Below are positions 1 to 64,000 of a stretch of 64,000 nt of DNA, piece by piece (positions within the stretch are counted from its first letter, which is position 1; each line of letters opens with the position of its first letter). The translations under genes were made by a program, and so were the position numbers. The notes under the pieces are model-generated. The model had not been told where the DNA came from. It made no database searches and was given only the letters and a program-made list of their open reading frames with translations. The stretch is taken from positions 19,484-83,483 of IMG/VR virus record IMGVR_UViG_3300013104_000004; one strand, written 5' to 3'. This stretch comes from a virus.

Positions 1-143
1 TCGCGCGCCGGCGCCTTCACGCGCTTGTCGCGGGGCGCGCTCTCGGCGTCGACGACCGCGAAGATCTCCTGGAGCACCGCGCCCAGGGCGCCGGGGACCT
101 CGGCGAAGCGGCTCTGCCACTGGGACTGCGTCGGCGTGCTCAC
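1..143 (-). CDS. Unknown phage protein, C-terminus beyond left edge
   Basis: A leftward gene starts with GTG at 143, overlapping the stop of the upstream gene by four bases (GTGA-type junction), and is still open at the window edge after 47 codons. The visible N-terminus (VSTPTQSQWQSRF...) has no motif I recognise. Because it directly follows a probable small terminase, the large terminase would be a sensible guess, but nothing in these 47 residues shows an ATPase motif, so that is inference only. Confidence 0.55.
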   Translation of the reverse strand, partial: MSTPTQSQWQSRFAEVPGALGAVLQEIFAVVDAESAPRDKRVKAPAR

Positions 144-847
144 ACGGTCTCCCCGGACCAGTACTTCTGCGTGCCAGAGCGCCATGCGTCGTCGATGGCG
201 TCGAACTGGGGGATGGCCTCCGTGCGGATCCAGTCCACGATGTCAGCCTCTGTCTCGATGCCGACCTTTGTGCGCTCCACGGCGTTCGAGCGGTCGAACG
301 TGCCGACGATGCTCTTCAGGCGGTTGAAGAGCACCAGGGCCTCGATGACCTGCTTGTTGCGGTGGACCCCGAACTCCTTGGCCCGGATCAGCAGGTTCTT
401 GACGAAGTCCGCGGGGGAGTCCATCTGGGAGTCGCGCACCGCGCGCGTCATGCCCAGGTCGTTCTTGATCTGCGCGATGACCTTCGCCGCGTCGTTCTTG
501 TTGCGGCGGTACTGCTCCTCGATGGCCGGCGCGAGGTCGTAGTCGTCGTAGCTCTTGCCCTTGCCCAGCTGGACCGTCCAGCGGTAGTCGAGCAGCTCCT
601 GGAACAGGAGCCGGTCGAGGTCCGCCAGGTCCGTGGCCGCCGTGAACTTGTTCTCGGCGAGGTACTTCTTCTGCTGGTCCTGGTAGAACTTCCGCTCGTC
701 GGCGGTTGCTACCTCAAAGCTGCCGCCCGAGGGCTGCTGGACCTTGAACACCTGCGCCCTGCCGCGCGTCGGCGGCGCAATCGGCTTCTCGGCGGCCGGC
801 GCTACTGTCGCCACGGCCTTCCTGCGCCCACTTCCCGTACCACCCAT
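140..847 (-). CDS. Putative terminase small subunit
   Basis: 235 residues, ATG start. The N-terminus (MGGTGSGRRK) is a basic Gly-rich leader of the kind seen at the start of small terminases, followed by a Pro-rich stretch and a mostly helical body: DLADLDRLLFQELLDYRW, then FVKNLLIRAKEFGVHR and a C-terminal EADIVDWIRTE segment. This arrangement resembles small terminase or packaging-associated proteins of actinophages, which bind the packaging site and recruit the large subunit. The family call rests on overall resemblance, not on a catalytic motif. It is translationally coupled to the downstream truncated gene. Alternative: an unrelated helical DNA-binding protein. Confidence 0.5.
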   Translation of the reverse strand: MGGTGSGRRKAVATVAPAAEKPIAPPTRGRAQVFKVQQPSGGSFEVATADERKFYQDQQKKYLAENKFTAATDLADLDRLLFQELLDYRWTVQLGKGKSYDDYDLAPAIEEQYRRNKNDAAKVIAQIKNDLGMTRAVRDSQMDSPADFVKNLLIRAKEFGVHRNKQVIEALVLFNRLKSIVGTFDRSNAVERTKVGIETEADIVDWIRTEAIPQFDAIDDAWRSGTQKYWSGETV

Positions 848-887
848 CTCGCGGACGGTAGCGGCTTCTCGGAAGTTGTCCAGCGGC

Positions 888-1700
888 TCACCCGAAGTAG
901 TCGGAGAACTCCTTGCGACCCCTGTTCAGCGCGCCCGTGGCGATGTTCACCCAGCTCGCGAGGTAGCGCGGGTCCTTGGCCTGGCTCAGCAGCCTGGTCA
1001 CATGCCGGGCCTCCATGTCGACTGTCGGGACCGGCCACGCCTTCGTTCCGGCCGGCACGAGGTCGCGCGCGAACGCGATGCCGTCCGCGAGGGAGCGCAG
1101 CGAGTCCGCCCACAGGCCGAGCATCTGCTGGCGCGCGGCCTCCTCCATCTCGACGCCGAGCCCCCGGCGCCCATCGAAGAGGTTCGCCATGGCGATCGTG
1201 AAGAACGACACCATCCCCGGGGATGCCGGCGTGCACAGCGGCACGACGACGCCGCTCAGGCCCTTGGCGCGCATCACGACGGCGAGGACATCCCCCGCGC
1301 GCCCGTCGAACCCAGCCAGCGTCCCCGGCGAGAGCCACGGAAGCCCCTCGTGGCCCGACGGGGTCTCGCCCGCAGTTGGGACGTACAGCGCGCCGTCAGG
1401 CAGCGGCATGTCGAACTCTCCGCCCCTGCTCGGCGTCACGACGAAGCGCAGATCGTGCCTGGCGAACTCCGACAGGTCCCGCGTCGCGAGTCGGCCGGCC
1501 TCGGCCGCGGTCTTCACCGAGAGCACCTGGCGCGCAGCGGCCACCGGTGCCGCCCGCCTCGGCACCACGGTCGGCGGCGTCCAGGCCTGCGGCCCATTGA
1601 TCGCCTGGTTCAGGAATGACCGGATGTTGTGCCGCGTCTCGGCCGCCGGCGGCACGACGCGGTTACGAGGGGGATGGACCATGTCGCACAGCATCGCCAC
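888..1700 (-). CDS. Unknown phage protein (about 270 aa)
   Basis: Open for 270 residues; a second ATG seven codons in (MVHPPRNRV) could be the true start. The middle contains LVPAGTKAWPVPTVDMEARHV and a region rich in small hydrophobic residues (GDVLAVVMRAKGLSGVVVPLC). No transmembrane helix or catalytic motif stands out. Position between the zinc protein at 1752 and the probable small terminase suggests a late or packaging-linked role, but I do not recognise the family. Confidence 0.7.
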   Translation of the reverse strand: MAMLCDMVHPPRNRVVPPAAETRHNIRSFLNQAINGPQAWTPPTVVPRRAAPVAAARQVLSVKTAAEAGRLATRDLSEFARHDLRFVVTPSRGGEFDMPLPDGALYVPTAGETPSGHEGLPWLSPGTLAGFDGRAGDVLAVVMRAKGLSGVVVPLCTPASPGMVSFFTIAMANLFDGRRGLGVEMEEAARQQMLGLWADSLRSLADGIAFARDLVPAGTKAWPVPTVDMEARHVTRLLSQAKDPRYLASWVNIATGALNRGRKEFSDYFG

Positions 1701-1751
1701 CCGCGGGCCTGGACTCCAAGCCCTGGCCGAGATGCCGCCGTCAGCACGTGC

Positions 1752-2420
1752 TTACGGCGCGCGAGCCGGCACCCGGGACTCGGCGAGCAGCTGGAGGAAC
1801 GGCGCAACCAGCGCGCGCCACGCCAGGGGTGCCGCGGCCTCATCCCGCTCCACAGGCTCCACGGCGCGGCCCAGAGCCTCGCGCAGCGCCTTCAGCACCA
1901 CCGGGGACGCCTGGACCAGGCCACGACGCTTCCTGGCCGAGTACAGGCGCATGCGCTGCACATGGTTCCGCAGCCGCCGCGCGCCCCACTCCTCCTTGCA
2001 GGCCGCGCCGGCCTCGGCGCCGCACCGCGGGCACCCCACCGACCAGAACACCCGCCGGCGCAGCTCCGTCACGCGCGAGAGCACACGCACCGGCAGCACG
2101 CGGGTCTTCGGCGACTTCGGCGGCACGTACTCCGCGATGCACTGCCAGTGGCCGTACGTGTTCAGGCCCACCGGGCGGATCTGCTCGCCGCGCTCGATCT
2201 TCTCGTCGCACAGCGCACACCAGCTCTGGCGGCGCGCCACGAACGCACGCCCCGGGCGACTGGGCGAGAAGCCCTCAAATCGCCCATCCGAGATGGTCTG
2301 CACCACTGTCCTAACCGGGGAGCCACCTCTACCATGGAGATGGCTTCGTCCCACACCTGATCCGAAGTCCACAGCCCCGGTCGTTGGCGCGACGCGGGGC
2401 TTCTTCTTGCCCTGCTGCAC
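1752..2420 (-). CDS. Zinc-binding protein with two Cys clusters
   Basis: 222 codons from a GTG at 2420; the first 45 or so residues are poorly constrained and a later start is possible. Two Cys clusters are visible: WCALCDEKIERGEQI with a following HWQC, and CPRCGAEAGAACKEEW followed by RLRNHVQRMR. The second matches the actinobacterial zinc-finger pattern CPxCGA...C...H...R that is common in phage and host DNA-binding proteins. Likely a nucleic-acid or protein-interaction module; target unknown. It is the first gene of the leftward set that ends in packaging genes and is divergent from the 2749 operon. Confidence 0.65.
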   Translation of the reverse strand: MQQGKKKPRVAPTTGAVDFGSGVGRSHLHGRGGSPVRTVVQTISDGRFEGFSPSRPGRAFVARRQSWCALCDEKIERGEQIRPVGLNTYGHWQCIAEYVPPKSPKTRVLPVRVLSRVTELRRRVFWSVGCPRCGAEAGAACKEEWGARRLRNHVQRMRLYSARKRRGLVQASPVVLKALREALGRAVEPVERDEAAAPLAWRALVAPFLQLLAESRVPARAP

Positions 2421-2479
2421 TCACCCCGCGCGCTCGCGCACGCGCTATGAGTAGTAGTTCATCTACGGGGGAGTCAGTC

Positions 2480-2511
2480 TTGACTCGCTTTCAGCCTGTT
2501 CTAGCAAGAAC
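2480..2511 (+). promoter_or_regulatory. Candidate sigma70-type promoter with overlapping inverted repeat
   Basis: TTGACT at 2480-2485, a 16-base spacer and TAGCAA at 2502-2507 make a plausible vegetative promoter facing right. The inverted repeat GTTCT-AGCA-AGAAC (2498-2511) overlaps the -10 and could be an operator. It sits between the divergent genes at 2420 (minus) and 2749 (plus). Only consensus resemblance supports this. Confidence 0.4.
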
Positions 2512-2605
2512 ATTCGAGGACCCCGTGTGTCGGAGGATTGCACGCGTTCAGACGCTTCGCCAGCGCCGCACCGAAACTCGTCCGAGATTCGCCAGAACAG
2601 CGCCC

Positions 2606-2654
2606 TGAGCACCCGCCCACAGCGGCACAACCGCTCAGCACCTGCCACACGCGG
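2606..2654 (+). promoter_or_regulatory. Two tandem copies of the dispersed GCACCTGC...ACAG motif
   Basis: TGAGCACCCGCCCACAGCGG (from 2606) and CTCAGCACCTGCCACACGCG (from 2634) lie 29 bases apart, both in plus orientation, about 100 bases upstream of the first plus-strand gene. They match the motif found elsewhere in the window (see the stoperator-like finding). Likely binding sites for a phage regulator controlling the 2749-5830 operon; the binding protein is not known. Confidence 0.5.
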
Positions 2655-2748
2655 CAAGGGCCCTCCTGGCTGGATTCGAGGCCACCGGGAGAGCCAGCAT
2701 CTTCACCGGAGGCGCCCCACCACGGCGCCATTGACCGTGAGGAGCAGC

Positions 2749-3045
2749 ATGAGCATCGAGCAGCACGTCCACATCAACCTGGACCTCGGCGACGCCGTCG
2801 TCGCAGGCGGCCAAGCCCTGTACGAGGCCCAGGTCCGCCCCTACGTCGAGGACAGCCCCACCTGGGACGAGATCCCGACCGACCACAAGCACACCTACTG
2901 CGAGCGGGCGCTCCCCATCATCGAGGCCGCAGGCAGCCAGCTCATCGGTGGCATCATCCGCGGGCTCGCCGGCTGGCTGACCGAGCTCGGCGACATGACC
3001 GCGGCGGAGGCGGCCCAGCTCCTGCGACTGGAGGAGGTGGCCTGA
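2749..3045 (+). CDS. Unknown small protein, first gene of rightward operon
   Basis: 98 residues; ATG preceded by GAGGAG. Acidic, with a hydrophobic helix-rich second half (GSQLIGGIIRGLAGWL, then AAEAAQLLRLEEVA). The stop overlaps the next ATG (TGATG), so translation is coupled. No recognised family. First gene after the candidate promoter and paired motif sites, so probably expressed early. Confidence 0.75.
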   Translation: MSIEQHVHINLDLGDAVVAGGQALYEAQVRPYVEDSPTWDEIPTDHKHTYCERALPIIEAAGSQLIGGIIRGLAGWLTELGDMTAAEAAQLLRLEEVA

Positions 3046-3278
3046 TGGCGATCCAGCTCATCACGAAGGTGAAGGTCCGCCGCTACACCTGCGACGCGTG
3101 CGGGAAGGTCGAGAACGTCCTCGTCGAGCCTGGCGTCACGGAGGAGGAGAACAGTGGCTTCAGCGGCCACACGAAGCAGACCGGCCTGGGGGTGGCCGGC
3201 GCCGTTGCCAGCGACTGGTGGGCGTGCTCCGCGAAGTGCATCGGCAAGGCCGTCGAGAACGCGCTGGTGGCTTCGTGA
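3045..3278 (+). CDS. Small zinc-ribbon-like protein
   Basis: 77 residues. CDACGK at residues 15-20 and CSAKC near residue 62 give two CxxC-type half sites, the layout of a zinc ribbon. Between them is a Gly-rich segment. Starts on the TGATG junction with the gene before. Function unknown; zinc binding is inferred from the Cys spacing. Confidence 0.7.
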   Translation: MAIQLITKVKVRRYTCDACGKVENVLVEPGVTEEENSGFSGHTKQTGLGVAGAVASDWWACSAKCIGKAVENALVAS

Positions 3279-3733
3279 CCACTGGAACCGGCGTCGGGAC
3301 CGCGACGCGCCACGACGTGAAGGCCGCGAGTGTCGTCGGCGAGGTGCTCTTCACGCTCCGCAACGAGGCTGGCCGGCTGGCGGAGGCCCTGCGCCCTCAC
3401 GTCGAGGCGGCCCAGCAGTACCTCGACCATCTGGAAGAGCTCGCGGCAGTCGCGGAAGGCGCCGCCGAGCTCTTCGACGCATCCGCCTACAGCGACCGAG
3501 AGTTCGGGCAGGCGTTCGTCCCAGCGGAGTCAGGGCTGATCCGGCCGGACAGGCCGAACGGTGGCCGCAGACCCGAGGCGGAAGTCGTTGACGAGGTCGA
3601 GCGCGCGCGCGAGGCCGGCCGGCGTGCGATCAAGGTGCATGAGGCGATCCCGTACAACCACAAGCTGACGGACAACGAGATCCGCGAGCACGTCGGCCGC
3701 GCTGCACTGGGGATCGAGGCCACCGATGCCTGA
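3275..3733 (+). CDS. Unknown helical protein
   Basis: 152 residues from GTG, overlapping the previous stop by four bases. Long amphipathic helices dominate (EVLFTLRNEAGRLAEALRP, VVDEVERAREAGRRAIKVHE). No catalytic or metal-binding motif. Part of the coupled 2749-5830 operon. Confidence 0.7.
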   Translation: MTTGTGVGTATRHDVKAASVVGEVLFTLRNEAGRLAEALRPHVEAAQQYLDHLEELAAVAEGAAELFDASAYSDREFGQAFVPAESGLIRPDRPNGGRRPEAEVVDEVERAREAGRRAIKVHEAIPYNHKLTDNEIREHVGRAALGIEATDA

Positions 3734-3890
3734 CGTCGACGAGACCCACGCCACGGTCACGCGCTACATGCAACCCTGGCGCGAGTGGCGCTCGGAGTGC
3801 CCCTGCGGGTGGACCGGCTCGTACGTGGCCACCGAGTCCGCCGCGCGCGCAGAGGCGGTCGAGCACGTCCGCACAGAGGCCGGCGCCTGA
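3726..3890 (+). CDS. Small protein with CPCGW motif
   Basis: 54 residues (MPDVDETHATVTRYMQPWRE...). WRSECPCGWTGSYV followed by an Ala-rich helix ending in HVRTEAGA resembles the short Cys-containing turn proteins common in actinophages (C-x-C-G-W ... H). Overlaps neighbours at both ends by a few bases. Too short for the usual automatic gene size cut-off, but the frame and coupling support it. Confidence 0.6.
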   Translation: MPDVDETHATVTRYMQPWREWRSECPCGWTGSYVATESAARAEAVEHVRTEAGA

Positions 3891-4084
3891 TGGGCAGCTC
3901 GCGGCACTACACGCTGAAGAAGATGCTCCTGACCGACGGCCAGGCCCGCGTCCTCGTTGAAGCCCTGAAGCAGTTCGAGGAGCGCGAGATGGACCACGGC
4001 AGCCCCGAAGAGGGCGACGTCGCGCTCACGCTGCGGCGCAAGATCAAGCAGCACCTCGCCACGTTCCAGTGGGTGGAGGCGTGA
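3890..4084 (+). CDS. Unknown small protein
   Basis: 64 residues, ATG on the TGATG junction. Charged and helical (VLVEALKQFEEREMD...ALTLRRKIKQHLA). No recognised domain. Coupled to both neighbours. Confidence 0.65.
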   Translation: MGSSRHYTLKKMLLTDGQARVLVEALKQFEEREMDHGSPEEGDVALTLRRKIKQHLATFQWVEA

Positions 4085-4341
4085 GCGTCCGCGCCGGTCG
4101 CCAGCTGCGCGAGGCGATCCGAGTCGAGCGAGAGCTCGCGGCGGATGACGACGGGACGGGCCTCGGCCTCTGCCCCTACCTCCGCGGCGTCGGCGAGAAG
4201 ACCTGCCAGTCGGGCTGCTGGGAAGAGCCGCGGTGCCAGACCGACATGCCCGTCCTCGGGTGGCCCAAGCCGTGGGTCATCGGGGACAAGCGGCGCCGGA
4301 CACACCGGCGCCGGCACACGAACGGAGGGTGGAGATGGTGA
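4081..4341 (+). CDS. Small Cys-rich protein
   Basis: 86 residues from GTG. Four cysteines in LCPYLRG...KTCQSGCWEEPRCQT suggest a zinc site, and the C-terminus is very basic (DKRRRTHRRRH). Such Cys cluster plus basic tail proteins are frequent in actinophage early operons; possibly nucleic-acid binding. Confidence 0.6.
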   Translation: MSVRAGRQLREAIRVERELAADDDGTGLGLCPYLRGVGEKTCQSGCWEEPRCQTDMPVLGWPKPWVIGDKRRRTHRRRHTNGGWRW

Positions 4342-4667
4342 CCGAGCTTTCGACGGAGGCGCCGAGCACGCTTGATGCGGCGCTCGCGTACGCCCGGCGC
4401 TACTGGCAGTTCGGGCAGGAGCCCGAGACCCAGGCGGCGCTGACGGTGCTGCTCCAGCACATCGAGCGCGAGCAGAGTGCCGCGGACGAGTGGGGCGTCA
4501 TGTGGCAGACGTGGGCCACCGCCGACGGCAGCCCCCATGACATTTGCCGCTCGCGCGAGATCGCCGAGCATGTAGCAGCGGCCGATCGGCACGCCACGGG
4601 CATCCCGGGCGTCGTCATGCACCGCACGGTCACCCGCTGGCGCCCCGCGGCGAAGGAGGGGCGATGA
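4335..4667 (+). CDS. Unknown small protein
   Basis: 110 residues; ATG preceded by GGAGGGTGGAG. Contains an acidic helical N-terminal half (LDAALAYARRYWQFGQEPE) and a C-terminal GIPGVVMHRTVTRWR strand-like segment. No recognised family. Overlaps the previous gene by seven bases. Confidence 0.7.
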   Translation: MVTELSTEAPSTLDAALAYARRYWQFGQEPETQAALTVLLQHIEREQSAADEWGVMWQTWATADGSPHDICRSREIAEHVAAADRHATGIPGVVMHRTVTRWRPAAKEGR

Positions 4668-4840
4668 GCAAGACCGCGAACATCAAGGTGCGCCTCACCG
4701 CCCACCAGTACGGCGTCCTGCTCGCCTCGCTCGGAGAGCAGGAGCACGCGGACTCGCCGCAGATCGCCGCGACCGCACGCGCGCTCGTCGACAAGATCGT
4801 GGCGGGCACGAAGTGGGCGCCAATGAGGAAGACCGACTGA
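4664..4840 (+). CDS. Unknown small protein
   Basis: 58 residues (MSKTANIKVRLTAHQYG...). Short helix-turn pattern (QYGVLLASLGEQEH, ATARALVDKIVAG). ATG overlaps the upstream stop (GATGA). Family unknown. Confidence 0.65.
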   Translation: MSKTANIKVRLTAHQYGVLLASLGEQEHADSPQIAATARALVDKIVAGTKWAPMRKTD

Positions 4841-5031
4841 TGGCCAAGAAGCCCGAGCTCCCACCCGCCGACGAGGCCGCATACCTGCGCTGGCTCGCCG
4901 ACGACCTCCAGGACAACGGCACCGGGAACCTCACCTGGCGGCTCGTCACCGCGTCGGTGCTCACCGCACGTGCCGACAAGCTCGCGCCGGCCAATCGTGC
5001 GCGCCCGAAGGGGAACGCACGTGAGGGGTAA
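4840..5031 (+). CDS. Unknown small protein
   Basis: 63 residues, starts on the TGATG junction. Opens with MAKKPELPPADEAAYLRWLADDL, a helix, and ends basic. A copy of the dispersed motif (GCACGTGCCGACAA, about 4966) lies inside its coding sequence. Confidence 0.65.
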   Translation: MAKKPELPPADEAAYLRWLADDLQDNGTGNLTWRLVTASVLTARADKLAPANRARPKGNAREG

Positions 5032-5830
5032 GGCCGGCTCCGTCGCGCCGCACGGGACCAACGCGCGGGCGAAGCGAGGCTGCCTATGCGCCCCGTGCGT
5101 AGCCGCGCGCTTGCGGTACGAGAAGACAGTCCGGCTGGAGCGCGCTCAGGGGCGGTCCCGCAAGGTGCCCGCCGCCGATGCCCGGCGGGCAATGTGTGAG
5201 GCGATGGAGGCCAACCACCTGCGTCTGGTGGACATCGCGCGGGCGTCCGGTGTCAGCACCATGGCGCTGCGGGCGCTCGATAAGGGCGACGTGCAGTGGG
5301 TCCAGCGCGACACCTACGAGCGGCTCCGGAAGCTCCCGAAGCTCACCGTCGACGACAGCCGGCACGTGCCGATGGCCGCGACGGCCATCCGGGTGCACGC
5401 GCTCCAGGCCGAGGGCTGGGGGCTGCGCGACCTTGCGCGCGAAGGGATGTACGCGAACATCCTCCAGGGCAACCCGCCCGAGATCCGCCTGGGCCGCGCG
5501 CGCACCGTCATCGAGCTCGTGCAGCGCCTGGGCGCCGGCCCGAGCGTGAAGGGGGCTACGGCGGCGCGCACCAAGGGCTGGCCGCCACGGGAGGCCTACG
5601 ACCGTGATCTCCTGCTCGACCCGCTCTGGGATGGCGTCGGCGGGCTGCTGGACGAGCAGGACGAGGCCACCGGCGACGAGATCGAGCACGAGTTCCTCCA
5701 CCTCGTGCGAACGGGCACCGGCCCCTATGAGGCCGGCGCCCGTGTCGGACGATCGAAGGAGTGGGTGCGGAGCAAGGTCACGAAGCGCCACCCGTGGGTC
5801 AAGGAGCTCCTGCCCGGCCGCTGGGACTAG
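5021..5830 (+). CDS. HTH DNA-binding regulator with N-terminal Cys motif
   Basis: 269 residues from GTG. N-terminus: HGTNARAKRGCLCAPCVAA, the Cys-x-C-x2-C plus GTxxRxxRGC pattern typical of a family of actinophage DNA-binding proteins. Residues about 55-85 form a helix-turn-helix (LVDIARASGVSTMALRALDKG), a second HTH-like stretch follows (RVHALQAEGWGLRDLAREG), and the C-terminus has a third (ARVGRSKEWVRSKVTKRHP). The three HTH-like units and its position at the end of the 2749 operon make it the best candidate in the window for a sequence-specific regulator, possibly of the dispersed motif sites; that link is inference. Confidence 0.65.
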   Translation: MRGKAGSVAPHGTNARAKRGCLCAPCVAARLRYEKTVRLERAQGRSRKVPAADARRAMCEAMEANHLRLVDIARASGVSTMALRALDKGDVQWVQRDTYERLRKLPKLTVDDSRHVPMAATAIRVHALQAEGWGLRDLAREGMYANILQGNPPEIRLGRARTVIELVQRLGAGPSVKGATAARTKGWPPREAYDRDLLLDPLWDGVGGLLDEQDEATGDEIEHEFLHLVRTGTGPYEAGARVGRSKEWVRSKVTKRHPWVKELLPGRWD

Positions 5831-5835
5831 GCCGC

Positions 5836-7239
5836 TCAGGGTGCGAGGCGAACCCAGATCGGCGAGTACGCGACCTCGAAGTACGGCACCTGGCGCACGG
5901 CGTTCGCCGCCGCGACGAAGCGCATCTGGCGGTGCTCCTCGGTGGTGTTGACGTCCGCAGGGAACGGGTACATCGAGACCGCCAGGCCGATCTCCGAGCC
6001 GAGGTCGCCCCGGGCTACGGCATGCGGGGGGTATGCGCCGGCCAGCGAGACCGGGAAGTGCCCATAGGTGTTCCCCACAGTCGCAGCGCGCATCGAACTC
6101 TCGGGCACAGCGACCACCCCGGCCGGCTTCGTGGCCCAGGTGACCGTCGCCGGGTCCCAGCCGGCGGGGTCCAGGCCGTAGATCCGCAGGCTCGTGCTGC
6201 CGTCGCTGTACTGGTCCTCGTTTCGGTACAAGCGCAGCGTCAGGGCGGACGGGTACAGCTGGCTCACCGCAGGGATCGCAGCGCGCAGCAGCAGGATGCT
6301 CATCGCGAGATAGCCGGCCTCCCCCTTCGCCGTCGGCGGCACCCGCACGAACCACGTCGGATCCGCCGAAGTGTTCGACGCGGGCGCGTCGGGATCAATG
6401 ACCGAGCCGGCCGCCAACACCTTCGACGCGACACCGCCCGCGGAGGCCGTCGTCGGATTTGGAATGGGCCCCGGCGCCCACGACGCCGCAGCTGGCGCGT
6501 CGACCGTCGCGGCGTACAGGACGCCCTGGTACGAGACGAGCGACCCCTTGGAATAGGGGGCGCCAGGCGCCCACGGCCCCTCGAAGTGCAGCCCGGACTC
6601 TCCAGGGGGCCCCTGGGGACCGGCCGCTCCGCGCGGCCCATCTGCGCCATCGGCCCCCCGCGGGCCCGCCGCCAGCGCCCCCATGCTCACCCAGCCGGAG
6701 GTCGACATCACCCACATCTCGGCGCCGACGACATACGCGTCGTTGGTCGGCGCTCCTGCCGGCAGGTCGGCCTGCGAGCTCAGCTGGCCGCGGAACGCGA
6801 ACGAGGTCCCGTTCACGCCATCCGCGCCGGCCGGGCCTCGGGGGCCATCCGCGCCGGCCGGGCCTTCTGGACCCTCAGGGCCCGGGTCGCCCTGCGGCCC
6901 CTGAGGGCCGTCCGCGCCCTGCAGCGGCGGGAGCGCGAGCCAGCCGCTGTCCAGGGTCCACACCATCGCGCCCGTGTCGCGCAGGTACGCGTCCCCAGGC
7001 GTGGCGTCCGTAGGTAGCGCCGCCGGCGAGTCAATGCGCCCGCGCAGCGTCACGCCACCGACGCCAGCCGGCCCCGGCTCGCCCCGTGCGCCCTCCGGCC
7101 CGCGAGGCCCTTCGGGGCCGACGCCGTACCGCGCCTCGTACTCACCCTCGCTGCCGGGGGTCCACAAGGCGTTCTGGTAGATGACGGGACCCGACGCTTC
7201 GGCGGGCAGCTCGGCAACTACAGGCAGGTGTCTCGGCAT
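5836..7239 (-). CDS. Collagen-like tail fibre with C-terminal DNRLRE-like domain
   Basis: 467 residues, ATG. Gly-X-Y repeats occur in three blocks (about residues 42-60, 105-150 and 205-230: GPEGPRGPEGARGEPGPAG and similar) separated by small beta-rich units with TWTLD/LSSQADLP segments. The C-terminal third (LRLYRNEDQYSDGSTSLRIYG ... WDPATVTWATKP) matches the DNRLRE-type beta-sandwich, a likely carbohydrate-binding module. Probable distal tail fibre or receptor-binding protein. Last gene of the leftward late operon; its stop lies within a few bases of the convergent regulator gene. Confidence 0.8.
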   Translation of the reverse strand: MPRHLPVVAELPAEASGPVIYQNALWTPGSEGEYEARYGVGPEGPRGPEGARGEPGPAGVGGVTLRGRIDSPAALPTDATPGDAYLRDTGAMVWTLDSGWLALPPLQGADGPQGPQGDPGPEGPEGPAGADGPRGPAGADGVNGTSFAFRGQLSSQADLPAGAPTNDAYVVGAEMWVMSTSGWVSMGALAAGPRGADGADGPRGAAGPQGPPGESGLHFEGPWAPGAPYSKGSLVSYQGVLYAATVDAPAAASWAPGPIPNPTTASAGGVASKVLAAGSVIDPDAPASNTSADPTWFVRVPPTAKGEAGYLAMSILLLRAAIPAVSQLYPSALTLRLYRNEDQYSDGSTSLRIYGLDPAGWDPATVTWATKPAGVVAVPESSMRAATVGNTYGHFPVSLAGAYPPHAVARGDLGSEIGLAVSMYPFPADVNTTEEHRQMRFVAAANAVRQVPYFEVAYSPIWVRLAP

Positions 7240-7262
7240 GCCCAGAGCATCGACTGGGCGTG

Positions 7263-7448
7263 CTACCGAGGCCAGAGCTGACCGGAGGTCGGTGCGTCGT
7301 CAACGACGATCCCGGCCTTCGTCAGCCACCACATGAGGGACCCGCCGGCGCCAGCTGCCACGGCAGAACCGACACGGGAGCCGATGTTCTCGGGGTCGTC
7401 ATCGGCGTTGCGGACATCCGCCCAGATGCGCCACTCGGTCACGGCCAT
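7263..7448 (-). CDS. Small unknown protein after tail fibre genes
   Basis: 61 residues from ATG at 7448, adjacent to the stop of the 7450 gene. MAVTEWRIWADVRNADD... then a short hydrophobic stretch (AVAAGAGGSLMWWLTKAG) too short to call a membrane helix with confidence. Located between two tail-fibre genes, so probably a virion or assembly accessory. Confidence 0.6.
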   Translation of the reverse strand: MAVTEWRIWADVRNADDDPENIGSRVGSAVAAGAGGSLMWWLTKAGIVVDDAPTSGQLWPR

Positions 7449-7449
7449 G

Positions 7450-8427
7450 TCACTCCCACCTGATCGCAAGGCCCGTGTTCGAGTTCGTGCTCATGGACGT
7501 GCTCGTCGCGTTGGACGCGAGACCGTAGCCTGCATGGCCCTCCGCGATCGGAATCGCACGGTACTTGCGCGAGGAGCCCAGGGCGTAGGCCGTGAACACA
7601 CCAGACGGGGCGTCTCCACCGGAGAAGGTGAGCCCGGTCAGGCACTGAAACGGGGTGATGCCGGGGACGAAGATGATCCACGGCCACACGGGGCCGATGG
7701 TCCCCGCCGCGACGGACGTCGATGTGGACAGGGCGACCCCATTGACGAGTGCGGGGACAAGGACGGGGATTGCGCCCGCTGCGGACTTCGACGGGTCGGC
7801 GTAGTTCACAGCCTCGTAGGCAGCACTGTTGGGCTGTGACCCCGGCAGGGAGTTGTAGATGCCTGTGGTGACAAGCACGAGGGCGTCGACGGTCGCGATG
7901 CCGGTATCGTCCCGCGACCGTTCGAGGATGAAGCCAGGCTGCTGGCGTCCCGTGAAGCCTTCCGCGAAGGGCATCAGGGCGAGGCAACACCCATCACCGC
8001 TAGATGCGTAGCCGGTGCCAGTGCCCGACGGGTTCATGGTCGCGGAGTTGCCAGACAAGCCAGTCCTCCGGGAGAACAGAACGTTCGTGATGTTCCCCGC
8101 CCCGTCGGAACCCTTGCCGACGGTGATCCAAAGCCCCGGCACGGTATTGCCACCGGAGGTGGTGCCAGATCCATACTCCAGCTTGAAGAACACGGGCGCG
8201 ACGCCCTGTAGAGCATCGTCAAACCGCCAGATCTCGTATCCGGCAGTCACCCCGGCTCCAGATGGGGCGAGCATGGTAGAGATCGTGACCTGCCCCGTGT
8301 CCGAGGTCTGCACCATCCCCACCGCAGTCAGCGCGTCATGGACCTTCTGAACCCACGCCCGGATCGGCCCGCCCGTGCCGGCAGCACCGTTGTCCGCAAC
8401 GAGCAAGGACATAGTGGCGGTGGTCAT
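7450..8427 (-). CDS. Minor tail protein
   Basis: 325 residues. Opens with an N-terminal helix typical of phage tail-associated proteins (IRAWVQKVHDALTAVGMVQTSDTGQ) and continues as a Gly/Ser/Thr-rich beta protein (YGSGTTSGGNTVPGLWITVGKG, LFSRRTG). This layout matches actinophage minor tail proteins that follow collagen-like fibres. Overlaps the upstream fibre gene by four bases. No enzymatic motif seen. Confidence 0.65.
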   Translation of the reverse strand: MTTATMSLLVADNGAAGTGGPIRAWVQKVHDALTAVGMVQTSDTGQVTISTMLAPSGAGVTAGYEIWRFDDALQGVAPVFFKLEYGSGTTSGGNTVPGLWITVGKGSDGAGNITNVLFSRRTGLSGNSATMNPSGTGTGYASSGDGCCLALMPFAEGFTGRQQPGFILERSRDDTGIATVDALVLVTTGIYNSLPGSQPNSAAYEAVNYADPSKSAAGAIPVLVPALVNGVALSTSTSVAAGTIGPVWPWIIFVPGITPFQCLTGLTFSGGDAPSGVFTAYALGSSRKYRAIPIAEGHAGYGLASNATSTSMSTNSNTGLAIRWE

Positions 8428-9548
8428 GTGTTCTCCCAGGTGATCGTCACGTCAGCCGCACCATCGGTGTACGTGTAGAAGGCCGCCCCGTCGCGGGCGA
8501 TGCCCGGCACCGGGTTGAGCCACAGCGTCCCGGCGGTCGTGAACAGGACATCGACCAGGACTGCGTCCCCGACTGGCTTCGTGAGGGCGTTGCGGGCGAC
8601 ATCTGCGGCACGCTGCGCGGTTGACCGGTAGAGCCGGAACCGCACCGCGGCAGACGCCGTGATCGCCACGACGCGAGCAGCTGGGCCGAGGGCCGCCGAC
8701 CCGTTCCCGGTTGCGCCCGCCAGGGTGGTGTCGGTGCGCGTGACCGTCGCGCCATCCGTCCATTCGATGTCGTAGTCGTCCGCCGAACGCTTCCGCGGCA
8801 TCTGGTGCGTGGCGCCACCAGGCGGCAGGCCGGGGCCAGCGGGGCCAGTCTCACCCCGCGCGCCAGGCGAGCCCGTGTCGCCCTTGACCCCCGGAGGGCC
8901 CTGCGGTCCCTCGGCACCCCTCTCGCCGGCATCGCCCTTCGCGCCAGGCAGGCCCTGCGGGCCGGCGGGACCCTCCTGGGCGAGCACCGCCCAGTACTCG
9001 CTCGATGCACCCTCGGCGGGCTCCTGGCCCACGGAAGGGGCGATGGCGAAGAACGAGGACACGATCCCGTTGACGCCGCCATAGGACACCGCGTCGTCGA
9101 CCTCATAGGCGGCGTCTGCCGCCCACGTGCCGCGCCACGTCAGGCCGGCGGGGCCCACGGGGCCCGGGTCGCCCTTCGCGCCATCCTGGCCCGCGACACC
9201 GGGATCTCCCTTCGCGCCATCGGCTCCACGGGGTCCCCGCTCGCCCGCCACGCCTGGCGCGCCAGTGGCGCCACGCTCACCCTGGATGCCCTGGGGGCCA
9301 CGCTCGCCCTGCGGCCCCTCGGGCCCCTCGGGGCCGATGTCACCCTGGATGCCCTGGGGGCCATCGGGTCCTTCGGGACCCTCCGGCCCACGCTCCCCGG
9401 TGGGCCCCTCGGGACCCGGGCGGCCGGCCGGGCCCTCCACGGTGACCACGACGGTCTCATCGATGTCGGCCTCGACCACGAAGACATCGTCGGCACCTGC
9501 CGACAGCGCCCCGTCATCGACGACCGTGAAGTCCAGCGTCTCGCTCAT
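8424..9548 (-). CDS. Collagen-like tail fibre protein
   Basis: 374 residues. Two blocks of Gly-X-Y triplets (roughly residues 38-135 and 195-245; GPEGPTGERGPEGPEG, GAKGDPGVAGQDG) flank a central non-repetitive unit (WRGTWAADAAYEVDDAVSYGG), the WxGxWxxxxxYxxxDxV motif seen in many phage fibre and carbohydrate-binding modules. The C-terminal 120 residues form a beta-rich tip (ATVTRTDTTLAGATGNG...VDVLFTTAGTLWLNP). Expected to be a trimeric fibre. Carries a copy of the dispersed GCACCTGCCGACAG motif at 9491. Confidence 0.8.
   Translation of the reverse strand: MSETLDFTVVDDGALSAGADDVFVVEADIDETVVVTVEGPAGRPGPEGPTGERGPEGPEGPDGPQGIQGDIGPEGPEGPQGERGPQGIQGERGATGAPGVAGERGPRGADGAKGDPGVAGQDGAKGDPGPVGPAGLTWRGTWAADAAYEVDDAVSYGGVNGIVSSFFAIAPSVGQEPAEGASSEYWAVLAQEGPAGPQGLPGAKGDAGERGAEGPQGPPGVKGDTGSPGARGETGPAGPGLPPGGATHQMPRKRSADDYDIEWTDGATVTRTDTTLAGATGNGSAALGPAARVVAITASAAVRFRLYRSTAQRAADVARNALTKPVGDAVLVDVLFTTAGTLWLNPVPGIARDGAAFYTYTDGAADVTITWENT
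9489..9510 (+). repeat. Dispersed motif copy inside tail fibre gene
   Basis: GTCGGCACCTGCCGACAGCG, plus orientation, inside a minus-strand gene. One of the closest matches to the dispersed motif; its presence in coding sequence argues against an ordinary promoter element. Confidence 0.5.
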
Positions 9549-9952
9549 GCCGCGTCCCGCGTGATGTTCGGGGAGAGGGTGATGTCGCCCTCGATGACGC
9601 GGGTCACGTCACCCGACGGCCATACCAGCTCCAAGTCGTACTTCGCGGAGCGGCGCGGCTTCAGGGGATCGTCCGTCACGCCGAGCGCATCGGTCTGCTC
9701 CGCCGAGGCGATGATCTGGATCCGGCCATCGGCGCCACCGACGACGAGCCCGCCGTTCTCCGTGGTGAGCTCCAAGAGCACGTCCGTGCCGTACTTCGCG
9801 CGGAGCTGCATCCTGGCCGTGCAGCCGGTGATGTCGCGGGGGAGGGGCGGCAGGGGAGCCGCCTCCGTGGATTCCGGGTTCGAGCGCGCCCAGACGAACG
9901 CGCACCGGTACGTCTGGCCCTGGAGCCACAGCATGCTGACCGTCTTCGCCAT
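9545..9952 (-). CDS. Minor tail or baseplate-type protein
   Basis: 135 residues, beta-rich. MLWLQGQTYRCAFVW, DITGCTARMQLRAKYG, GRIQIIASAEQTDAL and a final GDITLSPNITRDA follow the pattern of a short phage structural family (G-x-T ... DLTG-x-x-A-R-M ... G-x-I-x-L ... V-T-R) found beside tail fibre genes. Likely virion component; exact place unknown. Overlaps the fibre gene downstream by four bases. Confidence 0.65.
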   Translation of the reverse strand: MAKTVSMLWLQGQTYRCAFVWARSNPESTEAAPLPPLPRDITGCTARMQLRAKYGTDVLLELTTENGGLVVGGADGRIQIIASAEQTDALGVTDDPLKPRRSAKYDLELVWPSGDVTRVIEGDITLSPNITRDAA

Positions 9953-9965
9953 GCCCAGACAGATC

Positions 9966-9997
9966 GACCCCGGCCCTCAGGAGAGAGAGCCGGGGTC
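9966..9997 (-). terminator. Hairpin between lysis and tail fibre genes
   Basis: GACCCCGGC (9966-9974) pairs with GCCGGGGTC (9989-9997), a 9-bp GC stem with a 14-base loop. It has no clear T-run, so it may be a Rho-assisted terminator, a pause site or a processing hairpin in the leftward late transcript. Confidence 0.5.
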
Positions 9998-10027
9998 GCT
10001 GTTGCGGACTCCGCAACAGCGGAGTCC
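9998..10027 (-). promoter_or_regulatory. Two mutually exclusive hairpins
   Basis: GCTGTTGCGGA (9998-10008) can pair with TCCGCAACAGC (10010-10020), or GGACTCCGC (10006-10014) can pair with GCGGAGTCC (10019-10027). The two stems share bases, so only one can form. With the adjacent 9966 hairpin this resembles an attenuator-like switch between holin and tail-fibre genes. Confidence 0.5.
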
Positions 10028-10037
10028 CATGATCGCG

Positions 10038-10415
10038 CTAGTCGAAGCTCTTCTCGCCCTCGCGGACCACGGTCGCACCCGAGGCTCGCAGCTCCGCGAC
10101 GAGCGCCGTGAGCTCCTGGATCTGCGCAGCAGCCTCAGTCGGCGACGTGACCTTGTCGCGGCCCTCCAGGAGGTTCTGCAGCTTGCTGACGACGCCGACG
10201 AGCGCGGCCCCCGTGGCCCCGATCGCCGCGACGAGGCCCGGCGTGACCGTCACGGCCGGGTTCACCTGGTGGAGCACGGCGTTCACGGCGTCCGCCACCG
10301 GCGGGATGGCCACCGCGACCGCGCCGGCGCCCGCCGCGTAGAGCCCCTGCAGCACCGTGCGCAGCGCGCGGCGCGTCGACTCCTTCGCGGCGTTCAGGTT
10401 GAGGTGCTTGGCCAT
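10038..10415 (-). CDS. Putative holin (two hydrophobic segments)
   Basis: 125 residues. Two hydrophobic stretches, LQGLYAAGAGAVAVAIPPVA (about 23-42) and GLVAAIGATGAALVGVV (about 60-76), are followed by a charged helical tail (QIQELTALVAELRASG). It lies immediately downstream of the endolysin, the usual holin location. The family is not recognised, so the holin call rests on topology and context. Confidence 0.6.
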   Translation of the reverse strand: MAKHLNLNAAKESTRRALRTVLQGLYAAGAGAVAVAIPPVADAVNAVLHQVNPAVTVTPGLVAAIGATGAALVGVVSKLQNLLEGRDKVTSPTEAAAQIQELTALVAELRASGATVVREGEKSFD

Positions 10416-10418
10416 GTG

Positions 10419-11264
10419 TCAGCCCTCCTTGTGCGCCGCGCGAGCGGCCTTGTATGCGGCGTCCGTCTCGGCGCCCCAGATGCCGTCGACCTCGACACCC
10501 AGAGCCTTCTGGATCGCCTCGACCGTCTTGTCGTGCGCGGCCGACGACTTCCGACCCCACACGCCGTCCGCCTTCGTGCCGACGACCTTCTGCGCGTAGG
10601 TGACACCGTGAGGGAACTCGCCGCCGTGGAAGTCAGCCGCGGCCTTGACGGTCTCCAGCCGCTTGTCCGTGTCGCGACCCCAGATGCCGTCGACCGTCGC
10701 CCCCACGGCCTTCTGGAGCGCGCGTACGGGGGTGGCACCGCCCGACGGCTTCGAGGAGGGCGTGGGCTTCGGCTTCGGCTTGGCGGCGGCCTTGCCGTAC
10801 AGGCCGCTCATGTCCACGTAGCCCTGAATGATCGAGCCGCGGCGGACCTTACGAGCGCAGACGTTGCCGTTGTACTGGCTGCCTCCCACGATGGCCGAGG
10901 TGTTGCCCTCGATCGTCGTGATGGACCCGTCCTTGTTCACGGCCTCGACGATGCCCACGTGGCAGACCGGGGGAGTGCCGCGGCCGCCGGAGCTGACGGT
11001 CGCCCACATGAAGAGCACCAGGTCGCCACGCTTCGGGTTCGACGTCTTCCATCGGTCGTTCTTCTTGGCCCACGTGACGATGTTCGGCGTCCAGCCAGTC
11101 GCGAGCACGTGGATCCCGGCCTCGGCCAGCACCCAGCAGACGAAGTAGGCGCACCAGGCCGCGTTGGCCGGCGCCTTGAAGAGGGCCTTGAACTTCGAGC
11201 CCCCGACGTTGCCGAGCTCAGCGCGCGCGAGCTTCAGCGCGGCAGCCGCGGTCGCCGCGGCCAT
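10419..11264 (-). CDS. Endolysin: CHAP-type peptidase with C-terminal peptidoglycan-binding repeats
   Basis: 281 residues. N-terminal CHAP-like domain: C38 in AAWCAYFVCWV, H102 in CHVGIVE and a downstream polar residue (IEGNTS, about 119-122) form the expected catalytic set; KRGDLVLF precedes the His as in the family. A Lys/Pro linker (about 158-175) leads to three similar units (AVGATVDGIWGRDT, VVGTKADGVWGRKS, ALGVEVDGIWGAET) that look like peptidoglycan_binding_1 half repeats. Cuts peptidoglycan at the end of the lytic cycle; no signal peptide, so export needs a holin. Start overlaps the previous stop by one base step. Confidence 0.88.
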   Translation of the reverse strand: MAAATAAAALKLARAELGNVGGSKFKALFKAPANAAWCAYFVCWVLAEAGIHVLATGWTPNIVTWAKKNDRWKTSNPKRGDLVLFMWATVSSGGRGTPPVCHVGIVEAVNKDGSITTIEGNTSAIVGGSQYNGNVCARKVRRGSIIQGYVDMSGLYGKAAAKPKPKPTPSSKPSGGATPVRALQKAVGATVDGIWGRDTDKRLETVKAAADFHGGEFPHGVTYAQKVVGTKADGVWGRKSSAAHDKTVEAIQKALGVEVDGIWGAETDAAYKAARAAHKEG

Positions 11265-11386
11265 CAGAGCTCACCACCCGAGAAGTCCTCGGGGACGAAG
11301 TTCGGGTCCTGGGACACCGTCTCGTCGATCGCATCCGGGTCGGCCGCCGAGGTGTCCTCGGGCATCGGCTCGTCGAGCACTGTCAT
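11264..11386 (-). CDS. Tiny acidic protein upstream of endolysin
   Basis: 40 residues (MTVLDEPMPEDTSAADPDAI...) with a strong AGGAGGAACG ribosome site before the ATG. Its TGA overlaps the endolysin ATG. Very acidic and probably unstructured. Possibly a translational coupler for the lysin. Confidence 0.6.
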   Translation of the reverse strand: MTVLDEPMPEDTSAADPDAIDETVSQDPNFVPEDFSGGEL

Positions 11387-11439
11387 CGTTCCTCCTGGGG
11401 TGAGTACCTGTTCCTCACCCCGAGGAATCGACCGAGCGG

Positions 11440-11769
11440 CTAGTGCCGGCCCCAGATCGCGTACGCCACGCCTGCCGCTGCAACGAACGGGGAGGCCACC
11501 TGGACCGACTTGGTGAACATGCTCGCGGCGCGCTCTTCGAGGCGCGTCACCCGGAGCGCCAGGACGCTGTGCTGAGTCTGGGCCTCCGAGATCTTCGCGG
11601 CTTGCGTGGCCTGGACGTCCTCGGTGTTCTTGATGCGGCGGGCGTGGTCACCGAGGGCCTGGCCGAGCATCCCCTTGATCTCGCCGACCTCGATCCGCGT
11701 CGCCGTGACGTCCGACCGCAGGCCGGCCACGTCGCTCCCAGAGTTGTTCGTCACGGCCACGTCAGTCAT
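11440..11769 (-). CDS. Coiled-coil protein with C-terminal membrane segment, XhlA-like
   Basis: 109 residues from ATG at 11769. Residues 15-80 are a long coiled coil (IEVGEIKGMLGQALGDHARRI...), and residues about 88-106 are hydrophobic (VASPFVAAAGVAYAIWG). This topology matches haemolysin XhlA-like membrane accessories of phage lysis cassettes. Sits two genes from the endolysin. Role in lysis is inferred. Confidence 0.6.
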   Translation of the reverse strand: MTDVAVTNNSGSDVAGLRSDVTATRIEVGEIKGMLGQALGDHARRIKNTEDVQATQAAKISEAQTQHSVLALRVTRLEERAASMFTKSVQVASPFVAAAGVAYAIWGRH

Positions 11770-11824
11770 CGAGTCCCCCAGGGTCGGTCGGTCACCTCCT
11801 GGCATCGACCCCAGAGACGACGCA

Positions 11825-11846
11825 GGCCCCGGCCGAAGCCGGGGCC
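11825..11846 (-). terminator. GC hairpin upstream of XhlA-like gene
   Basis: GGCCCCGGC-CGAA-GCCGGGGCC, a perfect 9-bp stem with a CGAA tetraloop between the Ala/Glu-rich gene and the XhlA-like gene. No T-run follows on the minus strand; could terminate partially or stabilise the lysis mRNA. Confidence 0.5.
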
Positions 11847-11873
11847 CAAGTCGAGATGCGATCACCTCCCAGG

Positions 11874-12254
11874 TCAGGCCTGCGGAGCCTCCGTGTCCTC
11901 CGCGGCGGCGGCGGTGGCGGCGGCCTCGTCGCGCTCGGCCTGGAGCGCCGCCTCGGCCTGCTCTGCCGCGAGCCGCTCGGCCTCCTCTGCCGCAGCGCCC
12001 TCCGCTGCGATGCGCTCTGCCTCCGCGAGGCGCTCAGCCTCGGCAGCGCGCTCGGCCTCCGCGGCCGCCTCGGCCTCCTTCGCGGCCTTGCGCTCGGCGG
12101 CTCGCGCCGCCTTCTCGGCCTTCGCCACCTCGGCCGGCGTGAGCACCGGCTGGTGGTGGAACGGGTCGAGCACGGCGACCGGGGCTTCCGTCGTGCGCAC
12201 GCTGCTCGGCGTGATCGCCGGGTCGTCCGCATGGACGCGGGGGTAGTTCGTCAT
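11874..12254 (-). CDS. Ala/Glu-rich coiled-coil protein
   Basis: 126 residues. After a 40-residue N-terminus (MTNYPRVHADDPAITPSSV...) the rest is a continuous highly charged Ala/Glu/Arg helix (AERKAAKEAEAAAEAERAAEAE). Low complexity prevents a family call. Between the sigma factor and the lysis cassette. Confidence 0.65.
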   Translation of the reverse strand: MTNYPRVHADDPAITPSSVRTTEAPVAVLDPFHHQPVLTPAEVAKAEKAARAAERKAAKEAEAAAEAERAAEAERLAEAERIAAEGAAAEEAERLAAEQAEAALQAERDEAAATAAAAEDTEAPQA

Positions 12255-12451
12255 CGAGTGCCCACCTCCCGGGCGATCTCCGGCGCCGCGCCGAAGTACG
12301 CGAGGGAACCGTCGGCGCGGACCTCGAACTTCGGGACGGCGGCGTCAGCCGCGACCGTCGTGGCGACCTCGCGCACCGGCTCCGGCGCCTGCGCGGTCTC
12401 GGTGGTCAGTTCCTCCAGCTCGATCGAGCTGGTCTGCACGGGCTTGCCCAT
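12251..12451 (-). CDS. Unknown small protein
   Basis: 66 residues (MGKPVQTSSIELEELTTE...) with a C-terminal FEVRADGSLAYFGAAPE strand pattern. Preceded by a GGAGGAGCTC ribosome site and overlaps the next gene by four bases. Family unknown. Confidence 0.6.
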   Translation of the reverse strand: MGKPVQTSSIELEELTTETAQAPEPVREVATTVAADAAVPKFEVRADGSLAYFGAAPEIAREVGTR

Positions 12452-12500
12452 GAGCTCCTCCTCCAGGTGGGATGTGACGTACGCCTGGGGAAATCGACCT

Positions 12501-13247
12501 TCAGCCCGCCTGGAACGCCACGCGCAGCATGTTCAGCGCCTCGGCGCGCGTCTTGCGGATGCGCGACGGCGCCACGCCGAACTCGCGTGCTACCTCGCCC
12601 AGGCCGCGGTTGTGGAAGTACAGCTGGGCCATCACGGCCTGGTGCTCGTCAGGCAGGTCCACGATGCGCGAGGCGACCCGCTCGGCTACCGCGTAGGCGT
12701 CGGCCGCCTCGTCCGTGCGGTCCCCACCGTCGAGGGCCTCCAGGCCGTGGTCCTGCTCGTCACCCGCCTGCCCGGTCGAGCCGATGGGGATCTGCTGGCG
12801 CAGGTGCACGAGCTCGTCGACGTCGACACCGAGCTTCGCGGCCACCTCGGAGCGCGTGGGGGCCCGGCCAAGGTCCTGGGCGAGCTCATCCTCGACAGCG
12901 TGCTGCTCCTTCAGCCGGCGCCACGTCAGGCGGCTGGCCCAGGAGGTGGCCGGGGACTTCAGGCCGTCGAGGATGGCGCCACGGATGCGCATGCTGGCGT
13001 ACGACATGAAGTGCTTGTGCAGGGCGCCGTCGGACTGCTCGATATCGAACCGGCCGACAGCCTCCAGCAGGCCCTGCGCGGCCCACGAAATGAGGTCGTC
13101 GCGCTCAACATGGTCAGGCACCCGCTTGTCGTACGCGATCTTCTTCGCAAGCCAGAAGTAGCCCGCTACGAGTTCGTCGCGCGCGCGCAGATCACCGTCG
13201 TTGCTGCGGCGCCACAGGGCGTCGAGGTTCTCCAGGTCCAGGGTCAC
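12501..13247 (-). CDS. WhiG/FliA-type (group 3) RNA polymerase sigma factor
   Basis: 248 residues from GTG at 13247. Region 2 is clear: DELVAGYFWLAKKIAY, ERDDLISWAAQGLLEAVGRFD, then HFMSYASMRIRGAILDGLKS, the RIRGAI core typical of sigma-28/WhiG/SigF proteins. An intervening segment resembles region 3 (RAPTRSEVAAKLGVDVDEL), and region 4 carries the HTH LGEVAREFGVAPSRIRKTRAEAL. Expected to direct RNA polymerase to phage promoters, probably late genes. It is translated coupled to the 13244 gene upstream. Its target promoters are not identified here. Confidence 0.85.
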   Translation of the reverse strand: MTLDLENLDALWRRSNDGDLRARDELVAGYFWLAKKIAYDKRVPDHVERDDLISWAAQGLLEAVGRFDIEQSDGALHKHFMSYASMRIRGAILDGLKSPATSWASRLTWRRLKEQHAVEDELAQDLGRAPTRSEVAAKLGVDVDELVHLRQQIPIGSTGQAGDEQDHGLEALDGGDRTDEAADAYAVAERVASRIVDLPDEHQAVMAQLYFHNRGLGEVAREFGVAPSRIRKTRAEALNMLRVAFQAG

Positions 13248-13507
13248 AGCTGGTCGTCCTCCCAGACGTCGTTGGTGCCGAACCAGGCCTCGTGCTCGGG
13301 GCGCCACAGCTCCGCGACCTTGCGGCCGGGCAGCCGGCACACCCGGAAGGTGAACTCGGTGACCTCCAGGTCGAGCACGAAGATCAGCCACGGCGTCAGC
13401 CGGGTCACCGCGGGGGAGAGCTCGCGGGTATACAGCGAGAGCTCTAGGCGCGTGTGCGCGCCGAGCTGCTTGGGCAGGTGCGGAGCAAATCGGTCAATCC
13501 AAGCCAC
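13244..13507 (-). CDS. Unknown small protein upstream of sigma factor
   Basis: 87 residues from GTG at 13507, with a strong GGAAGGAGG ribosome site. Hydrophobic beta-like core (WLIFVLDLEVTEFTFRVCRLPG) and an acidic end (TNDVWEDDQL). First gene of the leftward late operon; could partner or regulate the sigma factor, but nothing proves this. Confidence 0.65.
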   Translation of the reverse strand: MAWIDRFAPHLPKQLGAHTRLELSLYTRELSPAVTRLTPWLIFVLDLEVTEFTFRVCRLPGRKVAELWRPEHEAWFGTNDVWEDDQL

Positions 13508-13900
13508 GGGGCCTCCTTCCGGCGCCCTAAGGGAACCTCGATGAGCGCCGGGAAGCCAGCGGCACGGCCCCAATACCACCGTGGGCACGTGCCGAGCGCG
13601 GCGGAACACGGACGAGCGAAGGTGAGCATGCTCACGCCGCAGATGGTCGCGATCATCGGAACCCCTCGGGTATCACGCGCGCGGGCGCCACCCAGGCGGC
13701 GCACAGCCGCTCCACTGAATCGCGTCAAGAGTTGGGCAGGGCTTGTCAGCCGAACGGCCTAATCGGGGGCCGCCGTCCGAGGCAACTGACTTGTGTGTAA
13801 CCTCGCCCTCGAACCGCTTCGAGACAGTCTTCGAGGCGTCGAGCTCGCGACGGAAGGGCACCCTGCCCGACCGCATGCGCTACCCGAATGGAGTCCAGCA

Positions 13901-13978
13901 ATGCAGCTTGGCCACGATCGTCAGACCCCCGTTCGGGATCAGCGCTCCCGTCGCCGCCAGACCGCTACCGCGGCCTGA
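13901..13978 (+). CDS. Possible 25-residue peptide
   Basis: ATG preceded by GGAG at eight bases encodes MQLGHDRQTPVRDQRSRRRQ and five more residues; very basic. It lies in a leader-like region and could be a leader peptide or chance. Low confidence. Confidence 0.2.
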   Translation: MQLGHDRQTPVRDQRSRRRQTATAA

Positions 13979-14108
13979 GCCTCGGCCTAGCCGGCCCACC
14001 CCCAAAGCCACCGCCCCGGCGCTTCGACGCGCCGTAAGCGGCATCGAGCGCGCGCCCTCATCGGCTGCGCGCTCACCCCCGCGCGCCCTCTGCTGGGCCG
14101 GGAGCACC

Positions 14109-14125
14109 TTGAGAACTCAACAGTG
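14109..14125 (+). promoter_or_regulatory. boxA-like rRNA leader element
   Basis: TTGAGAACTCAACAGTG is the conserved element found just upstream of 16S rRNA genes in many actinobacteria (part of the boxA antitermination and RNase III processing region). No rRNA follows here. In a phage it could recruit Nus factors for antitermination of the rightward transcript. Confidence 0.55.
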
Positions 14126-14373
14126 ACGACGGAATCGACTGATCCCCCGGCCGTGCGACGACTCTTCGGACGAGCGAGGCTGATGCCCCGGTGGGGCCGC
14201 TTGGAGACAGCGATGACGGGCGCGGCTTCCTCGGAATCCGACTGGACATCTGAACACCGTGGAAGCCGCGCCGCCCCTAACCACTCGTTGCACGGCATTT
14301 GCACGCCGTGACGCGAGCGAACACCCCAACGTACCGCCCCCGAGGCATAACACCTATGTCTAGTCAGGAAACT

Positions 14374-14394
14374 CTCAGCACGTGCTCACAGCGG
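14374..14394 (+). promoter_or_regulatory. Dispersed motif copy upstream of 14437 operon
   Basis: CTCAGCACGTGCTCACAGCG lies 45 bases before the first gene and just downstream of promoter-like sequence (CATAAC and TATGTC at 14345-14360). Position is right for an operator that blocks transcription start or early elongation. Confidence 0.5.
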
Positions 14395-14436
14395 CACACT
14401 GAGCAACACCGGCGCCAAGGTGTCAGGGTGGAATGC

Positions 14437-14676
14437 ATGACTAGCGTGAGACAGGCAGCCGAGTTCATCGTCCCGGCAGCGCCCCGCCGCTACCGGCGGG
14501 CACCGCGCGCGCAGCGCACCACCGCGACTGGCATCCGGCGACGACAGATCCCGGCGGCCGCAGTCTCGACCGCCCTCCAGCTCGCTGGCGGCGACGCGTC
14601 CCGGTTGCTATTCGATGGCGACGGCTCGGTCTACGTCCTCAACTCCCCGCGCCGTCAGGCCGATGGGACGGCATGA
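14437..14676 (+). CDS. Basic small protein, possible DNA-binding
   Basis: 79 residues from ATG at 14437 (a GTG nine bases upstream is an alternative). Strongly basic centre (PRRYRRAPRAQRTTATGIRR) followed by AVSTALQLAGGDASRLLFDG, which has a weak HTH look. First gene after the 14374 operator-like site, so a regulator is plausible. Overlaps the lipoprotein start by four bases. Confidence 0.55.
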   Translation: MTSVRQAAEFIVPAAPRRYRRAPRAQRTTATGIRRRQIPAAAVSTALQLAGGDASRLLFDGDGSVYVLNSPRRQADGTA

Positions 14677-15002
14677 GGACTCGACTAGCGATCACCCTTC
14701 CCCTGCTCACCCTGGCCCTCGCGGCCTGTTCGGGCGGCACGCCCGCCGCCGCGCCGACGGCCGCCGCCGACGCGAATGAGGCCGCGTACCTCGCCGCCGC
14801 CAGCGCGTACCCAGACCTGGCCGACCTCAGCGACGACGAGATCCTGAAGCCCGCCTACCTGATCTGCCGGGAGCTCGCCGCCGGCCGTATCGCGAGCGAG
14901 GGCACGCTCACCTGGGCGGCCGGCAATCTCGACGTCACGCCGGTGAACACCGTCGCCGGGCTGAAGGCCACGACGCTCTGCCCCGACTGGTACAAGGGCT
15001 GA
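14673..15002 (+). CDS. Lipoprotein with DUF732-like domain
   Basis: 109 residues. Signal peptide with lipobox: MRTRLAITLPLLTLALAACS, Cys at residue 19. The mature part (AYLAAASAYPDLADLSDDEI ... AYLICRELAAGRI ... LCPDWYKG) has the two conserved Cys and the helical pattern of DUF732 secreted proteins of actinobacteria. Surface-anchored lipoproteins made from a prophage often alter the host surface or exclude other phages; that role is inferred. Followed at once by a strong terminator, so the two-gene unit is self-contained. Confidence 0.75.
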   Translation: MRTRLAITLPLLTLALAACSGGTPAAAPTAAADANEAAYLAAASAYPDLADLSDDEILKPAYLICRELAAGRIASEGTLTWAAGNLDVTPVNTVAGLKATTLCPDWYKG

Positions 15003-15010
15003 GACGAACG

Positions 15011-15042
15011 AAGGCCCCGCCCGGATGATCGGGCGGGGCCTT
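15011..15042 (+). terminator. Strong terminator after lipoprotein gene
   Basis: AAGGCCCCGCCCG (15011-15023) pairs with CGGGCGGGGCCTT (15030-15042), a 13-bp stem with a six-base loop. Symmetrical, so it can end both the rightward 14437-15002 unit and the leftward unit ending at 15053. Confidence 0.85.
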
Positions 15043-15052
15043 CGGCTGGACC

Positions 15053-15175
15053 CTAGCGCGGGCCGTCGGCGCCGCAGGTGGCGCAGGCGTACGCGCTGCC
15101 ACCAGGGCCCCACGCAGGGATGACCCCGCGCCGCGGCGCCCAGCGGTGTCCGAAGATCCGGCAGAGCCAGCTCAT
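15053..15175 (-). CDS. Small zinc-ribbon-like protein
   Basis: 40 residues (MSWLCRIFGHRWAPRRGVIP...) with C5/H10 and CATC near the end, a pattern (CxxxGH...CxxC) common in tiny actinophage proteins. Overlaps the upstream stop. Function unknown. Confidence 0.6.
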   Translation of the reverse strand: MSWLCRIFGHRWAPRRGVIPAWGPGGSAYACATCGADGPR

Positions 15176-15945
15176 GCGCGCGGCGGCCAGGCCCACGAGC
15201 GCGGGTCGCCCTTGCACGAGAACGGCACCGCGTACTCGCGGTAGTCGCCGCCGAGCCCGTGCACGAGCAGGTCGACCGTGGTGTCGTCCGGCAACTCCGC
15301 GACGAGGCTGGCCGGGCGCGAGGAGCCCGAGACCGAGCCGGCGTGGTGCTTCGGGTTCGCGCACCGGCACTGCGCCTTCACCGTCGGCAGCGCCTTCGCC
15401 CCGATGGGCGCCAGCAGGTCCAGCATCGCCTGGCCCTGGCCGGCGACGTCGACGTACAGCCCCAGCCCGCGCAGCGCCGGGTCACCGCCGCCGACAATGA
15501 GCTGGACGATCGAGTCTGCCGCGTCGACGAGCTTCAGCTCGTATGACGCCACCGCCCGGCGCTGGCGCTGCTCGCCCTTGCGGACGTGGACGAGGTGCAC
15601 GACGCCGATCCAGGTCTCGACGACGAGGTACTGGCTCGGGAGCTCGGAGCCCCAGCGCTCGATCACCCCGGGGACCGTCGACTGGCGAGTGCGCAGCACC
15701 ACCGCCGGCGAGATCACGCCATCGCCCATCTTCGAGACGTAGTGCACGATCCGGCCCACCGTCGGCGGCAGCGGCGCGCAGTTCTCGAACGGGCACGACG
15801 GGCAGTAGCGGTGCGTGTCGTGGTACTCGGGCGTCGGGCATGCCTGCACGGCCGCCCTTTCCTTCTGCTCACAGCAGCTCATGGCCTGCTCCAGTTCCTG
15901 GTCCTTCGCGAGAACCACTCTCACGATGCCCCCGGGCATCGACAC
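15172..15945 (-). CDS. Conserved-type actinophage protein of unknown function
   Basis: 257 residues if started at 15945; MSCCEQKERAAVQ at residue 22 is an alternative start. Cys-rich N-terminus (CPTPEY...YCPSCPFENC) followed by GRIVHYVSK and LVVETWIGVVHLVHVRKG, reminiscent of a widespread actinophage family that begins GRxVHYVS. Contains CRCANPKHH later. Role unknown. Confidence 0.65.
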   Translation of the reverse strand: MSMPGGIVRVVLAKDQELEQAMSCCEQKERAAVQACPTPEYHDTHRYCPSCPFENCAPLPPTVGRIVHYVSKMGDGVISPAVVLRTRQSTVPGVIERWGSELPSQYLVVETWIGVVHLVHVRKGEQRQRRAVASYELKLVDAADSIVQLIVGGGDPALRGLGLYVDVAGQGQAMLDLLAPIGAKALPTVKAQCRCANPKHHAGSVSGSSRPASLVAELPDDTTVDLLVHGLGGDYREYAVPFSCKGDPRSWAWPPRA

Positions 15946-16045
15946 ATCCCGTCGTCACTGCTGAGCACCTGCGCACAGCGGATTATCGAAAAACGCCGAG
16001 AGTTCCATCGCGGAAGCGGACCTGCCGTGGTGCCTGGCGCGAAAA
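15946..16045. promoter_or_regulatory. Leftward promoter region with motif copy
   Basis: On the minus strand CGATAATCC (-10-like GATAAT, 15982-15987) faces the 15945 gene, and the motif CTGAGCACCTGCGCACAGCG (15961-15980) lies directly downstream of it, where a bound protein would block initiation. No TTGACA-like -35 is obvious. Confidence 0.5.
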
Positions 16046-16073
16046 TCCCCCCCGGTCGGTTAACCGGGGGGGA
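16046..16073 (-). terminator. Terminator of the 16094 gene
   Basis: TCCCCCCCGGT (16046-16056) pairs with ACCGGGGGGGA (16063-16073); on the minus strand the stem is followed by TTTTC. A good intrinsic terminator for the leftward 16094-17230 transcript. Confidence 0.85.
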
Positions 16074-16093
16074 TCGTTCGCTGTGCGGGATCG

Positions 16094-17230
16094 TCAGCGC
16101 GCCATGCGTGCCCGGAGTGCGGCCAGCGTGTCGCGCGCGGCGTCCGCCTTGACGCGCTCCGGCGCCTTGCGGGTGGCGGCGCGACGGGCGCCGGTGCCGT
16201 TGCTCGCAGCCAGCACGTAGGACCCGCCGACAGCGGGACCCGCCAGGCGCTCCGGGCTGACAGTGTGCCCGTGCGAGAGAGACACGCGCCGGAGTGCGTC
16301 CCGCTGTCCGTCGGCGCCGATGCCCTGCCCGGAGCCGAGGCCGCGCGTCATGGCGGTAGCGACAGCGGACCGGTACAGCCCTGAGGTGAGGTGCGGGACC
16401 GGGCGCGCGGCAGGCGGGCAGGGGACCGGACCCGCCAGCACGTGCACGGGCTGATATCCGAGCGCGTACGGGTACCCGTTGCTGTCAGTGAGCTCGGGGG
16501 ACCGGCGCCCGATGGCACGCACCCCCGGGCGCTGTCCGTCCCGCACGGACTGGCGCCACGTGCGGACCATGGCGCGCGCCGGGCGCTCCGCCAGTCCGTC
16601 GCGGTCCCGCTGTCCGCCAGCGCTGACGACGACAGCGCCGCGCCGGATGACGCGGCCTGCGTAGGTGTGCGCCACGGTCCGCACGTCGGCGGGCGCGTCG
16701 TCAGCGGCCAGCACGTCCGCCACGGGCGCGCCGACAGCGGCCAGCGCGACGGCCAGCGCGTCCCGCACGTCCGCCACGGTCCGCGTGTCGTCGGCGCCAG
16801 TGAGCGCCCGTGCGAGGCGCGTCGCGACGACGCGGCCGGACGCGCTCACCACGTCAACGATCGGCGCATGCGTGCCACGGGCAGGTACGTCGTCGCACGT
16901 GCGGCCGTCGCTGTCGCGCGACCCCAGAACGGCCGACAGCACGAGTGCCGTGGTGATATCCGGGCACGCGGCACGGGCGGCGCGGATACCGTCGGCGACA
17001 GCGTCCGCCAGCGTGTGCGGCGCCGCCACGGGCGCGGCGCCCGCCATGGCGTGCAACGTCTCCAACGGGACCGCGATCTCACGCGTACCCGTCGCGTCCC
17101 GCATGGCGCCGGTCACGGCTCCGTGTGCGTCGGGCTCCGCCCGGATGCCAGTCACGGCCGTCAGCGCGGATTCAAGCGCGGCGCCCGTCAGCGTCGCGAT
17201 GTGGTCCCAATCAATCGTCAGCGTGTGCAT
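16094..17230 (-). CDS. Orphan Ala/Thr/Val-rich protein
   Basis: 378 residues, ATG with GGGAGACACA ribosome site. The protein is unusually rich in Ala, Thr, Val, Asp and Arg with no clear domain (ADAVADGIRAARAACPDITT, DVRDALAVALAAVGAPVADV). The DNA uses many GTCC and TCCGC words and looks different in texture from neighbouring genes. Monocistronic: own promoter region upstream, terminator downstream. The central and C-terminal parts (RTWRQSVRDGQRPG, TDSNGYPYALGY) show no known motif. Could be a recent acquisition or a fast-evolving host-interaction protein. Confidence 0.65.
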   Translation of the reverse strand: MHTLTIDWDHIATLTGAALESALTAVTGIRAEPDAHGAVTGAMRDATGTREIAVPLETLHAMAGAAPVAAPHTLADAVADGIRAARAACPDITTALVLSAVLGSRDSDGRTCDDVPARGTHAPIVDVVSASGRVVATRLARALTGADDTRTVADVRDALAVALAAVGAPVADVLAADDAPADVRTVAHTYAGRVIRRGAVVVSAGGQRDRDGLAERPARAMVRTWRQSVRDGQRPGVRAIGRRSPELTDSNGYPYALGYQPVHVLAGPVPCPPAARPVPHLTSGLYRSAVATAMTRGLGSGQGIGADGQRDALRRVSLSHGHTVSPERLAGPAVGGSYVLAASNGTGARRAATRKAPERVKADAARDTLAALRARMAR

Positions 17231-17618
17231 TGTGTCTCCCTAGTCTGGGCGCCCGTGTGGCGCCGCACTCATTCTGTCGGAATGTGCGCGGCGTTGCTTA
17301 ACAGTGAGCGGCGCGATTGTTTGCGCCGCTCGAAAGGCACGCAACGAACCGTGCCACCGACTTGCCTACGAGCTCGAAGCACAAACGAGCGCCCGCCGGC
17401 CTGCCTGCACGCCGGCGCACGCACACACGCTTCAGGGGCTCCAGTGGTGAGTTTTTCGGCCCTGCCAGTAGTGCGCCCGACTTCGGGCGCCGAAACGGTG
17501 CGCCGATTGCTTAGAGATGAGGCACGGTGCACGGCGACGACGACAACGTCGAAACGGTGCGCGAGTTGCTTAGAGATGAGGGCGCCGCACGGTGCGGCGC
17601 ACGACGAGCGGAGACGAC
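17231..17618. promoter_or_regulatory. Structured leader region with three TTGCTT boxes
   Basis: Holds three copies of the box TTGCTT-N3-G[AT]GAG at 17294, 17507 and 17566. Each is followed by a GC-rich hairpin, for example GAGCGGCGC/GCGCCGCTC at 17306-17331. The last two lie in a 59-base tandem repeat that includes an upstream GAAACGGTGCGC. A separate hairpin GCGCCCGA-CT-TCGGGCGC ends at 17490. Likely promoters for the plus-strand genes from 17619. Confidence 0.55.
17507..17580 (+). repeat. Tandem promoter-like repeat (two units, 59 bp period)
   Basis: GAAACGGTGCGCCGATTGC and GAAACGGTGCGCGAGTTGC each run into TTAGAGATGAG. Units start at 17492 and 17551. GAAAC sits about 15 bases before TTGCTT in both, a spacing that would suit -35 and -10 elements of an alternative sigma factor. 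Confidence 0.55.
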
Positions 17619-17771
17619 ATGGACTTCGAGACCTACGAGCGGCGCCTGCGTGCGCTGCACGTCCAGGTGGGACGCGGCTTTCTGACGCCGGATGAGGCGT
17701 TCATGGAGGCACACGAGATCGCCGCCGAGTTCTGGATCCAGGCGATGACGCCGGTGGAGGTGCCCGCATGA
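17619..17771 (+). CDS. Unknown small protein
   Basis: 50 residues (MDFETYERRLRALHVQVGRG...). Contains FLTPDEAFMEAHEIAAEF, an EF-like acidic helix but without a full calcium loop. First gene after the tandem boxes; stop overlaps the next start. Confidence 0.6.
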   Translation: MDFETYERRLRALHVQVGRGFLTPDEAFMEAHEIAAEFWIQAMTPVEVPA

Positions 17772-17899
17772 CGTGGCACCCGCTTGACCTGCCAGCTCAC
17801 CTCCAGCTCCCCGCCGAGGCGCCTCCCGCGCCGCCGGTGACGTTCCACGACGACCCGTGGCAGCACGACCCCGACCGCGCAACGCGGCGCGGGTTCTGA
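17768..17899 (+). CDS. Unknown Pro-rich small protein
   Basis: 43 residues (MTWHPLDLPAHLQLPAEAPP...), Pro/His-rich and probably disordered. Coupled to the gene before by ATGA overlap. No family. Confidence 0.5.
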   Translation: MTWHPLDLPAHLQLPAEAPPAPPVTFHDDPWQHDPDRATRRGF

Positions 17900-17920
17900 G
17901 GCCGCTGCTGACTAGACGCT

Positions 17921-17959
17921 CTGCATGCACACCGACCAGCTCGGGGCGCGTGTTGTCCG
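17921..17959 (+). repeat. Duplicated RNA-like element, copy 1
   Basis: CTGCATGCACACCGACCAGC then TCGGGGCGCGTGTTGTCCG. It shares the word order CTGCAT-CAC-CCGACC-AGCTCGGGG-GTGTTGT-CG with copy 2 at 18555 and is bracketed by GACTAG/CTAGTC, suggesting a folded RNA. Confidence 0.5.
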
Positions 17960-18027
17960 CCTAGTCGGACTGAATGACGCCTGCTAGAGCTCCCGCTCAC
18001 AGCTTCCGGCGCCTTTCTCACCGGAAG

Positions 18028-18042
18028 TTGCTTGTAGGTGAG
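18028..18042 (+). promoter_or_regulatory. TTGCTT box D
   Basis: TTGCTTGTAGGTGAG, preceded by TCTCACCGGAAG, whose CTCACC is complementary to the GGTGAG of the box, and followed by GGCGCCGCG that pairs with CGCGGCGCC 18 bases later. Fourth copy of the box-plus-hairpin unit. Confidence 0.5.
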
Positions 18043-18159
18043 AGGTGGCGCCGCGAAACGTGGGGAAGCGATCCGCGGCGCCATCTTCCAGTCTTCCCGA
18101 AAGAGTCATTCTTCCGGGCGCAATCCGTGAAAATCGACCCCACCGAAAGGAGGTAGGAA

Positions 18160-18210
18160 ATGCCCTTCTTCCAGCACGCCGCCATATTACCGTGGCCGCT
18201 GCACACCTGA
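18160..18210 (+). CDS. 16-residue peptide with near-perfect ribosome site
   Basis: CGAAAGGAGGT precedes ATG by six bases, an almost full anti-16S match and the strongest in the window. It encodes MPFFQHAAILPWPLHT then TGA. With no gene following directly, it may be a leader peptide controlling downstream expression or a small functional peptide. Confidence 0.4.
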   Translation: MPFFQHAAILPWPLHT

Positions 18211-18329
18211 TCGACAGATCCCGCAGCCCCGCGGGGGTGAGTGACAGGAATGTGCCCAGCCGGCCAAAACCAGGCACGACCGAGAAAGCGGCATCCGACT
18301 CAGCCGCACGGACTCGCCGGAGTTCCGGC

Positions 18330-18400
18330 CCATTGGGGAAGGGCGAATCGAACCGGCAACAGTTGACCAGCGCTGTAGACCACCCGTGCATCCCGGCACG
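18330..18400 (-). pseudogene. tRNA-like fragment, probably decayed
   Basis: The minus strand reads GTCTACAGCGCTGGTCAACT then GTTGCCGGTTCGATTC, like the D-stem end, anticodon arm and T-loop of a tRNA, but the T-stem does not pair and the anticodon loop seems shortened. Not a functional tRNA as read; maybe a remnant of a captured gene or chance. Confidence 0.25.
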
Positions 18401-18554
18401 GGCCCAAGGCTGGCACCGGGTAAGCCCCCTGCCGGTCAAGCACCTACAGAGCGGGACGACGTGAGGCCTGCGAGCACCAGTAGCGCTGCTGGTGCTGAGC
18501 CTGGCTGACCTCCTCGTCCGACGCAGAGACCTAGCGAACCAGCACGGCGCTGAC

Positions 18555-18601
18555 GTTCTGCATCCACCCCGACCTTCCGAGCTCGGGGTGGGTGTTGTTC
18601 G
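18555..18601 (+). repeat. Duplicated RNA-like element, copy 2, with hairpin
   Basis: TTCTGCATCCACCCCGACCT then TCCGAGCTCGGGGTGGGTGT. CCACCCCGA pairs with TCGGGGTGG (9 bp). Copy 1 has the same order with compensating differences in the stem, which suggests the fold is kept. Ends 50 bases before the 18651 gene. Confidence 0.5.
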
Positions 18602-18650
18602 GCAGCCCCTGTCCGAACCACCCGAACGACACCTAGAGAGTGAGCACCCC

Positions 18651-18758
18651 ATGCGTGACGACAAGCGCAAGGCCAAGCAGGAGCAGACCCGCCGGAACTT
18701 CGAGCGGACGATGAAGACGAAGCCCTACGTGGGCGCCGCCTCCACCGTCGAGATCTGA
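18651..18758 (+). CDS. Small basic protein
   Basis: 35 residues (MRDDKRKAKQEQTRRNFERT...), highly charged. First gene of the long rightward block. Unknown function. Confidence 0.55.
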   Translation: MRDDKRKAKQEQTRRNFERTMKTKPYVGAASTVEI

Positions 18759-18760
18759 CC

Positions 18761-19009
18761 ATGGTCACCCTCGACAAGTCGCCCGCCATCCTCCAGGTCC
18801 GGGTCGACGTGCCCTTCACCTACACGCTCACCGCCGGTCACTCGATCGTCGAGGCGTTCCTGGACCTGGACGAGTCCGACCAGCGTGCGGTCCTGCGCGG
18901 CGCGGCCATCGCCGTGCTCACCGGGCCGGAGGTTGACCTTCCGGGCCTGCTGGCGAAGATCAACGAGCAGGCCACGTGGGCCCGACTCGGGATCGGCGTG
19001 CCGCGGTGA
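18761..19009 (+). CDS. Unknown small protein
   Basis: 82 residues. LQVRVDVPFTYTLTAGHSIVEAFLDLDE then ADLPGLLAKINEQ-like helical end. No recognised domain; stop overlaps the GTG of the next gene. Confidence 0.65.
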   Translation: MVTLDKSPAILQVRVDVPFTYTLTAGHSIVEAFLDLDESDQRAVLRGAAIAVLTGPEVDLPGLLAKINEQATWARLGIGVPR

Positions 19010-19311
19010 GCGTCAGCCTGGCCAAGCGCCCGGTCATCCAGGGCCTGCTCTGGGTGTGCGACGACTGCCTCTTCGCCCGTGAGGGTGACGGGACCGAGGA
19101 CCCGCACTGCGAGCCCTGGAACCGTGAGCCCGACACGGACGTGACGCTCGGCGTCGCCTACGGCCATGACGGCTGTGAGCACTCGCCCTACGCGGACGAC
19201 TACGACGAGCACTCCGAGTCCTGCGAGATGCACACCTTCTCGTCCCGGTCCTGCGACGGCTGCGGCTGCCACCTGGCCGGCACGCGTCACGCCTACACCT
19301 GGTGGGCGTGA
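19006..19311 (+). CDS. Cys-rich small protein, zinc-binding candidate
   Basis: 101 residues from GTG. Cys/His clusters VCDDCLFAREG, HCEPW, CEHSPY, SCEMH and SCDGCGCHLAG point to one or two zinc sites. Ends RHAYTWWA. Similar Cys-rich proteins occur on actinobacterial plasmids and phages near ardA; function unknown. Confidence 0.65.
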   Translation: MSVSLAKRPVIQGLLWVCDDCLFAREGDGTEDPHCEPWNREPDTDVTLGVAYGHDGCEHSPYADDYDEHSESCEMHTFSSRSCDGCGCHLAGTRHAYTWWA

Positions 19312-19442
19312 TGACCGGGAAGCACGTAGACACGGACCGGCCGCTGATCGTCGTGGACGTCGCCTACCGGGGGTACGTCCTGGAGTGGGCCTGGGGGACG
19401 CGCAAGCGCCCCCCCCACTGGGCGCGGTGTGCCTGTGGCTGA
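19311..19442 (+). CDS. Unknown small protein
   Basis: 43 residues (MTGKHVDTDRPLIVVDVAYR...), ending HWARCACG. A run of eight C sits inside the gene (about 19410), a place where sequencing or polymerase slippage could shift the frame into the 19435 gene. Confidence 0.5.
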   Translation: MTGKHVDTDRPLIVVDVAYRGYVLEWAWGTRKRPPHWARCACG

Positions 19443-19581
19443 CTTCGAGCGCCTGGCTGCCGGTCTGTCGGACTACGACCGCACCACCTTGGAGTACCTG
19501 TTCTTCTCCGGCATCCGCGGTCCTGTTCTGGAACGCGTCGCCGCATCCCTTCGACCTTCGAGAAACGGAACCCCAGCATGA
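19435..19581 (+). CDS. Unknown small protein
   Basis: 48 residues from GTG (VADFERLAAGLSDYDRTTLE...). Helical. Overlaps both neighbours. The C-run upstream raises the possibility that 19311 and 19435 form one product by frameshift. Confidence 0.5.
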   Translation: MADFERLAAGLSDYDRTTLEYLFFSGIRGPVLERVAASLRPSRNGTPA

Positions 19582-19904
19582 GTCACGCCTACCCGGACGG
19601 CTTCATCTACACCGGCACGGTGAGCCACGGAACCCTGCGCTCCGAGGACCTGATCGCCACCTTCCTGCCGATCCTGTGCAACCTCGACCGGAACACGGCC
19701 AATCAGGTCGGTGACGGCGAGCACGACGAGGCGATCATCGAGACCGTGCCGTACCCGCTGCCGGACGAGCTGCTGGAGCCTGCCTCCGAACTGGCCCTGT
19801 GGCTCATCGAGAAGCTGGACGCTGCGGCGCCTGAGGGCTTCTACTTCGGCGCCCACGAGGGCGACGGCTCCGACTTCGGCTTCTGGCCCATCGAGGACGA
19901 CTGA
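19578..19904 (+). CDS. Unknown acidic protein
   Basis: 108 residues (MSHAYPDGFIYTGTVSHGTL...). Strongly acidic, ending DGSDFGFWPIEDD. Family resemblance to small proteins on actinobacterial plasmids, not firm. Coupled by overlaps on both sides. Confidence 0.65.
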   Translation: MSHAYPDGFIYTGTVSHGTLRSEDLIATFLPILCNLDRNTANQVGDGEHDEAIIETVPYPLPDELLEPASELALWLIEKLDAAAPEGFYFGAHEGDGSDFGFWPIEDD

Positions 19905-20263
19905 TGGGCGCCCGCGTCGTCACGAACCACCACATCCGGCGCCTGCGCTCCTGGCAGGACCTTCCGGCCGACGCCCGCCCGGACTTCGACTACGTCGAGG
20001 AGGACGAGCGCTGGTCCGACCGCTTCGTCGAGTACCGCGGCGCCTGGCACGACGTCATGGACGCCCAGGTGCTCGGTGACGGCCGACCTTTCGGATGGCC
20101 GATCGCTCCCGACTCGCCCCTCCAGGGATGGAACGCCGCTGCCAGCGACTCCGCCTGGACCGCGACCATCTTCCGCTGGCCCACCGAGGTGGAGATCTTC
20201 CGCCACGACCTGTACTCCGACCGCGACGGCTACATCATCGTCGGTCGCTACATCTCCGACTGA
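19904..20263 (+). CDS. Unknown acidic protein near ardA
   Basis: 119 residues. LPADARPDFDYVEEDERWSDRFVEYRGAWHDV and SDSAWTATIFRWPTE look like a recurring phage/plasmid family that is often near antirestriction genes. Starts on the TGATG junction. No known activity. Confidence 0.65.
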   Translation: MGARVVTNHHIRRLRSWQDLPADARPDFDYVEEDERWSDRFVEYRGAWHDVMDAQVLGDGRPFGWPIAPDSPLQGWNAAASDSAWTATIFRWPTEVEIFRHDLYSDRDGYIIVGRYISD

Positions 20264-20274
20264 GAGAGGCACGC

Positions 20275-20730
20275 ATGATGCTCACCTTGCGCATCCCGCC
20301 CGGCGCGACGCACGCCTGCTACGGCAAGCTCGTCGACGCCGCCGGCCGCCCGCACGATCTGGACAAGGTCATGGAGTGGGGCACCGCGATCCGCGTGCGG
20401 ATCGAGGGGGACCAGACCTTCGTGGACACCGGCGTCCGGGACCGGACCGTGCCCGACCTGCTGGCCTTCTCGTACCCCGACGGCTCGCATCTTCCAGGGA
20501 CCGACACCGACCTCCAGGACCAGGCCCAGGCCTACGGGTGGGACGGTCTACTGACCGGCTTCACCGGGCAGTACGGCTACGGGGGGCCGTGCATGCACGC
20601 TTCGGAGTTCGTCGGCGGTGGGCTGGCCGACCACATCCTGACCACACCCGGCCTGTATGCCGTGACCGAGATCAGCGAGGACGACGGCGAGCCGGAGTCC
20701 TGGGCGATCGCCTACAAGGCCGCCGAGTGA
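20275..20730 (+). CDS. Unknown protein
   Basis: 151 residues; ATG follows GAGAGGCACGC. LRIPPGATHACYGKLVDAAG and a Gly-rich GLLTGFTGQYGYGGPC segment are the notable features. Acidic end. Family unknown. Confidence 0.65.
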   Translation: MMLTLRIPPGATHACYGKLVDAAGRPHDLDKVMEWGTAIRVRIEGDQTFVDTGVRDRTVPDLLAFSYPDGSHLPGTDTDLQDQAQAYGWDGLLTGFTGQYGYGGPCMHASEFVGGGLADHILTTPGLYAVTEISEDDGEPESWAIAYKAAE

Positions 20731-20849
20731 CCCGCCGCTACCTCGCCATCCGCGCCTGCGTGCGCTTCCTGGTGGGCTTGACCTTCGCGGTCGCCTTCCT
20801 GTTCGTGACCGGCCTGCCGGTCTTCCTGCTCGGAGCCAACCCCTCCTGA
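20727..20849 (+). CDS. Small membrane protein
   Basis: 40 residues from GTG: a basic start (VTRRYLAIRACVR) and one long hydrophobic segment (FLVGLTFAVAFLFVTGLPVF) then LLGANPS. Single-span membrane peptide. Such phage peptides can act in superinfection exclusion or host membrane effects; here unknown. Confidence 0.6.
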   Translation: MTRRYLAIRACVRFLVGLTFAVAFLFVTGLPVFLLGANPS

Positions 20850-20974
20850 GCGATTCCGCCACCGTGAGCACCTGCCCACAGATCCACTGCACCCCGGTCC
20901 GCCCTTCGGCGCCGGGGTTGCTTGTTGATGAGGGCCGCGTTCGCGGCACACGACGTCCCTTGAAAGGGGAGCAC
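20850..20974 (+). promoter_or_regulatory. Leader of ardA: motif copy, hairpin and TTGCTT box E
   Basis: GTGAGCACCTGCCCACAGAT (20863-20882) is one of the best copies of the dispersed motif. Next come CCCGGTCC/GCCGGGG pairing and the box TTGCTTGTTGATGAG (20918-20932), followed by GCCGCG-TT-CGCGGC. This places operator-like and promoter-like signals together in front of ardA. Confidence 0.6.
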
Positions 20975-21571
20975 GTGAGCACCACGACGACTGACACGAC
21001 GCCTCGCGTCTGGATCGGATCCCTGGCCGCCTACAACGCTGGCGACCTGCTGGGCGACTGGTTCGAGGCGATCGACTGCCCGACCGACGCTACCGAGTGG
21101 GTCACGCAGATGATCGCCCGCGGGCAGATCCCCGCCGGCGACGACTGGTACCTGACCGCCCTCATTCAGCGCCACGAGGAGATCTGGGTCTTCGACCACG
21201 ACAACTTCCTCGGCCTGCTGAAGGGCGAGTGCTCGCCTTCCGAGGCCCAGCGCCTGGCCCAGCTGCTCGACGACGTGCAGGACGACCAGCGCGCCGCCTT
21301 CGGCGCCTGGGTCGGTGAGGGCAACGAGCCCGACACCTTCGAGGACCACTTCCATGGCGTCCACGAGTCCTTCCGGGACTACCTCAACGACTTCGTGCCC
21401 GACGTGCCGGACGAGCGTCCGCCGTCGTGGGACCACGAGGCCTGCGCCCGCCACGACGCCGCCGAGTTCTTCCGGCGGTACTTCGACTGGGCGGCCTACG
21501 TGCGCGAGATGGAGCACGAGTACACCGTCATCCGCCTGGGAACCGACCAGTACGCGGTGTTCTCCGCATGA
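20975..21571 (+). CDS. ardA: ArdA-family antirestriction protein
   Basis: 198 residues from GTG with AAGGGGA ribosome site. The opening RVWIGSLAAYNAGDLLGDWF is the ArdA signature (xYxxDLAAYNxGxLxGxWxD). Later features also fit: IWVFDHDNFLGLLKGE, the acidic FEDHFHGVHESFRDYL, and the C-terminal EFFRRYFDWAAYVREME...TDQYAVFSA. ArdA proteins mimic B-form DNA with their acidic surface and block type I restriction enzymes, protecting incoming phage DNA. It has its own leader with the TTGCTT box and a motif copy, which fits early expression. Confidence 0.88.
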   Translation: MSTTTTDTTPRVWIGSLAAYNAGDLLGDWFEAIDCPTDATEWVTQMIARGQIPAGDDWYLTALIQRHEEIWVFDHDNFLGLLKGECSPSEAQRLAQLLDDVQDDQRAAFGAWVGEGNEPDTFEDHFHGVHESFRDYLNDFVPDVPDERPPSWDHEACARHDAAEFFRRYFDWAAYVREMEHEYTVIRLGTDQYAVFSA

Positions 21572-22128
21572 GCGCCGACGCCTGGGTGACCCCGATCAAG
21601 GATCTCGGCATCGCGCCGGGCGACTCCTGGTTCGACCGGGGCGACGGGGAGGTCTTCAGCGACGTCGAGGTGGTCCACTCTGACGACGGGACCTTCCGGA
21701 TGGAGGGCCGCCTGACCTGCGTGAACTTCCTGCAGGGCTTCGCCGAGATGCACGACGCCTCCCGGCGCTGCCGCCTCTATCTCATGCCCGGCATGCGCTG
21801 CTGCGCCGACTCCGGGCACGACGGGTCATGCCGGAACTTCGAGGACTTCGCGAGCGACTGGCTCAACGAGCGCCTCGACAAGATCGAGGCCTTCTTCGGG
21901 ACCCGCTACGCCGGCCTGGAGTGGGACGGCGGGTGCGATCAGTGGTCGGACCAGCACTTCATCTTCAGCGTGCCCGTCTCGCCGGACCAGACGCCCGAGG
22001 ACGCCTTCGACGCCCTCTGGAACGCCACCGGCGCGGTCCCGCTCTACAACGAGCTCGACGCCGGCACGTACGGCTGCGAGTACGTCTGGCGCGTCCTGCG
22101 CGACCACCTTCAGCGAACGGAGTCCTGA
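21568..22128 (+). CDS. Unknown acidic protein in ardA operon
   Basis: 186 residues. Acidic with several Cys/His (CRLYLMPGMRCCADSGHDGSC) and EDAFDALWNATGAVPLY. No family recognised. Coupled to ardA (overlap of four bases), so it may also help counter host defence; inference only. Confidence 0.65.
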   Translation: MSADAWVTPIKDLGIAPGDSWFDRGDGEVFSDVEVVHSDDGTFRMEGRLTCVNFLQGFAEMHDASRRCRLYLMPGMRCCADSGHDGSCRNFEDFASDWLNERLDKIEAFFGTRYAGLEWDGGCDQWSDQHFIFSVPVSPDQTPEDAFDALWNATGAVPLYNELDAGTYGCEYVWRVLRDHLQRTES

Positions 22129-22130
22129 CC

Positions 22131-23036
22131 ATGCGCGCTCACGCCTTCCGGGAGACGCACTTCACCGGCAACATCATCTGCGACCGCTGCGGCCTGCTGC
22201 CCCTCGACAGCGAGGACAGCGACAGCGCCTGCCCTCGCACCCTCGCTGAGTTGAGGGACGAGATCCTGGCCAACCTCGACGAGACGTACGACCTGGTCTT
22301 CGTCGCGTACGACGACAAGTTGACCGACGAGCAGACCGCCGCCCTGGTGCGCGGCGACTTCGAGGCGATCTGGGACTCCACCGACGAGTGGACCTGCGAC
22401 TCCAGCCACGAGGGCGCCAAGTACCACATCGCGGAGCACCTTGCCGACGCGATCCGCACCTTCGAGGCGGCGGACGATGACGACTACACCGACCTCTCGG
22501 ACTCCTTCGAGTTCTCCGCGGAGTACGACGAGGTGCGCGAGCTGATCATGGACCGCGACGCCGGCCAGTGGTTCGACGAGTTGATCGGCAACACGCCCGA
22601 TCCGCTCCTTCGGGTGCCGCTCGTCGACGAGGACCACGCGCTCGAACCGAGCATCGCCACGCCGGCCGACGTGCTCACCGCCTGCGGCTTGCCGCACACG
22701 CCGGGCAACGTCCAACTCGCGAACGACCTGCTGGCCAACGTGCCCTCCAGCGTCGGGATGATCTACGCCCTCGCGACGGTGGACCTGGCCGTCGTGAACA
22801 TGATCCCGTCCGACGCCTTCGCGACGATCACCGGTCCGCACCTGCTGATGGGCAACCCGTTCGCGGGGGCCTACCACGCGGAGGGTCCCTTCGAGGGCTC
22901 GGTGAGCGTGGAGCGGGATGACCTTCGCACGGACCGCGACGCCTTCGGGTGCTCCTGGGACGAGTGCGCCGGGCTCGCCTCGGTCAGCTACTACGCGGCC
23001 GAGATTGCGGCGGCGCAGATCGAGGTGGCCGCGTGA
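22131..23036 (+). CDS. Unknown acidic protein with CxxC start
   Basis: 301 residues. IICDRCGLLPLDSEDSDSAC near the N-terminus is Cys-containing; the middle is extremely acidic (FEAADDDDYTDLSDSFEFSA); the C-terminal half is more globular (TPADVLTACGLPHTPGNVQL, VERDDLRTDRDAFGCSWDEC). Acidity like ArdA could suggest DNA mimicry, but no fold evidence. Confidence 0.65.
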   Translation: MRAHAFRETHFTGNIICDRCGLLPLDSEDSDSACPRTLAELRDEILANLDETYDLVFVAYDDKLTDEQTAALVRGDFEAIWDSTDEWTCDSSHEGAKYHIAEHLADAIRTFEAADDDDYTDLSDSFEFSAEYDEVRELIMDRDAGQWFDELIGNTPDPLLRVPLVDEDHALEPSIATPADVLTACGLPHTPGNVQLANDLLANVPSSVGMIYALATVDLAVVNMIPSDAFATITGPHLLMGNPFAGAYHAEGPFEGSVSVERDDLRTDRDAFGCSWDECAGLASVSYYAAEIAAAQIEVAA

Positions 23037-23425
23037 GGACCTTCGAGCCGAAGAAGACCTTCATCACGGGGGAGTGGCTCCACGACCTCGACCCCCGACC
23101 CGCCTTCGAGGGCTACCTCTACGGCTACTGGAACGGGTGGGCCAGATGGACCACCACGCGCGCCGTCATCGAGCGCTTCCTCGTGGTCCACCACGAGACC
23201 ACCGACGCGGAACTCCCGATCTGGACCTTCGACGGCGACGTGCTCGTCGTGCACCCGCTCGACGAGGACGACGACGAGATCCGCATCGAGCCCGAGGGCG
23301 ACCTCTACGACGTCAGCCTCGGCTACGTCTGGGAAGAGGTCCGCTACTTCCCGGGCACCAACATCCAGCCCTACGACCTCACGGGGACGGCGCTCGCCGT
23401 CGTCACCGTGCCGGAGACACCGTGA
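23033..23425 (+). CDS. Unknown protein before methyltransferase
   Basis: 130 residues from GTG. Aromatic-rich (EGYLYGYWNGWARWTTTR) then acidic LVVHPLDEDDDEIRIEPEGD. Stop overlaps the methyltransferase GTG. Family unknown. Confidence 0.65.
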   Translation: MRTFEPKKTFITGEWLHDLDPRPAFEGYLYGYWNGWARWTTTRAVIERFLVVHHETTDAELPIWTFDGDVLVVHPLDEDDDEIRIEPEGDLYDVSLGYVWEEVRYFPGTNIQPYDLTGTALAVVTVPETP

Positions 23426-24426
23426 ACGCACCCCTGTCCTACGCCTCGACGTTCACCGGTATCGGTGGCTTCGAGGTCGGCTTCGACTCGATGGGCTGGG
23501 AGAACCGGCTCATGGTCGAGGTCAACGACCACTGCCGGACGATCCTCGCCCGGCACTTCCCGAACACACCCCTGATGGGAGACATCCGTGACGTTCCCGG
23601 ATCCGCGCTCGACCGCCCCGACGTCCTCGTCGGCGGCTTCCCTTGCCAGGACACCAGCGTCGCCGCACCCCACCGTGCTGGGCTCGCTGGCGCTCGCTCC
23701 GGTCTCTTCTGGGAGTTCCACCGACTCCTCGACGAGCACCTCCGACTCGTCGACGAAGCGCGACCCCGGTGGGTCGTCATCGAGAACCCCGAAGGGCTTC
23801 TCCGAAGTAACGAGGGACGGGACGCAGCCGCCGTCTTCGGTGGTCTGGAAGACCTCGGGTATGGGTGGTCCTACCGGGTGGTGGACGGGGGACACCTCGG
23901 CACAGCCCAGCGACGCCGTCGAGTTCTCGTGGTCGGCCATCGTGGAGGAGACCCCCGACCCGCATGGGCCGTTCTGGGTGACCCCGACGGTGGCGGCGAA
24001 GCTCCTGGCGCGCGTCGCCTCGGCCGGGCCCAAGGCGGACCCCGCTCTGCTCCAGGCCCTGTCGGACCTGCTGGAGCCGTGATCTGGCGCAAGTCCGCCC
24101 GAGCCCGCAAGTCGATCGCCGCTGGCGGTTACGAGACGTGGGTGCCTGCGGACTTCGCCAACACCCTCACCGGCTTCGACGGCGGTGGCCCGGACCGCCA
24201 GACGCACCTGGTCGCGCAGCACGGCGGCCTTCGCGCCTTCACCCCGACGGAGTGGGAGCGCCTGCAGGGCTTCGCCGACGGCTGGACCGACGGCATGCCC
24301 GCATCCGCGCGGTGGACCGCCCTCGGCAACGCCGTGCACACCGGCACGTCGGCCTGGCTGGCGCGCCGCCTCGACGCGGTGCACCACCGCATCCCGCAGA
24401 TCAACCCGGCGCTCGCCAGCGCCTGA
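23422..24426 (+). CDS. DNA (cytosine-5) methyltransferase
   Basis: 334 residues from GTG. C5-MTase motifs in order: I FTGIGGFEVGF (11-21), IV GGFPCQDTS with catalytic Cys75, VI ENPEG (121-125, usually ENV), VIII QRRRRV (163-168), then a variable target-recognition region, IX-like WERLQGFADGW and X GNAVHTG. Transfers methyl from SAM to cytosine C5 in a specific sequence, most likely to protect phage DNA from restriction. No cognate nuclease is near. In residues about 140-215 the third-position composition is abnormal because another gene is read in an alternate frame (see 23588). Confidence 0.9.
   Translation: MNAPLSYASTFTGIGGFEVGFDSMGWENRLMVEVNDHCRTILARHFPNTPLMGDIRDVPGSALDRPDVLVGGFPCQDTSVAAPHRAGLAGARSGLFWEFHRLLDEHLRLVDEARPRWVVIENPEGLLRSNEGRDAAAVFGGLEDLGYGWSYRVVDGGHLGTAQRRRRVLVVGHRGGDPRPAWAVLGDPDGGGEAPGARRLGRAQGGPRSAPGPVGPAGAVIWRKSARARKSIAAGGYETWVPADFANTLTGFDGGGPDRQTHLVAQHGGLRAFTPTEWERLQGFADGWTDGMPASARWTALGNAVHTGTSAWLARRLDAVHHRIPQINPALASA
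23588..24082 (+). CDS. Nested gene inside the methyltransferase (alternate frame)
   Basis: Up to 164 residues; true start uncertain. The last 80 codons or so (SVVWKTSGMGGPTGWWTGDT ... SDAVEFSWSAIVEETPD ... TPTVAAKLLARVASAGPKAD) show the strong G/C third-position bias expected of real coding, whereas the methyltransferase frame there does not. The product resembles a small protein seen overlapping or beside phage dcm-type methyltransferases, with the pattern W..DAs..SLS.ILET....F.lsp.a...iL.Ra...gk.lpp.L. Function unknown. Confidence 0.6.
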   Translation: MTFPDPRSTAPTSSSAASLARTPASPHPTVLGSLALAPVSSGSSTDSSTSTSDSSTKRDPGGSSSRTPKGFSEVTRDGTQPPSSVVWKTSGMGGPTGWWTGDTSAQPSDAVEFSWSAIVEETPDPHGPFWVTPTVAAKLLARVASAGPKADPALLQALSDLLEP

Positions 24427-24436
24427 GAGGACCAAC

Positions 24437-24847
24437 ATGATCGCCCCACACGAGGCGGCAGCGACCTTCAATGCCGCGACCGCCGCCGTCCGTGCGACGG
24501 CGTGGAGTCTCGAACAGGAGGCCGCGCTCGCCGCCGTGCGACTCCTCGCCGCACACGCCCTCGACGCGGTGCCCGACGCAACGCACCTGCTCATCGAGTC
24601 CTCCGACCAGGGCAACTACATGATGTGCACGGCCGGCTCGGTCGAGCGCGACGGCGTGACCGTCGCCAGTGGGACCGACTGGGACGACAGGTGCGAGCTA
24701 CACGACCTCGACGCCGCCGCTTCCTGGCTCACATGGGGTGCCGCGGCCTGGGAGCAGTACGCCGACCCTTTCCACCCGTACACGAACATGCGCGGCGGCT
24801 ACGTCGCGCTCGACCTGCGGCGCATTGCCGCTGACCAGGAGGCCTGA
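24437..24847 (+). CDS. Unknown protein
   Basis: 136 residues. Ala-rich helical first half (AATFNAATAAVRATAWSLEQ), then VPDATHLLIESSDQGNYMM and an acidic core. Stop overlaps the next ATG. No family recognised. Confidence 0.65.
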   Translation: MIAPHEAAATFNAATAAVRATAWSLEQEAALAAVRLLAAHALDAVPDATHLLIESSDQGNYMMCTAGSVERDGVTVASGTDWDDRCELHDLDAAASWLTWGAAAWEQYADPFHPYTNMRGGYVALDLRRIAADQEA

Positions 24848-25008
24848 TGCACACCGACGAGGACAGCATTCTGGCGATCGTCGACCAGCAGGGCTGGAAC
24901 GACGCGACCCTCCTGGCCCTCATGGGCGAGTTCATCTACCGCCACCCGCGGCGCACGCGCCGCTTCCTGGAGTACGTCCGCCGAGTCCAGCGCGAGGAGA
25001 ACGCCTGA
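24847..25008 (+). CDS. Unknown small protein
   Basis: 53 residues (MHTDEDSILAIVDQQGWNDA...), helical, ending in a basic segment (RHPRRTRRFLEYVRRVQRE). Coupled by ATG/TGA overlap on both sides. Unknown. Confidence 0.6.
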   Translation: MHTDEDSILAIVDQQGWNDATLLALMGEFIYRHPRRTRRFLEYVRRVQREENA

Positions 25009-25319
25009 TGCCCACCCTGAACGACCTGACCGTCACCTTCGACGAACGTGACGACCTGACCGTCGGCACCTTCGTCGGCTACAACGGCCGCTGCGAGGTC
25101 CGCGTCGTCACGTCCAGCGCGACCGTCTACTTCACCGAGGACCACTTCCTGGCCCTCTTCAACGAGCTCGGCAAGCACCTGTTCCGCTCCTTCGAGATCG
25201 AGGCCTTCGACGACGCCCACGGGCACAACGTCAGCCTGAGGACGACGCCGCTTCTCGACGAGGACGTGCACGTCACGCTCAACGGCGAGGTGCTCTTCAA
25301 GGGCGAGGTGACCCGGTGA
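25008..25319 (+). CDS. Unknown protein
   Basis: 103 residues. Beta-rich and acidic (DLTVTFDERDDLTVGTFVGY, VHVTLNGEVLFKGEV). Starts at the overlap with the gene before. Unknown. Confidence 0.65.
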   Translation: MPTLNDLTVTFDERDDLTVGTFVGYNGRCEVRVVTSSATVYFTEDHFLALFNELGKHLFRSFEIEAFDDAHGHNVSLRTTPLLDEDVHVTLNGEVLFKGEVTR

Positions 25320-25558
25320 CGATCCAGTCCGACCGCGTCATCAGCGCCGCCGTCGACCTGCTGGGCCTGCCCGGTGACCGACCGTTCCAGAGCCCGGAGT
25401 ACCAGCGGGCCATCGTCGAGATGACCACGAGCCTGGTCTCGGACGCACCCTTCCACGACGTCGTCGAAGACGGCGACGAGCGCAAGGCGATCGTCGCCAC
25501 GCTCCTCGGCGTGCCGCCCGAGCCCGACCTTCGCAGCCCGCTCGACGGGTTGCTGTAG
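25316..25558 (+). CDS. Unknown small protein
   Basis: 80 residues from GTG (VTIQSDRVISAAVDLLGLPG...). No motif; ends GVPPEPDLRSPLDGLL. Coupled upstream. Followed by a short C-rich gap without features. Confidence 0.6.
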   Translation: MTIQSDRVISAAVDLLGLPGDRPFQSPEYQRAIVEMTTSLVSDAPFHDVVEDGDERKAIVATLLGVPPEPDLRSPLDGLL

Positions 25559-25601
25559 CGCCCCCCGACCAGACAACCTCCCCCTTCCCCAGGAGCCAGG
25601 A

Positions 25602-25838
25602 ATGCCCAGCACGAACGAGAACCGCGACAAGGCGCCGAGCGACGACGCCGTCCGCCTTGTCGGTGCGGTCGCCGCGAGCGACGCCATCGCACACATGACC
25701 GCCATCTCGACCTTCAACCTGGCCACCGCGGTCAGAGCGTTGCAGTCGGGCATGGGCGGCACGCTCACGTTCCACCTGCCCAGCCAGCGCGGCAAGGCCG
25801 CGCAGGTCGTCTACGAGGGCTTGGCGCCGACGCGCTGA
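25602..25838 (+). CDS. Unknown small protein
   Basis: 78 residues; ATG preceded by CAGGAGCCAGGA. Ala-rich helix (GAVAASDAIAHMTAISTFN). The stop codon lies within the motif copy at 25835. Unknown. Confidence 0.6.
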   Translation: MPSTNENRDKAPSDDAVRLVGAVAASDAIAHMTAISTFNLATAVRALQSGMGGTLTFHLPSQRGKAAQVVYEGLAPTR

Positions 25839-25855
25839 GCACCTGCCCAGAAAGG
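25835..25855 (+). promoter_or_regulatory. Dispersed motif copy overlapping a ribosome site
   Basis: CTGAGCACCTGCCCAGAAAG runs directly into AAAGGAG, the ribosome site of the 25864 gene. A protein bound here could affect transcription into the Ku-ligase unit. Confidence 0.45.
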
Positions 25856-25863
25856 AGTGCGAG

Positions 25864-26052
25864 ATGGTCTGCCCCGTCTGCGGTGGCGCGCCCGTCGAGT
25901 CGGTGGTCTACGACTACCTGACGTGCACGAAGTGTCGGGAGCTCCTGAGTCCCGGCGAGCTGGTCCGGCGCAAGACGCGCCGGACCCGCGTCCGCTACGC
26001 CCGGGCCAACGGGCACACCAAGCACTACGGCACGAAGAAGGAGACGTCGTGA
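25864..26052 (+). CDS. Zinc-ribbon protein
   Basis: 62 residues. CPVCGGAP (3-10) and CTKCREL (about 22-28) form a zinc ribbon; the rest is basic (VRRKTRRTRVRYARANGHTK). Likely nucleic-acid binding. First gene of the run that leads to Ku. Confidence 0.65.
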   Translation: MVCPVCGGAPVESVVYDYLTCTKCRELLSPGELVRRKTRRTRVRYARANGHTKHYGTKKETS

Positions 26053-26549
26053 TCGAGATCCTCATCGAGCGTGACCCCGACAGCTTGACCGACGTCACGC
26101 TCTTCATCGACGGCGAGGAGGTCCCCGCCCGGGAGATCGACTACCGGCACATCGACCCCGGCGTCGGCTACCTGTTGTCGGAGTGGCGGGAGGACCGCGC
26201 CGACATCAAGGCGGCTGGCCACAGTCGCGCGTTCACCGCGGCGGCACTCGCAGCGCACGACGCGGCCGAGCGGTCCCCGTACATCGAGGATGACCTGGCC
26301 GAGCCGCTGTACGAGAAGTGCGCCGAGTGCCACCTCTTCGTCGAGCCGAACAGCTCGCACGACAGCGCGGACCCCGAGTACGCAGCCACGCTCGCCGAGT
26401 ACGTGCACCTGCATCGCGGCGACAAGGCGGACGACGAGCTCGACGCGAGCCACGAGGCCCGCCCTTCCGGCGAGATCGCCAACCTCACCCAGTGGCGCAT
26501 GTACGGCCCCGAGGCCATGCGCGCCCGCTTCAACCCACGAGAGGAGTGA
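26049..26549 (+). CDS. Unknown protein upstream of Ku
   Basis: 166 residues from GTG. LIERDPDSLTDVTLFIDGEEV at the start and a later CAECHLF zinc half-site with H residues (HDSADPEY...YVHLHRGD). No family recognised. Coupled to its upstream neighbour. Confidence 0.65.
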   Translation: MIEILIERDPDSLTDVTLFIDGEEVPAREIDYRHIDPGVGYLLSEWREDRADIKAAGHSRAFTAAALAAHDAAERSPYIEDDLAEPLYEKCAECHLFVEPNSSHDSADPEYAATLAEYVHLHRGDKADDELDASHEARPSGEIANLTQWRMYGPEAMRARFNPREE

Positions 26550-26553
26550 CCGC

Positions 26554-27378
26554 ATGGCCAACGTCGCATCTGGCGTCGCGCTGAGCTTCGGGCTCATCAC
26601 CGCGTCCGTGTCCATCCAGGCAGCCCTGGAGGCCAAGGCCAAGACGGGCAACGTCATGGTCTGCGACACCGGACACCCGCCGCACCAGATCCGCGCACCC
26701 CGCGTGTGTGACGAGTGCAACGGCGAGGTGCCCTACCAGCAGCTGAAGAAGGCACGGCCCGTCGACGGCGGGCTCGTGGTCCTGGAACGGGAGGAGATCG
26801 AGCAGGCGTCCGTCGACGCCACGAAGTTCAAGAAGAAGGCCGGTGTCACCGCGCACCCGGTCGAGCAGGTCCAGGTCCACACCGCGACCGGCGAGAAGAT
26901 GTACTACCTCACGCCCGACAAGGGCCACGAGGACGGGTACACGACGCTCCTGGCCCTGGTGCTGAACCACCCGGAGCTCGCGTTCGTCACGCAGTGGACG
27001 CCGCGCACCGCGCTGGGCCAGTTCCAGCTGATCGTCCACGACGGCGTGCTCGCCTTCCAGGAGCGCACCGAGTCAGCCGGTTCCGTCCGGCCGGCGCCCG
27101 TGCTCGACCTCACGGTGAACGACGCCCTGGTCGGGCTCGCTGAGCAGGTGCTGGCGATGCCCGCGTCTGTCAGCGACTACGACCCGGCGACGTACCGGGA
27201 CGGCTACGAGGACCGCCTGGCCGCGATCATCGCGGGCAAGGAGGTCGTGGCTGCCACGACGACGAGCGCCACACCCATCGCGCCCGCGTCCGACCTGATG
27301 GAGAAGCTCCGCGCCCAGGTCGCCGCGGCGGCCCCGGCGCCGAAGCGGCGGGCCACGAGGAAGAAGGTGGCCGCATGA
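26554..27378 (+). CDS. ku: Phage Ku-like DNA-end-binding protein
   Basis: 274 residues; ATG after GAGAGGAGTGACC. Prokaryotic Ku features: the start (SGVALSFGLITASVSIQAA) matches the xGxIxFGLVxIPV opening, VCDECNGEVPYQQLKKA matches the R(V)CxxCG-E-V segment, DGGLVVLEREEIE matches the YVxxxDEEL part, KMYYLTPDKG and the C-terminal DYDPATYRDGYEDRLAAIIAGK match the conserved Ku core. Ku dimers encircle broken DNA ends and recruit a ligase in non-homologous end joining. Ku genes are known in a few mycobacteriophages, where they help join cos ends. The basic tail KRRATRKKVAA is typical. A ligase follows two genes on. Confidence 0.85.
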   Translation: MANVASGVALSFGLITASVSIQAALEAKAKTGNVMVCDTGHPPHQIRAPRVCDECNGEVPYQQLKKARPVDGGLVVLEREEIEQASVDATKFKKKAGVTAHPVEQVQVHTATGEKMYYLTPDKGHEDGYTTLLALVLNHPELAFVTQWTPRTALGQFQLIVHDGVLAFQERTESAGSVRPAPVLDLTVNDALVGLAEQVLAMPASVSDYDPATYRDGYEDRLAAIIAGKEVVAATTTSATPIAPASDLMEKLRAQVAAAAPAPKRRATRKKVAA

Positions 27379-27638
27379 GCATGACGACCGACGCGTACGC
27401 CTGCCGGTACGTGGTCGACGGCACCGACACCGACGGCACGGTGTGGAACCGATGCCTCGTCCATGACGAGCTGGCGCCCTCGAACGAGGCGCCATGCTCC
27501 GACGCCGGCGCCGACGATGCGGTGCGCAGGTGCCCTGAGTGCGACGCCGACATGCACCTCGTGCCCTACAACTTCAACGGCTTCGAGCACACCGACTGGG
27601 GCCTCGCCTGCACCGACTGCGACTACCACGACCTCTAG
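27375..27638 (+). CDS. Small zinc-binding protein between Ku and ligase
   Basis: 87 residues. CPECDADMHLV and CTDCDYHDL form a zinc ribbon at the C-terminus, plus C11 and C27 earlier. Overlaps the Ku stop. Its place between Ku and ligase suggests an accessory of end joining, but the domain is generic. Confidence 0.65.
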   Translation: MSMTTDAYACRYVVDGTDTDGTVWNRCLVHDELAPSNEAPCSDAGADDAVRRCPECDADMHLVPYNFNGFEHTDWGLACTDCDYHDL

Positions 27639-27708
27639 GAGGACCCGATCTACCGTCTGATCCCGCGCGAGATCCGTGCGGACCTGCACGCCTACGAACA
27701 GGAGAGAC
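27639..27708 (+). other. Gap with ribosome site and open frame lacking a standard start
   Basis: AGGAGG stands nine bases before ATCTACCGTCTGATCCCG, an open frame (IYRLIPREIRADLHAYEQ...) that would need an ATC or CTG start and runs on into the ligase region. It may be a degraded gene or use a rare start. The ligase GTG at 27709 has its own GGAG. Confidence 0.3.
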
Positions 27709-28608
27709 GTGATCCCCATCCAACCGATGCTCGCCTCGCCCAGCAGCGGAGCGAGCAACCGAAGACCGCTCGACCTCGGCCACCTCGCCACCGCCGGTGG
27801 CTGGGTCGCAGAGGAGAAGCTGGACGGCATCCGAGCCATCGTCGAGTCCGACGGTGGCTCGACTCGTATCTGGAACCGGAGCGGCGTCGACATCAGCGAC
27901 CGCTTCCCTGAGATCGCCCGGCAGCGGCTGCTCCCCGTCGTGCTCGACGGGGAGATCGTCGCGACGGACGGCCTCTTCCAGACCGTCGCCACGCGCGACA
28001 AGCAGACGAGCGGGTACGGGGCGGCCGCGCGCCGCAACCCGTGCCGCTTCGTCGCGTTCGACCTGCTCGCCTCGCACGACGAGCCCCTGACGCACCTGCC
28101 CTACAAGATGCGCCGCCAGCTGCTGCGCGGCGTGTGCGGCAACCGGCGCACGGTGCGCCCGGTGCGGCAGTCGGGGAACATCCTCGCCCTCTGGGACGAG
28201 GTGCTGACTGCCGGCGGCGAGGGCGTCATCTGCAAGCAGCTGAACTCGGTCTACCTGCCCGGCGCCCGCGCCAGCTCGTGGGTCAAGTTCAAGGCCGTGC
28301 AGCGCCTGACGGCAGTCGCCGTCGGGTACGAGCACGGGCTCAACCGCGACTTCGGAGCGATCCGGCTCGCGCTCATCGGCAACGACGGTCCGATCCCCAT
28401 CGGGAAGGTCGGCACCGGCTGGAAGGAGAAGCACGGCAAGCAGATGCAGGCGCGCCTCGACGCCCAGGAGATCTTCCTGGTGGAGATCGAGGCCCTGAAC
28501 CGCACTGCCGACAACGCGCTGCGCTTCCCGGTCTTCCGGGGCGAGCGCACAGACCTGGACCTGACCGCGGCCAGCGCCGACCAGCTCGCGCTGCTGCCCA
28601 TCTACTGA
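27709..28608 (+). CDS. ATP-dependent DNA ligase (LigD/LigC-type core)
   Basis: 299 residues from GTG. Nucleotidyltransferase motifs: I EEKLDGIR with catalytic Lys37, Ia/III RSG (57-59) and DGEIV (80-84), IIIa VAFDLL (115-120), IV EGVICK (171-176), V WVKFK (191-195); an OB-fold region follows (GAIRLALIGNDGPIPIGKVG). Seals nicks or broken ends using ATP. Its size fits the short ligases that act with Ku in bacterial end joining. With Ku at 26554 it forms a compact two-protein end-joining set; no polymerase or primase domain is attached. Confidence 0.88.
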   Translation: MIPIQPMLASPSSGASNRRPLDLGHLATAGGWVAEEKLDGIRAIVESDGGSTRIWNRSGVDISDRFPEIARQRLLPVVLDGEIVATDGLFQTVATRDKQTSGYGAAARRNPCRFVAFDLLASHDEPLTHLPYKMRRQLLRGVCGNRRTVRPVRQSGNILALWDEVLTAGGEGVICKQLNSVYLPGARASSWVKFKAVQRLTAVAVGYEHGLNRDFGAIRLALIGNDGPIPIGKVGTGWKEKHGKQMQARLDAQEIFLVEIEALNRTADNALRFPVFRGERTDLDLTAASADQLALLPIY

Positions 28609-28618
28609 GGAGGAAGCG

Positions 28619-28855
28619 ATGGCGACGTACGGCGTCGAGATCGGCCACGACGTCCGGCGCTGGACCACCTACAGCGTTACCGACCCGACCGACGAGGAGC
28701 TGGCCACGCTGCGCGAGGGCGCCGACGAGGCGGTGGACCTCCTGCAGAGGATGGAGGCCGCCGGTCGGGCTGAGGGCGCCGGCTGGACGGACGAGGAGAA
28801 CCCTGACCCGTTCGACTGGGACCTGGACCCCGCCGTCGTGAGCGTCGAGGGCTGA
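28619..28855 (+). CDS. Unknown acidic small protein
   Basis: 78 residues (MATYGVEIGHDVRRWTTYSV...), very acidic end (DPFDWDLDPAVVSVEG). ATG after GAGGAAGC. Unknown. Stop overlaps the next start. Confidence 0.6.
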   Translation: MATYGVEIGHDVRRWTTYSVTDPTDEELATLREGADEAVDLLQRMEAAGRAEGAGWTDEENPDPFDWDLDPAVVSVEG

Positions 28856-29094
28856 TGCCGCGCCCCCCGAAGCAGTACGGCGTGCTGCTGTCCTGCGCGC
28901 CGATGGACCGCGACGACATCGACCGGCAGGTCGACGGACCGTTCGCCACCCGCGCCGAGGCGACCAGCTACGGCATCTCGGCCACGCGCTCCGGCATCGA
29001 GTACGAGGTCATGTCCCGCGTCCGCAACAACGACCCCTGGCGCTCCCTGCGCCACGAAAGCATCGCCGACGTCATCCGCCGGCGCTGGCAGTAA
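28855..29094 (+). CDS. Unknown small protein
   Basis: 79 residues (MPRPPKQYGVLLSCAPMDRD...), ending basic (HESIADVIRRRWQ). No recognised motif. Confidence 0.6.
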   Translation: MPRPPKQYGVLLSCAPMDRDDIDRQVDGPFATRAEATSYGISATRSGIEYEVMSRVRNNDPWRSLRHESIADVIRRRWQ

Positions 29095-29116
29095 CCCTTC
29101 ACAGAGAGGCATCCCC

Positions 29117-29377
29117 ATGGCGACTGACGCCAACGAGGTCGAGATCGAGACGACCAAGCTCTACGGCACCGGCATGAACCCCGAGGTGGAGAAGTTCCCC
29201 GTCGTCATCGACGCGATCGACGGGTCCAGTTCACGGACCTTCCACCTCACCGTCTCCGCAGCCGAAGAGCTGCGCAACGCCATCGACGACGCGCTCCACC
29301 AGGTGGAGTACCGCACCTTCGACGAGCCCGACCCCGACGTCGCGCACGACCGAGCACGAGAGGACGCCTGCTGGTGA
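29117..29377 (+). CDS. Unknown small protein
   Basis: 86 residues; ATG after AGAGAGGCATC. Acidic, with a TFHLTVSAAEELRNAIDDAL helical segment. Stop overlaps the next GTG. Confidence 0.6.
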   Translation: MATDANEVEIETTKLYGTGMNPEVEKFPVVIDAIDGSSSRTFHLTVSAAEELRNAIDDALHQVEYRTFDEPDPDVAHDRAREDACW

Positions 29378-29472
29378 ACGCGAGCAAGCCGGCCTTCGAG
29401 AGCGCCAACGAGCGCTTCGTCGCCAAGAACATCAACCCCCAGCCCAAGCGGAAGGACCCCAAGAACCCATGA
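29374..29472 (+). CDS. Small basic protein before MoxR gene
   Basis: 32 residues from GTG (VNASKPAFESANERFVAKNI...), basic Lys/Pro-rich end. Its TGA overlaps the ATG of the AAA+ gene. May mainly couple translation. Confidence 0.5.
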   Translation: MNASKPAFESANERFVAKNINPQPKRKDPKNP

Positions 29473-30623
29473 GCACCCTGCACACCGACTTCGCCGCCGT
29501 CCAGGCGGAGCTGAACGCCGAGTTCCCCGAGCGTCGCGACGCGGTCGAGGTCCTGACCCTCGCGCTCCTGACGGGGCAGCACTCGTTCCTGCTGGGCCCT
29601 CCCGGCACCGGCAAGTCCAAGCTCGCCCGCCGCTTCGTCGAGCACTTCCCGGGCGCGCGCTACTTCGAGACGCTGCTCTCGAAGAACCGCCCCGACGCCG
29701 CGGTGCTCGGCCCGTACGACATGGCCAAGCTGCGCGAGGAGAGCGCGTTCGTCCGCAAGGACGAGGGCTACCTCACGTCGGTGGACGTCTCGTTCATCGA
29801 CGAGATCGGCAAGATGTCCCCGACGTCGGGCCACGACATCCTGGCCGCGCTGAACGAGCGCATCAAGCACGAGGTCAGCAACGGTCGCTCCGCGCACCGG
29901 ATCCCGCTGCACTCGGTCATCACGGCGAGCAACGAGCTGCCGGCGGCCGAGTCCGAGGACGCCGCCGCGATGTGGGACCGGCTGCTGTTCCGCACCACGG
30001 TCGACTACATCGTCGGCAACACCGACTTCCAGACGATGCTGTCGGCCGTCGACGGCCCCATCGGCACGACGATCCCCTGGCCGCAGGTGCTGTACGTGGC
30101 CGAGGAGGTCCGGGACGTGAAGCTCACGACCGAGACGCTCGACGCCGTGGTCGCGCTGCGCGACACCTTCCGGCAGGAGGGCCTGTCCGTCAGCGACCGC
30201 CGCTGGCGGGACTCGATGGCCGCGGTCCGCGCCACCGCGTGGCTGCGCGGGTCGGACTCCACCGAGCCCGACGACCTCTACGCCCTGCGCTTCACGCACT
30301 GGGACAACGTCGAGACCATCGGCAAGGTCGCCCGCATCATCCTCGGGCTGATCTCCCCGGAGAACGAGGAGATCGCGACGCTGGCTGACGACGCCGCGGC
30401 GCTGGAGGCCGAGCTGGAGTCTCGCAAGGGCGAGGCGCGCGAGAAGATCAGGGCGTTCCTGGTCGAGGCCGGCGGGAAGAAGACGCAGGCGCAGGAGCAC
30501 ATCGTGGCGCTGCGCACGAAGGTCACCGCGCCCCGCCAGCTGGCCGAGCTCGACCGGCTCAACGAGCGCCTCGACGCCTTCCTGGCGCGCGGCAAGAGGC
30601 TCGCGGGCCTGGACAAGCTCTGA
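29469..30623 (+). CDS. MoxR-family (RavA-like) AAA+ ATPase
   Basis: 384 residues. Walker A GPPGTGKS (43-50), Walker B SFIDEIG (108-114), sensor-1 TASNELP with N155, arginine fingers in DRLLFRT (170-176) and sensor-2 DRRWRD (about 244-249). The spacing FETLLSKNRPDAAVLGPYD between Walker A and B is MoxR-like. The C-terminal 90 residues are a coiled coil. MoxR ATPases work with VWA proteins as chaperones that insert metals or remodel complexes. A VWA gene lies one gene downstream, the RavA-ViaA/MoxR-VWA arrangement. Confidence 0.85.
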   Translation: MSTLHTDFAAVQAELNAEFPERRDAVEVLTLALLTGQHSFLLGPPGTGKSKLARRFVEHFPGARYFETLLSKNRPDAAVLGPYDMAKLREESAFVRKDEGYLTSVDVSFIDEIGKMSPTSGHDILAALNERIKHEVSNGRSAHRIPLHSVITASNELPAAESEDAAAMWDRLLFRTTVDYIVGNTDFQTMLSAVDGPIGTTIPWPQVLYVAEEVRDVKLTTETLDAVVALRDTFRQEGLSVSDRRWRDSMAAVRATAWLRGSDSTEPDDLYALRFTHWDNVETIGKVARIILGLISPENEEIATLADDAAALEAELESRKGEAREKIRAFLVEAGGKKTQAQEHIVALRTKVTAPRQLAELDRLNERLDAFLARGKRLAGLDKL

Positions 30624-30862
30624 TGGCCGGGCGTTCGTTCATCCCCTTCGAGGCCATGACCGACGCACAGCAGGTCGAGCACCTTGTCGTGGCGCACGCC
30701 CTCGACGCGGAGTATTTCGACGACGGCCGCGACCCGCGCGCGTACTTCGCCGGGCTCACGGCCAGGGAGCGCGTCGCGTACTGGCACGACGCCGACCACG
30801 TCGAGGACCCCGAGGTGCTCGGCGACAGGCTCCGTCACGACCACGACAAGGAGGTGCGTTGA
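30623..30862 (+). CDS. Unknown small protein between MoxR and VWA genes
   Basis: 79 residues, acidic and His-containing (WHDADHVEDPEVLGDRLRHD). Starts on the TGATG junction and leads straight into the VWA gene. Could be a third component of the ATPase-VWA set. Confidence 0.6.
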   Translation: MAGRSFIPFEAMTDAQQVEHLVVAHALDAEYFDDGRDPRAYFAGLTARERVAYWHDADHVEDPEVLGDRLRHDHDKEVR

Positions 30863-32325
30863 TGTTCGGCTGGAGCGATGAGGAGGAGCACGACGACGCC
30901 GTCCCGCACGACCGCTTCGACCAGATGTCGTGGAACGGCATGCGCATGGAGTCCATCTCGATCGACGAGATGGTCAACGAGCTGTCCGTGAAGTACGACC
31001 ACGTCGAGGACTTCGCGCAGGACGTCTACTCGCTCCTGGCCAAGGGCGACCCGCGCGTGCGGGAGCCCGAGGAGATGAGCCTGTCGCACGTCCCGCTGCG
31101 CCAGGTCACCGACGAACTGCAGGACCTCACTGAGCTGAAGCGGCTCCGCACCTGGACCGTCGGCGACCCGTTCAACGCGGCCCTCGCCCTCGGATCCATG
31201 AAGGAGGCGCTGCAGGGCTCGCTCGAACGGGCAGCCCAGCTGAAGGGGCAGGCCGAGGCAGCGCAGGCCGCCAGAGACGCCGCACGACAGGCCGCGCAGG
31301 AGGCGGCTGACAACCCCGGAGATCCCGGGGCCGGCGAGGCCGCAGAGCAGGCGTCGGCAGCCGCCCAGGCCGCCGCTGACCACCTGCAGGCAGGTGCCGA
31401 GCAGCAGGCAGCCGAGGGCGCCCAGGCCATGCGCAAGGCCGTGAAGGACGCGCGCGAGGAGGTCGAGGAGGTCAACGAGTCGGCCGCCTCGTACGGCCTG
31501 GAGCCGGGGGAGTTCCAGCGCATGCCGGCCAAGGAGCGGTTCGCTCTGGCGCGCCGGCTGCAGTCCGAGAAGCTGCGGAAGTTCGCAGCGCTCATCGGGC
31601 AGTTCCGCCAGCTGGCGGCCGCCGAGTGGCGCCGCCGGTACAACGACGGCTCCGACGAACAGGTCGGTATCAAGCTCGGTGACGACCTCACCAGGCTCAC
31701 CGGCCAGGAGCTCATCAACATGGCCACACCCGAGCTGGAGGACGACTTCTGGCGCCGGTTCGTGGACAAGGAGCTGTGGGTCAAGGAGCTGCGGGGACGC
31801 GAGCGGGTCGGCAAGGGCCCGATCATCGTGGTCGCTGACGAGTCCGGCTCGATGGCCGACGAGGGCGAGCTCTGGGCCAAGGGCCTGGCGCTCGCGCTGC
31901 TCGACCAGGCGGGCCGCGGCAAGCGGGACTTCCACTACATCGGGTTCGCATCGGGCCCGCTGCGGGAGTTCTCGTTCCCCGGCGGGAAGGCCGACGTCGA
32001 CAAGGTCATCGAGATGGCCGAGGGCTTCCTCAACGGCGGCACGGACTTCGCGCGGCCGTTGCGGCGGGCGCTCGACCTGGCCATCGCCGCCGGCAAGGAA
32101 CGCCCCGACATCGTCTTCATCACCGACGGCGTCGCGGGCTCGCTCCCGTTCCTCGAAGAGTGGCGCCAGGTGCGCCACGAGCTCTCCATCCGCTGCTACG
32201 GGATCTTCGTCGCGACCGGCGGGTACGGCCTCCCTAGCGAGGTGCTCGAAGAGATCGCCGACGACGTCCGCACCATCGCGGACGTCACCAACACGTCGCA
32301 GGTCGCGGACATCCTCCGCGGCTGA
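30862..32325 (+). CDS. VWA-domain protein, partner of MoxR ATPase
   Basis: 487 residues. C-terminal von Willebrand A domain with a complete MIDAS: D326-x-S328-x-S330 (DESGSM), T394 in NGGTDF and D422 in ITDG. N-terminal part is helical with a long Ala/Gln-rich coiled coil (about 118-205) and the GEFQRMPAKERFALARRL stretch that resembles ViaA/CoxE proteins. MIDAS binds a divalent metal and contacts partner proteins. Encoded with a MoxR ATPase it likely forms a phage-encoded remodelling machine; target unknown. Confidence 0.82.
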   Translation: MFGWSDEEEHDDAVPHDRFDQMSWNGMRMESISIDEMVNELSVKYDHVEDFAQDVYSLLAKGDPRVREPEEMSLSHVPLRQVTDELQDLTELKRLRTWTVGDPFNAALALGSMKEALQGSLERAAQLKGQAEAAQAARDAARQAAQEAADNPGDPGAGEAAEQASAAAQAAADHLQAGAEQQAAEGAQAMRKAVKDAREEVEEVNESAASYGLEPGEFQRMPAKERFALARRLQSEKLRKFAALIGQFRQLAAAEWRRRYNDGSDEQVGIKLGDDLTRLTGQELINMATPELEDDFWRRFVDKELWVKELRGRERVGKGPIIVVADESGSMADEGELWAKGLALALLDQAGRGKRDFHYIGFASGPLREFSFPGGKADVDKVIEMAEGFLNGGTDFARPLRRALDLAIAAGKERPDIVFITDGVAGSLPFLEEWRQVRHELSIRCYGIFVATGGYGLPSEVLEEIADDVRTIADVTNTSQVADILRG

Positions 32326-32337
32326 CACCACGCCCAC

Positions 32338-32370
32338 GAAGGGGGCTGCCCATACCGGGTGGCCCCCTTC
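32338..32370 (+). terminator. Hairpin after VWA gene
   Basis: GAAGGGGGC (32338-32346) pairs with GCCCCCTTC (32362-32370); a weak T-run (TTCGTCAT) follows. Probably an intrinsic terminator separating the MoxR-VWA unit from the 32394 operon, which has its own GAAAGGAAC ribosome site. Confidence 0.75.
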
Positions 32371-32393
32371 GTCATACCCCCGAAAGGAACCTC

Positions 32394-33371
32394 GTGACCA
32401 CGCTCTCCGACTACGTCGACGGCGCAGGCGACCTGCCCCTGCTCGGCACGATCTGCATCAACACGACCTACGACGGCAGCTACGAGGTCGAGCTCGTCCA
32501 GGAGGTCTTCCAGGCCGAGGGGCTCGACACGAGCTTCATCCCGTCGCCGTCCGGCGCGAAGGACGCGTTCTCGAAGGCGATCACCAACCACAAGGAGACC
32601 AGCTACGTCCTGAGCAACGGGCACAAGGTCTCGATCATGCTCCGCGAGATGGACTCGTCGAACCCCACCGAGTACGCGGTGCGCGCGCTGGTGCGCGAGG
32701 AGCGCTCGACCAACGGCGAGTCGCTCTTCTACGACAACATCGGGGAGATCAAGCACTACCACGGCGTGCGCCGCGGAGCCGGCCGCCAGGTCGACGACAC
32801 CGCCGCCCGCCTCTACTGGGGGCTGGCCGCGAACAGCGACACCCTGGCCCTGTCCGACGAGGAGCGCGCGAAGATCCGCAACGTCGCCATCCGCGTCCAC
32901 AACGACTACCAGCGCTACCGCAGTTCGCTCGACGGCAAGAAGGTCCGGGCCATGGTCACGAGCTACCTGCGCCACCTCGACGCCATCAAGCTGAAGGACT
33001 CGGTCTACTTCGTCCCCGTCGCACACAGCGAGTCCGTCCGCGCGCTGCGCGTCGCCGTCTCCCACTTCGGCGAGTGCACGCTCGACGGCATCCCGCTCGT
33101 CGACTTCCAGGACCAGCGAGACCTCATCATCCGCACGTTCCAGGCCGATACCGACGACGCCATGAGCACGCTCGCTGGCCAGCTGCAGCAGGCGCGCGCC
33201 AACCCGTCCGCCGCCACATACGAGAGACTGCGCAAGCAGTACGACGAGCTCACCACCCGCACCCGCACCTACACCAGCACGCTCGGCGATTCCGTCGCCA
33301 AGACGACTGGCTCTCACGAGATCGTGAAGGCCGCGCTCGTCGCCCTCCAGACGGAACTGCTGGGCGGATGA
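32394..33371 (+). CDS. Unknown protein, possibly DUF6744-type
   Basis: 325 residues from GTG. LLGTICINTTYDGSYEVELVQEVFQAEGLDTSFIP, then KEAITNHK-like helices and a late coiled coil (TLAGQLQQARANPSAATYERLRKQYDEL). I recall a family of such proteins beside AAA/VWA genes in phages, but the match is not certain. The context suggests it belongs with the ATPase cluster. No catalytic motif clear. Confidence 0.65.
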   Translation: MTTLSDYVDGAGDLPLLGTICINTTYDGSYEVELVQEVFQAEGLDTSFIPSPSGAKDAFSKAITNHKETSYVLSNGHKVSIMLREMDSSNPTEYAVRALVREERSTNGESLFYDNIGEIKHYHGVRRGAGRQVDDTAARLYWGLAANSDTLALSDEERAKIRNVAIRVHNDYQRYRSSLDGKKVRAMVTSYLRHLDAIKLKDSVYFVPVAHSESVRALRVAVSHFGECTLDGIPLVDFQDQRDLIIRTFQADTDDAMSTLAGQLQQARANPSAATYERLRKQYDELTTRTRTYTSTLGDSVAKTTGSHEIVKAALVALQTELLGG

Positions 33372-33385
33372 GAAGGGGATCCGAC

Positions 33386-33883
33386 ATGACCAACCACCGC
33401 GCCTCCGCCGCCGTCCAGGACGTCCTGGATGCGGCCGCCATGCTCGGCCTCGCGTTCTCCAACGTGAAGCCCGGCACCCGCCTCGCCGCCCTGCGAGACA
33501 GCCTCAGCGGGCTGCAGCAGAAGCTCTCCCGCGTCGAGGCGATCCTCGCGATGGACGAGGACATCCGGCTGACCTTCGACGAGGGCACCGAGTTCACCAG
33601 CGACGAGCTGCGCGAGCTGTCCGAGCTGGAGAAGGCGGTCGCGTTCTCGCTGCCCGACAAGCTCCCCGGGCAGATCGACGCGCGCGTGCTCGACGGCCGC
33701 GTCATCGCCGGCCAGCTGCAGCAGGCGCTCGACGGGCGTCGCATCGACATCGTCTGGGACTCCACGGCGCGTGTCGGGCACGTCAACATCGGCCCGCTGC
33801 TGGCCGACCTCGTCGAGCAGATCGACCCCCACGGTGAGGACGTCCCCGGCTTCTGGGCCGACGACGAGGAGGACGAGGCGTGA
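33386..33883 (+). CDS. Unknown acidic protein
   Basis: 165 residues; ATG after AGAAGGGGATCC. Helical first part (LAALRDSLSGLQQKLSRVEA), acidic end (DVPGFWADDEEDEA). Unknown. Stop overlaps the following GTG. Confidence 0.65.
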   Translation: MTNHRASAAVQDVLDAAAMLGLAFSNVKPGTRLAALRDSLSGLQQKLSRVEAILAMDEDIRLTFDEGTEFTSDELRELSELEKAVAFSLPDKLPGQIDARVLDGRVIAGQLQQALDGRRIDIVWDSTARVGHVNIGPLLADLVEQIDPHGEDVPGFWADDEEDEA

Positions 33884-34029
33884 CGCTCGAAGATGCCGTC
33901 GAGGCCCTCCGGGAGCGAGGCTTCGGCTACGACCGGCTTGACCAGCTCGCCTGGGACTTCCTCGCGGAGGAGTGCGACGGCCCGACCCGTACCGCCTTCA
34001 TCGACTTCCTGCTGCGCGCCGACGCCTGA
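33880..34029 (+). CDS. Unknown small protein
   Basis: 49 residues from GTG (VTLEDAVEALRERGFGYDRL...). Acidic and helical. Too short for a family call. Confidence 0.55.
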   Translation: MTLEDAVEALRERGFGYDRLDQLAWDFLAEECDGPTRTAFIDFLLRADA

Positions 34030-34067
34030 CGTCGCGCGCCCCCCCTACTGAACGGAGACCACACCGC

Positions 34068-35096
34068 ATGAACACCCGAGCCGTGATCGAGAAGCGACTG
34101 CAGTCCATGCCTGGCCCGAAGAGCGGCGAGAAGCTCTTCGAGGGCACCACCTACCCCCGCGAGTGGGACGAGTACGTCGGTCAGGACGAGGCCAAGCGCT
34201 ACCTGCGCGCGTCGTGCGTCTCCGCCAAGATGCGCCAGGAGCGCCTGGAGCACGTGCTCATCGCGACCGGCCACGCCGGCATCGGCAAGACCGCGATCGC
34301 GAAGCTCACGGCCGCCGAGATGGGCGTCGGGATGGTCGAGGTCCAGGGCTCGATCTCCGAGGCCGAGGCGCTGCGGATCTTCGCCAGCATGAGCGACGGC
34401 GACATCCTCTTCTGGGACGAGATCCACCAGGCCGTCGCCGGCGGCAAGGCCAAGGCCGAGTGGCTACTGCCCGTGCTGCAGGACGGCGTGATGATCTCCA
34501 GCCGCGGCGTCACCCCGATCCCCGACATCACCATCGTCGGGGCCACCACCGACATCCAGAAGCTGCCCGAGACGATCATCGATCGGTTCGTCGTCAAGCC
34601 CGCCATGGAGGAGTACACGGACGAGCAGGCGCTGACCATCGCGCAGGTCACCTCGAAGAAGATCTTCCGCGGCCTGCAGCTCCCGTTGCCCGACGAGCAC
34701 ACGTGCGCCGTCGTGGCCCGCGCGGCCAACAACAACCCCCGCTCGATCACCGCGCTGATGCGCACGCTGCGCGACTCCGCCCTGTCGGAGAACGCCATCG
34801 TCACCCCCGCGGGCCTCTACTCCACGGACGCGATGTTCCGCTGGACCGGCATCACGCCGGACGGCCTGGACAAGCTCGCGCAGGACTACCTGGAGGTGCT
34901 GCACGTCCAGTTCTCTGGCAAGGGCGGCGAGAAGTCCATCGCGGCCGCGCTGGGCGAGCCGACGCCCCCGCGCCACACCGAGAAGCTCCTCATCCGCAAG
35001 GGCTTCATGCGCATCATGCCTGGCGGCCGCGAGCTGACCGCCGAGGGCATGGACCGCGCCCACCAGGTCCTCGTCGACCGCGGCTACGACATCTGA
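34068..35096 (+). CDS. RuvB-like Holliday-junction AAA+ ATPase
   Basis: 342 residues; ATG after GGAGACCACACCGC. Follows RuvB layout: EYVGQDEAKRYLRASCVSAK (38-57), Walker A GHAGIGKT (68-75), Walker B ILFWDEIH (113-120), VLQDGVMISS matching the RuvB MEDG region, sensor-1 VGATT (157-161), arginine finger in IDRF (171-174), sensor-2 NNPRSI (about 229-234), and a C-terminal winged helix ending LIRKGFMRIMPGGRELT. RuvB drives branch migration with RuvA; no RuvA-like gene is visible, but a RuvC-like resolvase is at 43014. May use a different adaptor or serve as a loader. Confidence 0.82.
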   Translation: MNTRAVIEKRLQSMPGPKSGEKLFEGTTYPREWDEYVGQDEAKRYLRASCVSAKMRQERLEHVLIATGHAGIGKTAIAKLTAAEMGVGMVEVQGSISEAEALRIFASMSDGDILFWDEIHQAVAGGKAKAEWLLPVLQDGVMISSRGVTPIPDITIVGATTDIQKLPETIIDRFVVKPAMEEYTDEQALTIAQVTSKKIFRGLQLPLPDEHTCAVVARAANNNPRSITALMRTLRDSALSENAIVTPAGLYSTDAMFRWTGITPDGLDKLAQDYLEVLHVQFSGKGGEKSIAAALGEPTPPRHTEKLLIRKGFMRIMPGGRELTAEGMDRAHQVLVDRGYDI

Positions 35097-35110
35097 GAGG
35101 AGGCCACACC

Positions 35111-35347
35111 GTGGCCCAGAACGTCCAGTCGTTCGCGTTCATCCGTCGCACCCAGAACCCCGACATCAAGGAGGAGCCGATCCCGCTCATGCCGCGCAGC
35201 ACGAAGAACTACGTGCGCCGGCCGAAGGCCAAACCCACCGCGCGCGAGCAGCTCATCGCCCGCCTGCGCGTCCAGTACCCAGGCGTCGACGCCGAGGGCA
35301 TCGCGGACCTCGCGATCGCCACGCTGGGCACTAGCCCACGCACCTGA
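35111..35347 (+). CDS. Unknown basic small protein
   Basis: 78 residues from GTG (VAQNVQSFAFIRRTQNPDIK...), basic centre (RSTKNYVRRPKAKPTAREQ). Follows the RuvB-like gene by 14 bases, same operon. Could be a RuvA-independent partner, but no domain shows this. Confidence 0.6.
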   Translation: MAQNVQSFAFIRRTQNPDIKEEPIPLMPRSTKNYVRRPKAKPTAREQLIARLRVQYPGVDAEGIADLAIATLGTSPRT

Positions 35348-35377
35348 TCTGTCTGCCTTTCTGTCTGTCTGAAATCC

Positions 35378-35403
35378 AGGCGGTCACCACCCGGTGGCCG
35401 CCT
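35378..35403 (+). terminator. Terminator with 11-bp stem
   Basis: AGGCGGTCACC pairs with GGTGGCCGCCT around an ACCC loop, followed by TCTTCGT. Just before it lies a short CTGT/TCTG tandem run. Ends the 32394-35347 unit; a new ribosome site AAGGAGGACCCC follows. Confidence 0.8.
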
Positions 35404-35427
35404 TCTTCGTGCCCCAAGGAGGACCCC

Positions 35428-35853
35428 ATGACGTACCCCCAGACCCCCGCCCCCGTCCCGCCGGTCGCCAAGAAGCGCCGCTGGCCCTGGGTCGTCGGCG
35501 GCCTCGCCGTGCTCTTCGTCGGCGTCGCGATCGGCAGCTCGGGCAGCGACGACAAGGCCGCGCCCGAGCCGGCGGCGACCACCACGCCCGTCACCGCGCC
35601 GGCGCCCGAGCCGGTCGTCGAGCCCGCCGAGGACCCGACGACGGAGTCCGCGGTGCCCGGCCTCGACCAGGTCGAGCTCCAGACCCTCGCCCTGAAGATG
35701 ACGCTGCGGCAGTCGGACAACCTGGAGCAGCTCTGCACCGCCTACGACACGCTTGGGCTGGACGCGACCGCGGCCCTCGTGAACGGCGAACTCGACCCCG
35801 CCGACCAGTTCTCCACGGCCGCGATCGAGGCGTCGTTCGAGGCGATGTGCTGA
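35428..35853 (+). CDS. Membrane-anchored protein with Pro/Thr linker
   Basis: 141 residues. Basic start (KKRRWPW), one transmembrane helix (VVGGLAVLFVGVAIGSSG, about 22-39), a long Pro/Ala/Thr/Glu linker (about 45-75) and a small globular end with two Cys (QLCTAYDTLGLDAT...FEAMC). Oriented N-in, the C-terminal part outside. The DUF732-like spacing of the two Cys recalls the 14673 lipoprotein; could act at the host envelope. Confidence 0.7.
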   Translation: MTYPQTPAPVPPVAKKRRWPWVVGGLAVLFVGVAIGSSGSDDKAAPEPAATTTPVTAPAPEPVVEPAEDPTTESAVPGLDQVELQTLALKMTLRQSDNLEQLCTAYDTLGLDATAALVNGELDPADQFSTAAIEASFEAMC

Positions 35854-36305
35854 TGGGGGAGGATGCGGGCATGGCTCGCCACCCGGACCCCACCACCCAG
35901 GACGTCGACGAGGTCCTCGACATCCTCGCTGGGCCGCGCGAGACGCAGCCCGGTGAGCGGGCCTGGACGCACCCGCGCAAGGGCACTCTGCACGGTGTCA
36001 TCGTGCGCGAGGATGGCGGCTGGACGACCATCCGACTGACCCGCCACCACCGCGAGGCTGACGCCGGCGAAGAGCTCACCGTGCGAACCGCCTGGCTCAC
36101 CCCGAAGGAGGCCTCGATGCCCCAGTCTTGGACGGCCGACGACATCGTCGACACCCTGCCCGCCGGCTACCGCTGGGCGACCGCGAACGAGGCCGAGCGA
36201 TGGAACGAGCACGCTGGCCGCATGGTCCAGGTGCGGCGGGGTGACGGCGACGAGACCGATCTCGCGATCAGGTCGACCCACACGAAGAAGGAGGAGGACG
36301 CGTGA
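35853..36305 (+). CDS. Unknown protein, possible internal start
   Basis: 150 residues from ATG on the TGATG junction. An internal AAGGAGGCCTCG-ATG at about 36118 could give a shorter product MPQSWTADDIVDTLPAGYRW, so two proteins may come from one frame. C-terminus KKEEDA. No family recognised. Confidence 0.6.
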   Translation: MGEDAGMARHPDPTTQDVDEVLDILAGPRETQPGERAWTHPRKGTLHGVIVREDGGWTTIRLTRHHREADAGEELTVRTAWLTPKEASMPQSWTADDIVDTLPAGYRWATANEAERWNEHAGRMVQVRRGDGDETDLAIRSTHTKKEEDA

Positions 36306-36760
36306 ACGACGTCACCAAGCTGCCCCGCTGGGCGCAGCAGCGCATCGAGGTCCTGGAGCGGAACCTCGCAGCCGCGCAGGCCAAGCTTGACGCCGGCCCA
36401 GGCGCATCGAACACCTACCTGCACGCCTGGACGGACACGGGGGAGAGCGTCGGCACGCCGCTCGGGACGGACGTCTCGATTCGCTTCGAGCTGGGAAACC
36501 ACACGCACATGTTGGCCGGGCTCACGCCCGACGGGACGCTCCAGATCCAGCTGTCCGGGCGCGACGCCTCCAGCGCGTTGCAGGTGATTCCGCGCTCGTC
36601 CAATCGGGTCGAGATCCAGCCCGAGATCAACCACCATCGCGGACTGTTCGCAGCCCGCAAGGTGGCCGGGTACGAGATCGGCGACGAGTCCTGGGGCGAC
36701 ACTCTCGTCGAGGCCTACATGGACCCCGACAGGGCCATCGCCAAGCTGCCGGACGCTTGA
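36302..36760 (+). CDS. Conserved-type actinophage protein, coiled coil plus beta domain
   Basis: 152 residues from GTG. Begins LPRWAQQRIEVLERNLAAAQAKL, a coiled-coil opening shared by a common actinophage family, followed by a beta-rich part (SIRFELGNHTHMLAGLTPDG, LQIQLSGRDASSALQVIP) and NHHRGLF. Function unknown. Confidence 0.7.
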   Translation: MNDVTKLPRWAQQRIEVLERNLAAAQAKLDAGPGASNTYLHAWTDTGESVGTPLGTDVSIRFELGNHTHMLAGLTPDGTLQIQLSGRDASSALQVIPRSSNRVEIQPEINHHRGLFAARKVAGYEIGDESWGDTLVEAYMDPDRAIAKLPDA

Positions 36761-36975
36761 TGGCGGCCGACCTGCGCAGCCCGATGGTCGTGGTCGCGAC
36801 CGACCGCCTCGACGAGCACCGTCGGCGCGTGCCCACCGCGCCGACCATCCGCCTCCGGCTGTTCACGGAGGCGGGCGCGGAGCGCGGCTGCAACCTCTCC
36901 GAGGACGAGGCGCTGGCCCTCGCGGAGCAGTTGCTCGTGTCCGTCAGACGGGCCAAGGGCAAGGACCTGCGGTGA
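36760..36975 (+). CDS. Unknown small protein
   Basis: 71 residues. MAADLRSPMVVVATDRLDEH then TIRLRLFTEAGAERGCNLSE and a basic end. ATG overlaps the upstream stop. Unknown. Confidence 0.6.
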   Translation: MAADLRSPMVVVATDRLDEHRRRVPTAPTIRLRLFTEAGAERGCNLSEDEALALAEQLLVSVRRAKGKDLR

Positions 36976-37085
36976 TCGCCCAGTGGTGGCGCCGTCGCCG
37001 TCTCCTGCGACGGCTACGAGCGCTCGGGATCGAGCCCCAGGACTGGCAGCTCGAATACCTCGACCACGCGCTCCGCAAGCGCTAG
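36972..37085 (+). CDS. Small basic protein, last gene of plus block
   Basis: 37 residues from GTG (VIAQWWRRRRLLRRLRALGI...). Converges with the HNH gene, whose stop overlaps by four bases; no terminator between them, so antisense interference is possible. Confidence 0.55.
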   Translation: MIAQWWRRRRLLRRLRALGIEPQDWQLEYLDHALRKR

Positions 37086-37411
37086 AGGGAGCCCTTCATC
37101 AGGCCCCGAATATCGACGCCCTGGCGCCGCAGCCACGCGAGTGCTGTGGTGCCAGGGCGCTCCACAATCGCCTGCAGCGCGGGCGTGAAAGTGGCCGCGT
37201 GCGCGTGCACCATCTGGTGACAGATGTGCCCGTAGCCGCCGCCCAGTGTGACCAGGTTCGCCGGCCCATGGTTGTTCCGGTCCTGGCTCCTGAACACGAT
37301 GTGGTGCAGTGCCGCCGGGTCCGCCCAGCGGCCGCACACGCGGCACAGGCCGCGGTCTCGCTCATGCACGGCGCGGCGAGACTTCTCCGGGATGTCCGTC
37401 GACTTGGGCAT
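37082..37411 (-). CDS. HNH endonuclease
   Basis: 109 residues. CRVCGR (23-28) zinc half-site, LHHIVFRSQDRNNHGPANLVTL with the HH/N core, and GHICHQMVHAH at the end give a complete HNH motif. Could be a homing-type or packaging-associated nuclease; HNH proteins often sit near terminase, but here it is among regulators close to attP. Confidence 0.82.
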   Translation of the reverse strand: MPKSTDIPEKSRRAVHERDRGLCRVCGRWADPAALHHIVFRSQDRNNHGPANLVTLGGGYGHICHQMVHAHAATFTPALQAIVERPGTTALAWLRRQGVDIRGLMKGSL

Positions 37412-37512
37412 CAGGGCACGAGCTCGCCGGGCATGTCCGCATCGTCGATCACGACGCCCGTCTCGGGGTGCACCCAGCGGGCCCGCGGCGCGTCGTACCA
37501 GAAGTCAGCCAT
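37411..37512 (-). CDS. Tiny unknown protein
   Basis: 33 residues (MADFWYDAPRARWVHPETGV...). Overlaps start and stop of both neighbours (ATGA type). Acidic end. Probably real because of the tight coupling. Confidence 0.5.
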   Translation of the reverse strand: MADFWYDAPRARWVHPETGVVIDDADMPGELVP

Positions 37513-37778
37513 CAGACGGCCTCGTACGTCTCCGCGAAGATGTCCGGCTTGCAGGGGTAGAACTCACCCTGGACGCCCCGGATGATCCAGTCGCCGGGCG
37601 ACGCCGTCATTACGCCCTCCAGCGTCGCGATCTGGAGGTTACGGATGTCCTGGGTCGAGACGGTCGGCGCGCGGTAGTCCTCGCCATCGACCCAGTGCAT
37701 GATCGCACCCGCCGACGTCGATGAGCCCGTGAACTGGTGTGCCTCGATCTCGACGGGCACCTTGCGGAACATCGGCAT
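37512..37778 (-). CDS. Widespread phage protein, KFRKKPVxVEA type
   Basis: 88 residues. [16 protein letters not shown] at the start and the end [20 protein letters not shown] match a very common small phage family (FRKKPVxxEAxQ ... [25 protein letters not shown]). Function unknown, possibly replication or host-related. The family match is by motif and good. Confidence 0.8.
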   Translation of the reverse strand: [88 protein letters not shown]

Positions 37779-37781
37779 GTC

Positions 37782-37944
37782 TCAGTCCTCTCGTCCGCGG
37801 CGCACAGCCGCCTTCGCCTGGTGCCGCGCGCGCCGCCGCGCCGGCCTCTTCCACCCGTTGCACTCCCAGTGCTGGCAGCCGTCATCGCACGGACTCGCCG
37901 TACGACCGCCCGAGGATCCACCGGCGCCGCTCAGTGCGCGCCAT
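37782..37944 (-). CDS. Small protein, possibly needing a +1 frameshift
   Basis: ATG at 37944 encodes MARTERRRWILGRSYGESVR and stops at GTGCGATGA. The +1 frame continues with CDDGCQHWECNGWKRPARRR to a stop at 37782 just before the next gene's start, has three Cys in a zinc-like spacing, and lacks its own start codon. Either a programmed frameshift (GTG/CGA then TGA) or a sequence error or decay. Confidence 0.35.
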
Positions 37945-38048
37945 CAGTCGTCCTCCTCGACCAGCCAGAAGGCCGCGCGCGTGATGCCCACGGCCAGCAG
38001 CGAGTAGGTCACCAGGCCGACTGCGGCCACCGTTAGCGCGCGCTTCAT
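37944..38048 (-). CDS. Small membrane protein
   Basis: 34 residues from ATG at 38048 (another ATG 12 bases upstream): MKRALTVAAVGLVTYSLLAV then GITRAAFWLVEEDD. One membrane helix with an acidic end. First gene of the 37.1-38.0 leftward group. Confidence 0.6.
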   Translation of the reverse strand: MKRALTVAAVGLVTYSLLAVGITRAAFWLVEEDD

Positions 38049-38060
38049 GCCCCCGACCAT

Positions 38061-38296
38061 CGACCCCTGTCGCGAGGGGTCGCACGATGACACTGCAGGC
38101 ACGTGCCGACAGGCGACGAGGCGGGGCCCGTCCGCCGCGATCCCGTGCACCCATGGGTGCACCGAACGCTCTCAGGTGTACTCAGATGCACAGACCTGCA
38201 TCGAAAGATCCGCATGATTACGCGGATCTCGGTAAAGGCGCAGGTCAGCGATCACTCTTACGGGGGATTCAAGTCCCCCTCCGGACACTTTAGATT
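38061..38296. other. attP region: motif copy, arm-type repeats and tRNA-like core
   Basis: Contains a motif copy CAGGCACGTGCCGACAGGCG (38096-38115); the 18-bp perfect palindrome GTGCACCCATGGGTGCAC (38145-38162); the stem GATCCGC/GCGGATC (38207-38228); and a tRNA-3'-end-like core (38262-38288). With the repeat GTGGGTGCAC pair at 38346-38366 this is the layout of a lambda-type attachment site beside the integrase. Confidence 0.65.
38262..38288 (+). other. attP core resembling 3' end of a Leu-type tRNA
   Basis: GGGGGATTCAAGTCCCCC forms a T-arm-like stem-loop and runs into TCCGGACAC, the 3' acceptor side of a tRNA with 5' GTCCGG. TTCAAGTCCCCCTCCGGACA (38268-38287) is just what a T-loop to acceptor end should look like. 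Phage integrases commonly use this part of tRNA genes as the crossover core. Confidence 0.6.
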
Positions 38297-38340
38297 GGGC
38301 CCCTGACCTCGTGATATGCGAGGCAGGGGCCCTTCGTTTT
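38297..38340 (+). terminator. Strong terminator between attP core and integrase
   Basis: GGGCCCCTG...CAGGGGCCC (38297-38305 / 38324-38332) with inner CCTCG/CGAGG pairing and a TTCGTTTT tail. A very good intrinsic terminator; it would stop transcripts coming through attP from the left and protect integrase from read-through, so int needs its own promoter after it. Confidence 0.88.
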
Positions 38341-38345
38341 ACCCT

Positions 38346-38366
38346 GTGGGTGCACCGTGGGTGCAC
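38346..38366 (+). repeat. Two direct copies of GTGGGTGCAC, 11 bp apart
   Basis: GTGGGTGCAC at 38346-38355 and 38357-38366, one helical turn apart, match both halves of the palindrome at 38145 (ATGGGTGCAC). Sites on both sides of the tRNA-like core look like P and P' arm sites for integrase; this pair also overlaps the likely int promoter. Confidence 0.6.
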
Positions 38367-38411
38367 GGTCAGGGGCGCGGAGGGCTCTCCGGACGTACGA
38401 GGGGAGCCGAA

Positions 38412-39698
38412 GTGGCACGCATCGAGGAACGCAAGCGGGCTGACGGCGGCATCAGCTACCGCGTGTGGTGGCGGCTCGGAGGGACCCGAGATGGCGCACC
38501 CCAGACCGAGACCTTCACCACCCCCGAGCGCGCCGCGTCGTTCAAGCTCGACGTCGAAGACGCCGGCCAGCGATGGCCGCAGGGCTGGGTCAAGGGCTAC
38601 GGCTACCGCCAAGTCGACCCCAGCACACCGACCCTGAGCGACGTCGCCAACTCCTACTTCGACCGCCAGGAGCAGCGCGTCAAACTCAACAAGCTCACCG
38701 CCTACACGCTCCAGCGCTACCGCCGGAACTGGGAGCTCCACCTGGAGCCCGTGCTCGGCGACATCCTCTTCGCCGAACTCACCGACGACGACGTCGCCAA
38801 CCTCGTCGACGAGCTCGCGAGCGACTACTCCGCGAAGAGCATCCGCAACTGGCACGGGACGCTCTTCTCCATCGCCCAGCACGGCGCCGTCAAGAAGAAG
38901 CTCCGGCCCGACAACCCGTGCGTCGGCACCGACCTTCCGGACCCCGTCGACCTGAAGCAGGTGCGCTTCTTCCAGCACGGCGAGTGGGCCCTCTTCCGGG
39001 CCAACCTGAAGGCCGACGTGCACCTGCTCGTCGACCTCATGCTGTCGACCGGGATGCGCTGGGGTGAGGCGTCCGCGCTGCGCTGGAGCGACCTCGCCGA
39101 GGGCCAGGACGGCACCGTTGTCGTGCACATCGAGCGCGCCTGGCAGGCCCGCGGCGAGAAGGACGACGCGCCCATCAAGGACGGCGTCGGCGAGACCAAG
39201 AAGTGGAAGCTCGGACCGCCCAAGGGCCGCAAGGAGCGGTGGGTCGTCGCACCTGCCGACGTGGCCGCGCGCCTCGCCGCGAGCGCCGAGGGGAAGCGTC
39301 CCAGCGACTACGTCTTCACCACGCGCTATGGCAACCCCTGGCGGCACACGGACTTCCACTCCGACCGCTGGCTGCCGGCGGCCAAGGCGGTCCAGAAGAC
39401 CGGCCTCGCGAAGCGCTTCACGCCGCACATGCTGCGCCACACCGCCGTCGTGTGGGCACTGGCCGAGGGCGTCAAGATCGAGGTCGTCTCCGAGATGCTC
39501 GGGCACGCCAGCATCCAGATCACCTACGACGTCTACGGCGGGCTCGTCGACAAGAAGACCCCCGAGATGGCCCAGGCCGTGGCGCGCGGCATGCTCCTCG
39601 CGCAGCAGTCCATCGTGCCGCTACCCAGCCCCGAAGAGGTCGAAGCGCGCGTCATCCGTCCCGGCCTCCGCGGCGAGTCCCGGCGCCGCGCCAGCTGA
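38412..39698 (+). CDS. int: Tyrosine integrase
   Basis: 428 residues from GTG at 38412; longer upstream reading would cross the terminator. N-terminal arm-binding region (RIEERKRADGGISYRVWWR), core-binding domain (about 75-165: LSDVANSYFDRQEQRV ... SAKSIRNWHGTLFSIA), catalytic domain with Arg216 (STGMRWGEASALRW), H339-x-x-R342 (PHMLRHT), His365 (LGHASIQI) and Tyr375 (YDVYGG). All catalytic residues are present. Integrates phage DNA at a host tRNA site. Next to the attP-like region, and an excisionase-like gene lies beyond the downstream terminator. Confidence 0.92.
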   Translation: MARIEERKRADGGISYRVWWRLGGTRDGAPQTETFTTPERAASFKLDVEDAGQRWPQGWVKGYGYRQVDPSTPTLSDVANSYFDRQEQRVKLNKLTAYTLQRYRRNWELHLEPVLGDILFAELTDDDVANLVDELASDYSAKSIRNWHGTLFSIAQHGAVKKKLRPDNPCVGTDLPDPVDLKQVRFFQHGEWALFRANLKADVHLLVDLMLSTGMRWGEASALRWSDLAEGQDGTVVVHIERAWQARGEKDDAPIKDGVGETKKWKLGPPKGRKERWVVAPADVAARLAASAEGKRPSDYVFTTRYGNPWRHTDFHSDRWLPAAKAVQKTGLAKRFTPHMLRHTAVVWALAEGVKIEVVSEMLGHASIQITYDVYGGLVDKKTPEMAQAVARGMLLAQQSIVPLPSPEEVEARVIRPGLRGESRRRAS

Positions 39699-39713
39699 CC
39701 CCAGGCACACAGG

Positions 39714-39747
39714 AAGGGCCCCCTCGGATCTCTCCGTGGGGGCCCTT
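39714..39747. terminator. Bidirectional terminator
   Basis: AAGGGCCCCC (39714-39723) pairs with GGGGGCCCTT (39738-39747). Lies between the convergent int and excisionase-like genes and can end both transcripts. Confidence 0.85.
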
Positions 39748-39806
39748 CGTCCGCTGTCTCAACGGCCTGTCTCGACGCGCCCAGCGCGCCGAAGTCGAGA
39801 AGCAGT

Positions 39807-40067
39807 CTACAGCCGGGAGCGTGCCGTGCTGCGCTCGCGCTCCGCCACCTTCGGCTGCTGCTCGCCGGCCGCGATGATCGCGTCGATGTGCGCCTGCGTG
39901 AAGCGCACCTGCTTGCCGATCTTCGTGAACGGCACCGCGCGCGCCGCCACCTTCTTCCGCAGCCACGACTCCGAGATCGTCAGCACCGCGGCCGCCTCCT
40001 CCATCGTCAGCAGGCGCGGACGGGGGAGCGCGTCGTTACCCTTCGCGTTGGCCGGATTCAGGTTCAT
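39807..40067 (-). CDS. Excisionase-like MerR/HTH_17 DNA-binding protein
   Basis: 86 residues. RLLTMEEAAAVLTISESWLRKKVAARAVPFTKIGKQVRFTQ is a winged HTH_17 domain (BldC/excise type: T.eEaA..L.vs...lr......lP..kiG...rf...di). Such proteins act as excisionases or small regulators. It is the last gene of the leftward replication operon and next to int, so an Xis role is likely but not proven. Confidence 0.78.
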   Translation of the reverse strand: MNLNPANAKGNDALPRPRLLTMEEAAAVLTISESWLRKKVAARAVPFTKIGKQVRFTQAHIDAIIAAGEQQPKVAERERSTARSRL

Positions 40068-40273
40068 ACGTCCGCCCCTCGGTGCTTCAGTAGCGCGGTC
40101 AGCGCCGCCACCCGGCGAGCCGCGGTGGACTGCTGCTCCCCGGCCTTCTTTAAGCGCAGCTGCAGCTCGTCCGTGCGCAGATCCGCGTAGCCGCGGATCT
40201 CCCCGCGCAGGCGCCGCTCACGGGCGTAGGTCGCCTCAGTGCTGTCGGCGTACCGCTCGGTGTACGTGGGCAT
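40064..40273 (-). CDS. Unknown small coiled-coil protein
   Basis: 69 residues (MPTYTERYADSTEATYARER...), charged and helical (DELQLRLKKAGEQQSTAARR). Overlaps both neighbours. Unknown. Confidence 0.6.
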   Translation of the reverse strand: MPTYTERYADSTEATYARERRLRGEIRGYADLRTDELQLRLKKAGEQQSTAARRVAALTALLKHRGADV

Positions 40274-40470
40274 CAGCCGACCTCCTTCCAGTCCGTTGTC
40301 GTGCGCAGAATCCGCACCGTGGCGCCGGGGTGCTGGGCCAGCACCGCACGCTTGCGCTCCATCGCGTGGTCGAGCGACGTGAACTTCCCGCCGCCCTTCT
40401 CGCGGTAGCGGAGGCCGTCCCCGGGGGCCGTGTGGACCTCGACGTAGAGCAGCTCCTTCGGGGCGGTCAC
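40273..40470 (-). CDS. Unknown small protein
   Basis: 65 residues from GTG at 40470. LLYVEVHTAPGDGLRYREKG, then ERKRAVLAQHPGATVRILRT. Starts over the upstream stop. Unknown. Confidence 0.6.
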   Translation of the reverse strand: MTAPKELLYVEVHTAPGDGLRYREKGGGKFTSLDHAMERKRAVLAQHPGATVRILRTTTDWKEVG

Positions 40471-40724
40471 GGCTCCACCGCGCGCACGTCTGTCACCTGG
40501 ATATCGACGCACTCGCTGACGAGCGCCTGGTCCAGCGTGAGGTCCCAGAGGTGGTCCTCGATGCTCTTCCTGTCGGCGAGCAGGTAGGCGCGCATCATGG
40601 CGTCAGAGTCCTTCTCCCGGCCGAGCCAGGTGAAGTACTCCGCGAGGTCCAGCTCGACCTCCACGTTCCACTGCTCGGCCGTCTCGAACGTGACCTTGAC
40701 GGTTCGCTTTCCGGGGGCGGTCAT
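40467..40724 (-). CDS. Unknown small protein
   Basis: 85 residues. VKVTFETAEQWNVEVELDLAEYFTWLGREKD then a helical second half. No recognised family. Confidence 0.6.
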   Translation of the reverse strand: MTAPGKRTVKVTFETAEQWNVEVELDLAEYFTWLGREKDSDAMMRAYLLADRKSIEDHLWDLTLDQALVSECVDIQVTDVRAVEP

Positions 40725-40924
40725 CGGTCGACCGACAGGGACAGGGTCAGGGTCGACGTCCCGGGGTCGAGCTGGTGGCCGCCGTGGTCGACACGCAGCG
40801 CCACCCGGGCATCCACCGAGACTCCGGCCTTCTCGCCAGCGTCAACGAGCGCCACCAGATCGCCGAACGCGAAGGCGCTCGTCGTCCCGGTGACCGTCAC
40901 CGTCTGCGTGATCTTGGCGGCCAT
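40721..40924 (-). CDS. Unknown small protein
   Basis: 67 residues, beta-rich (ITQTVTVTGTTSAFAFGDLV, LTLSLSVDR). Coupled to MazG by overlap. Unknown. Confidence 0.6.
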   Translation of the reverse strand: MAAKITQTVTVTGTTSAFAFGDLVALVDAGEKAGVSVDARVALRVDHGGHQLDPGTSTLTLSLSVDR

Positions 40925-41262
40925 CAGCGGTTGTCCCCGCTGCCCTGCAGGACGTTCCGGTTCTTGCGGTCGTACAGCTTCGCGAGGTTCGCCTCGGCGA
41001 TGTTCTCCAGCGGGTACTGGAGCTCCTCCGCCGTGCGCGCGACGTACCAGAGCAGGTCGCCCAGCTCGGCCGCGATCGCCTCGCGCTTCTCGGCGGAGAC
41101 GAAGCCCGCGTCGTCGCGGAGGATCTTCTTGATCTTGCCCTGGACCTCGCCGGCCTCACCCAGCCCGAGGCCAACGTAGGCCAGTGCCATGGCGGAGCCG
41201 GTGCCCGCCTCGGGGTAGATGGCGGTCGCGTGGATCGCCGTCTGGTAGTCGTTGAAACGCAT
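40924..41262 (-). CDS. MazG-like nucleotide pyrophosphohydrolase
   Basis: 112 residues. GLGLGEAGEVQGKIKKILRD and KREAIAAELGDLLWYVART carry the ExxE-x12-28-ExxD metal-binding set of the MazG family. Hydrolyses NTPs or dNTPs to monophosphate and PPi; phage versions tune nucleotide pools or ppGpp. A second nucleotide enzyme is encoded at 51686. Confidence 0.82.
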   Translation of the reverse strand: MRFNDYQTAIHATAIYPEAGTGSAMALAYVGLGLGEAGEVQGKIKKILRDDAGFVSAEKREAIAAELGDLLWYVARTAEELQYPLENIAEANLAKLYDRKNRNVLQGSGDNR

Positions 41263-41275
41263 CGTGCTCGTCCTC

Positions 41276-41926
41276 TCAGAACGGGTTCTCGCTGACGGCC
41301 TCGATGGCCGCCACGCGCTCGTCGGTGTCTTCCTTGCGGACCCACGGGAGCCGCACCGCGGTGAACTTCCTCGCGAGCGACGCGCTCACGTAGCCGTCCT
41401 CCAGCAGCCCCGCGTTGCCCATCGCCTGGAGCACCGCGGCGTACTGCTCCCAGGTCATCTCGTGGTCCACGTAGAGGTGGAAGTGGCCCGGTGTCGACGA
41501 CGGCACGAGGCGCGCCGGCAGGTCCAGGTCGATCACGACCTTGTGCGCCTCCCACGACGCGCTGAGACCCCGCGCGGTCATGCTCTGGCCCTTGTCGACG
41601 CGGGACGTGGTGACGTGCGCCTTGGCGGCCTCGGTCGTGTCGAACCGGCCCGCCGCGGCGTCGTAGCTGTCGAACACGTCGACCGTCTGCAGCACCTGCC
41701 CACGCAACGGCAGGAGCCCACGCTTCTCGTACGGCTTCGGGCTGCGCAGGGCGCGCTTCGCGTACTCCCGCAGCGCCGCGTCGAGCAGATCATGCGCCAG
41801 GTCGAGCGACGCGGAAGAGTCGGCCGTCAGGCGGCCGTCGTTGTTCTCGATCCGTCCACCCATCTCGATGATCCGGGAGTACAGCTCGTCGTCCGTCAGT
41901 AGCGCGGCACCGTGCTCGTAGCCCAT
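41276..41926 (-). CDS. Unknown protein
   Basis: 216 residues from ATG at 41926 overlapping the upstream stop. Acidic N-terminus (DDELYSRIIEMGGRIENNDG), a central beta part (KVVIDLDLPARLVPSSTPGH), then RKEDTDERVAAIEA. No family recognised. Contains a motif-like site at about 41690. Confidence 0.65.
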   Translation of the reverse strand: MGYEHGAALLTDDELYSRIIEMGGRIENNDGRLTADSSASLDLAHDLLDAALREYAKRALRSPKPYEKRGLLPLRGQVLQTVDVFDSYDAAAGRFDTTEAAKAHVTTSRVDKGQSMTARGLSASWEAHKVVIDLDLPARLVPSSTPGHFHLYVDHEMTWEQYAAVLQAMGNAGLLEDGYVSASLARKFTAVRLPWVRKEDTDERVAAIEAVSENPF

Positions 41927-42360
41927 CAGACCCGCCTCCCTGCCAGGCCGTCCAGCCACTCGGCGATGTCGGCCGCGACGTGCGGGTACTCCCCGCCGAC
42001 GAGGTCCTGGTACGTCTCCAGCGCCCCGCGGGCGTGGATGTCGTGCTCGGGGTCGAGCACAAAGAAGCGGCAGTCGGCGTGCCGGCCGGACGGGTCGTTG
42101 CGGCGCTTCACGTCATACTTCGCGTAGATGCCGCGGTCGCTGTCCGGGCGCGGGTCCTTGGCCTCGATGTCGACCAGGTCGACGAGGTTGCCCGTGCCGA
42201 TCGTCTCGGCGAGGAAGGTCGCCGCCTTGTAGACGGTCCGCCCGTACCGACGCACTCCGTTCGCCGGCAGAGCCCAACGCTCCCGGTCCTTCTCGTACTG
42301 CTCCAGATCGTCGTACTCGATCTCGATGATGCGCATCACGCGCACGCGGTCGGTCGCCAT
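41926..42360 (-). CDS. Conserved-type actinophage protein (RFFVLDxxHD)
   Basis: 144 residues. The C-terminal DCRFFVLDPEHDIHARGALE matches a frequent actinophage protein family with a RYFVLDY-HDPxAR motif. N-terminal half IIEIEYDDLEQYEKDRERW. Function unknown; usually found in replication or early regions. Confidence 0.7.
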   Translation of the reverse strand: MATDRVRVMRIIEIEYDDLEQYEKDRERWALPANGVRRYGRTVYKAATFLAETIGTGNLVDLVDIEAKDPRPDSDRGIYAKYDVKRRNDPSGRHADCRFFVLDPEHDIHARGALETYQDLVGGEYPHVAADIAEWLDGLAGRRV

Positions 42361-42467
42361 CAGCGGTGCCCCTTCATCTGGTTGAGCACCTCGGCGCCGA
42401 TGAAGAAGGTCCAGAACGCCACCACGTAGATCAGGCACGCGAACGCGCGCCGCAGCTCCTTGCCCAT
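42360..42467 (-). CDS. Small membrane protein
   Basis: 35 residues (MGKELRRAFACLIYVVAFWT...) with one membrane helix and a basic start. Overlaps the neighbours' start and stop. Unknown. Confidence 0.55.
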   Translation of the reverse strand: MGKELRRAFACLIYVVAFWTFFIGAEVLNQMKGHR

Positions 42468-42712
42468 CAATCCTCCTCCTGCCCCTCGCGGGGCTGCCGC
42501 TTGTAGTTCCGCTCGATCTCCCAGGCGAAGTCCTGGAGCCTGTCCACGAGCTCGCGGGCGTCCGGCCCGAACTCCTCGTGCTCGAACGAGATGAGGAAGG
42601 ACCGGGCCATGGACAGGTCCTTCCGGTCGTCGCTGGCGAACGTCGCCATCAACTCGATGCCGCCCTCGGCGATCTGCAGGCTCAGCACCTGCGCAGGCTG
42701 GTTCTCGTCCAT
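42467..42712 (-). CDS. Unknown acidic small protein
   Basis: 81 residues. QVLSLQIAEGGIELMATFAS then helical LVDRLQDFAWEIERNYKRQ and an acidic tail. Coupled to WhiB upstream. A partial motif copy (CTCAGCACCTGCGCAGG) lies inside. Confidence 0.6.
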   Translation of the reverse strand: MDENQPAQVLSLQIAEGGIELMATFASDDRKDLSMARSFLISFEHEEFGPDARELVDRLQDFAWEIERNYKRQPREGQEED

Positions 42713-43017
42713 CACGCACTCACTTTCTGGCCGGTCCTGAACTGGAGCCGGAGCCCGTTGATGTAGCCCTGCCGCTGCTTCGCCGGGAGCCGCGCGCGGT
42801 CTCCCTCCGTCATGCCGCCCCAGACCCCCTGGGCCTCCTCGTGGTTCACGAGGGACTCCAGGAGGCAGGACTGGACGAAGGGGCAGCGCGCGCGGCACAC
42901 GGCCGCCGCCTGTGCCTGTCGCGCGGCGTTCGGGTCGTGCCACAGCTCCGGGTCGTTCTGGCAGACCTGCGAGCCGTCGGTCTGCGCGATCCACTCCCAG
43001 TCGTGGTCGCGCCTCAC
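42712..43017 (-). CDS. whiB: WhiB-family Fe-S regulator
   Basis: 101 residues from GTG. C19, C41, C45 and C51 (VCQND ... VCRARCPFVQSCL) bind the Fe-S cluster; the usual CxxC is here C-x3-C, slightly odd. The G-V-W-G-G turn (GVWGGMTEGDRARL) is diagnostic and the C-terminus is basic. Wbl proteins bind sigma factor region 4 and act as redox-sensitive regulators; phage versions can shut off host WhiB2 or alter exclusion. Confidence 0.88.
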   Translation of the reverse strand: MRRDHDWEWIAQTDGSQVCQNDPELWHDPNAARQAQAAAVCRARCPFVQSCLLESLVNHEEAQGVWGGMTEGDRARLPAKQRQGYINGLRLQFRTGQKVSA

Positions 43018-43595
43018 GCCGTAGGCCACGTGACGCCCCCCATCGCCTGGAGGTTCACCTGGGGGAGCGAAGCCTCCAGCGGGACGTCGTACTGCCGAGC
43101 GCCCATGGCCGCGATGACGAGCGCGTCCGCGACGTCGTTGCCCGTCACGTCGGCGTCGATGTAGCGGCGGATCACCGCGGCCAGGACCTCGTCCTTCTGC
43201 GAGTTGCCCTTGCCGGTCGCGTACTTCATGCGGCCACCAGGGGTGACGACGTAGAACGGCACGCCCCACTGCCACAGCTGGTGCGTGATGATGCCCCAGA
43301 GGCCGAAGATCTGGACGACCGACGAGCCCTTCGCGCCCATGGCCGTGCCCTCGATGCCGACGATCAGGTCGGCCGGCGCGCCCTCGTCCGCGCATGCCGA
43401 GGACGTCGGCTCGTAGCCCATCTCGTGGCCGCGGCGACCGCCCCAGATCGCCCGCTCGATCTCGTCGAGGATGTTCTGGACGCGCTGCGCGCCCACCTGC
43501 TTCGAGCGCACCCGCTTCGTCTCCACGACCCGCCCCCCCTCCACCAGCACGAGGCCGGTGGAGGTGAGGCTCGGGTCGATCCCGAGGACGCGCAT
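43014..43595 (-). CDS. RuvC-like Holliday-junction resolvase
   Basis: 193 residues from ATG at 43595. Acidic active-site set: D7 in VLGIDPS, E82 in VGIEGT and D154/D157 in GNDVADAL, in the RNase H-fold order of RuvC. KYATGKGNSQKDEV is also RuvC-like (ATGxGxAxKxqV). Resolves recombination or replication branches before packaging. Pairs logically with the RuvB-like ATPase at 34068. Confidence 0.85.
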   Translation of the reverse strand: MRVLGIDPSLTSTGLVLVEGGRVVETKRVRSKQVGAQRVQNILDEIERAIWGGRRGHEMGYEPTSSACADEGAPADLIVGIEGTAMGAKGSSVVQIFGLWGIITHQLWQWGVPFYVVTPGGRMKYATGKGNSQKDEVLAAVIRRYIDADVTGNDVADALVIAAMGARQYDVPLEASLPQVNLQAMGGVTWPTA

Positions 43596-43816
43596 CAGAA
43601 CTGCACCTCCGCGACTGCGGTCGGGACGAACGCCGTGTCGGCGAGCTGGATCTGCACGCGCACGGCGTGCTGGTTCGGCCCGATCGTCTCGGGCCGGGTC
43701 TTGCGCATCGCAACGATGTGCATCTCGGTCATGCGGCGCGAATCGCGCCAGTGACGGCGCCGGCCCTCGACGACCGCCCACATCTCCGCCTGGAGCATCC
43801 CGTCGTCGTCAGGCAC
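43595..43816 (-). CDS. Unknown small protein
   Basis: 73 residues (MPDDDGMLQAEMWAVVEGRR...). Ends QIQLADTAFVPTAVAEVQF. Stop overlaps the RuvC-like start. Unknown. Confidence 0.6.
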   Translation of the reverse strand: MPDDDGMLQAEMWAVVEGRRRHWRDSRRMTEMHIVAMRKTRPETIGPNQHAVRVQIQLADTAFVPTAVAEVQF

Positions 43817-44159
43817 GGATGATCCCGATGTCGTTGGGGTCCGTCGGGTCGAACGGCACGAAGCCGGCCGAGATCGCCTTGACCGTCTGCTCGCGCTGCA
43901 GCTGGCCGTTCTTGTCGACGTAGTGCTTCACCGAGGTGACGCGCGCCTCGACCACGATCCGCACCCGGTCGTCGGTGCCGAGCACCAGGCCGTTGACGTC
44001 GTCGATCGACGCCAGACCGGTGAACTTCACCTCGGTGCCGGCGACCTCCTTGCCCTCGAACTTCGGGATCTCGGGCGCCGGGTCGGGCTCGCCGTAGGGC
44101 TCGTCGACCTCGTCCTCCAGCTCGAAGGGAGGGACCTCGTCGGTGGGGTTGATGCTCAT
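43809..44159 (-). CDS. Conserved-type actinophage protein
   Basis: 116 residues. Acidic N-terminus, then VKFTGLASIDDVNGLVLGTDDRVRIVVEARV and NGQLQREQTVKAIS, which match a common actinophage protein (F.G...D...LG.dd.v...v...V......G.L.R..T.k). Unknown function, usually near recombination genes. Confidence 0.68.
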   Translation of the reverse strand: MSINPTDEVPPFELEDEVDEPYGEPDPAPEIPKFEGKEVAGTEVKFTGLASIDDVNGLVLGTDDRVRIVVEARVTSVKHYVDKNGQLQREQTVKAISAGFVPFDPTDPNDIGIIRA

Positions 44160-44494
44160 GGTGTTCCTTCCTGGGGGTCAAACGGATGGGTTCGGTGGCA
44201 GCGGGGGCAGACCCACCAGGGGTCCGTCCCGCCGAGTCGGTAGAACGCCAGCTGGTCCGGTCGGGCCGGCGCCGCGAAGTCGCGACAGCAGCTGCTCGGC
44301 AGCCGCGTAGTTCGCCACAGGGCCCACTCGGTCCCGTGGCGGCACGAGCCGCAGGTGCCGTTCTCCAGCGGGCTGCTGCAGCCGTCCTCGTAGCGGTGGC
44401 CGCACTTCAGGCACCGGTGCGCGTGCCAGCCCTTCAGCGTCGGCAGGGCGGCGTGCGTAGAGCTCGCAGCCTTCGGCTTCCACTTGTGGCTCAC
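44156..44494 (-). CDS. Protein with several zinc ribbons
   Basis: 112 residues. Three Cys pairs: HRCLKCGHRYEDGC, GTCGSCRHG and WVCPRCHRTH. Likely binds two or more zinc ions and possibly nucleic acid. Lies inside the long overlap with the frame starting at 44597. Confidence 0.65.
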   Translation of the reverse strand: MSHKWKPKAASSTHAALPTLKGWHAHRCLKCGHRYEDGCSSPLENGTCGSCRHGTEWALWRTTRLPSSCCRDFAAPARPDQLAFYRLGGTDPWWVCPRCHRTHPFDPQEGTP

Positions 44495-44597
44495 GGATCT
44501 CCTCGCCGTACATTCGGCACCAGCTGGCCTCGGTCAGGAACGCGCAGTCGGTGCACGTCAGGGGCTTGGCGCCCGGGAACTGGAGGAGGACTCCCAC
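44178..44597 (-). CDS. Overlapping Cys-containing ORF, C-terminus uncertain
   Basis: From ATG at 44597: MGVLLQFPGAKPLTCTDCAF then SWCRMYG and EGCELY give a convincing Cys cluster in about the first 50 residues. The frame then stays open to 44178 underneath the zinc-ribbon gene at 44156-44494. That second part looks like non-coding shadow, so the real protein may end by frameshift into, or be shortened before, the next gene. Confidence 0.45.
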   Translation of the reverse strand: MGVLLQFPGAKPLTCTDCAFLTEASWCRMYGEEIREPQVEAEGCELYARRPADAEGLARAPVPEVRPPLRGRLQQPAGERHLRLVPPRDRVGPVANYAAAEQLLSRLRGAGPTGPAGVLPTRRDGPLVGLPPLPPNPSV

Positions 44598-45001
44598 TCG
44601 CGGTACACCTCCGCTCGCGCGCCACCGGCGGCACGGATGAGACGGTCGAGCCAGACACTGTCGGGCTTCTCGGCCTCGATGGCGACGGCCTGCGCAATGA
44701 GCGCCTCGACGTCGCGGACGGCCTCGGTGGCGCGCTCAGCACGTGCCCACTTCGTCGCGTCCCCGATGTGCTTGTAGAGCCATGAGGAGTGCCGCACGTC
44801 GATGCCCTTGGCCCGGCAGTACTCGATGGCGTCCATCAGCTCCTGCGTGGTGACCTTCCGGCTCTCGCGCAACCGCTTCAGTGCCCCGACCTCGCCGACG
44901 CGCCACATGGTCCAGGTCTTCGTGCTGGTCTCGGGGTCGTAGTCGCCGACGCCGAACACCTCGTGCAGCCGGTTCCAGACCTGCCCGTCAGTCGCGGCCA
45001 T
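44558..45001 (-). CDS. Unknown protein
   Basis: 147 residues. TWTMWRVGEVGALKRLRESRKV and TQELMDAIEYCRAKGIDVRH suggest a small HTH-like helical domain (phage replication-protein-like helper), then WLYKHIGDATKWARAERA. A motif-like site GCACGTGCCCAC is inside (44739). Unknown. Confidence 0.65.
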   Translation of the reverse strand: MAATDGQVWNRLHEVFGVGDYDPETSTKTWTMWRVGEVGALKRLRESRKVTTQELMDAIEYCRAKGIDVRHSSWLYKHIGDATKWARAERATEAVRDVEALIAQAVAIEAEKPDSVWLDRLIRAAGGARAEVYREWESSSSSRAPSP

Positions 45002-45419
45002 ATGCGTGCTCCTCGAACCAGCGCGACGAGGTGTGCGAGTCCCACTGGCCGCACGAGCAGGTCGTGTGCTTGACGTCGTGAAAGTCGCACTCCTGGCGGT
45101 GGCGGGAGGACGTGTCGCGCAGGCTCCCGTCGACGTAGTGGCGCACGATCGCGTCGATCGCGTTCTCGGCGCGCACCAGACGCTTCACGGCGCCCTGCCC
45201 GCGCGGGGTGTCCGGGTGGCACTGGCTGCGGGCCATGGCGCGGATGAACGCGGGACGCATGAGCGCCGACATGAGCGCGTCCACGTCCTGGCTGTCCGGC
45301 GCCGGCGCAGCCTCGGGACCGGGCGCTGCTGCAAGCTCCGGCCAGTCGGCGTCGAAGGTGTCCTGAGGGATGTCCGCGTGGCGCGCGGCCACGGCGCGGT
45401 AGGCCGCGTCCTGGGCCAT
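44988..45419 (-). CDS. Unknown protein with CxC end
   Basis: 143 residues from ATG at 45419. Helical middle (GAVKRLVRAENAIDAIVRHY) and a Cys/His end (CDFHDVKHTTCSCGQWDSH) suggest a zinc site. Coupled to neighbours. Unknown. Confidence 0.6.
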   Translation of the reverse strand: MAQDAAYRAVAARHADIPQDTFDADWPELAAAPGPEAAPAPDSQDVDALMSALMRPAFIRAMARSQCHPDTPRGQGAVKRLVRAENAIDAIVRHYVDGSLRDTSSRHRQECDFHDVKHTTCSCGQWDSHTSSRWFEEHAYGRD

Positions 45420-45727
45420 CACGCTGACCTCCGGGCGGCCTGGACGCTCGCAGGCATCGCGCCGTCGTCGTCGGGCTGGCCAGGCATGCCGTGCACCTCG
45501 CACGGGCGGCTGCCTGCGAAGCCGTGGTTGCGGCAGAAGACGTCCATCGTGCTCAGCTCGTCGTCGCACGAGCAGCAGAAGCAGTCCGTGCGGTGCTCGA
45601 TCCAGACGCCCGCGGTGACGATGCGGGAGCGGGTCAAACCGGGCGTGACGATGTCCTCGATCCACGTCTCCGTGCCGTTGGCGTGGCGCTCGTGCTCGCG
45701 CGTGGCGCCCCCCGGGTAGAGGCCCAT
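45419..45727 (-). CDS. Cys-rich protein
   Basis: 102 residues. TDCFCCSCDDELSTMDVFC, then CEVHGMPG; seven cysteines. Zinc-binding candidate. Unknown. Coupled to both neighbours. Confidence 0.6.
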   Translation of the reverse strand: MGLYPGGATREHERHANGTETWIEDIVTPGLTRSRIVTAGVWIEHRTDCFCCSCDDELSTMDVFCRNHGFAGSRPCEVHGMPGQPDDDGAMPASVQAARRSA

Positions 45728-46335
45728 CAGACGCCGCCCTCTGTCCGGTACTTCGCGATGCCCCAGCGGATCGCCAGGCAGACCCAGACGAAGCGGTAGG
45801 TGTAGTCGCGGATGCACCACTCCCAGGCGTCGTCGAATCGGAACGAGCCCGCACCGCGGAAGTTCATGGCGGCATCCATCGCCTCGCGCTCGCCGTACGA
45901 GGCGAGGTCGAGGACCGACTCTGTGATCTGCTCCCACAGCTCGTGCAGGTGGCTGGCACCGGGGTCGTCCTGGATGTGCTCCTCGTAGTCCTGCTGCACG
46001 TGCTCGCGGAAGAGCCGCTCGCTGTACGTCTCGACGCCGCTGCTGCCCTGGACCTTCTCGGCCCAGTAGCGCAGGTCGATCCCGGCTGAGCCCTCGAAGA
46101 AGCGGAGCATGTCCTGCTCGCGGCGGAAGGTGAACGTGCCCATGTCGCCCGAGACGGTCAGACCGCCGGGCCAGGTGATGAACTCGAACCAGAAGGCCGA
46201 GTCACCGGGGGCCTTGAACAGCAGGTGCTTGTGCAGCGCGTAGTCGGCGCACACCGTCAGCACGTGCTCGGAGACGTCAACGACGAAGCGCTTCTCGACG
46301 TCGGCGTGCTGCGGGTAGTACGTCAGCTCTCCCAC
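45727..46335 (-). CDS. Unknown protein
   Basis: 202 residues from GTG. Beta-rich first half (KRFVVDVSEHVLTVCADYAL, FWFEFITWPGGLTVSGDMGT), a helical second half with many aromatic residues and EWCIRDYTYRFVWVCLAIRW near the end. Conserved-looking but unrecognised. Overlaps the next upstream gene by 13 bases. Confidence 0.65.
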   Translation of the reverse strand: MGELTYYPQHADVEKRFVVDVSEHVLTVCADYALHKHLLFKAPGDSAFWFEFITWPGGLTVSGDMGTFTFRREQDMLRFFEGSAGIDLRYWAEKVQGSSGVETYSERLFREHVQQDYEEHIQDDPGASHLHELWEQITESVLDLASYGEREAMDAAMNFRGAGSFRFDDAWEWCIRDYTYRFVWVCLAIRWGIAKYRTEGGV

Positions 46336-46904
46336 GGCGGCACCTCCTCGTCGCTGGACTCGATGGCGGCGACCGAGCCGGTCGTCAGCTCGTTCAGCGC
46401 GCCCGTCCGGTACAGGTCGATCAGCTGGGCCTTGCCCTCGGTGGTGATGCGCGTCTGGAAGCCCGTCGGGTGGCCGGCCGGCGTGTACTGCACGCCCTCG
46501 ACGACCAGCCCGCTCTGGGTGTCGACGATCACGCCCGCCTCGGCGTCGAACTCGCAGCGCTTCAGCAGCGCGGCGCGCGCCGACGGGATGACCGAGTAGA
46601 TGGTCTGCTCGGCCGTGGCCGGGATGACGGTCTCCTTGACCATGCGGGGCGCGTACTCGCGCGCCCAGTCCAGGAACACCGCGTCGTCGGCGACGTCGTA
46701 GGACGCCGTGCCGCCGGTCAGCGTGATCGTGCCGACCTTCGTGCGGTCCGGCAGGAGCACGTCGTAGTTGCGCTGGCCCTCCTCGGCGTAGCGCTCGAAC
46801 AGGACGCTCTCGTGCTTCTCGCGCTCGCCCTTCAGCTCCTCGGCGATCGCGCCGGCGAGCGTGCTCAGCAGGCTGAAGCGCAGGTTGTCGTCGCGCAGCG
46901 TCAT
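46323..46904 (-). CDS. Unknown protein downstream of primase-helicase
   Basis: 193 residues. First half is helical with ALLSTLAGAIAEELKGEREK-type spacing, then VLLPDRTKVGTITLTGGTAS and a C-terminal region. Similar-sized proteins follow primase genes in actinophages. Function unknown. Confidence 0.65.
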   Translation of the reverse strand: MTLRDDNLRFSLLSTLAGAIAEELKGEREKHESVLFERYAEEGQRNYDVLLPDRTKVGTITLTGGTASYDVADDAVFLDWAREYAPRMVKETVIPATAEQTIYSVIPSARAALLKRCEFDAEAGVIVDTQSGLVVEGVQYTPAGHPTGFQTRITTEGKAQLIDLYRTGALNELTTGSVAAIESSDEEVPPWES

Positions 46905-48865
46905 GCCGCACCTCCCTTCTCCCAGGGCGCGAGCTCGCCCTGCAGCTTGGCGAGCGCCCTCTGGCGGTCGCGGTTGTAGATGTCCTCGTAGCTCTCGCCG
47001 CGGTTGTAGGCGCCGTTCTCGATCTCCACCCGGTGCCGGTTCTTCGCGTGCACCTGGTCGACGATCGCGAGCGAGGCGTGCGACATCGCGAGCTGGACCG
47101 TGCGGCCCTTGTTGCCGTGGCGGGACTTCAAGATCCGCAGGGAGAGGTCGGTGTGGACCTGTCCGCGGGTGCCCTGGTCGGCGGTCGCGGCCTCCCATGG
47201 CCGCCAGATGCCGAACAGGAAGTCGGCCGTCTCCTCGATGGCACCGGCGTCGCGCGCGTCGTCCTCGGAGATCGGCTCACCGGGCTTCGCGCCGCGGTTG
47301 ACCTGGCCAGGAGCGATGACCGCGAGCTGGTGGTCCTTCGCCCGCTCCTTCAGGCTCATCACCGCGTTCGTGACCTTCTCGTACTGGTCCTTGCCGCGCT
47401 GGGCCCGGGCGTAGTAGCCGAGGTAGTCGACGTGGCAGATCCGCGGAGACTCGCCCTGGTCCTCGATGAACTCCTCGACGAGGGTGTCAAAGTCCTCGTT
47501 GCGGACGGCGTTCTGGTCGACGAGCCGGACGTTGCTGAACAGGCCCTGCAGCTCGCGGTCGTCCATCTCCGGGTGGTGGAAGCGGGCGATGCGGCGCAGG
47601 CGGTTCCAGGTCTCCGGCGCCGTCAGCTCCAGGGTGATGAGCATCTGGGGGATGTGGCGCGTGTACCAGAGGATGTTGGCCAGGAACACCGACTTGCCGA
47701 CGCCGGTGCGGGCCAACGGGATGGTCAGCGAGCCGGGGCGTAGGCCGGGCGTGATGAGCGCGTCCAGGCTCGGGAAGCCGAGCTTCAGGGCAGGTGCTGA
47801 GTGCTCCAGCTCGTACAGCTGGGCAGCCGCCTCCTGCATCGTGTAGACGCGCTTGTCCCGCATGTCCGCGTCGTGGATCAGCCGCATGACGTCGGCCCAG
47901 CCGTGACCGCCGTGGGGCCGGTTGGGGCTCACCGGCGCCAGCCAGTCCGTCCAATCCAGCTCCGCCTCGGGCAGCTCGATGAGCCGCGCCTTGGCGCCGA
48001 GCAGGTCGCGCACCTTCAGCGCGCCGCGGCGGCCGGCGTCGTCCGTGTCGAAGCCGATGTAGACCCGCCGGGCGTCCTCGAACATCCGGGCGAAGCCGTC
48101 GGTGCCGCCGGGCAGCGACTGCGTCCCGGGCACAGCCACCACGGCGATGTTCCGGGCGCGCGTCTCGGGCGCGGCGGACAGCACCTGGCGCAGGATCAGC
48201 GCGTCGAACTCGCCCTCGGTGATGAAGACGGTCTCGGCGCCGCGCAGCACGTCGGCGTTGTAGAGCCGGACCTGCTCGCCGGGAGGTGTGATGTACTTCC
48301 CGGCCAGGTCCTTGCCGCGCACCTGGACCGTGCGGCCGCCCTCGATGTACGGGATGGTGACCCGGTTCTCCAGGAACTCCTGCCCGCGCTCGTTGAGCAG
48401 GCCCGTCTCCCGCACCTCAGCGCGGGTGTAGCCGCCCTGCACGCCGACGGACTCCATCGAGTCGACCAGCGAGACGTTCTTCGCGTGGTAGCCAATGCCG
48501 GCCGCCGCCACCGTGTCGTCCGTCAGGCCCCGCTCGCGCAGGTACTCCGCAACCTTCGGGTTGGCGCTGAGGGCACGTGCCGACAGTGCCGCGTACTCGT
48601 CGAGGATCGCCGTCTTGCGGCTCGGCTTGAAGACCGGGCTGGCGTCGTCCGGCTCGTCGCCGAAGTGCTCCAGCAGCATCCGCCACCCACCGGTGACGCC
48701 GCAGATCTTGCAGTCGAACGCGCCGTGCTCGGCGCTGACGTACATCTTCCCCTTGCGGTGATCCTCCCCACAGAACAGGCACTTCAGCGTGAGCTGGCGA
48801 CCTCCGGCGGCACGGAACACCTCCAGCCCCTTGCCCCGGAGGTAGGCCTCGACGTTCTCCTGCAT
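46901..48865 (-). CDS. Primase-helicase (T7 gp4-like)
   Basis: 654 residues. N-terminal zinc site C29-x2-C32 and C52-x2-C55 (KCLFCGE...CKICG), TOPRIM catalytic E217 (ITEGEFDAL) and D273/D275 (GFDTDDAG), a linker, then a DnaB-type RecA core with Walker A ARTGVGKS (385-392), Walker B-like CHVDYLGYY and late VNRGAKPGEPI. Makes primers and unwinds DNA at the fork. Central gene of the leftward replication operon. Two motif sites lie inside (48568 plus; about 47800 minus). Confidence 0.9.
   Translation of the reverse strand: MQENVEAYLRGKGLEVFRAAGGRQLTLKCLFCGEDHRKGKMYVSAEHGAFDCKICGVTGGWRMLLEHFGDEPDDASPVFKPSRKTAILDEYAALSARALSANPKVAEYLRERGLTDDTVAAAGIGYHAKNVSLVDSMESVGVQGGYTRAEVRETGLLNERGQEFLENRVTIPYIEGGRTVQVRGKDLAGKYITPPGEQVRLYNADVLRGAETVFITEGEFDALILRQVLSAAPETRARNIAVVAVPGTQSLPGGTDGFARMFEDARRVYIGFDTDDAGRRGALKVRDLLGAKARLIELPEAELDWTDWLAPVSPNRPHGGHGWADVMRLIHDADMRDKRVYTMQEAAAQLYELEHSAPALKLGFPSLDALITPGLRPGSLTIPLARTGVGKSVFLANILWYTRHIPQMLITLELTAPETWNRLRRIARFHHPEMDDRELQGLFSNVRLVDQNAVRNEDFDTLVEEFIEDQGESPRICHVDYLGYYARAQRGKDQYEKVTNAVMSLKERAKDHQLAVIAPGQVNRGAKPGEPISEDDARDAGAIEETADFLFGIWRPWEAATADQGTRGQVHTDLSLRILKSRHGNKGRTVQLAMSHASLAIVDQVHAKNRHRVEIENGAYNRGESYEDIYNRDRQRALAKLQGELAPWEKGGAA
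48568..48590 (+). repeat. Dispersed motif copy inside primase-helicase gene
   Basis: TGAGGGCACGTGCCGACAGT in plus orientation, against the direction of the gene. One of the best matches outside intergenic regions. Confidence 0.5.
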
Positions 48866-48868
48866 CGG

Positions 48869-49408
48869 TCAGCGACCCCCGAACGGGGTGTGCTTGGGCT
48901 TGCCGTGGAACCGGATCCAGACGGCGCCGTCGGGCTGGTCGGCCTTGGGGAGGTTGTCGAAGTTGACGCCGTCCCAGTGCACCCACAGGGCCTCGTGGCC
49001 GTTGGCGGGGGCGACCTTCACGCCGGGCTTGAAGACGCGGGGCGCGCCGAAGGCGTTCGACGCGATGACGAGGTCCGGCATGCCGTGGCCGACGAGGATC
49101 GCGAGCGGCGACGGGACGTAGCCCAGGCCGTCGAGGATGGCCTTCTCGTAGGACAGCGTCGGGGCCCAGACGTCCGCCACGCCCTCGACCTGCTCCCAGT
49201 CCTCCGGGATCGCGTCATCGGGCCCGAAGCGGAAGCCGAAGATCTGCGCGAGCGGTGCGGCCTCGCGAACCATGGCCGGTGCGTCCGGGACGCCGAGGGC
49301 GATGCGCGCCATGGCAACCCGCTCCTCGAACTCAGCGAAGGCGGCCATGTTCGCGTGCAGGTCGACGAGGACCTGTGGGGCGACGGTGTAGTAGTACGTG
49401 GCGGTCAT
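48869..49408 (-). CDS. Unknown protein
   Basis: 179 residues. Many aromatics and Pro (YYYTVAPQVLVDLHANMAAF, FGFRFGPDDAIPEDWEQVEG), ends HGKPKHTPFGGR. Unknown; directly before the primase-helicase. Confidence 0.65.
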   Translation of the reverse strand: MTATYYYTVAPQVLVDLHANMAAFAEFEERVAMARIALGVPDAPAMVREAAPLAQIFGFRFGPDDAIPEDWEQVEGVADVWAPTLSYEKAILDGLGYVPSPLAILVGHGMPDLVIASNAFGAPRVFKPGVKVAPANGHEALWVHWDGVNFDNLPKADQPDGAVWIRFHGKPKHTPFGGR

Positions 49409-49698
49409 GCCTTGGCCTCGAATCGGACGTAGCGACGGACGTTCTTGATCTGGCCCTCCAGGACCCGGGTGGCGTCGTCGCTGGCCCCGGGCAGCAGGGC
49501 CTCGATGTCGTTGAGCAGGCGGTCAGCCAGCGCGACCTCCTGGGCCTCCAGCGCCGCGCGGACAGCCAGCGCGAGCTGGGCCGCGTCAGCCGCGGTGGCC
49601 GTCGGCAGCACGCGGTCACCGGCGAGCTTGATCGCCTTCGTGGCGGAGATGAGGCGGGCGCTGGACGAGTCCGTGCCGGCGGTCAGACGGCCGGCCAT
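49405..49698 (-). CDS. Unknown helical protein
   Basis: 97 residues from ATG at 49698. Ala/Leu-rich helices (AQLALAVRAALEAQEVALAD). No motif. Coupled to neighbours. Confidence 0.6.
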   Translation of the reverse strand: MAGRLTAGTDSSSARLISATKAIKLAGDRVLPTATAADAAQLALAVRAALEAQEVALADRLLNDIEALLPGASDDATRVLEGQIKNVRRYVRFEAKA

Positions 49699-49886
49699 CA
49701 GGCGTTCGCCACGATCGCTGCCTTGACGTCGGCCCACGTGGAGCGGGCGCGCTCCGCGGTCGTCGCGCTCACGAGCACGAGGTCGTCGTTCACCGAAACC
49801 GAGAGCTCGTGCTCATCGGTCGTCGTGCGGGTCATCTCGGGGCTGTCGTCTTCGAGCAGTCCGTAGGCCGTGTAGAGCGTGGGCAT
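49698..49886 (-). CDS. Unknown small protein
   Basis: 62 residues; GAAAGAGGACCCC ribosome site. MPTLYTAYGLLEDDSPEMTR then ELSVSVNDDLVLVSATTAER. Unknown. Confidence 0.6.
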   Translation of the reverse strand: MPTLYTAYGLLEDDSPEMTRTTTDEHELSVSVNDDLVLVSATTAERARSTWADVKAAIVANA

Positions 49887-49922
49887 GGGGTCCTCTTTCG
49901 GGGGAAGCGGTGGGGTGGCTCC

Positions 49923-49961
49923 CACCCGGGGCAGCGACGGAGGGGTCTGCTGCCCCGGGTG
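49923..49961 (-). terminator. Long GC hairpin after SSB-like gene
   Basis: CACCCGGGGCAGC (49923-49935) pairs with GCTGCCCCGGGTG (49949-49961), 13 bp. No T-run. May attenuate the leftward operon after the recombination genes or shield the mRNA. Confidence 0.65.
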
Positions 49962-50021
49962 AGTCCCGGCGTGGCGGCGCCGGGGAGGGGTGCCCGCGTC
50001 AGCGGGCGCTCATGGCACCGA

Positions 50022-50504
50022 TCAGAACGGCGGCTCGTCGTCGTACGACGAGCTCCGCTGGTCGGCACCCGCGGGCGCGACGTCGGTGACCTCGCAGTAG
50101 TAGCCCTTCGTCCCGTCCTTCTTGTCGACGGGCTTCTGCTGCGTGATGTAGACCTGGCAGTCCAGGCCCTCGACGAGGTCCGTGTCGACGCCCTCGCCGA
50201 CCTCCAGCTCGTGACCGATGAGCACCTCGTACCAGAGGCGCGCCTTGTTGTCGGCCCGGGTGGAGACCTTCGCGTCCGTCTCGCCGCGGACGTCGTCGCC
50301 CGTGTAGGAGCCGCCCGTCAGCTTGAAGTTCCACCGCCAGGAGGTGATGGATCCCTTCTTGCCGACGAGGCCGTTCTTGCGGGCGTACTCGGTGTCGCGG
50401 TAGATGAACTCGTTCGTGCGCTCGGTGACCGACTCCAGGCGGGCCGGCTGCCAGCCCTCCTCGAAGCGGTACTCGGACTCTTCGACAACTGCGCCCTTGG
50501 GCAT
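50022..50504 (-). CDS. Putative ssDNA-binding protein (SSB-like / DUF669-type)
   Basis: 160 residues. Beta-rich core with ITSWRWNFKLTGGSYTGDDV and ARLWYEVLIGHELEVGEG, then a flexible tail ending SSSYDDEPPF, very like the acidic DDDIPF tail of SSB that recruits partners. Sits directly before a RecA-fold ATPase, the usual position of phage DUF669/SSB proteins. Binding to ssDNA is inferred. Confidence 0.65.
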   Translation of the reverse strand: MPKGAVVEESEYRFEEGWQPARLESVTERTNEFIYRDTEYARKNGLVGKKGSITSWRWNFKLTGGSYTGDDVRGETDAKVSTRADNKARLWYEVLIGHELEVGEGVDTDLVEGLDCQVYITQQKPVDKKDGTKGYYCEVTDVAPAGADQRSSSYDDEPPF

Positions 50505-50543
50505 GTGTGTTCTTCCTCTTCTTCCGGGGTGGGGGTGGGTGGA

Positions 50544-51686
50544 TCAGGCGGAGAGCGCGCCCTGGCGCTGCTTCACCAGGGCGGAGTGCTCGGGCGTCCA
50601 CGCGGCCTTGTGCTGCTGCCACAGGACCTTGAAGTCCGCCGGGTCCGTGACGGCCTCGATGGCCTGGACGATCGGGTCGCCGTCGGCGATGACCTCGCCG
50701 CCGAGCGTCTCGGTGACCGTGGCGACGGCCGCCTCGGTCGGGTCGGCTGCGGGGGCCGGCTCGGCAGCCTCCGCGGGCTTGGCCTTGGCCGCGGGCTTGG
50801 CCTTGGCGGCCGCGCCCTTCTGGGCACGTGCCTTCGGCAGCGCGGAGGCGTCCGGCTCGACCGGCCCGCCCTTCATGTCGGCGGGGGCGGCCTTCTGCTC
50901 CACCTCGGTCTTGACCTGGGTCACGACCGCGGCCTTGGCGCCGATGGCCTGCGCCCCGGCGCGGAAGGCCCGCTCCAGCACGGCGAAGTCCTCGGTCGTG
51001 AACGCCACCGGGGTCTGGGCCGGCAGCAGCGCGGACGTCGACCGCAGGAACGGCACGTGCGGCGTCGCGCGCCACTCGATGCCGCGCTTCACGACCTTCG
51101 TGTCCGTGCCGTCGACGTTCTCGACGCCCCACTCGGTGCGCAGCCAGCCGATGTTCGAGAACTCCTTCAGGAGGTCCGTCTTCATGCCGCCGACGAGGTC
51201 GGGCTCCAGCCCGTCGGAGTCGAACTTGTCCTTCGTGTGCACCAGGACGACGACGTTCATGTCGAGGTTGTGCAGGCGGTGCAGGAGCTTGGCCATGATC
51301 GAGCCGAGCTCGCCCCACTGGCGGAAGTCGTCGAGGCTGTTCAGGCCCTCGCGCTTCAAGATCTCCTGCACGACGTGCTTCTGGAGCACGGAGAACGTGT
51401 CGAGCACGACGGTCTCGCGGTCGAAGCTCGGGCGCTTCGACTCCTTCTCCAGGTAGTCGACAGCCTCCAGCGCGCTCTTCTCGCCGCGGATCTCGATGTA
51501 CGGCGTCTGGGTGATGACCAGCGAGTCCGGGCCTGAGCGGTCCGCCATCAGGAAGATCGGGCTGGGGAACTGCGCGGCCCACGGCGTCTTGCCGGCGCCC
51601 GGGGTGCCGAAGAGCAGGAAGCGGTGCTTCGCCTTGCCCTCGTCGGCGAGCAGGGCGTCGAGCCCCGCGGTCTTGATCTCGATCAT
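50544..51686 (-). CDS. RecA-fold (Sak4-like) recombination ATPase
   Basis: 380 residues from ATG at 51686. Walker A GTPGAGKT (27-34), Walker B TVVLDTF (92-98), later VVVLVHTKDKFD. The C-terminal third is a Lys/Ala/Pro-rich linker (KARAQKGAAAKAKPAAKAKP) with a small helical end. Phage Sak4 proteins anneal or pair ssDNA with an SSB. Neighbours (SSB-like at 50022, Cas4-like nuclease at 52768) support a recombination module. Confidence 0.8.
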   Translation of the reverse strand: MIEIKTAGLDALLADEGKAKHRFLLFGTPGAGKTPWAAQFPSPIFLMADRSGPDSLVITQTPYIEIRGEKSALEAVDYLEKESKRPSFDRETVVLDTFSVLQKHVVQEILKREGLNSLDDFRQWGELGSIMAKLLHRLHNLDMNVVVLVHTKDKFDSDGLEPDLVGGMKTDLLKEFSNIGWLRTEWGVENVDGTDTKVVKRGIEWRATPHVPFLRSTSALLPAQTPVAFTTEDFAVLERAFRAGAQAIGAKAAVVTQVKTEVEQKAAPADMKGGPVEPDASALPKARAQKGAAAKAKPAAKAKPAEAAEPAPAADPTEAAVATVTETLGGEVIADGDPIVQAIEAVTDPADFKVLWQQHKAAWTPEHSALVKQRQGALSA

Positions 51687-52771
51687 CAGCAGTCCTTCGT
51701 CGGGTTGGGGATCAGGCCCTTGCGGTAGAGCAGCTCGGTGAGGTCCCGGCCGTGGCGGTTGAACTCGTCGTTGATCTCGGCGAGCCCGGCACCGGCGGCG
51801 GCGCGCTTGGGCCGGTTGTCGAGCCCGGGGTGCTCGATCGCGAAGGTCAGGAGCGTCAGCGCGTGCCAGGCGACGGCGGCCATGTGGGGCGAGCCGGTCT
51901 CGGCATCGATGTCCTCGCCGCCCCAGAAGGCGTTCGCGTGCCGCTGCATGGCGGCGTACGAGAGCGACCAGTCGTAGCCCTTGCGCCACTGGTTGTCGGC
52001 GTACTTCGCCGCGCCACGGCCGTAGTGCTCCGCGACCTGGGTCAGCGCCTCGACGGGCAGCAGGTCGAACCGCTGGAGCTTGGAGCCCTTCTGCCCGCCG
52101 GTCAGCGGGTTCGTGATCCGAACCTCACTGGGCGCGACGGCCTTCTGCAGGGCGAGCGCGTCGAACTCGCCCTCGGCCAGCGCAGGCTGGCGCTTCGCAA
52201 CCCACGCGGCGTCGAGGCGGGCGTCGGCGCGCGTCTTGCCGTCACCCGTGACCTCGCCATGCGGCGCGCCGTGGTGGTCGTCGGGGTCCTGGCAGATCGC
52301 GCAGGGGTGGAAGGCCCCGGTGATGGCACTCTCGATCCGGACGGAGTCTGCGCGCAGCTGACGGCTCGCTGCGGCGCCATCGAGCATGTCCTGTGCCGTC
52401 GGCCACTCGGTGGAGCCCCAGGTCGTGAGCATGTTGACCGTGCCGGCCTTCAGGCCGAGAGCGGCCGCCAGGGCCATCTCGGCACGGGCGCCCTTCGACT
52501 CGTGCCAGCCCGGGAGGAACGCGATCGCGTCGGCCGAGCCACAGATGAACCCGGTGTCGGCGGCGAGAGCGTTCCGCAGGTCGAAGCCGAGAGCGGAGAG
52601 GTCCTCGTTGCCGGTCATGCCCGACGGGTCGAAGCCGTTGTTGACGTCGTGCGCAGCCGGGTTGAAGACGAGATGGCCCGCGGCCTTCAGCTCGTCGGCA
52701 GCCTGGTGGAACGCGGGGAAGTTGAACTCGGGGATCCCTCGCATGGGACCCGCCACATAGATGCGGCTCAT
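51686..52771 (-). CDS. Fusion: nucleoside-deoxyribosyltransferase-like domain + dATP/dGTP diphosphohydrolase-like domain
   Basis: 361 residues from ATG at 52771. Residues 1-110 (MSRIYVAGPMRGIPEFNFPA ... HESKGARAEMALAAALGLK) match the DUF4406 / nucleoside 2-deoxyribosyltransferase fold with the GPMRG start. Residues about 250-345 (KLQRFDLLPVEALTQVAEHY ... AAVAWHALTLLTFAIEHPG) look like the dATP/dGTP diphosphohydrolase N-terminal domain. The two are usually separate; here they are joined via a Cys/His segment (CAICQDPDDHHGAPHG). Likely works on deoxynucleotide pools. Confidence 0.7.
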   Translation of the reverse strand: MSRIYVAGPMRGIPEFNFPAFHQAADELKAAGHLVFNPAAHDVNNGFDPSGMTGNEDLSALGFDLRNALAADTGFICGSADAIAFLPGWHESKGARAEMALAAALGLKAGTVNMLTTWGSTEWPTAQDMLDGAAASRQLRADSVRIESAITGAFHPCAICQDPDDHHGAPHGEVTGDGKTRADARLDAAWVAKRQPALAEGEFDALALQKAVAPSEVRITNPLTGGQKGSKLQRFDLLPVEALTQVAEHYGRGAAKYADNQWRKGYDWSLSYAAMQRHANAFWGGEDIDAETGSPHMAAVAWHALTLLTFAIEHPGLDNRPKRAAAGAGLAEINDEFNRHGRDLTELLYRKGLIPNPTKDC

Positions 52772-53802
52772 CGATCGATGCCTTCCTGGAACTCGGGGAG
52801 GGGGGCGTTGCCGCACACGCCGTGGGACCACGGGCAGTAGTGGCAGGTCTTGCCGGAGACGGTCAGCGGGAACACCTCGGCGCGCTGCGCCTTCATGAAC
52901 TCGCGGATCGCGACGTGCATCCGGGCGTAGTGCTCAGGGGTGCGCCAGCCGACGTCGCTGACCTTGAAGTCGTCCTGGCCAGGGCGCTCGGTGCTCGTGC
53001 CGCGGATGTTCAGCCACCGACCACGGCGCGCGGCCAGCGGCAGCGTCGGGCGGCCCGCGAGGCCGGCGTCGGCGAGCACGGTGGCCGCGAGGGAGTCGAG
53101 GCCGAGGCCCCGGTCCTCGGCCGGCGGCTCCGCCCAGAGCGCCAGGCCGCGCGAGCGCACCCGGGACTCCAGCTCCAGGAACGCCGGCATCTCCACGAAG
53201 TCGAGCCAGAACTCGGGCCGCGTGCTCGCGTAGCTGTAGAACGTCCACTGCAGCGCGTGCTGGAGCCAGACCGGCTTCACGGCCGTCTTCAGGTCGTCGA
53301 CGCCCAGGACCGGCGCCTTGTCGATCACCCGCAGATTCAGGCGGTCGGCGGTGCCCGTCAGCGTGACCGGCTCGCCGTCGATGACGGTCGCCACCGTGAA
53401 CGTGTGCTCCAGGGCGAGGAGGGTGGACTTGTCCTTCTGTAGCCACTCGTACAGGCCGCGCAGGGTACGGCGGCCGCGCTGCAGCATCCCGGACCAGGTC
53501 TGGCCGGGCAGCCAGTCGGTCACGCGGCCGTCGGCGACCTCGTCGACGTGGTCGGGGTGCCAGTAGTGCTCGAACGTGGCCAGCGCGCGGTCCAGCGCAT
53601 CCGCGGCGCCCTGGTGGTGCAGGAGCTGGAGGTGCTGGCCGGCGTAGTGCATGACCGTGCCGAAGATCGTCTGCGACAGGCGCCGCTCGACGTAGCCGCC
53701 GTCCTTTGCGACGTCGTCGAGGTGCTGCTGCATCCCGCAGTACATGAAGCTGGCCAGGTCCGACTGGCGGATCACCATCTGGCCGTAGCCGAGCTGCCTC
53801 AT
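52768..53802 (-). CDS. Cas4/RecB-like nuclease with Fe-S cysteines
   Basis: 344 residues from ATG at 53802. PD-(D/E)xK core: D153 in GTADRL, D170-x-K172 in GVDDLKT. Four cysteines, C22 (SFMYCGMQQ) and C320, C323, C330 (CHYCPWSHGVC), have the Cas4/AddB Fe-S spacing. Acts as an exonuclease that makes ssDNA for the Sak4/SSB pair. Cas4 proteins are also known in phages without any CRISPR array; none is seen here. Confidence 0.85.
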   Translation of the reverse strand: MRQLGYGQMVIRQSDLASFMYCGMQQHLDDVAKDGGYVERRLSQTIFGTVMHYAGQHLQLLHHQGAADALDRALATFEHYWHPDHVDEVADGRVTDWLPGQTWSGMLQRGRRTLRGLYEWLQKDKSTLLALEHTFTVATVIDGEPVTLTGTADRLNLRVIDKAPVLGVDDLKTAVKPVWLQHALQWTFYSYASTRPEFWLDFVEMPAFLELESRVRSRGLALWAEPPAEDRGLGLDSLAATVLADAGLAGRPTLPLAARRGRWLNIRGTSTERPGQDDFKVSDVGWRTPEHYARMHVAIREFMKAQRAEVFPLTVSGKTCHYCPWSHGVCGNAPLPEFQEGIDR

Positions 53803-54155
53803 CGGGGCGTCACCGTCACGTAGCCGCGGGCCGAGAGGATCGCCGCGGGGTCCGCGGTGCCGCGCACGGTCCACAGGTACGAGCCGTCCATCGTGCGGAC
53901 CGTGCCGTGTGCACCGCCGTGCACGTCCGCGACGACCTCGACCTGGACGTGCTCGTAGCCCGCGTAGTCCGGGCAGAGGGCGTACAGGTAGACGGTCCGC
54001 TCGATACCGCGGGAGGCGTCCAGCCGGTCGCGCCCCGGGCTGCCGAGCACGGGGTGGTTGATGCGCGTCGCGGTGCGCCGCTCGTGACCGTCGTGCCACA
54101 GCAAGGCGAACATCAGCGCGCAGAAGAGCGCGACGCAGATGATGAAGGCAGTCAC
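53799..54155 (-). CDS. Membrane-anchored small protein
   Basis: 118 residues from GTG. N-terminal helix VTAFIICVALFCALMFALLW, then a soluble domain (TVYLYALCPDYAGYEHVQVE ... TVRTMDGSYLWTVRGT). Single-span, probably facing outwards. Unknown. Overlaps the nuclease start by four bases. Confidence 0.6.
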   Translation of the reverse strand: MTAFIICVALFCALMFALLWHDGHERRTATRINHPVLGSPGRDRLDASRGIERTVYLYALCPDYAGYEHVQVEVVADVHGGAHGTVRTMDGSYLWTVRGTADPAAILSARGYVTVTPR

Positions 54156-54379
54156 GCGGCGACCACCTGACGGCGCCTGGCGACGACGACGAACTCGTCG
54201 GCCTGGAGCGCAACGTCGAGGCCGAGGCGCTCGATACGGCGGTACTGCAGGTCGACGTACGCGGCCACGTCTTCGGGACGGGCGCCGCCGGCGAGCTGCT
54301 GCTGCACCTTGTGGCTGGTCTGGTCGATGATGCGGCGGGCGATGATGCGGCGGGCGATGAAGAGGCGTGCGGGGTTCAT
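54152..54379 (-). CDS. Unknown small protein with internal 15-bp duplication
   Basis: 75 residues from ATG at 54379. The start RLFIARRIIARRIID contains a five-residue repeat IARRI, encoded by a tandem 15-bp unit (54326-54355). The rest is acidic then RRRQVVAA. First gene of the 39.8-54.4 replication operon. Confidence 0.6.
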   Translation of the reverse strand: MNPARLFIARRIIARRIIDQTSHKVQQQLAGGARPEDVAAYVDLQYRRIERLGLDVALQADEFVVVARRRQVVAA

Positions 54380-54626
54380 CTGCTCCTCCTTCGGGGCACG
54401 AAAAAGGGCGGCACCCACCGCTCAGGCCGAAGCCGAGCTGAAGTGGATGCCGCCCATGAGTAGTTAGCTGCGGGGGCTCACGAGGACCGTTCGGTCCGCC
54501 GTGCTGGCCTGCTGGTTCAGGCCGCGATGTCGTTGTGGTGAGGACTCTAGGCCCCGCCCCCGACATGAATGCAAGAGCGCCGCCGTGGGCACATGCCCAC
54601 GCGACATCCCCCCTGGGCATGTGCCG
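54380..54626 (-). promoter_or_regulatory. Promoter region of the leftward replication operon
   Basis: Contains GTGGGCACATGCCCAC (54585-54600, arms GTGGGCA/TGCCCAC) and GGGCATGTGCCG (54615-54626), both variants of the dispersed motif core. On the minus strand TTGCAT (-35-like) and TAGAGT (-10-like, near 54545) lie downstream of them with 19 bases between. No gene fits here. Confidence 0.5.
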
Positions 54627-54851
54627 TTACGGCCGCGCGCCCCCGAAGCGCACCCAGCCCACCGGCGCCGTGGTAGGCGCCCCGTCCCACAGCCGCGCCG
54701 CCAGGTCCGCAGCCTCCACGGTGTCGAAACACCAGTAGCGCCAGGTCACCCGCGGATCGGCGATCGGCACCTCAGCCAGGCGGGCGACGCGAACCATCGG
54801 GCGCACGACCAGGTGCACCTCGCCGCGGGTCGCCACGACCCGGCCGAGCAT
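54627..54851 (-). CDS. Unknown small protein after tail genes
   Basis: 74 residues from ATG at 54851. Beta-rich start (VVATRGEVHLVVRPMVRVAR), then VTWRYWCFDTVEAADLAARL. Starts on the upstream stop. Last gene of the structural block; no terminator seen. Confidence 0.6.
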   Translation of the reverse strand: MLGRVVATRGEVHLVVRPMVRVARLAEVPIADPRVTWRYWCFDTVEAADLAARLWDGAPTTAPVGWVRFGGARP

Positions 54852-56095
54852 CACGAGAAGTAGCCCTTCTTGCTCTGCCCGCCCGCCGTGATCGTGTTGG
54901 CCTGGACGTAGCGCAGCGCGTAGAGGTGGCTGGAGTAGGTGCCGCCATCGCCTGCGTCGCGCCCGTACAGCACGATGTGGCCCGTGGCGAGGGCCGCCCA
55001 CTGGACCGCGACGAGGTAGCCAACCGTCGTGAAGGTCAGGTACACGTCCTCGCCGTAGAGACCCACCTGGATCGCCCCCTGGAGGGCGTCCCCGCCAGGC
55101 GCGCGGGTCTGGATAGCCAGGCCGGCGGGCAGCGCCGACGGGCTGTGGCCTGACACGTCAACCTCGCCGAGGTGGCGGTCCGCGTACCCTCCCGGGCCAA
55201 ACGGGATCAGCGGGTGCACCTTGCCCGAGTCCGCCGCCGTCACCTTCGAGCCGACGACGCGGACGTGGCGAGTCAGCTGATCGGTCGGGCTGGTGTAGTC
55301 GCGGTAGTCGTGGTAGTCGACCTCGACGGATCCCGCCCGGACCACTACCGGCCCGACAGGGCCCGCGAGGCCCACGGGGCGCGAATCGAGCTGCTGCCAC
55401 ACCGCACCCGATCCATCCGGCCGGAAGGAGAGTCGTCCGAAGCGGTCGAACCCGTCACTCCCGCCCAAGTACCGGAACACGTGCAGCTTGCCGCCGACGT
55501 AAGCGACGGACCCCCACGCCGGGGAGGACTCGAACGGGTGGCCGGCGGCCCCGCCCTGCCGATACCGGGTGACCCACCCCCACGTCCCGATCGTGGAGAT
55601 GGCGCCGGCAGTGCTGACGCGCAGCCGACGGACCGCCACATCGAAGTTCCGGCTGACCAGGTACACGTCGCGACCCGGACCGCGCACGAGGTGGTAGATG
55701 AACATGCCCTCCCAGTCCGCCGGCTGCGCCGTGGGCTGCAACTCCATCCACGCGCCCACCTCCTTCAGCTCGACGCCGTCCCACTGCAGGACGGCGGCGG
55801 CCGGGCCGAGGTAGCCGGAGACCCGGTCATCGGTCGGCAGGCTGATAACCACCATGCCGTCACCCATGCTCAGCGTGTCGACGTTGCCACCCGCCGTCGC
55901 GGCATGGGTGAGCTCCAGGTCGAAGAGGACCTCGGCGGGGCGCTCGACGTGCACGACGCGGACGCGGGGGTGCGCGTCACCAGCGGGCGTCGCCAACACG
56001 AGGCCGACGTAGCCCTCACCGAAGTCCGCGACAGCCTCGACATCCCCCGCGGCGTCGACCGGGAAGGTGGCCTGGCCGGCCAGCTTCAGGGGCAT
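54851..56095 (-). CDS. Minor tail protein, beta-propeller-like
   Basis: 414 residues from ATG at 56095. Repeating strand motifs (VAVGGLVL-like, EGYVGLVLATPAGD, DVYLVSRNFDVAVRRLRVST, VHVFRYLGGSDGFDRFGRLS) suggest a beta-propeller or related sandwich. Late tail operon position and no motif for an enzyme; possibly a receptor-contacting structure. Confidence 0.6.
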   Translation of the reverse strand: MPLKLAGQATFPVDAAGDVEAVADFGEGYVGLVLATPAGDAHPRVRVVHVERPAEVLFDLELTHAATAGGNVDTLSMGDGMVVISLPTDDRVSGYLGPAAAVLQWDGVELKEVGAWMELQPTAQPADWEGMFIYHLVRGPGRDVYLVSRNFDVAVRRLRVSTAGAISTIGTWGWVTRYRQGGAAGHPFESSPAWGSVAYVGGKLHVFRYLGGSDGFDRFGRLSFRPDGSGAVWQQLDSRPVGLAGPVGPVVVRAGSVEVDYHDYRDYTSPTDQLTRHVRVVGSKVTAADSGKVHPLIPFGPGGYADRHLGEVDVSGHSPSALPAGLAIQTRAPGGDALQGAIQVGLYGEDVYLTFTTVGYLVAVQWAALATGHIVLYGRDAGDGGTYSSHLYALRYVQANTITAGGQSKKGYFS

Positions 56096-56910
56096 CAGCC
56101 GACCTCGACAGGCGTGGATGCGCCGAAGTCGTTCAGGGCCGACAGTGCGATCGGCCCACCGCTGGTGCTGACGGTGGCAGTGAGCACGTCGGGCCCAAGC
56201 TGCAGCGCGACGAGCGCGCCGTCCGCACCGGCGAAGGTGAGCTGGTAGCCGGTGATCGGCGCGCCCCCATCGAACGCCGGCGCGGCCCACGTCAGCGTGG
56301 ACTCGTTGCCGCTGTAGAGCGCGAGCAGCTCCGTCGTCAGGGCCGCCACCTGGCTGGCCGTCAGCGCCGCGGGGATCGAGAAGACGCGGTAGACGTCACC
56401 CTGCGGGACGCTGCTCGGGGTGGGGGCGTGCGGATCGCTGGTCGTGCCGGTCCATGCGACCTCGCTGTTGACGTACCCGACCACGGTGTCGCCGTTGCGG
56501 ACGCCGGCGATGACGAGCATGCCCGCCGGATCGAACTCCAGACTCGCCGCGCCCGGCCCGTTGCAGGAGAGCGTCCGCAGCGCCGCCGTGCTGCCCTCGT
56601 GGACCACCCAGCTCGTGGCGGCGAGGTTCGTGCCGAGGTTGGCGTCGACCGCGACCCCAACCACCACGGCCACGATCGTCTCCGGGATCACGCCCCCCGG
56701 CGTGTCGACGGTGGAGTAGGCGTTCGCTGTCAGGGAGAGACGGCGGCGACCGTTCGCCTCCACGTACACAGTCCCCTCGCCGTAGAGCTCAACGTCACCC
56801 ACCGAGAACGGCGAAGCCAGGCTCGTGCCGTCCGCGTCGGCCATCAGGGCAGGGTTGACGTCCCACGCGATCGTGGGGGCGTTCACCAACGGCTTGTCGG
56901 TCCAGGTCAT
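56095..56910 (-). CDS. Minor tail protein with FN3-like end
   Basis: 271 residues. Mainly beta-rich (SLASPFSVGDVELYGEGTVY). The C-terminal 80 residues (LTWAAPAFDGGAPITGYQLT ... VALQLGPDVLTATVS) resemble a fibronectin-type III domain (W.AP...GG.PITGY.l). FN3 modules are common in phage tail tip and fibre proteins. Overlaps the next gene by one base. Confidence 0.65.
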   Translation of the reverse strand: MTWTDKPLVNAPTIAWDVNPALMADADGTSLASPFSVGDVELYGEGTVYVEANGRRRLSLTANAYSTVDTPGGVIPETIVAVVVGVAVDANLGTNLAATSWVVHEGSTAALRTLSCNGPGAASLEFDPAGMLVIAGVRNGDTVVGYVNSEVAWTGTTSDPHAPTPSSVPQGDVYRVFSIPAALTASQVAALTTELLALYSGNESTLTWAAPAFDGGAPITGYQLTFAGADGALVALQLGPDVLTATVSTSGGPIALSALNDFGASTPVEVG

Positions 56911-56911
56911 C

Positions 56912-58093
56912 TCAGCTCACCGTCACAGTCGTTGGAGGGGTCGGAGGTCCAGGCAGGACGGTCGGCGCAGTGACCAGCGCGCCCGCATCGTCGACGGACA
57001 GCACGAAGCGGCCACCGGCCGGCGCCGTGAGCACCACCAGGCCGCCACCGCCGCCACCGGCCACGACCTTCCAGGCGCCCTCGATCAGGGCGTACAGCCG
57101 GCCCGCGACCAGCAGCGGGTAGCCCTCGGGGTAGCCGGCAGGCGCCGGGAGGTCCTCGGCCGAGTCGAAGACGAAGGGCGCGATCCGCATGTTCGTGTCG
57201 GTGTCGAGCGGCGCGCCGAGCGTCGTGGCGTCACCGTCGTCGCGCCAGGTCCGCACCAGGGCGCTGGCCTCGTCCCACTCGTCCGCCGTCTCCACGACCT
57301 CGTGCACGAGCGAGCTGGAGGCGTAGACGCCAGACGTCGAGGACCGGTACAGGCGCCACGACGTGACTCCCGCCAGGCTCAGGCCGTCCGGGAGGGCCAC
57401 GTCCACGCCGAACGAGGAGATCCCCGAGTTCAACAGCGTCGGCGGGGTGTTGCCCGGATCGCCGGCGCACGGGTCCGCGGGCGTGGCGCCCGTGTCCAGC
57501 AGGCTGCCCGTCGGTGCGTCAACGATCGCGATGCGCGTGTAGGCGGTGTCGGTGCCGGCCATGCGCCACACCTGGAACCCCTCCGCGCCGTCGAAGTCGG
57601 GCAGGGTGAGCGTCACGGCGCCCTCCGTGCCCGACAGGCGGATCGCGGCGACCTCACCGAGCACCGACTCCTCGACGCCGCGCAGGCCGGTCAGCGCGTA
57701 GTAGTACATGCCCGGTGCGAGATCGCCGGCCGAGTTGGTCTCGTCGACGTACGCCGCCGGCGCGCCGGGCGCGTCCAGCGGTGTCGGAGTCTCCACGGAG
57801 ACCTCGTCCGAAGCGAGGGACTCCACGCCGCCCGCGTCCACCGTGGCGAAGCGGTAGTAGTACGTCTCGCCCGCCGCCAGGCCGCCGCCGTCAGGCACGA
57901 GAGCGGCGTCAGGCGCCGCCGGGCCGGCGCTGGCCACCGAGTGCACGTGGTGGTCGTGCAGCTCCACCTGGGCCAGCAGCGTGTCCAGCAGGTCACGGTC
58001 GGCCGAGGTGTACTTCTGGGCGTTGTCACCGATGGTGCCCTGGACGCCACCGCCGAACTTGTTGAACTTGAACCTGCGCGTCAACCCAGCCAT
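56912..58093 (-). CDS. Minor tail protein
   Basis: 393 residues. MAGLTRRFKFNKFGGGVQGT then YTSADRDLLDTLLAQVELHD is typical of an actinophage minor tail family. Two FN3-like stretches (ETYYYRFATVDAGGVESLAS; GMYYYALTGLRGVEESVLGE) and a Gly-rich end. Virion adhesion or spike component. Confidence 0.65.
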   Translation of the reverse strand: MAGLTRRFKFNKFGGGVQGTIGDNAQKYTSADRDLLDTLLAQVELHDHHVHSVASAGPAAPDAALVPDGGGLAAGETYYYRFATVDAGGVESLASDEVSVETPTPLDAPGAPAAYVDETNSAGDLAPGMYYYALTGLRGVEESVLGEVAAIRLSGTEGAVTLTLPDFDGAEGFQVWRMAGTDTAYTRIAIVDAPTGSLLDTGATPADPCAGDPGNTPPTLLNSGISSFGVDVALPDGLSLAGVTSWRLYRSSTSGVYASSSLVHEVVETADEWDEASALVRTWRDDGDATTLGAPLDTDTNMRIAPFVFDSAEDLPAPAGYPEGYPLLVAGRLYALIEGAWKVVAGGGGGGLVVLTAPAGGRFVLSVDDAGALVTAPTVLPGPPTPPTTVTVS

Positions 58094-58094
58094 C

Positions 58095-58562
58095 TCAGCT
58101 CCCGAATCCAGTCGTGCGCGGCGCCAGCAGCTGCGCCTGAGTCGCGACCTCGTCGCCGAGATCCTTGTAGGCCTGCCCGAGGAACATCAGGTGGTGCTGC
58201 ACCTTCACCGCCGGGGGAGAGGCGAGCGTCCCGTTCCGTGACTCGATCTGCACCCAGAGCGAGACCCACGCGCCGGTGTAGTGGCCCTTCACGTTGCGCT
58301 TCCACTGCCAGACGCTCGCGCCGGCCGCCGGCGGCAGCCAGGGCTCATCCGGCATGTTCAAGATCGCCGACCCGGACAGCAGGGCAGGTGCCTCCGTGAA
58401 CACGACATCGAACGAGAACGCCTTCGTCTGCTTGAAGTAGCCGACGCCCGTCGAGGTCTGCCTGTGCACCGAGAACGCCAAGCGCGCCGCGTTGTCCCGC
58501 TGCGTCTCACGCCGCGCGGTGCGCGCCTCCTGCGCCTGAAGCAGGTCAAAGAACCCGAACAT
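58095..58562 (-). CDS. Putative tail-associated protein
   Basis: 155 residues. An N-terminal amphipathic helix (QAQEARTARRETQRDNAARL), then beta strands (FSFDVVFTEAPALLSGSAIL, WVSLWVQIESRNGTLASPPA). Small virion component beside the tail tip gene. Stop/start overlaps with neighbours. Confidence 0.6.
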   Translation of the reverse strand: MFGFFDLLQAQEARTARRETQRDNAARLAFSVHRQTSTGVGYFKQTKAFSFDVVFTEAPALLSGSAILNMPDEPWLPPAAGASVWQWKRNVKGHYTGAWVSLWVQIESRNGTLASPPAVKVQHHLMFLGQAYKDLGDEVATQAQLLAPRTTGFGS

Positions 58563-60868
58563 CAGATCTCCTTCCCTGCCCGCGAGAACTCGACGCCTCC
58601 CTGGAGGGCATCGACCGCCTGGAGTGTGTTCGAGGTCAGCGAGGACTTATCGAACGCCCACGCCCCGTCGGGGTCGTCGCCAAGCCAGTGGGTCTGCAGC
58701 GTGTACGTCCACTGGCCGCTGTCCGCCGAGTTCGACGAGCTGATGCCGCTCACGTAGTGGTAGTAGCCCTCCGACGTCACCTGCTCGAAGACGCGCACCT
58801 GGTCGTCGATCTGGATGGCGGGGTGCGCGGGGATGCTGAGCCGGTCCTGGCGGTAGCGGAACATCTGGCGCACGGCGATGAGGTCGGCCGTGACCGTCGC
58901 CTCCTCCACCGAGGCGAAGTGCTGGTCCGTCCAGCCACCCACCCGGCGCAACCCGGTGTCGTTCGGGTTGTAGCCCGGCACCATGGCGGCGAACTTGCCC
59001 ACCGGGTTGGCCACGAAGATGCCCTCGCGGACGTTCGTCGACTGCAGGCTCGTGCTCAGGTCGAGCAGCGTGCGGGACTCGTCGATCGTGATCGCCGCGG
59101 TGGTGCGACCTGGCTTCGACGACAGCCCGCCGATCCAGTTGCCGCGGTCCCAGATGTTCGGCAGCCGCCACTGGGCCGCCCCCGTCTCGTCGAACCAGAA
59201 GTTGAAGCCGATGGCCTCGGCGACGTAGCGCACCCCGTCCATCAGGCTCTTCTGGTCGAACGCCGACGCCGCGATCTCCTCGACGGGCGCCGTGCCCGTG
59301 GCCTGGAAGTCCCCCCACACGCGCCCCGGCACACCCTTGCCGAGCACGTGGTCCACCGTCGCCGGGGAGCACGCGCGCTTCGTCCCGTCGCTGTGCCACA
59401 GGTAGCCGCCGCGCGGCCAGTACAGCCCGGCCCACGCGCAGAACAGCTTGATGATGTCGGTGTAGTCCTCGCACCGGCCAGGGTTCGACCCGGCCGGCCC
59501 TGCCTTCAGGCCGACCTGGCTGGACTCCGTGACCGTCTTCTTCACGGTCTTCGTCGTCGGGCCCCACAGCTCGACCTCGCGGATGCCAGCGCGGTACTTC
59601 TGGCCAGGCAGGCCGAAGCTCGGCAGGTTGCCAAGCCACAGCCGGACCATCGTGACGTTCTTGCGGGTGCCGAGCTTGATGACGTGCTCGCCCTCCCCGC
59701 TCAGCCCGCCCTTGTAGGCGACGTACGGCACGCCCTCCTCGTACTTGCCGCGCCCGTCGCGGTGGTAGGGCATCGAGCGGCCATCCACCCACTCGCCGCC
59801 GACCTTCAGCGACACGAAGGCGTTGTACCCGTCCTTGACCGTGCGGAACCGAACCTCCGAGATCGTGCCCTTCACGCCGATGTCCACGTACTCGAACGCG
59901 CTGCGGTACGACGCCCTCGCGTTGCCGACGGACAGGAAGTACGTCGAGCGCTTCCCGTCGAACGCATCCTTCGAGGAGTGCCCGTAGACCTTCGCGCCCA
60001 CGTACGCGCTCTCGGGCCACAGGTCGTTGCCCGAGCCCTCGTGCCAGATCTTCAGGCGGTCCACCGCCTTGACGGTGGCCTTCTCCTTGTGGCGCTCGGC
60101 CACCGTCACCTTGTCCGACCAGTCCCTGAACGTCACCGGGTGGAAGTCGTCCGGGACCACGGGCAGCATGCTCTGGTGGTCGAGCAGCAGCCTGCCCGGG
60201 TCACGACCCGAGATGGTGATGCGCCCCAGGGCCGACAGATCGATCTTGTCGATGAGCCACAGGCCCGTCTGCAGGACCTTCGAGTCGCGCTCCGGCGGGA
60301 CGTAACCGGGCGCGCCGATGGCCACGTCATCCGGGTTGTCCGACCCCCAGCCCTCGTACGTGCGCATGAGGTTGTCAGGCATCAGCAGGCCCGTGTACGG
60401 GTTCTGGTGGTGGTCCCAGCGGGTCGAGAAGGGCGACGTGCCGCGGCCCGGGCTCAGGAAGCCCGGGTTGTCGATGCCGCGCTTGCCGCGCGCCGCGGTG
60501 ATCGACGAGGCCACGTTGTTCCAGAGCTCCACCGTCACCGAGGCCGTGTCGACGTCCGTGCTGCGCGACCACGAGACCGAGATGACGTTCGGCAGCTCCA
60601 GAGGTGCCGCCGGCGAGGTGAACAGGAAGTCGGCGTAGGTGTTCGTCACCCGCTCGCCGTGGTTCGGATCGATGCCCGTCGGGTACGGGTTGAAGGACGT
60701 CACGTCCTCCCCGTAGACCGCCGGCACCCGCTTGAACGTCGTCATCAGCTCGAAGGCGTCCAGCCGCATCTTCGGGCGCTGGAGCGTGACCCGGCGCGTC
60801 GCCTTGCGGGGGCCCGTGAAGTCCCCGTTCTGCCAGACCGTGTCGAAGTACTTCGGCACCTCGCGCAT
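58562..60868 (-). CDS. Large tail tip (minor tail) protein with discoidin-like domain
   Basis: 768 residues from ATG at 60868. N-terminus EVPKYFDTVWQNGDFTGPRK and the region VISVSWSRSTDVDTASVTVEL fit phage tail-tip hub proteins. Roughly residues 310-450 (DAFDGKRSTYFLSVGNARAS ... SEVRFRTVKDGYNAF ... IREVELWG) look like an F5/8 type C (discoidin) sugar-binding domain. The second half returns to a hub-like fold (DQVRVFEQVTSEGYYHYVSG). Probably contacts the cell wall. Confidence 0.72.
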   Translation of the reverse strand: MREVPKYFDTVWQNGDFTGPRKATRRVTLQRPKMRLDAFELMTTFKRVPAVYGEDVTSFNPYPTGIDPNHGERVTNTYADFLFTSPAAPLELPNVISVSWSRSTDVDTASVTVELWNNVASSITAARGKRGIDNPGFLSPGRGTSPFSTRWDHHQNPYTGLLMPDNLMRTYEGWGSDNPDDVAIGAPGYVPPERDSKVLQTGLWLIDKIDLSALGRITISGRDPGRLLLDHQSMLPVVPDDFHPVTFRDWSDKVTVAERHKEKATVKAVDRLKIWHEGSGNDLWPESAYVGAKVYGHSSKDAFDGKRSTYFLSVGNARASYRSAFEYVDIGVKGTISEVRFRTVKDGYNAFVSLKVGGEWVDGRSMPYHRDGRGKYEEGVPYVAYKGGLSGEGEHVIKLGTRKNVTMVRLWLGNLPSFGLPGQKYRAGIREVELWGPTTKTVKKTVTESSQVGLKAGPAGSNPGRCEDYTDIIKLFCAWAGLYWPRGGYLWHSDGTKRACSPATVDHVLGKGVPGRVWGDFQATGTAPVEEIAASAFDQKSLMDGVRYVAEAIGFNFWFDETGAAQWRLPNIWDRGNWIGGLSSKPGRTTAAITIDESRTLLDLSTSLQSTNVREGIFVANPVGKFAAMVPGYNPNDTGLRRVGGWTDQHFASVEEATVTADLIAVRQMFRYRQDRLSIPAHPAIQIDDQVRVFEQVTSEGYYHYVSGISSSNSADSGQWTYTLQTHWLGDDPDGAWAFDKSSLTSNTLQAVDALQGGVEFSRAGKEI

Positions 60869-61305
60869 CAGGCCGGACCTCCGTCGCCAACAGTCGGGGC
60901 AGACACCGCGAGGACCAGCGCGGTGATCGTGTACTCGTGCGACCAGTAGCGGCCGACCTTCGCCTTGCCGTTCGGCGGCTCCGCCTTGAACGCCTTCAGC
61001 ACCACCGTCAGCCGGCGCCCGAAGTGATCCCAGACGTAGATGCGACCCGACGGGCGGTCCAGCACCCACGAGCGCAGCGCCTCGTAGTGGGCGGCGTTCT
61101 TCGTCGTGCCGGTGAACGTCCACTGCTGGGGCATCTGCGCGCCCTCCCACAGCACCACCAGACCGCCGACCGCCACCGTGCCCTGCGTCGTGATCGCCTT
61201 CTCCGGGAACGGCGAGCTCATCGCGCGCGGGTTCCACGGGAACGTGTAGGCACCTGCCGACGATGGATCCGCCGGGTCATCGAAGCGCCAGCGCAGCACG
61301 GCCAT
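60868..61305 (-). CDS. Distal tail protein-like
   Basis: 145 residues from ATG at 61305. MAVLRWRFDDPADPSSAGAY, WTFTGTTKNAAHYEALRSWV and RPSGRIYVWDHFGRRLTVVL fit distal-tail/tail-associated proteins that follow tape measure genes. Overlaps neighbours on both sides. A motif copy (GGCACCTGCCGACG) lies at 61249. Confidence 0.68.
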   Translation of the reverse strand: MAVLRWRFDDPADPSSAGAYTFPWNPRAMSSPFPEKAITTQGTVAVGGLVVLWEGAQMPQQWTFTGTTKNAAHYEALRSWVLDRPSGRIYVWDHFGRRLTVVLKAFKAEPPNGKAKVGRYWSHEYTITALVLAVSAPTVGDGGPA

Positions 61306-64000
61306 CAGGACCTCCGGGTGGTGTTGGCCGTGACCACCTGCGCGCCCGTGCCGAGCGCCGTCTGGAGCCACTCGACGACGGCCTGGAAGTCGGCGCCGTT
61401 GACGGTCACGGTGTTGTTCGAGTGCGAGTAGTCGCCCGTCTGAGTCGGGGCGCCCGAGCCGACCGCGCGCCGGACCTCGTAGATGGTCGGCAGGTCGATG
61501 TCGCCGATGTTCCACTGGCCCTGCATCTGGTCGGCCGCCGCCTTCATCAGCTGATCGACCTGGTCGAGCTCCTCCTGCTGCTGACGCGTGCGGTTCGCCA
61601 CCGCCGTCAGGCGGTCGTGCTCCGACTGCAGGTAGCTCATGTACTGGGTGTGCGAGATCCGCCCCAGGTCCTCAGCCACCTGCAGGTCGGAGATGCGCTG
61701 GCTGAACGCCGCCGCCTCCTGGCGGTTACGCGCGCCCTTCACGTCGACCTTGTCCTGCGAGATGGTGTCGCGACCGTCGCCGGCCGCCTTGTCCGCAGCC
61801 AGCTTCTCCAGGGCGGCCTGCGTGTCCAGGCGCGCCTGCTCCACCGGGTCCGTCAGGTCGCTGTGCAGACGGCGCACACGGTCCGCCTGCGAGCGCTCCT
61901 GCTCGGCGAGGCTCGCCTGCGCCTGCCGCAGCGCGCCCAGGGCCGAGTAGTAGCCCTCGGTGCCCTTCAGCTGCAGGTCCAGATCCCGCTGCGCGTTCCG
62001 CACACCAACCCGCGCCTGCTCCAGGCCCGACGAGTGGCCGGCGATGCGCGCCGACGCCTTCGCGTTCGAGCGCGAGACCAGCGCCTCCTCGTACTGCTGG
62101 TTCAGCTGGTTCAGCTGCTCCAGCTGGGAGCCCTGCTGTCCGGGGGAAAGCAGGCTCATCTCTCGGCGGACGTTCGCCATCTGAGTGCGCAGGCTGCCGA
62201 GGTTGTCTCGCGGGTCCACCTTCGAGAGGGCGTTCGCGTTGGCGTTCTGGACCTGCGCCTGGGAGTACGCGTACTGCGCCTGGTTCAGGGAGGCCTTCGC
62301 GGCCCAGTACGCGCTCGACGAGTCCTTGTCGTCCCCGAGGTCCTTGGCCAGTGCGTTCAGCGCCAACCCCGCGTTGCTGACCTGCACGCCTGCCTGACCG
62401 AGCGCGTTGCCGCCGTACACGCCGGCCGTGGCCCGGTTCTGCTTGACCGCGAGGGCCTCGGCCGCCTTCTGCTGGGCGATGGAGTTCTGCTGGACGGTGT
62501 GCTGCCCGATGAACGACGTGTCCACGTTCGGGTTCAGGAGCCCGGACCACCCGAGCGCACCGCTCGTCGCGCTCGGAGTCGCAGCAGCCATGTCGGCGGC
62601 GTACTGGGACATCTGCGCTGCGAACTGCTGGTCCAGCGCCTGCTGGTCGATCGCGAGCTGACCCTTGACGTCCGCGTTGGACAGGTAGGACTTCTGCACG
62701 TCGGCCCACGACTGGATGTCCGCCAGGCGATCCTGCAGCACGGCACGCTTCGCCACGAGGATGTTCGTGTCGAGCAGCTTCAGGTCGCGAAGCTCTTCAT
62801 CAGACGCGCCCTGGCCGGACGCCGCCATCAGATTCAGGCTCTCCCGCTTGGAGTTCTCCAGGTCGGCCAGGTACGCGCGGTTGCCGATCGAATCGCTACC
62901 ACTCAGCTGGGTGACCTGGTCCCGCCTCGCACCGGCGACCGTCGGCGCGAGCTGCAGGTATGCGCCGAGGTTCTCCCGCGTCGCCTTGCCGCCGAAGCTG
63001 TCCAGCACGCCCTGGACCATGGAGTTCATGGTCAGGTTGAAGACGTCCTCGAAGCCGCCGTCGGTGATCTCCTTCCAGGCCTCCGGACCGAGCTTGTCCT
63101 TCAGGGTCGACAGCGCGCGCCTCTTGATCGCCGCGGCGTCAGACTTGTCGATGATGCCGTCGCTACCGACCTCCGTCAGAGCATCCTGCGTGGCAGACGA
63201 CAGCGCCTCGCGGACCGCGGACTCCTCGTCCGCCGACATCGTGAAAGCCTCGACGCCCTTCTTCGCCCGCTTGCCGGCCTTCGAGGTGCCGGGGCCCGGG
63301 AAGAGCGGGTTCCACTTGTAGTACTCGCTGTCCTCCTGCGCCTGGAACAGATCGCGCTGGGAGGCGATCGCCTCGACGCCCTTCTGGCCAACGGCCTGGC
63401 CAACGCCCCAGAACTCGCTCTTCTGGATGACGGCGACCGCGCCGGCGGCACCCTTCGCGGTGTCGGAGAAATCGAACATGGCCTTGTTGAGCAGCGTGAG
63501 ACGCTCGGTCGCCGAGTATCCCGACTTCTCCAGGTCCGACAGGGTCCCCGTCAGGCCGTCCGAGGTGAAGTCCTGGAACGTGTTGCTCTTGTCCGCGACC
63601 TCCAGCGACGCCTGCGCGTCGGCCATCGCCGCAGCGCGGGCTGTCGCCTGCTTGTCGATGTCGTCCAAGCGCTTCTTGTCGTCGCCCGTCAGGAGCGAGG
63701 ACATGATCGCCGGGATGAGGTTGCCGACGTCGCCGGTCTTCAGACCGCCAAGACCCTGCTCCTCCAGCCCCTTCGCCGCGTCACGCGCCTGAGCGGCGAC
63801 CTCCTTCAGGGCCTCCGCCGTGTCCGCGCTTGCCAGCGCCAGGCGCGCCGTCTCGACAGCCGCCTTCGCGTCGCCACCGAGCTCGAAGCCCTTCTTCACG
63901 AGCAGCCCTGCACCGGCCACGCCGCCGGCGACACCGAGCAGGCCCAGGTTCGTCAGGCCCGTGAAGCCACGCACACGGCCCAGCGCACCCGTCTGCGCCA
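61305..64000 (-). CDS. Tape measure protein, N-terminus beyond right edge
   Basis: At least 898 codons; still open at 64000. Long alternating helices and coiled coils (AKGLEEQGLGG, LKLLDTNILVAKRAVLQDRL, QLEQLNQLNQQYEEALVSRS) with Ala/Gln-rich stretches and a possible hydrophobic segment (LGLLGVAGGVAGAGLLVKKG) near the visible start. Tape measure proteins set tail length and reach into the cell membrane. Its place before tail tip genes is normal. The window begins and ends within the same leftward structural module. Confidence 0.85.
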   Translation of the reverse strand, partial: AQTGALGRVRGFTGLTNLGLLGVAGGVAGAGLLVKKGFELGGDAKAAVETARLALASADTAEALKEVAAQARDAAKGLEEQGLGGLKTGDVGNLIPAIMSSLLTGDDKKRLDDIDKQATARAAAMADAQASLEVADKSNTFQDFTSDGLTGTLSDLEKSGYSATERLTLLNKAMFDFSDTAKGAAGAVAVIQKSEFWGVGQAVGQKGVEAIASQRDLFQAQEDSEYYKWNPLFPGPGTSKAGKRAKKGVEAFTMSADEESAVREALSSATQDALTEVGSDGIIDKSDAAAIKRRALSTLKDKLGPEAWKEITDGGFEDVFNLTMNSMVQGVLDSFGGKATRENLGAYLQLAPTVAGARRDQVTQLSGSDSIGNRAYLADLENSKRESLNLMAASGQGASDEELRDLKLLDTNILVAKRAVLQDRLADIQSWADVQKSYLSNADVKGQLAIDQQALDQQFAAQMSQYAADMAAATPSATSGALGWSGLLNPNVDTSFIGQHTVQQNSIAQQKAAEALAVKQNRATAGVYGGNALGQAGVQVSNAGLALNALAKDLGDDKDSSSAYWAAKASLNQAQYAYSQAQVQNANANALSKVDPRDNLGSLRTQMANVRREMSLLSPGQQGSQLEQLNQLNQQYEEALVSRSNAKASARIAGHSSGLEQARVGVRNAQRDLDLQLKGTEGYYSALGALRQAQASLAEQERSQADRVRRLHSDLTDPVEQARLDTQAALEKLAADKAAGDGRDTISQDKVDVKGARNRQEAAAFSQRISDLQVAEDLGRISHTQYMSYLQSEHDRLTAVANRTRQQQEELDQVDQLMKAAADQMQGQWNIGDIDLPTIYEVRRAVGSGAPTQTGDYSHSNNTVTVNGADFQAVVEWLQTALGTGAQVVTANTTRRS

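Follow-up and report, generated by a model that had tools for sequence, protein, structure and literature searches.

Nut sites in rRNA operons, nut sites in phages, and boxA elements ahead of CRISPR arrays are already known. The consensus sequence for boxA is GYTCTTTAANA (PMC5725501). boxA is bound by NusB/S10, and in Mycobacterium tuberculosis, boxC is bound by NusA (PMC6614801); structures of the NusA-boxC complex from M. tuberculosis are available (2asb and 2atw). In bacteria, rRNA-type boxA elements also precede CRISPR arrays, suhB, and some other genes (PMC7862264, PMC5725501), and the CRISPR arrays parallel the rRNA operons in that the RNA is untranslated (PMC7862264). Lambdoid phages use nut sites together with the protein N. 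To our knowledge, how the polymerase passes through the long operons, untranslated leaders, and tRNA arrays of actinophages in high-GC hosts is largely an open question, and few N- or Q-like proteins have been recognized in actinophages. An rRNA-type nut site that works without a phage protein would be a simple and testable answer to actinophage antitermination: a single short element.

We describe a candidate for such a site in a virus whose hosts are probably high-GC actinobacteria. The window that we analyzed (64,000 nucleotides) is bases 19,484–83,483 of an 83,483-base virus record. At 14109–14125 on the + strand, it contains an exact match to the 17-nucleotide element TTGAGAACTCAACAGTG from the leaders of actinobacterial 16S rRNA genes; an earlier note on this DNA had placed the element at 14105–14130, and we confirmed this location. 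The nut-element core TTGAGAACTCAAYAGTG is present exactly, at the same positions. Judged by its sequence, the 17-mer is the actinobacterial rRNA-leader element. With moderate confidence, we interpret it as a nut site of the rRNA type, in which boxA and boxC are fused, that relies on host factors only and that shields an untranslated leader from termination. Like the nut sites of lambdoid phages, it would be a nut-type RNA site that uses host Nus factors and is part of the phage leader ahead of non-structural genes; unlike them, the phage core equals the host's rRNA element, and we recognized no N-type protein. Like the elements at CRISPR arrays and suhB, it is an rRNA-type boxA ahead of RNAs that are not rRNA and are often untranslated, but those are bacterial loci with an E. 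coli-type boxA, whereas here we have phages and the actinobacterial boxA/boxC form. Among open-licence papers, we found no earlier report of the actinobacterial rRNA boxA/boxC in actinophages, or at their tRNA arrays.

The virus record contains no further copy of the element: even if up to three mismatches are allowed, 14109–14125 is the sole match to TTGAGAACTCAACAGTG in the 83,483-base record. In shuffled versions of the window, the mean number of matches (again with up to three mismatches) was 0.02, and the extended form GNNCCTTGAGAACTCAACAGTG (14104–14125) never occurred. We estimate from the base composition (70% G+C) that the chance expectation for an exact 17-mer in 83 kb is ~1e-6. This argues against the alternative that the 17-mer is non-functional in this phage, as either a coincidental match or a piece of host DNA that was picked up recently, which we consider unlikely.

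To see where the element occurs in cellular genomes, we scanned bacteria and archaea. Of the 119 matches listed, almost all were from actinobacteria, and 117 were consistent with the 16S rRNA leader element. In 61 of the 119, a 16S gene starts downstream, at a distance of mostly 115–255 nt; another 52 have no more than 600 nt of contig left past the element. Among the remaining six, three have 16S sequence downstream. One match is masked directly past a typical rrn leader (L187), one is from a cyanobacterial bin (L083), and the last is the copy L145 that is described below. Each of 12 whole genomes has 1–6 copies of TTGAGAACTCAAYAGYG and no copies of the reversed pattern. Together, the scan and the 12 genomes bear out the claim that this element precedes actinobacterial 16S genes. 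The chromosome of Streptomyces turgidiscabies Car8 has a copy (L145:2536–2552) with the full upstream leader of the Streptomyces rrn type but with no 16S behind it; instead, this copy precedes mobile-element-like genes. Also, small actinobacterial plasmids (from Streptomyces, Rhodococcus, and Arthrobacter) carry intergenic sequences that resemble the rrn boxA/boxC (hits H219–H248; for example, NZ_CP109133.1:7859–7888).

By sequence, the element looks like a boxA (for NusB/S10) that is fused to a boxC (for NusA). The 5′ half, GCACCTTGAGA (14104–14114, + strand), falls in the same register as the boxA consensus and is the proposed site for NusB/S10. We take the 3′ half, GAACTCAACAG, to correspond to the boxC RNA of M. 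tuberculosis, which is the NusA-binding part of the rrn nut site. This half (14113–14123, + strand) is the proposed site for the KH domains of NusA (PMC6614801; structures 2asb and 2atw). The earlier note described a boxA that recruits NusB/NusE; this label fits the 5′ half but is not supported for the 3′ half, which is boxC-like.

We then compared 56 phage sites to 104 rRNA leaders, after removing near-duplicates, at positions outside of the 17-mer that had served as the search query. A G at position -5 is present in 88% of the phage sites and 99% of the rrn leaders, and a C or T at position -1 in 87% and 99%, respectively. The phage sites also prefer T or A at -3 and C at -2. The bases before the core in the window (GCACC) include both the G at -5 and the C at -1, and this agreement with the boxA register beyond the core is another argument against a non-functional 17-mer.

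Besides these bases and the identical 17-base core, the phage elements resemble the rrn nut site in being on the sense strand and, in many phages, upstream of untranslated RNA. In contrast to the rrn leaders, they have no 16S, no conserved TGYC after the core, and no G-C-G-T block at -11 to -8. In the window, the core is followed by ACGA instead of TGYC, and Rfam identified no rRNA. A boxA register that is kept while TGYC is lost is what we would expect if the phages maintained the part that binds Nus factors and not the part for rRNA processing. That the core came without its rRNA flank also argues against the non-functional reading. As TGYC is missing from both the window and the phage set, we rejected the suggestion that the element is an RNase III processing site. 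Nor does the window contain an rRNA operon leader proper, with TGYC and with a 16S gene ~115–255 nt downstream. Upstream of the core, both groups fold more stably than shuffled sequences: the mean z score was -0.86 ± 0.18 for the phage sites and -1.01 for the rrn leaders. Two observations from this comparison count against a nut site in the window: its sequence near the site shows nothing unusual in its folding, and it lacks the longer (~55-nt) similarity to the Streptomyces rrn leader that ~14 of the phage sites share.

How widespread is the element in phages? In IMG/VR, the exact 17-mer is found in 70 viral contigs, versus 8 for the reversed control. Sixteen of the 70 contigs have under 50% G+C and belong to a few repeated families, and these are probably chance matches. 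The other 54 are high-GC, and none of them has a 16S start downstream. A variant with TAGTG is found in 21 further contigs (17 of them high-GC). Overall, ~50 distinct high-GC phage sites carry the element. Among GenBank phages (with E up to 10), 138 of 138, 150 of 154, and 51 of 53 matches were in actinophages, although these counts are not independent because many of the records are close relatives. The hosts of these actinophages are Streptomyces, Mycobacterium, Gordonia, Rhodococcus, and Nocardia. phiC31, a well-studied phage of Streptomyces, does not have the element, which counts against the nut site. In HaugeAnator (L274:761) and Refuge (L226:768), a second, degenerate copy with 2–3 mismatches lies upstream in the same leader. 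In MacnCheese (L278:2501–2540), a core with one mismatch (TTGAAAACTCAACAGTG) is followed directly by GGGATAGGAGCCC, which is presumably the cluster K start-associated sequence, 20 nt ahead of gp91.

We examined the placement of the element in 17 annotated phages (RedBear, Bantam, PegLeg, Coruscant, BRock, Refuge, MrMagoo, Geostin, Nocardia P3.1, Ibantik, Gilson, phiCAM, HaugeAnator, Sitrop, Keanu, Scherzo, and MacnCheese). In all 17, the element is in the sense orientation relative to the next downstream feature, and there are no reverse-strand matches in these loci. The distance from the element to the feature is 10–483 nt in 16 of the phages, and in 14, the element is outside of annotated genes. 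The downstream units are typically non-structural operons or tRNA/tmRNA arrays. In many of the 17, the element heads a leftward operon located at the right end of the genome, and in RedBear, Bantam, and Geostin, this operon includes an antirestriction gene, which is also found in the rightward block of the window phage. In PegLeg (L223) and at L033, L060, L063, L072, L201, and L216, the element is either within a tRNA/tmRNA array on the same strand or at its head; several of these phages have large tRNA arrays. Within tRNA arrays, it is usually near tRNA-Trp, and in PegLeg, it is directly ahead of the tmRNA.

What these placements have in common is untranslated RNA, which is attacked by Rho. 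The presence of the element in many unrelated actinophages, always in the sense orientation and usually in long untranslated leaders or at tRNA arrays, fits a model in which phage transcripts recruit Nus factors from the host, and it suggests that the host's machinery for transcribing rRNA is widely borrowed. If so, the proposed nut site would be relevant to phages of Streptomyces, Mycobacterium, Gordonia, and Nocardia, and also to actinobacterial plasmids.

The fixed orientation also bears on whether the element could be an operator in the DNA. TTGAGNNCTCAA is an imperfect palindrome, with perfect TTGAG/CTCAA arms and a 2-base center, and it lies in a divergent control region, as might be expected for the target of a repressor. 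However, there is just one site, and the same sequence is found in rRNA leaders. Also, conservation is one-sided (CAGTG after and GNWCY before), and the element always has the same orientation toward the next gene; both make a palindromic operator highly improbable. Another idea is that an abundant leader RNA acts as a decoy: it would tie up the host's NusA, NusB, and S10 and lower the synthesis of host rRNA during infection. The identity of the core to the host's element, the absence of the flanking rRNA-processing sequence, and the frequent location at the head of operons that are likely early would all suit a decoy. But there is usually a single copy per genome, always in the sense orientation before genes or tRNAs, and a decoy needs neither, so we give this idea little credence. 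We are just as skeptical that leaders with the exact host boxA/boxC are decoys as well as antiterminators; if they were, then the early diversion of Nus factors would couple phage transcription to the shut-off of ribosome synthesis.

If the element is a nut site that uses only host factors, then a phage transcript that runs rightward would carry it in the 5′ untranslated region. Once this leader emerges from RNA polymerase, host NusB/S10 would bind the 5′ half and host NusA would bind the 3′ half. As in rRNA operons, the Nus complex would protect the polymerase from Rho while it transcribes a long untranslated stretch, and it might also allow read-through of two hairpins (14219–14272 and 15009–15044). 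No phage antiterminator protein would be required. The idea that host factors form terminator-resistant complexes was already in the earlier note; the location of the element in many unrelated actinophages, on the sense strand and usually at leaders or tRNA arrays, fits it, and for the window phage itself, we infer transcription of the element, Nus binding, and antitermination.

In the window, the proposed untranslated leader is within a control region between divergent genes (13610–14436). G+C content by codon position indicates that ~830 bases are non-coding, from the end of a leftward ORF at 13609 to 14436, and this region has no tRNA and no match in Rfam. The first of the two hairpins (14219–14272, + strand) has 16-nt arms that are 94% complementary and a 22-nt loop (folding z = -3.1 for 14200–14290). 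The 17-mer is 311 nt ahead of a + strand ORF at 14437, which is about the same spacing as in Nocardia phage P3.1 (310 nt), and 547 nt ahead of the first convincing gene, at 14673. That the siting and the strand are the same as in other phages further argues against a non-functional 17-mer.

The ORF at 14437–14676 (+ strand) is doubtful: its codon bias is weak, and it matches no family. Still, it is the first ORF past the site, and it would encode 79 amino acids with an arginine-rich stretch and a pI of 11.8, so it could conceivably be the N-like protein of a lambda-like system. Given its weak support as a gene, and given that the first genes behind the element elsewhere (such as an acetyltransferase in RedBear) do not point to an N-type protein, we think that this is very unlikely. 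The convincing gene (14673–15002, + strand; third-position G+C of 0.91) encodes 109 amino acids with a lipoprotein-like signal sequence and has no family match. It is followed by the second hairpin (15009–15044, + strand), which is terminator-like, with a perfect 15-bp stem (folding z = -7.45) but without a run of T. To the right of this hairpin, genes are leftward from 15172. That there is just one convincing gene between the element and the hairpin, with leftward genes after it, counts against the nut site, as does the absence of a promoter-like site in a scan upstream of the element. With no promoter found and a doubtful ORF at 14437, we could not uphold the description of this region as a 930-base leader before the genes at 14437.

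The negative promoter scan also favors the non-functional reading, as do the surroundings and the relatives of this phage. The sequence around the element has no similarity to the DNA of phages or plasmids and is not rrn-like. When we used the sigma factor and the primase as hooks, we found no relatives among viral contigs and only distant ones among GenBank phages. Nine contigs share a structural protein with the phage, and none of them has the element, which again counts against the nut site, although most of the nine are fragments and they are distant. (A search with the primase against actinobacterial genomes matched mostly the helicase part, at ~30% identity, and is uninformative about the host.)

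On the other side of the control region, a divergent gene for an RNA polymerase sigma factor (12501–13391, - strand, start uncertain; phrog_351, E = 3.9e-21; Sigma70_r3 and r4) heads a leftward lysis and structural block, which also includes an endolysin, collagen-like tail fibres, the large terminase subunit, and what may be the major head protein. The earlier note raised the possibility of late transcripts, but this block runs in the opposite direction from the element, and elsewhere, the element typically heads non-structural operons or tRNA arrays. The gene layout does not support control of late genes. A rightward non-structural block begins at 18492 and encodes the antirestriction protein ArdA (20864–21571, + strand; PF07275, E = 1.5e-17; phrog_2059), a DNA methyltransferase, Ku, DNA ligase, and an integrase. 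The gene for the Ku-like DNA-end-binding protein is near that for the ATP-dependent DNA ligase (26290–28608), so the phage carries an end-joining pair. Elsewhere in the window, segments of a single ORF (51686–52831, - strand) each match another family (dATP/dGTP pyrophosphohydrolase, nucleoside 2-deoxyribosyltransferase, and a family named for endolysin), and it may encode a fusion protein.

Follow-up and report, generated by a model that had tools for sequence, protein, structure and literature searches.

The locus described here raises the question of whether a phage can bring into its host both a Ku protein and the ligase that works with it. Phage Ku has so far been known mainly from mycobacteriophages, with the ligase supplied by the host. 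In PMC3706429, PMC4351075 and PMC7719229, which cite Pitcher 2006, circularisation of the Omega and Corndog genomes (4-base 3′ overhangs) is ascribed to phage Ku together with host LigD. An earlier note on the present DNA had proposed that a Ku homologue, a small zinc-ribbon gene and a stand-alone ATP-dependent ligase make up a compact, phage-encoded end-joining unit.

The phage genome

The window, meaning the whole 64,000-nucleotide stretch of DNA that was analysed, covers bases 19484–83483 of an 83,483-base IMG/VR virus record. An exact 123-base repeat is present at both ends of the record, so the 83.5-kb sequence probably represents the whole genome, assembled as a circle; the repeat says nothing on the physical ends of the DNA in the virion. 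The record also encodes a terminase large subunit (L012), tail fibre genes and an endolysin, which together with an integrase indicate a temperate tailed phage. For the terminase, 50,697 phage records contained a single relative (37% identity); the phage, itself known from metagenomes alone, therefore belongs to an essentially uncultivated group. The only hint as to the host comes from the GC content (approx. 70%) and from the primase matches, of which actinobacteriophages make up most (190 of 252 records), and would place it in the Actinomycetota. The genes that matter for the argument are listed here by window position.

12501–13391, minus strand: phage-encoded sigma-70-type factor (PHROG 351, 4e-21; Pfam regions 3 and 4)
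20864–21571, plus strand: ArdA-type antirestriction protein (PF07275, 1.5e-17; PHROG 2059), in the rightward gene block of Ku
23398–24426, plus strand: orphan-like C5 cytosine DNA methyltransferase (PF00145, 1.2e-39), upstream of Ku and near the pair in four of seven relatives
26554–27378, plus strand: Ku homologue, 274 aa, with an ATG start and the Shine-Dalgarno sequence AGGAG upstream
27375–27638, plus strand: small Cys-rich ORF, 87 aa, overlapping the Ku stop and lying between Ku and ligase
27709–28608, plus strand: ATP-dependent DNA ligase of the LigD LIG type, 299 aa, with nucleotidyltransferase and OB domains only
29469–30623, plus strand: MoxR-type AAA+ ATPase (PF20030, 5e-33), a conserved neighbour (six of seven relatives)
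30859–32325, plus strand: von Willebrand A (vWA) domain protein (PF13519, 2.8e-8), in five of seven relatives, one of the two contigs without it ending before its position
33972–35096, plus strand: RuvB-like AAA+ protein (PF05496, 9e-21; a clamp loader according to PHROG)
38316–39698: integrase
43014–43781, minus strand: RuvC-like resolvase

The RuvB-like AAA+ protein and the RuvC-like resolvase thus occur in one phage genome, which encodes a primase-helicase too. Two neighbouring proteins of approx. 890 aa are encoded on the minus strand at 58562–63974; neither gave a match in Pfam or PHROG.

The Ku and ligase proteins

The gene at 26554 encodes a clear Ku homologue, as the earlier note had claimed and as profile searches bear out. 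The protein matched Pfam PF02735 with 39 bits (cut-off 25; E 1e-9), which places it in the Ku β-barrel domain family, and PHROG 4873 (‘Ku-like DNA end binding’) at 2e-22 over residues 8–273. Against NCBIfam TIGR02772, the bacterial Ku equivalog, it scored 73 bits over residues 9–255, well below the cut-off of 150, and is therefore a divergent homologue. The nearest solved structures by sequence are those of bacterial Ku (8v53, 9i91 and 9vnq; E from 1e-15, for 8v53, to 2e-9). The monomer was modelled with moderate confidence (pLDDT 75), and a fold search with this model yielded the Ku–DNA structures of B. subtilis and M. tuberculosis as best matches (E 3e-10).

Beyond a core of approximately residues 1–230, the model has a helix at residues 245–259, within SDLMEKLRAQVAAA, that matches the minimal C-terminal region of bacterial Ku, and two of its residues, D247 and L248, are invariant across eight Ku sequences. 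The protein ends in a basic tail, PKRRATRKKVAA; a positively charged tail is present in seven of the eight members of its clade, the exception being the Ku of contig L002. The conserved residues suggest that Ku itself contains a putative zinc knuckle with four ligands. All eight sequences have His41 and Cys52 as well as either Cys or His at position 55; Cys37 is found in seven, the eighth having a Cys two alignment residues away. The Ku proteins of LittleE, Catdawg, WXIN and L026 have one His and a CxxC in common with this clade.

The ligase gene had been located correctly, except for a start placed a little too far upstream. We prefer GTG 27709 to 27676, given AGGAG directly upstream and the agreement with the starts of relatives. 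The protein matched PF01068 at 1.7e-30 and PF04679 at 4.7e-7. Its top NCBIfam model was TIGR02779 (NHEJ_ligase_lig) with 161 bits, yet under the cut-off of 228, and it scored lower (80 bits) against NF006078, which we take to be a LigC-like model. The nearest solved structure by sequence is 1vs0, the LIG domain of M. tuberculosis LigD (1.3e-30). The predicted structure (pLDDT 90) folds as ATP-dependent ligases do, archaeal ligases being the best matches in the fold search with LigD LIG close behind. Residues of the KxDG, FD, EG, KxK and RxD motifs are invariant across eight ligase sequences which, with the PF01068 profile match, confirms the proposal of an ATP-dependent ligase with all nucleotidyltransferase motifs. 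POL and PE domains are absent from the ORF, 299 aa leaving no room for a phosphoesterase. The LigD Prim-Pol domain (PF21686) gave no match in this genome or in eight further records that carry Ku and a ligase, although it did match in control genomes, so the window ligase, the sole PF01068 ligase of its genome, is not LigD. By sequence, Ku and ligase are both closest to bacterial end-joining proteins.

Genes and motifs around the pair

The small Cys-rich gene between Ku and ligase does exist as an ORF, with zinc-ribbon matches that are sub-threshold and no family above cut-off. Its membership of the unit did not hold up: the neighbourhood comparison found no counterpart in any of seven relatives, and we rejected it as a third component and regard it as a passenger.

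A dispersed motif had also been reported near 25835 as part of the upstream control of Ku. The motif is real, with a copy, TGAGCACCTGCCCA, at 25836. It corresponds to a 14-bp palindrome, TGNGCANNTGCNCA, which with at most one mismatch has 13 matches in the window (2606, 13471, 13582, 14375, 15962, 20865, 25836, 27523, 34247, 35325, 42682, 44736 and 54586) against 2.5 expected; no shuffle reached 13. These sites are perhaps operators of a phage regulator. The claim of upstream control is weak, the copy at 25836 being one of a dispersed set and lying upstream of Ku at a distance of approximately 700 bp, with two genes in between, and we discarded it as a Ku promoter element. No sigma-70-like promoter was found in 22500–33500. 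The phage's own sigma-70-type factor may explain the lack of a sigma-70-consensus promoter in this region.

Conservation and recurrence of the pair

A first scan with the single Ku sequence gave no result and alignment-based scans were required. When IMG/VR was scanned with a profile of this Ku, seven further contigs came up, all of which carry the ligase, with identities to the window copies of 33–61% for Ku and 31–67% for the ligase. The order is kept in all eight, Ku first and the ligase downstream on the same strand, with gaps (window included) of −1, 330, 619, 705, 757, 1045, 1176 and 4786 nt. The two genes overlap by 1 nt in L007 and are 4.8 kb apart in L014, and the genes between them vary among relatives. 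A wider order is also kept, running methyltransferase, Ku, ligase, MoxR, vWA, DUF6744 and RuvB-like genes, but among the genes compared only Ku and the ligase occur in all eight contigs. Since the neighbourhood (methyltransferase, MoxR, vWA, RuvB-like) is syntenic, part of the linkage reflects the shared ancestry of one phage group. The values of dN (approx. 0.3–0.45) and dS (approx. 0.6–0.9) are uninformative on selection at such divergence and GC content.

The MoxR and vWA genes (window 29469–32325) themselves form a pair that adjoins Ku and ligase in most relatives. Two narrow peptide-pattern scans of genome contigs revealed no prophage or bacterial home of the Ku–ligase pair, a result of low weight. 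Plasmids yielded only ordinary Ku (27–30% identity), and neither Ku nor the ligase matched the PADLOC defence library.

We placed the window Ku in a tree of 35 phage Ku proteins, eight of the window type and 27 others including LittleE, Catdawg and WXIN. The window type forms one separate clade (support 100/100), and all eight members are ligase-paired. Despite its match to PHROG 4873, the window Ku falls outside the mycobacteriophage Ku clade (100/100). The paired state changes five times on the tree, with at least three changes forced by well supported branches; gains and losses are indistinguishable. A PF01068 ligase is present in four of 26 other Ku-bearing viral records (L092, L026, L078 and L094), of which L026 had already surfaced through the ligase search. 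In each, Ku is followed on the same strand by a ligase gene within approx. 4.3 kb: in L092 the ligase start overlaps the Ku stop by 4 nt, and the distance is approx. 1 kb for L026, 2.9 kb for L078 and 4.3 kb for L094. The chance of four such placements is approx. 1e-6 under uniform gene placement, a figure that makes the case look stronger than it is, since phage genes are not uniformly placed. On one viral contig, L021, Ku and ligase are approx. 57 kb apart. The LigD Prim-Pol domain was found in none of the 26 other Ku-bearing records. The pairing of Ku and ligase is kept throughout this phage group and is found again in phages unrelated to it.

Two of these records have further features. The overlapping Ku and LIG-type ligase genes of L092 (positions 7995–9658; IMGVR_UViG_3300032046_000016) lie beside a ParB-like gene, and a second ligase match is found elsewhere in the record. 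L094 (record G054, 458,729 bases) is of jumbo size; besides Ku, this viral contig has two PF01068 matches.

Comparison with known systems

The proposal that this phage, unlike the mycobacteriophage Ku cases, brings a stand-alone ligase agrees with what was found in four isolated Ku-bearing mycobacteriophages, LittleE, Catdawg, WXIN and Nebkiss, none of which has an ATP-dependent ligase; in Nebkiss, Ku is reduced to an 80-residue fragment. As described in PMC3706429 and PMC4351075, the Omega/Corndog Ku (clusters J and O, PHROG 4873) is likewise a phage-encoded single-domain protein that probably joins phage DNA ends. According to PMC7719229, citing Pitcher 2006, this type works with host LigD, whereas the window type has its own ligase in all eight contigs.

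With bacterial Ku and LigD the phage pair shares the minimal C-terminal helix, a mostly basic tail and a ligase closest to LigD LIG. It differs in that the ligase is a separate LIG-only gene in a genome without a Prim-Pol match, and in a Ku that scores far under the TIGR02772 cut-off. Bacterial stand-alone ligases of the LigC type, LigC being able to serve as an end-joining backup (PMC7719229), are LIG-only like the phage ligase. The latter, however, scores lower on NF006078 than on TIGR02779, and adjoins Ku in a phage. Mu Gam, as presented in PMC8136500 (citing Bhattacharyya 2018), is also a phage Ku-like end-binder that promotes end joining, in combination with E. coli ligase; it relies on this host ligase, whereas the window phage encodes its own.

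Ligases of the Rhizobium phage vB_RleM_PPF1 type (‘non-homologous end-joining DNA ligase’) are small LIG-type enzymes approx. 30% identical to the window ligase, and PF02735 detected no Ku in phages PPF1, N28_2 and N1_10. The PPF1 ligase (L057:2827–3873) is annotated as ‘clustered with Ku protein, LigD’ in a genome without a PF02735 match, and this wording seems to be inherited from automatic annotation. We found no description of a phage Ku paired with its own ligase in the literature searched, which took in few subscription journals.

Discussion

We consider it probable that Ku and the LIG-only ligase form a minimal two-gene phage end-joining unit, in which Ku recruits the ligase for circularisation or resealing. 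Ku, probably as a ring-shaped homodimer, would thread onto free phage DNA ends, shielding and bridging them, and its core and C-terminal helix would bring in the phage ligase, which would seal the ends while skipping the polymerase and nuclease steps that LigD performs. With no end processing, such a unit would suit ends that are nearly ready for sealing, for example short cohesive termini or breaks made by restriction. Its most likely uses would be circularising the injected linear genome and resealing breaks that host defences make in phage DNA. In B. subtilis, LigD is recruited by the minimal C-terminal helix of Ku, for which packing against the LigD ligase domain is predicted; with Ku present, the isolated ligase domain joins nick-forming ends, an effect specific to the Ku core (PMC13201618). 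Taken with the helix and tail of the phage Ku and the intact motifs of its ligase, these bacterial precedents make a unit of Ku and a LIG-only ligase mechanistically plausible. The data establish what the genes are, that their motifs are intact, that they lie in a phage and that their pairing is conserved; that the two cooperate, and on which substrate and when, we infer. Weighing against the unit are the wide spacing of the two genes in L014 and L021, the L002 Ku without its basic tail, and the synteny of the neighbourhood.

The two proteins might instead share a gene block and do separate work, the ligase sealing nicks in replication or repair and Ku either shielding ends, as Gam does, or calling in host LigD. 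The M. tuberculosis LIG domain alone sealed nicks only (PMC9638933), which speaks for this and counts against the phage unit. More distant ligases also mostly occur in viral records without a PF02735 match (20 of 22, a count that may be too high since PF02735 missed two clade Ku found by tblastn), and the three Rhizobium phages carry the ligase without a PF02735 Ku. The window ligase is, moreover, the only PF01068 ligase of a genome with RuvB-like, RuvC-like and primase-helicase genes. We nonetheless regard separate work as unlikely: every member found of the Ku clade is ligase-paired, the Ku and ligase genes overlap in two unrelated phages, the best match of the ligase is LigD LIG and not a replicative ligase, and the phage Ku retains the helix that contacts LigD in bacteria. 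Very unlikely, in our view, is a larger system in which the MoxR ATPase and vWA protein load or remodel Ku–DNA complexes. MoxR follows the ligase in six of the seven relatives and vWA in five, and bacterial Ku, which remains on DNA once repair is done, is believed to require active removal (PMC13201618). Contig L014, however, has Ku and ligase with neither MoxR nor vWA found in the 20-kb stretch read, and the next ORF 3′ of the L092 ligase, judged by inspection rather than by profile, does not resemble MoxR. MoxR–vWA pairs are, besides, widespread without Ku.

A further alternative accepts end joining and differs over its main substrate, which would be breaks in phage DNA, made by host restriction or CRISPR systems or arising in replication, rather than the termini, with Ku and ligase belonging to a counter-defence block. 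This overlaps with the two-gene unit set out above, being the same machine put to a different main use, and as the principal role we find it doubtful, though not far-fetched. A counter-defence setting is favoured by ArdA and the C5 methyltransferase in the same rightward block, and a methyltransferase is near Ku and ligase in four of seven relatives too. No ArdA was found near Ku in the seven relatives, however, and the best studied phage Ku is tied, in PMC3706429 and PMC4351075 (citing Pitcher 2006), to circularising genomes with 4-base 3′ overhangs. Following the Omega/Corndog precedent, we would favour circularisation over break resealing, but only slightly.

More tentatively, the two-gene unit could possibly be a self-contained phage end-joining machine distinct from Ku–LigD, in which a divergent Ku clade has co-evolved with a LIG-only ligase, circularises or repairs phage genomes in hosts that lack their own end joining, and has arisen by several independent assemblies in unrelated phages. 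With Ku and ligase both supplied by the phage, the unit would be independent of host LigD. If so, this core of Ku and ligase, without polymerase or nuclease, would rank with the smallest end-joining kits in nature. Such a minimal pair would help to test what Ku alone adds to joining, and may find use in bacteria that lack end joining.
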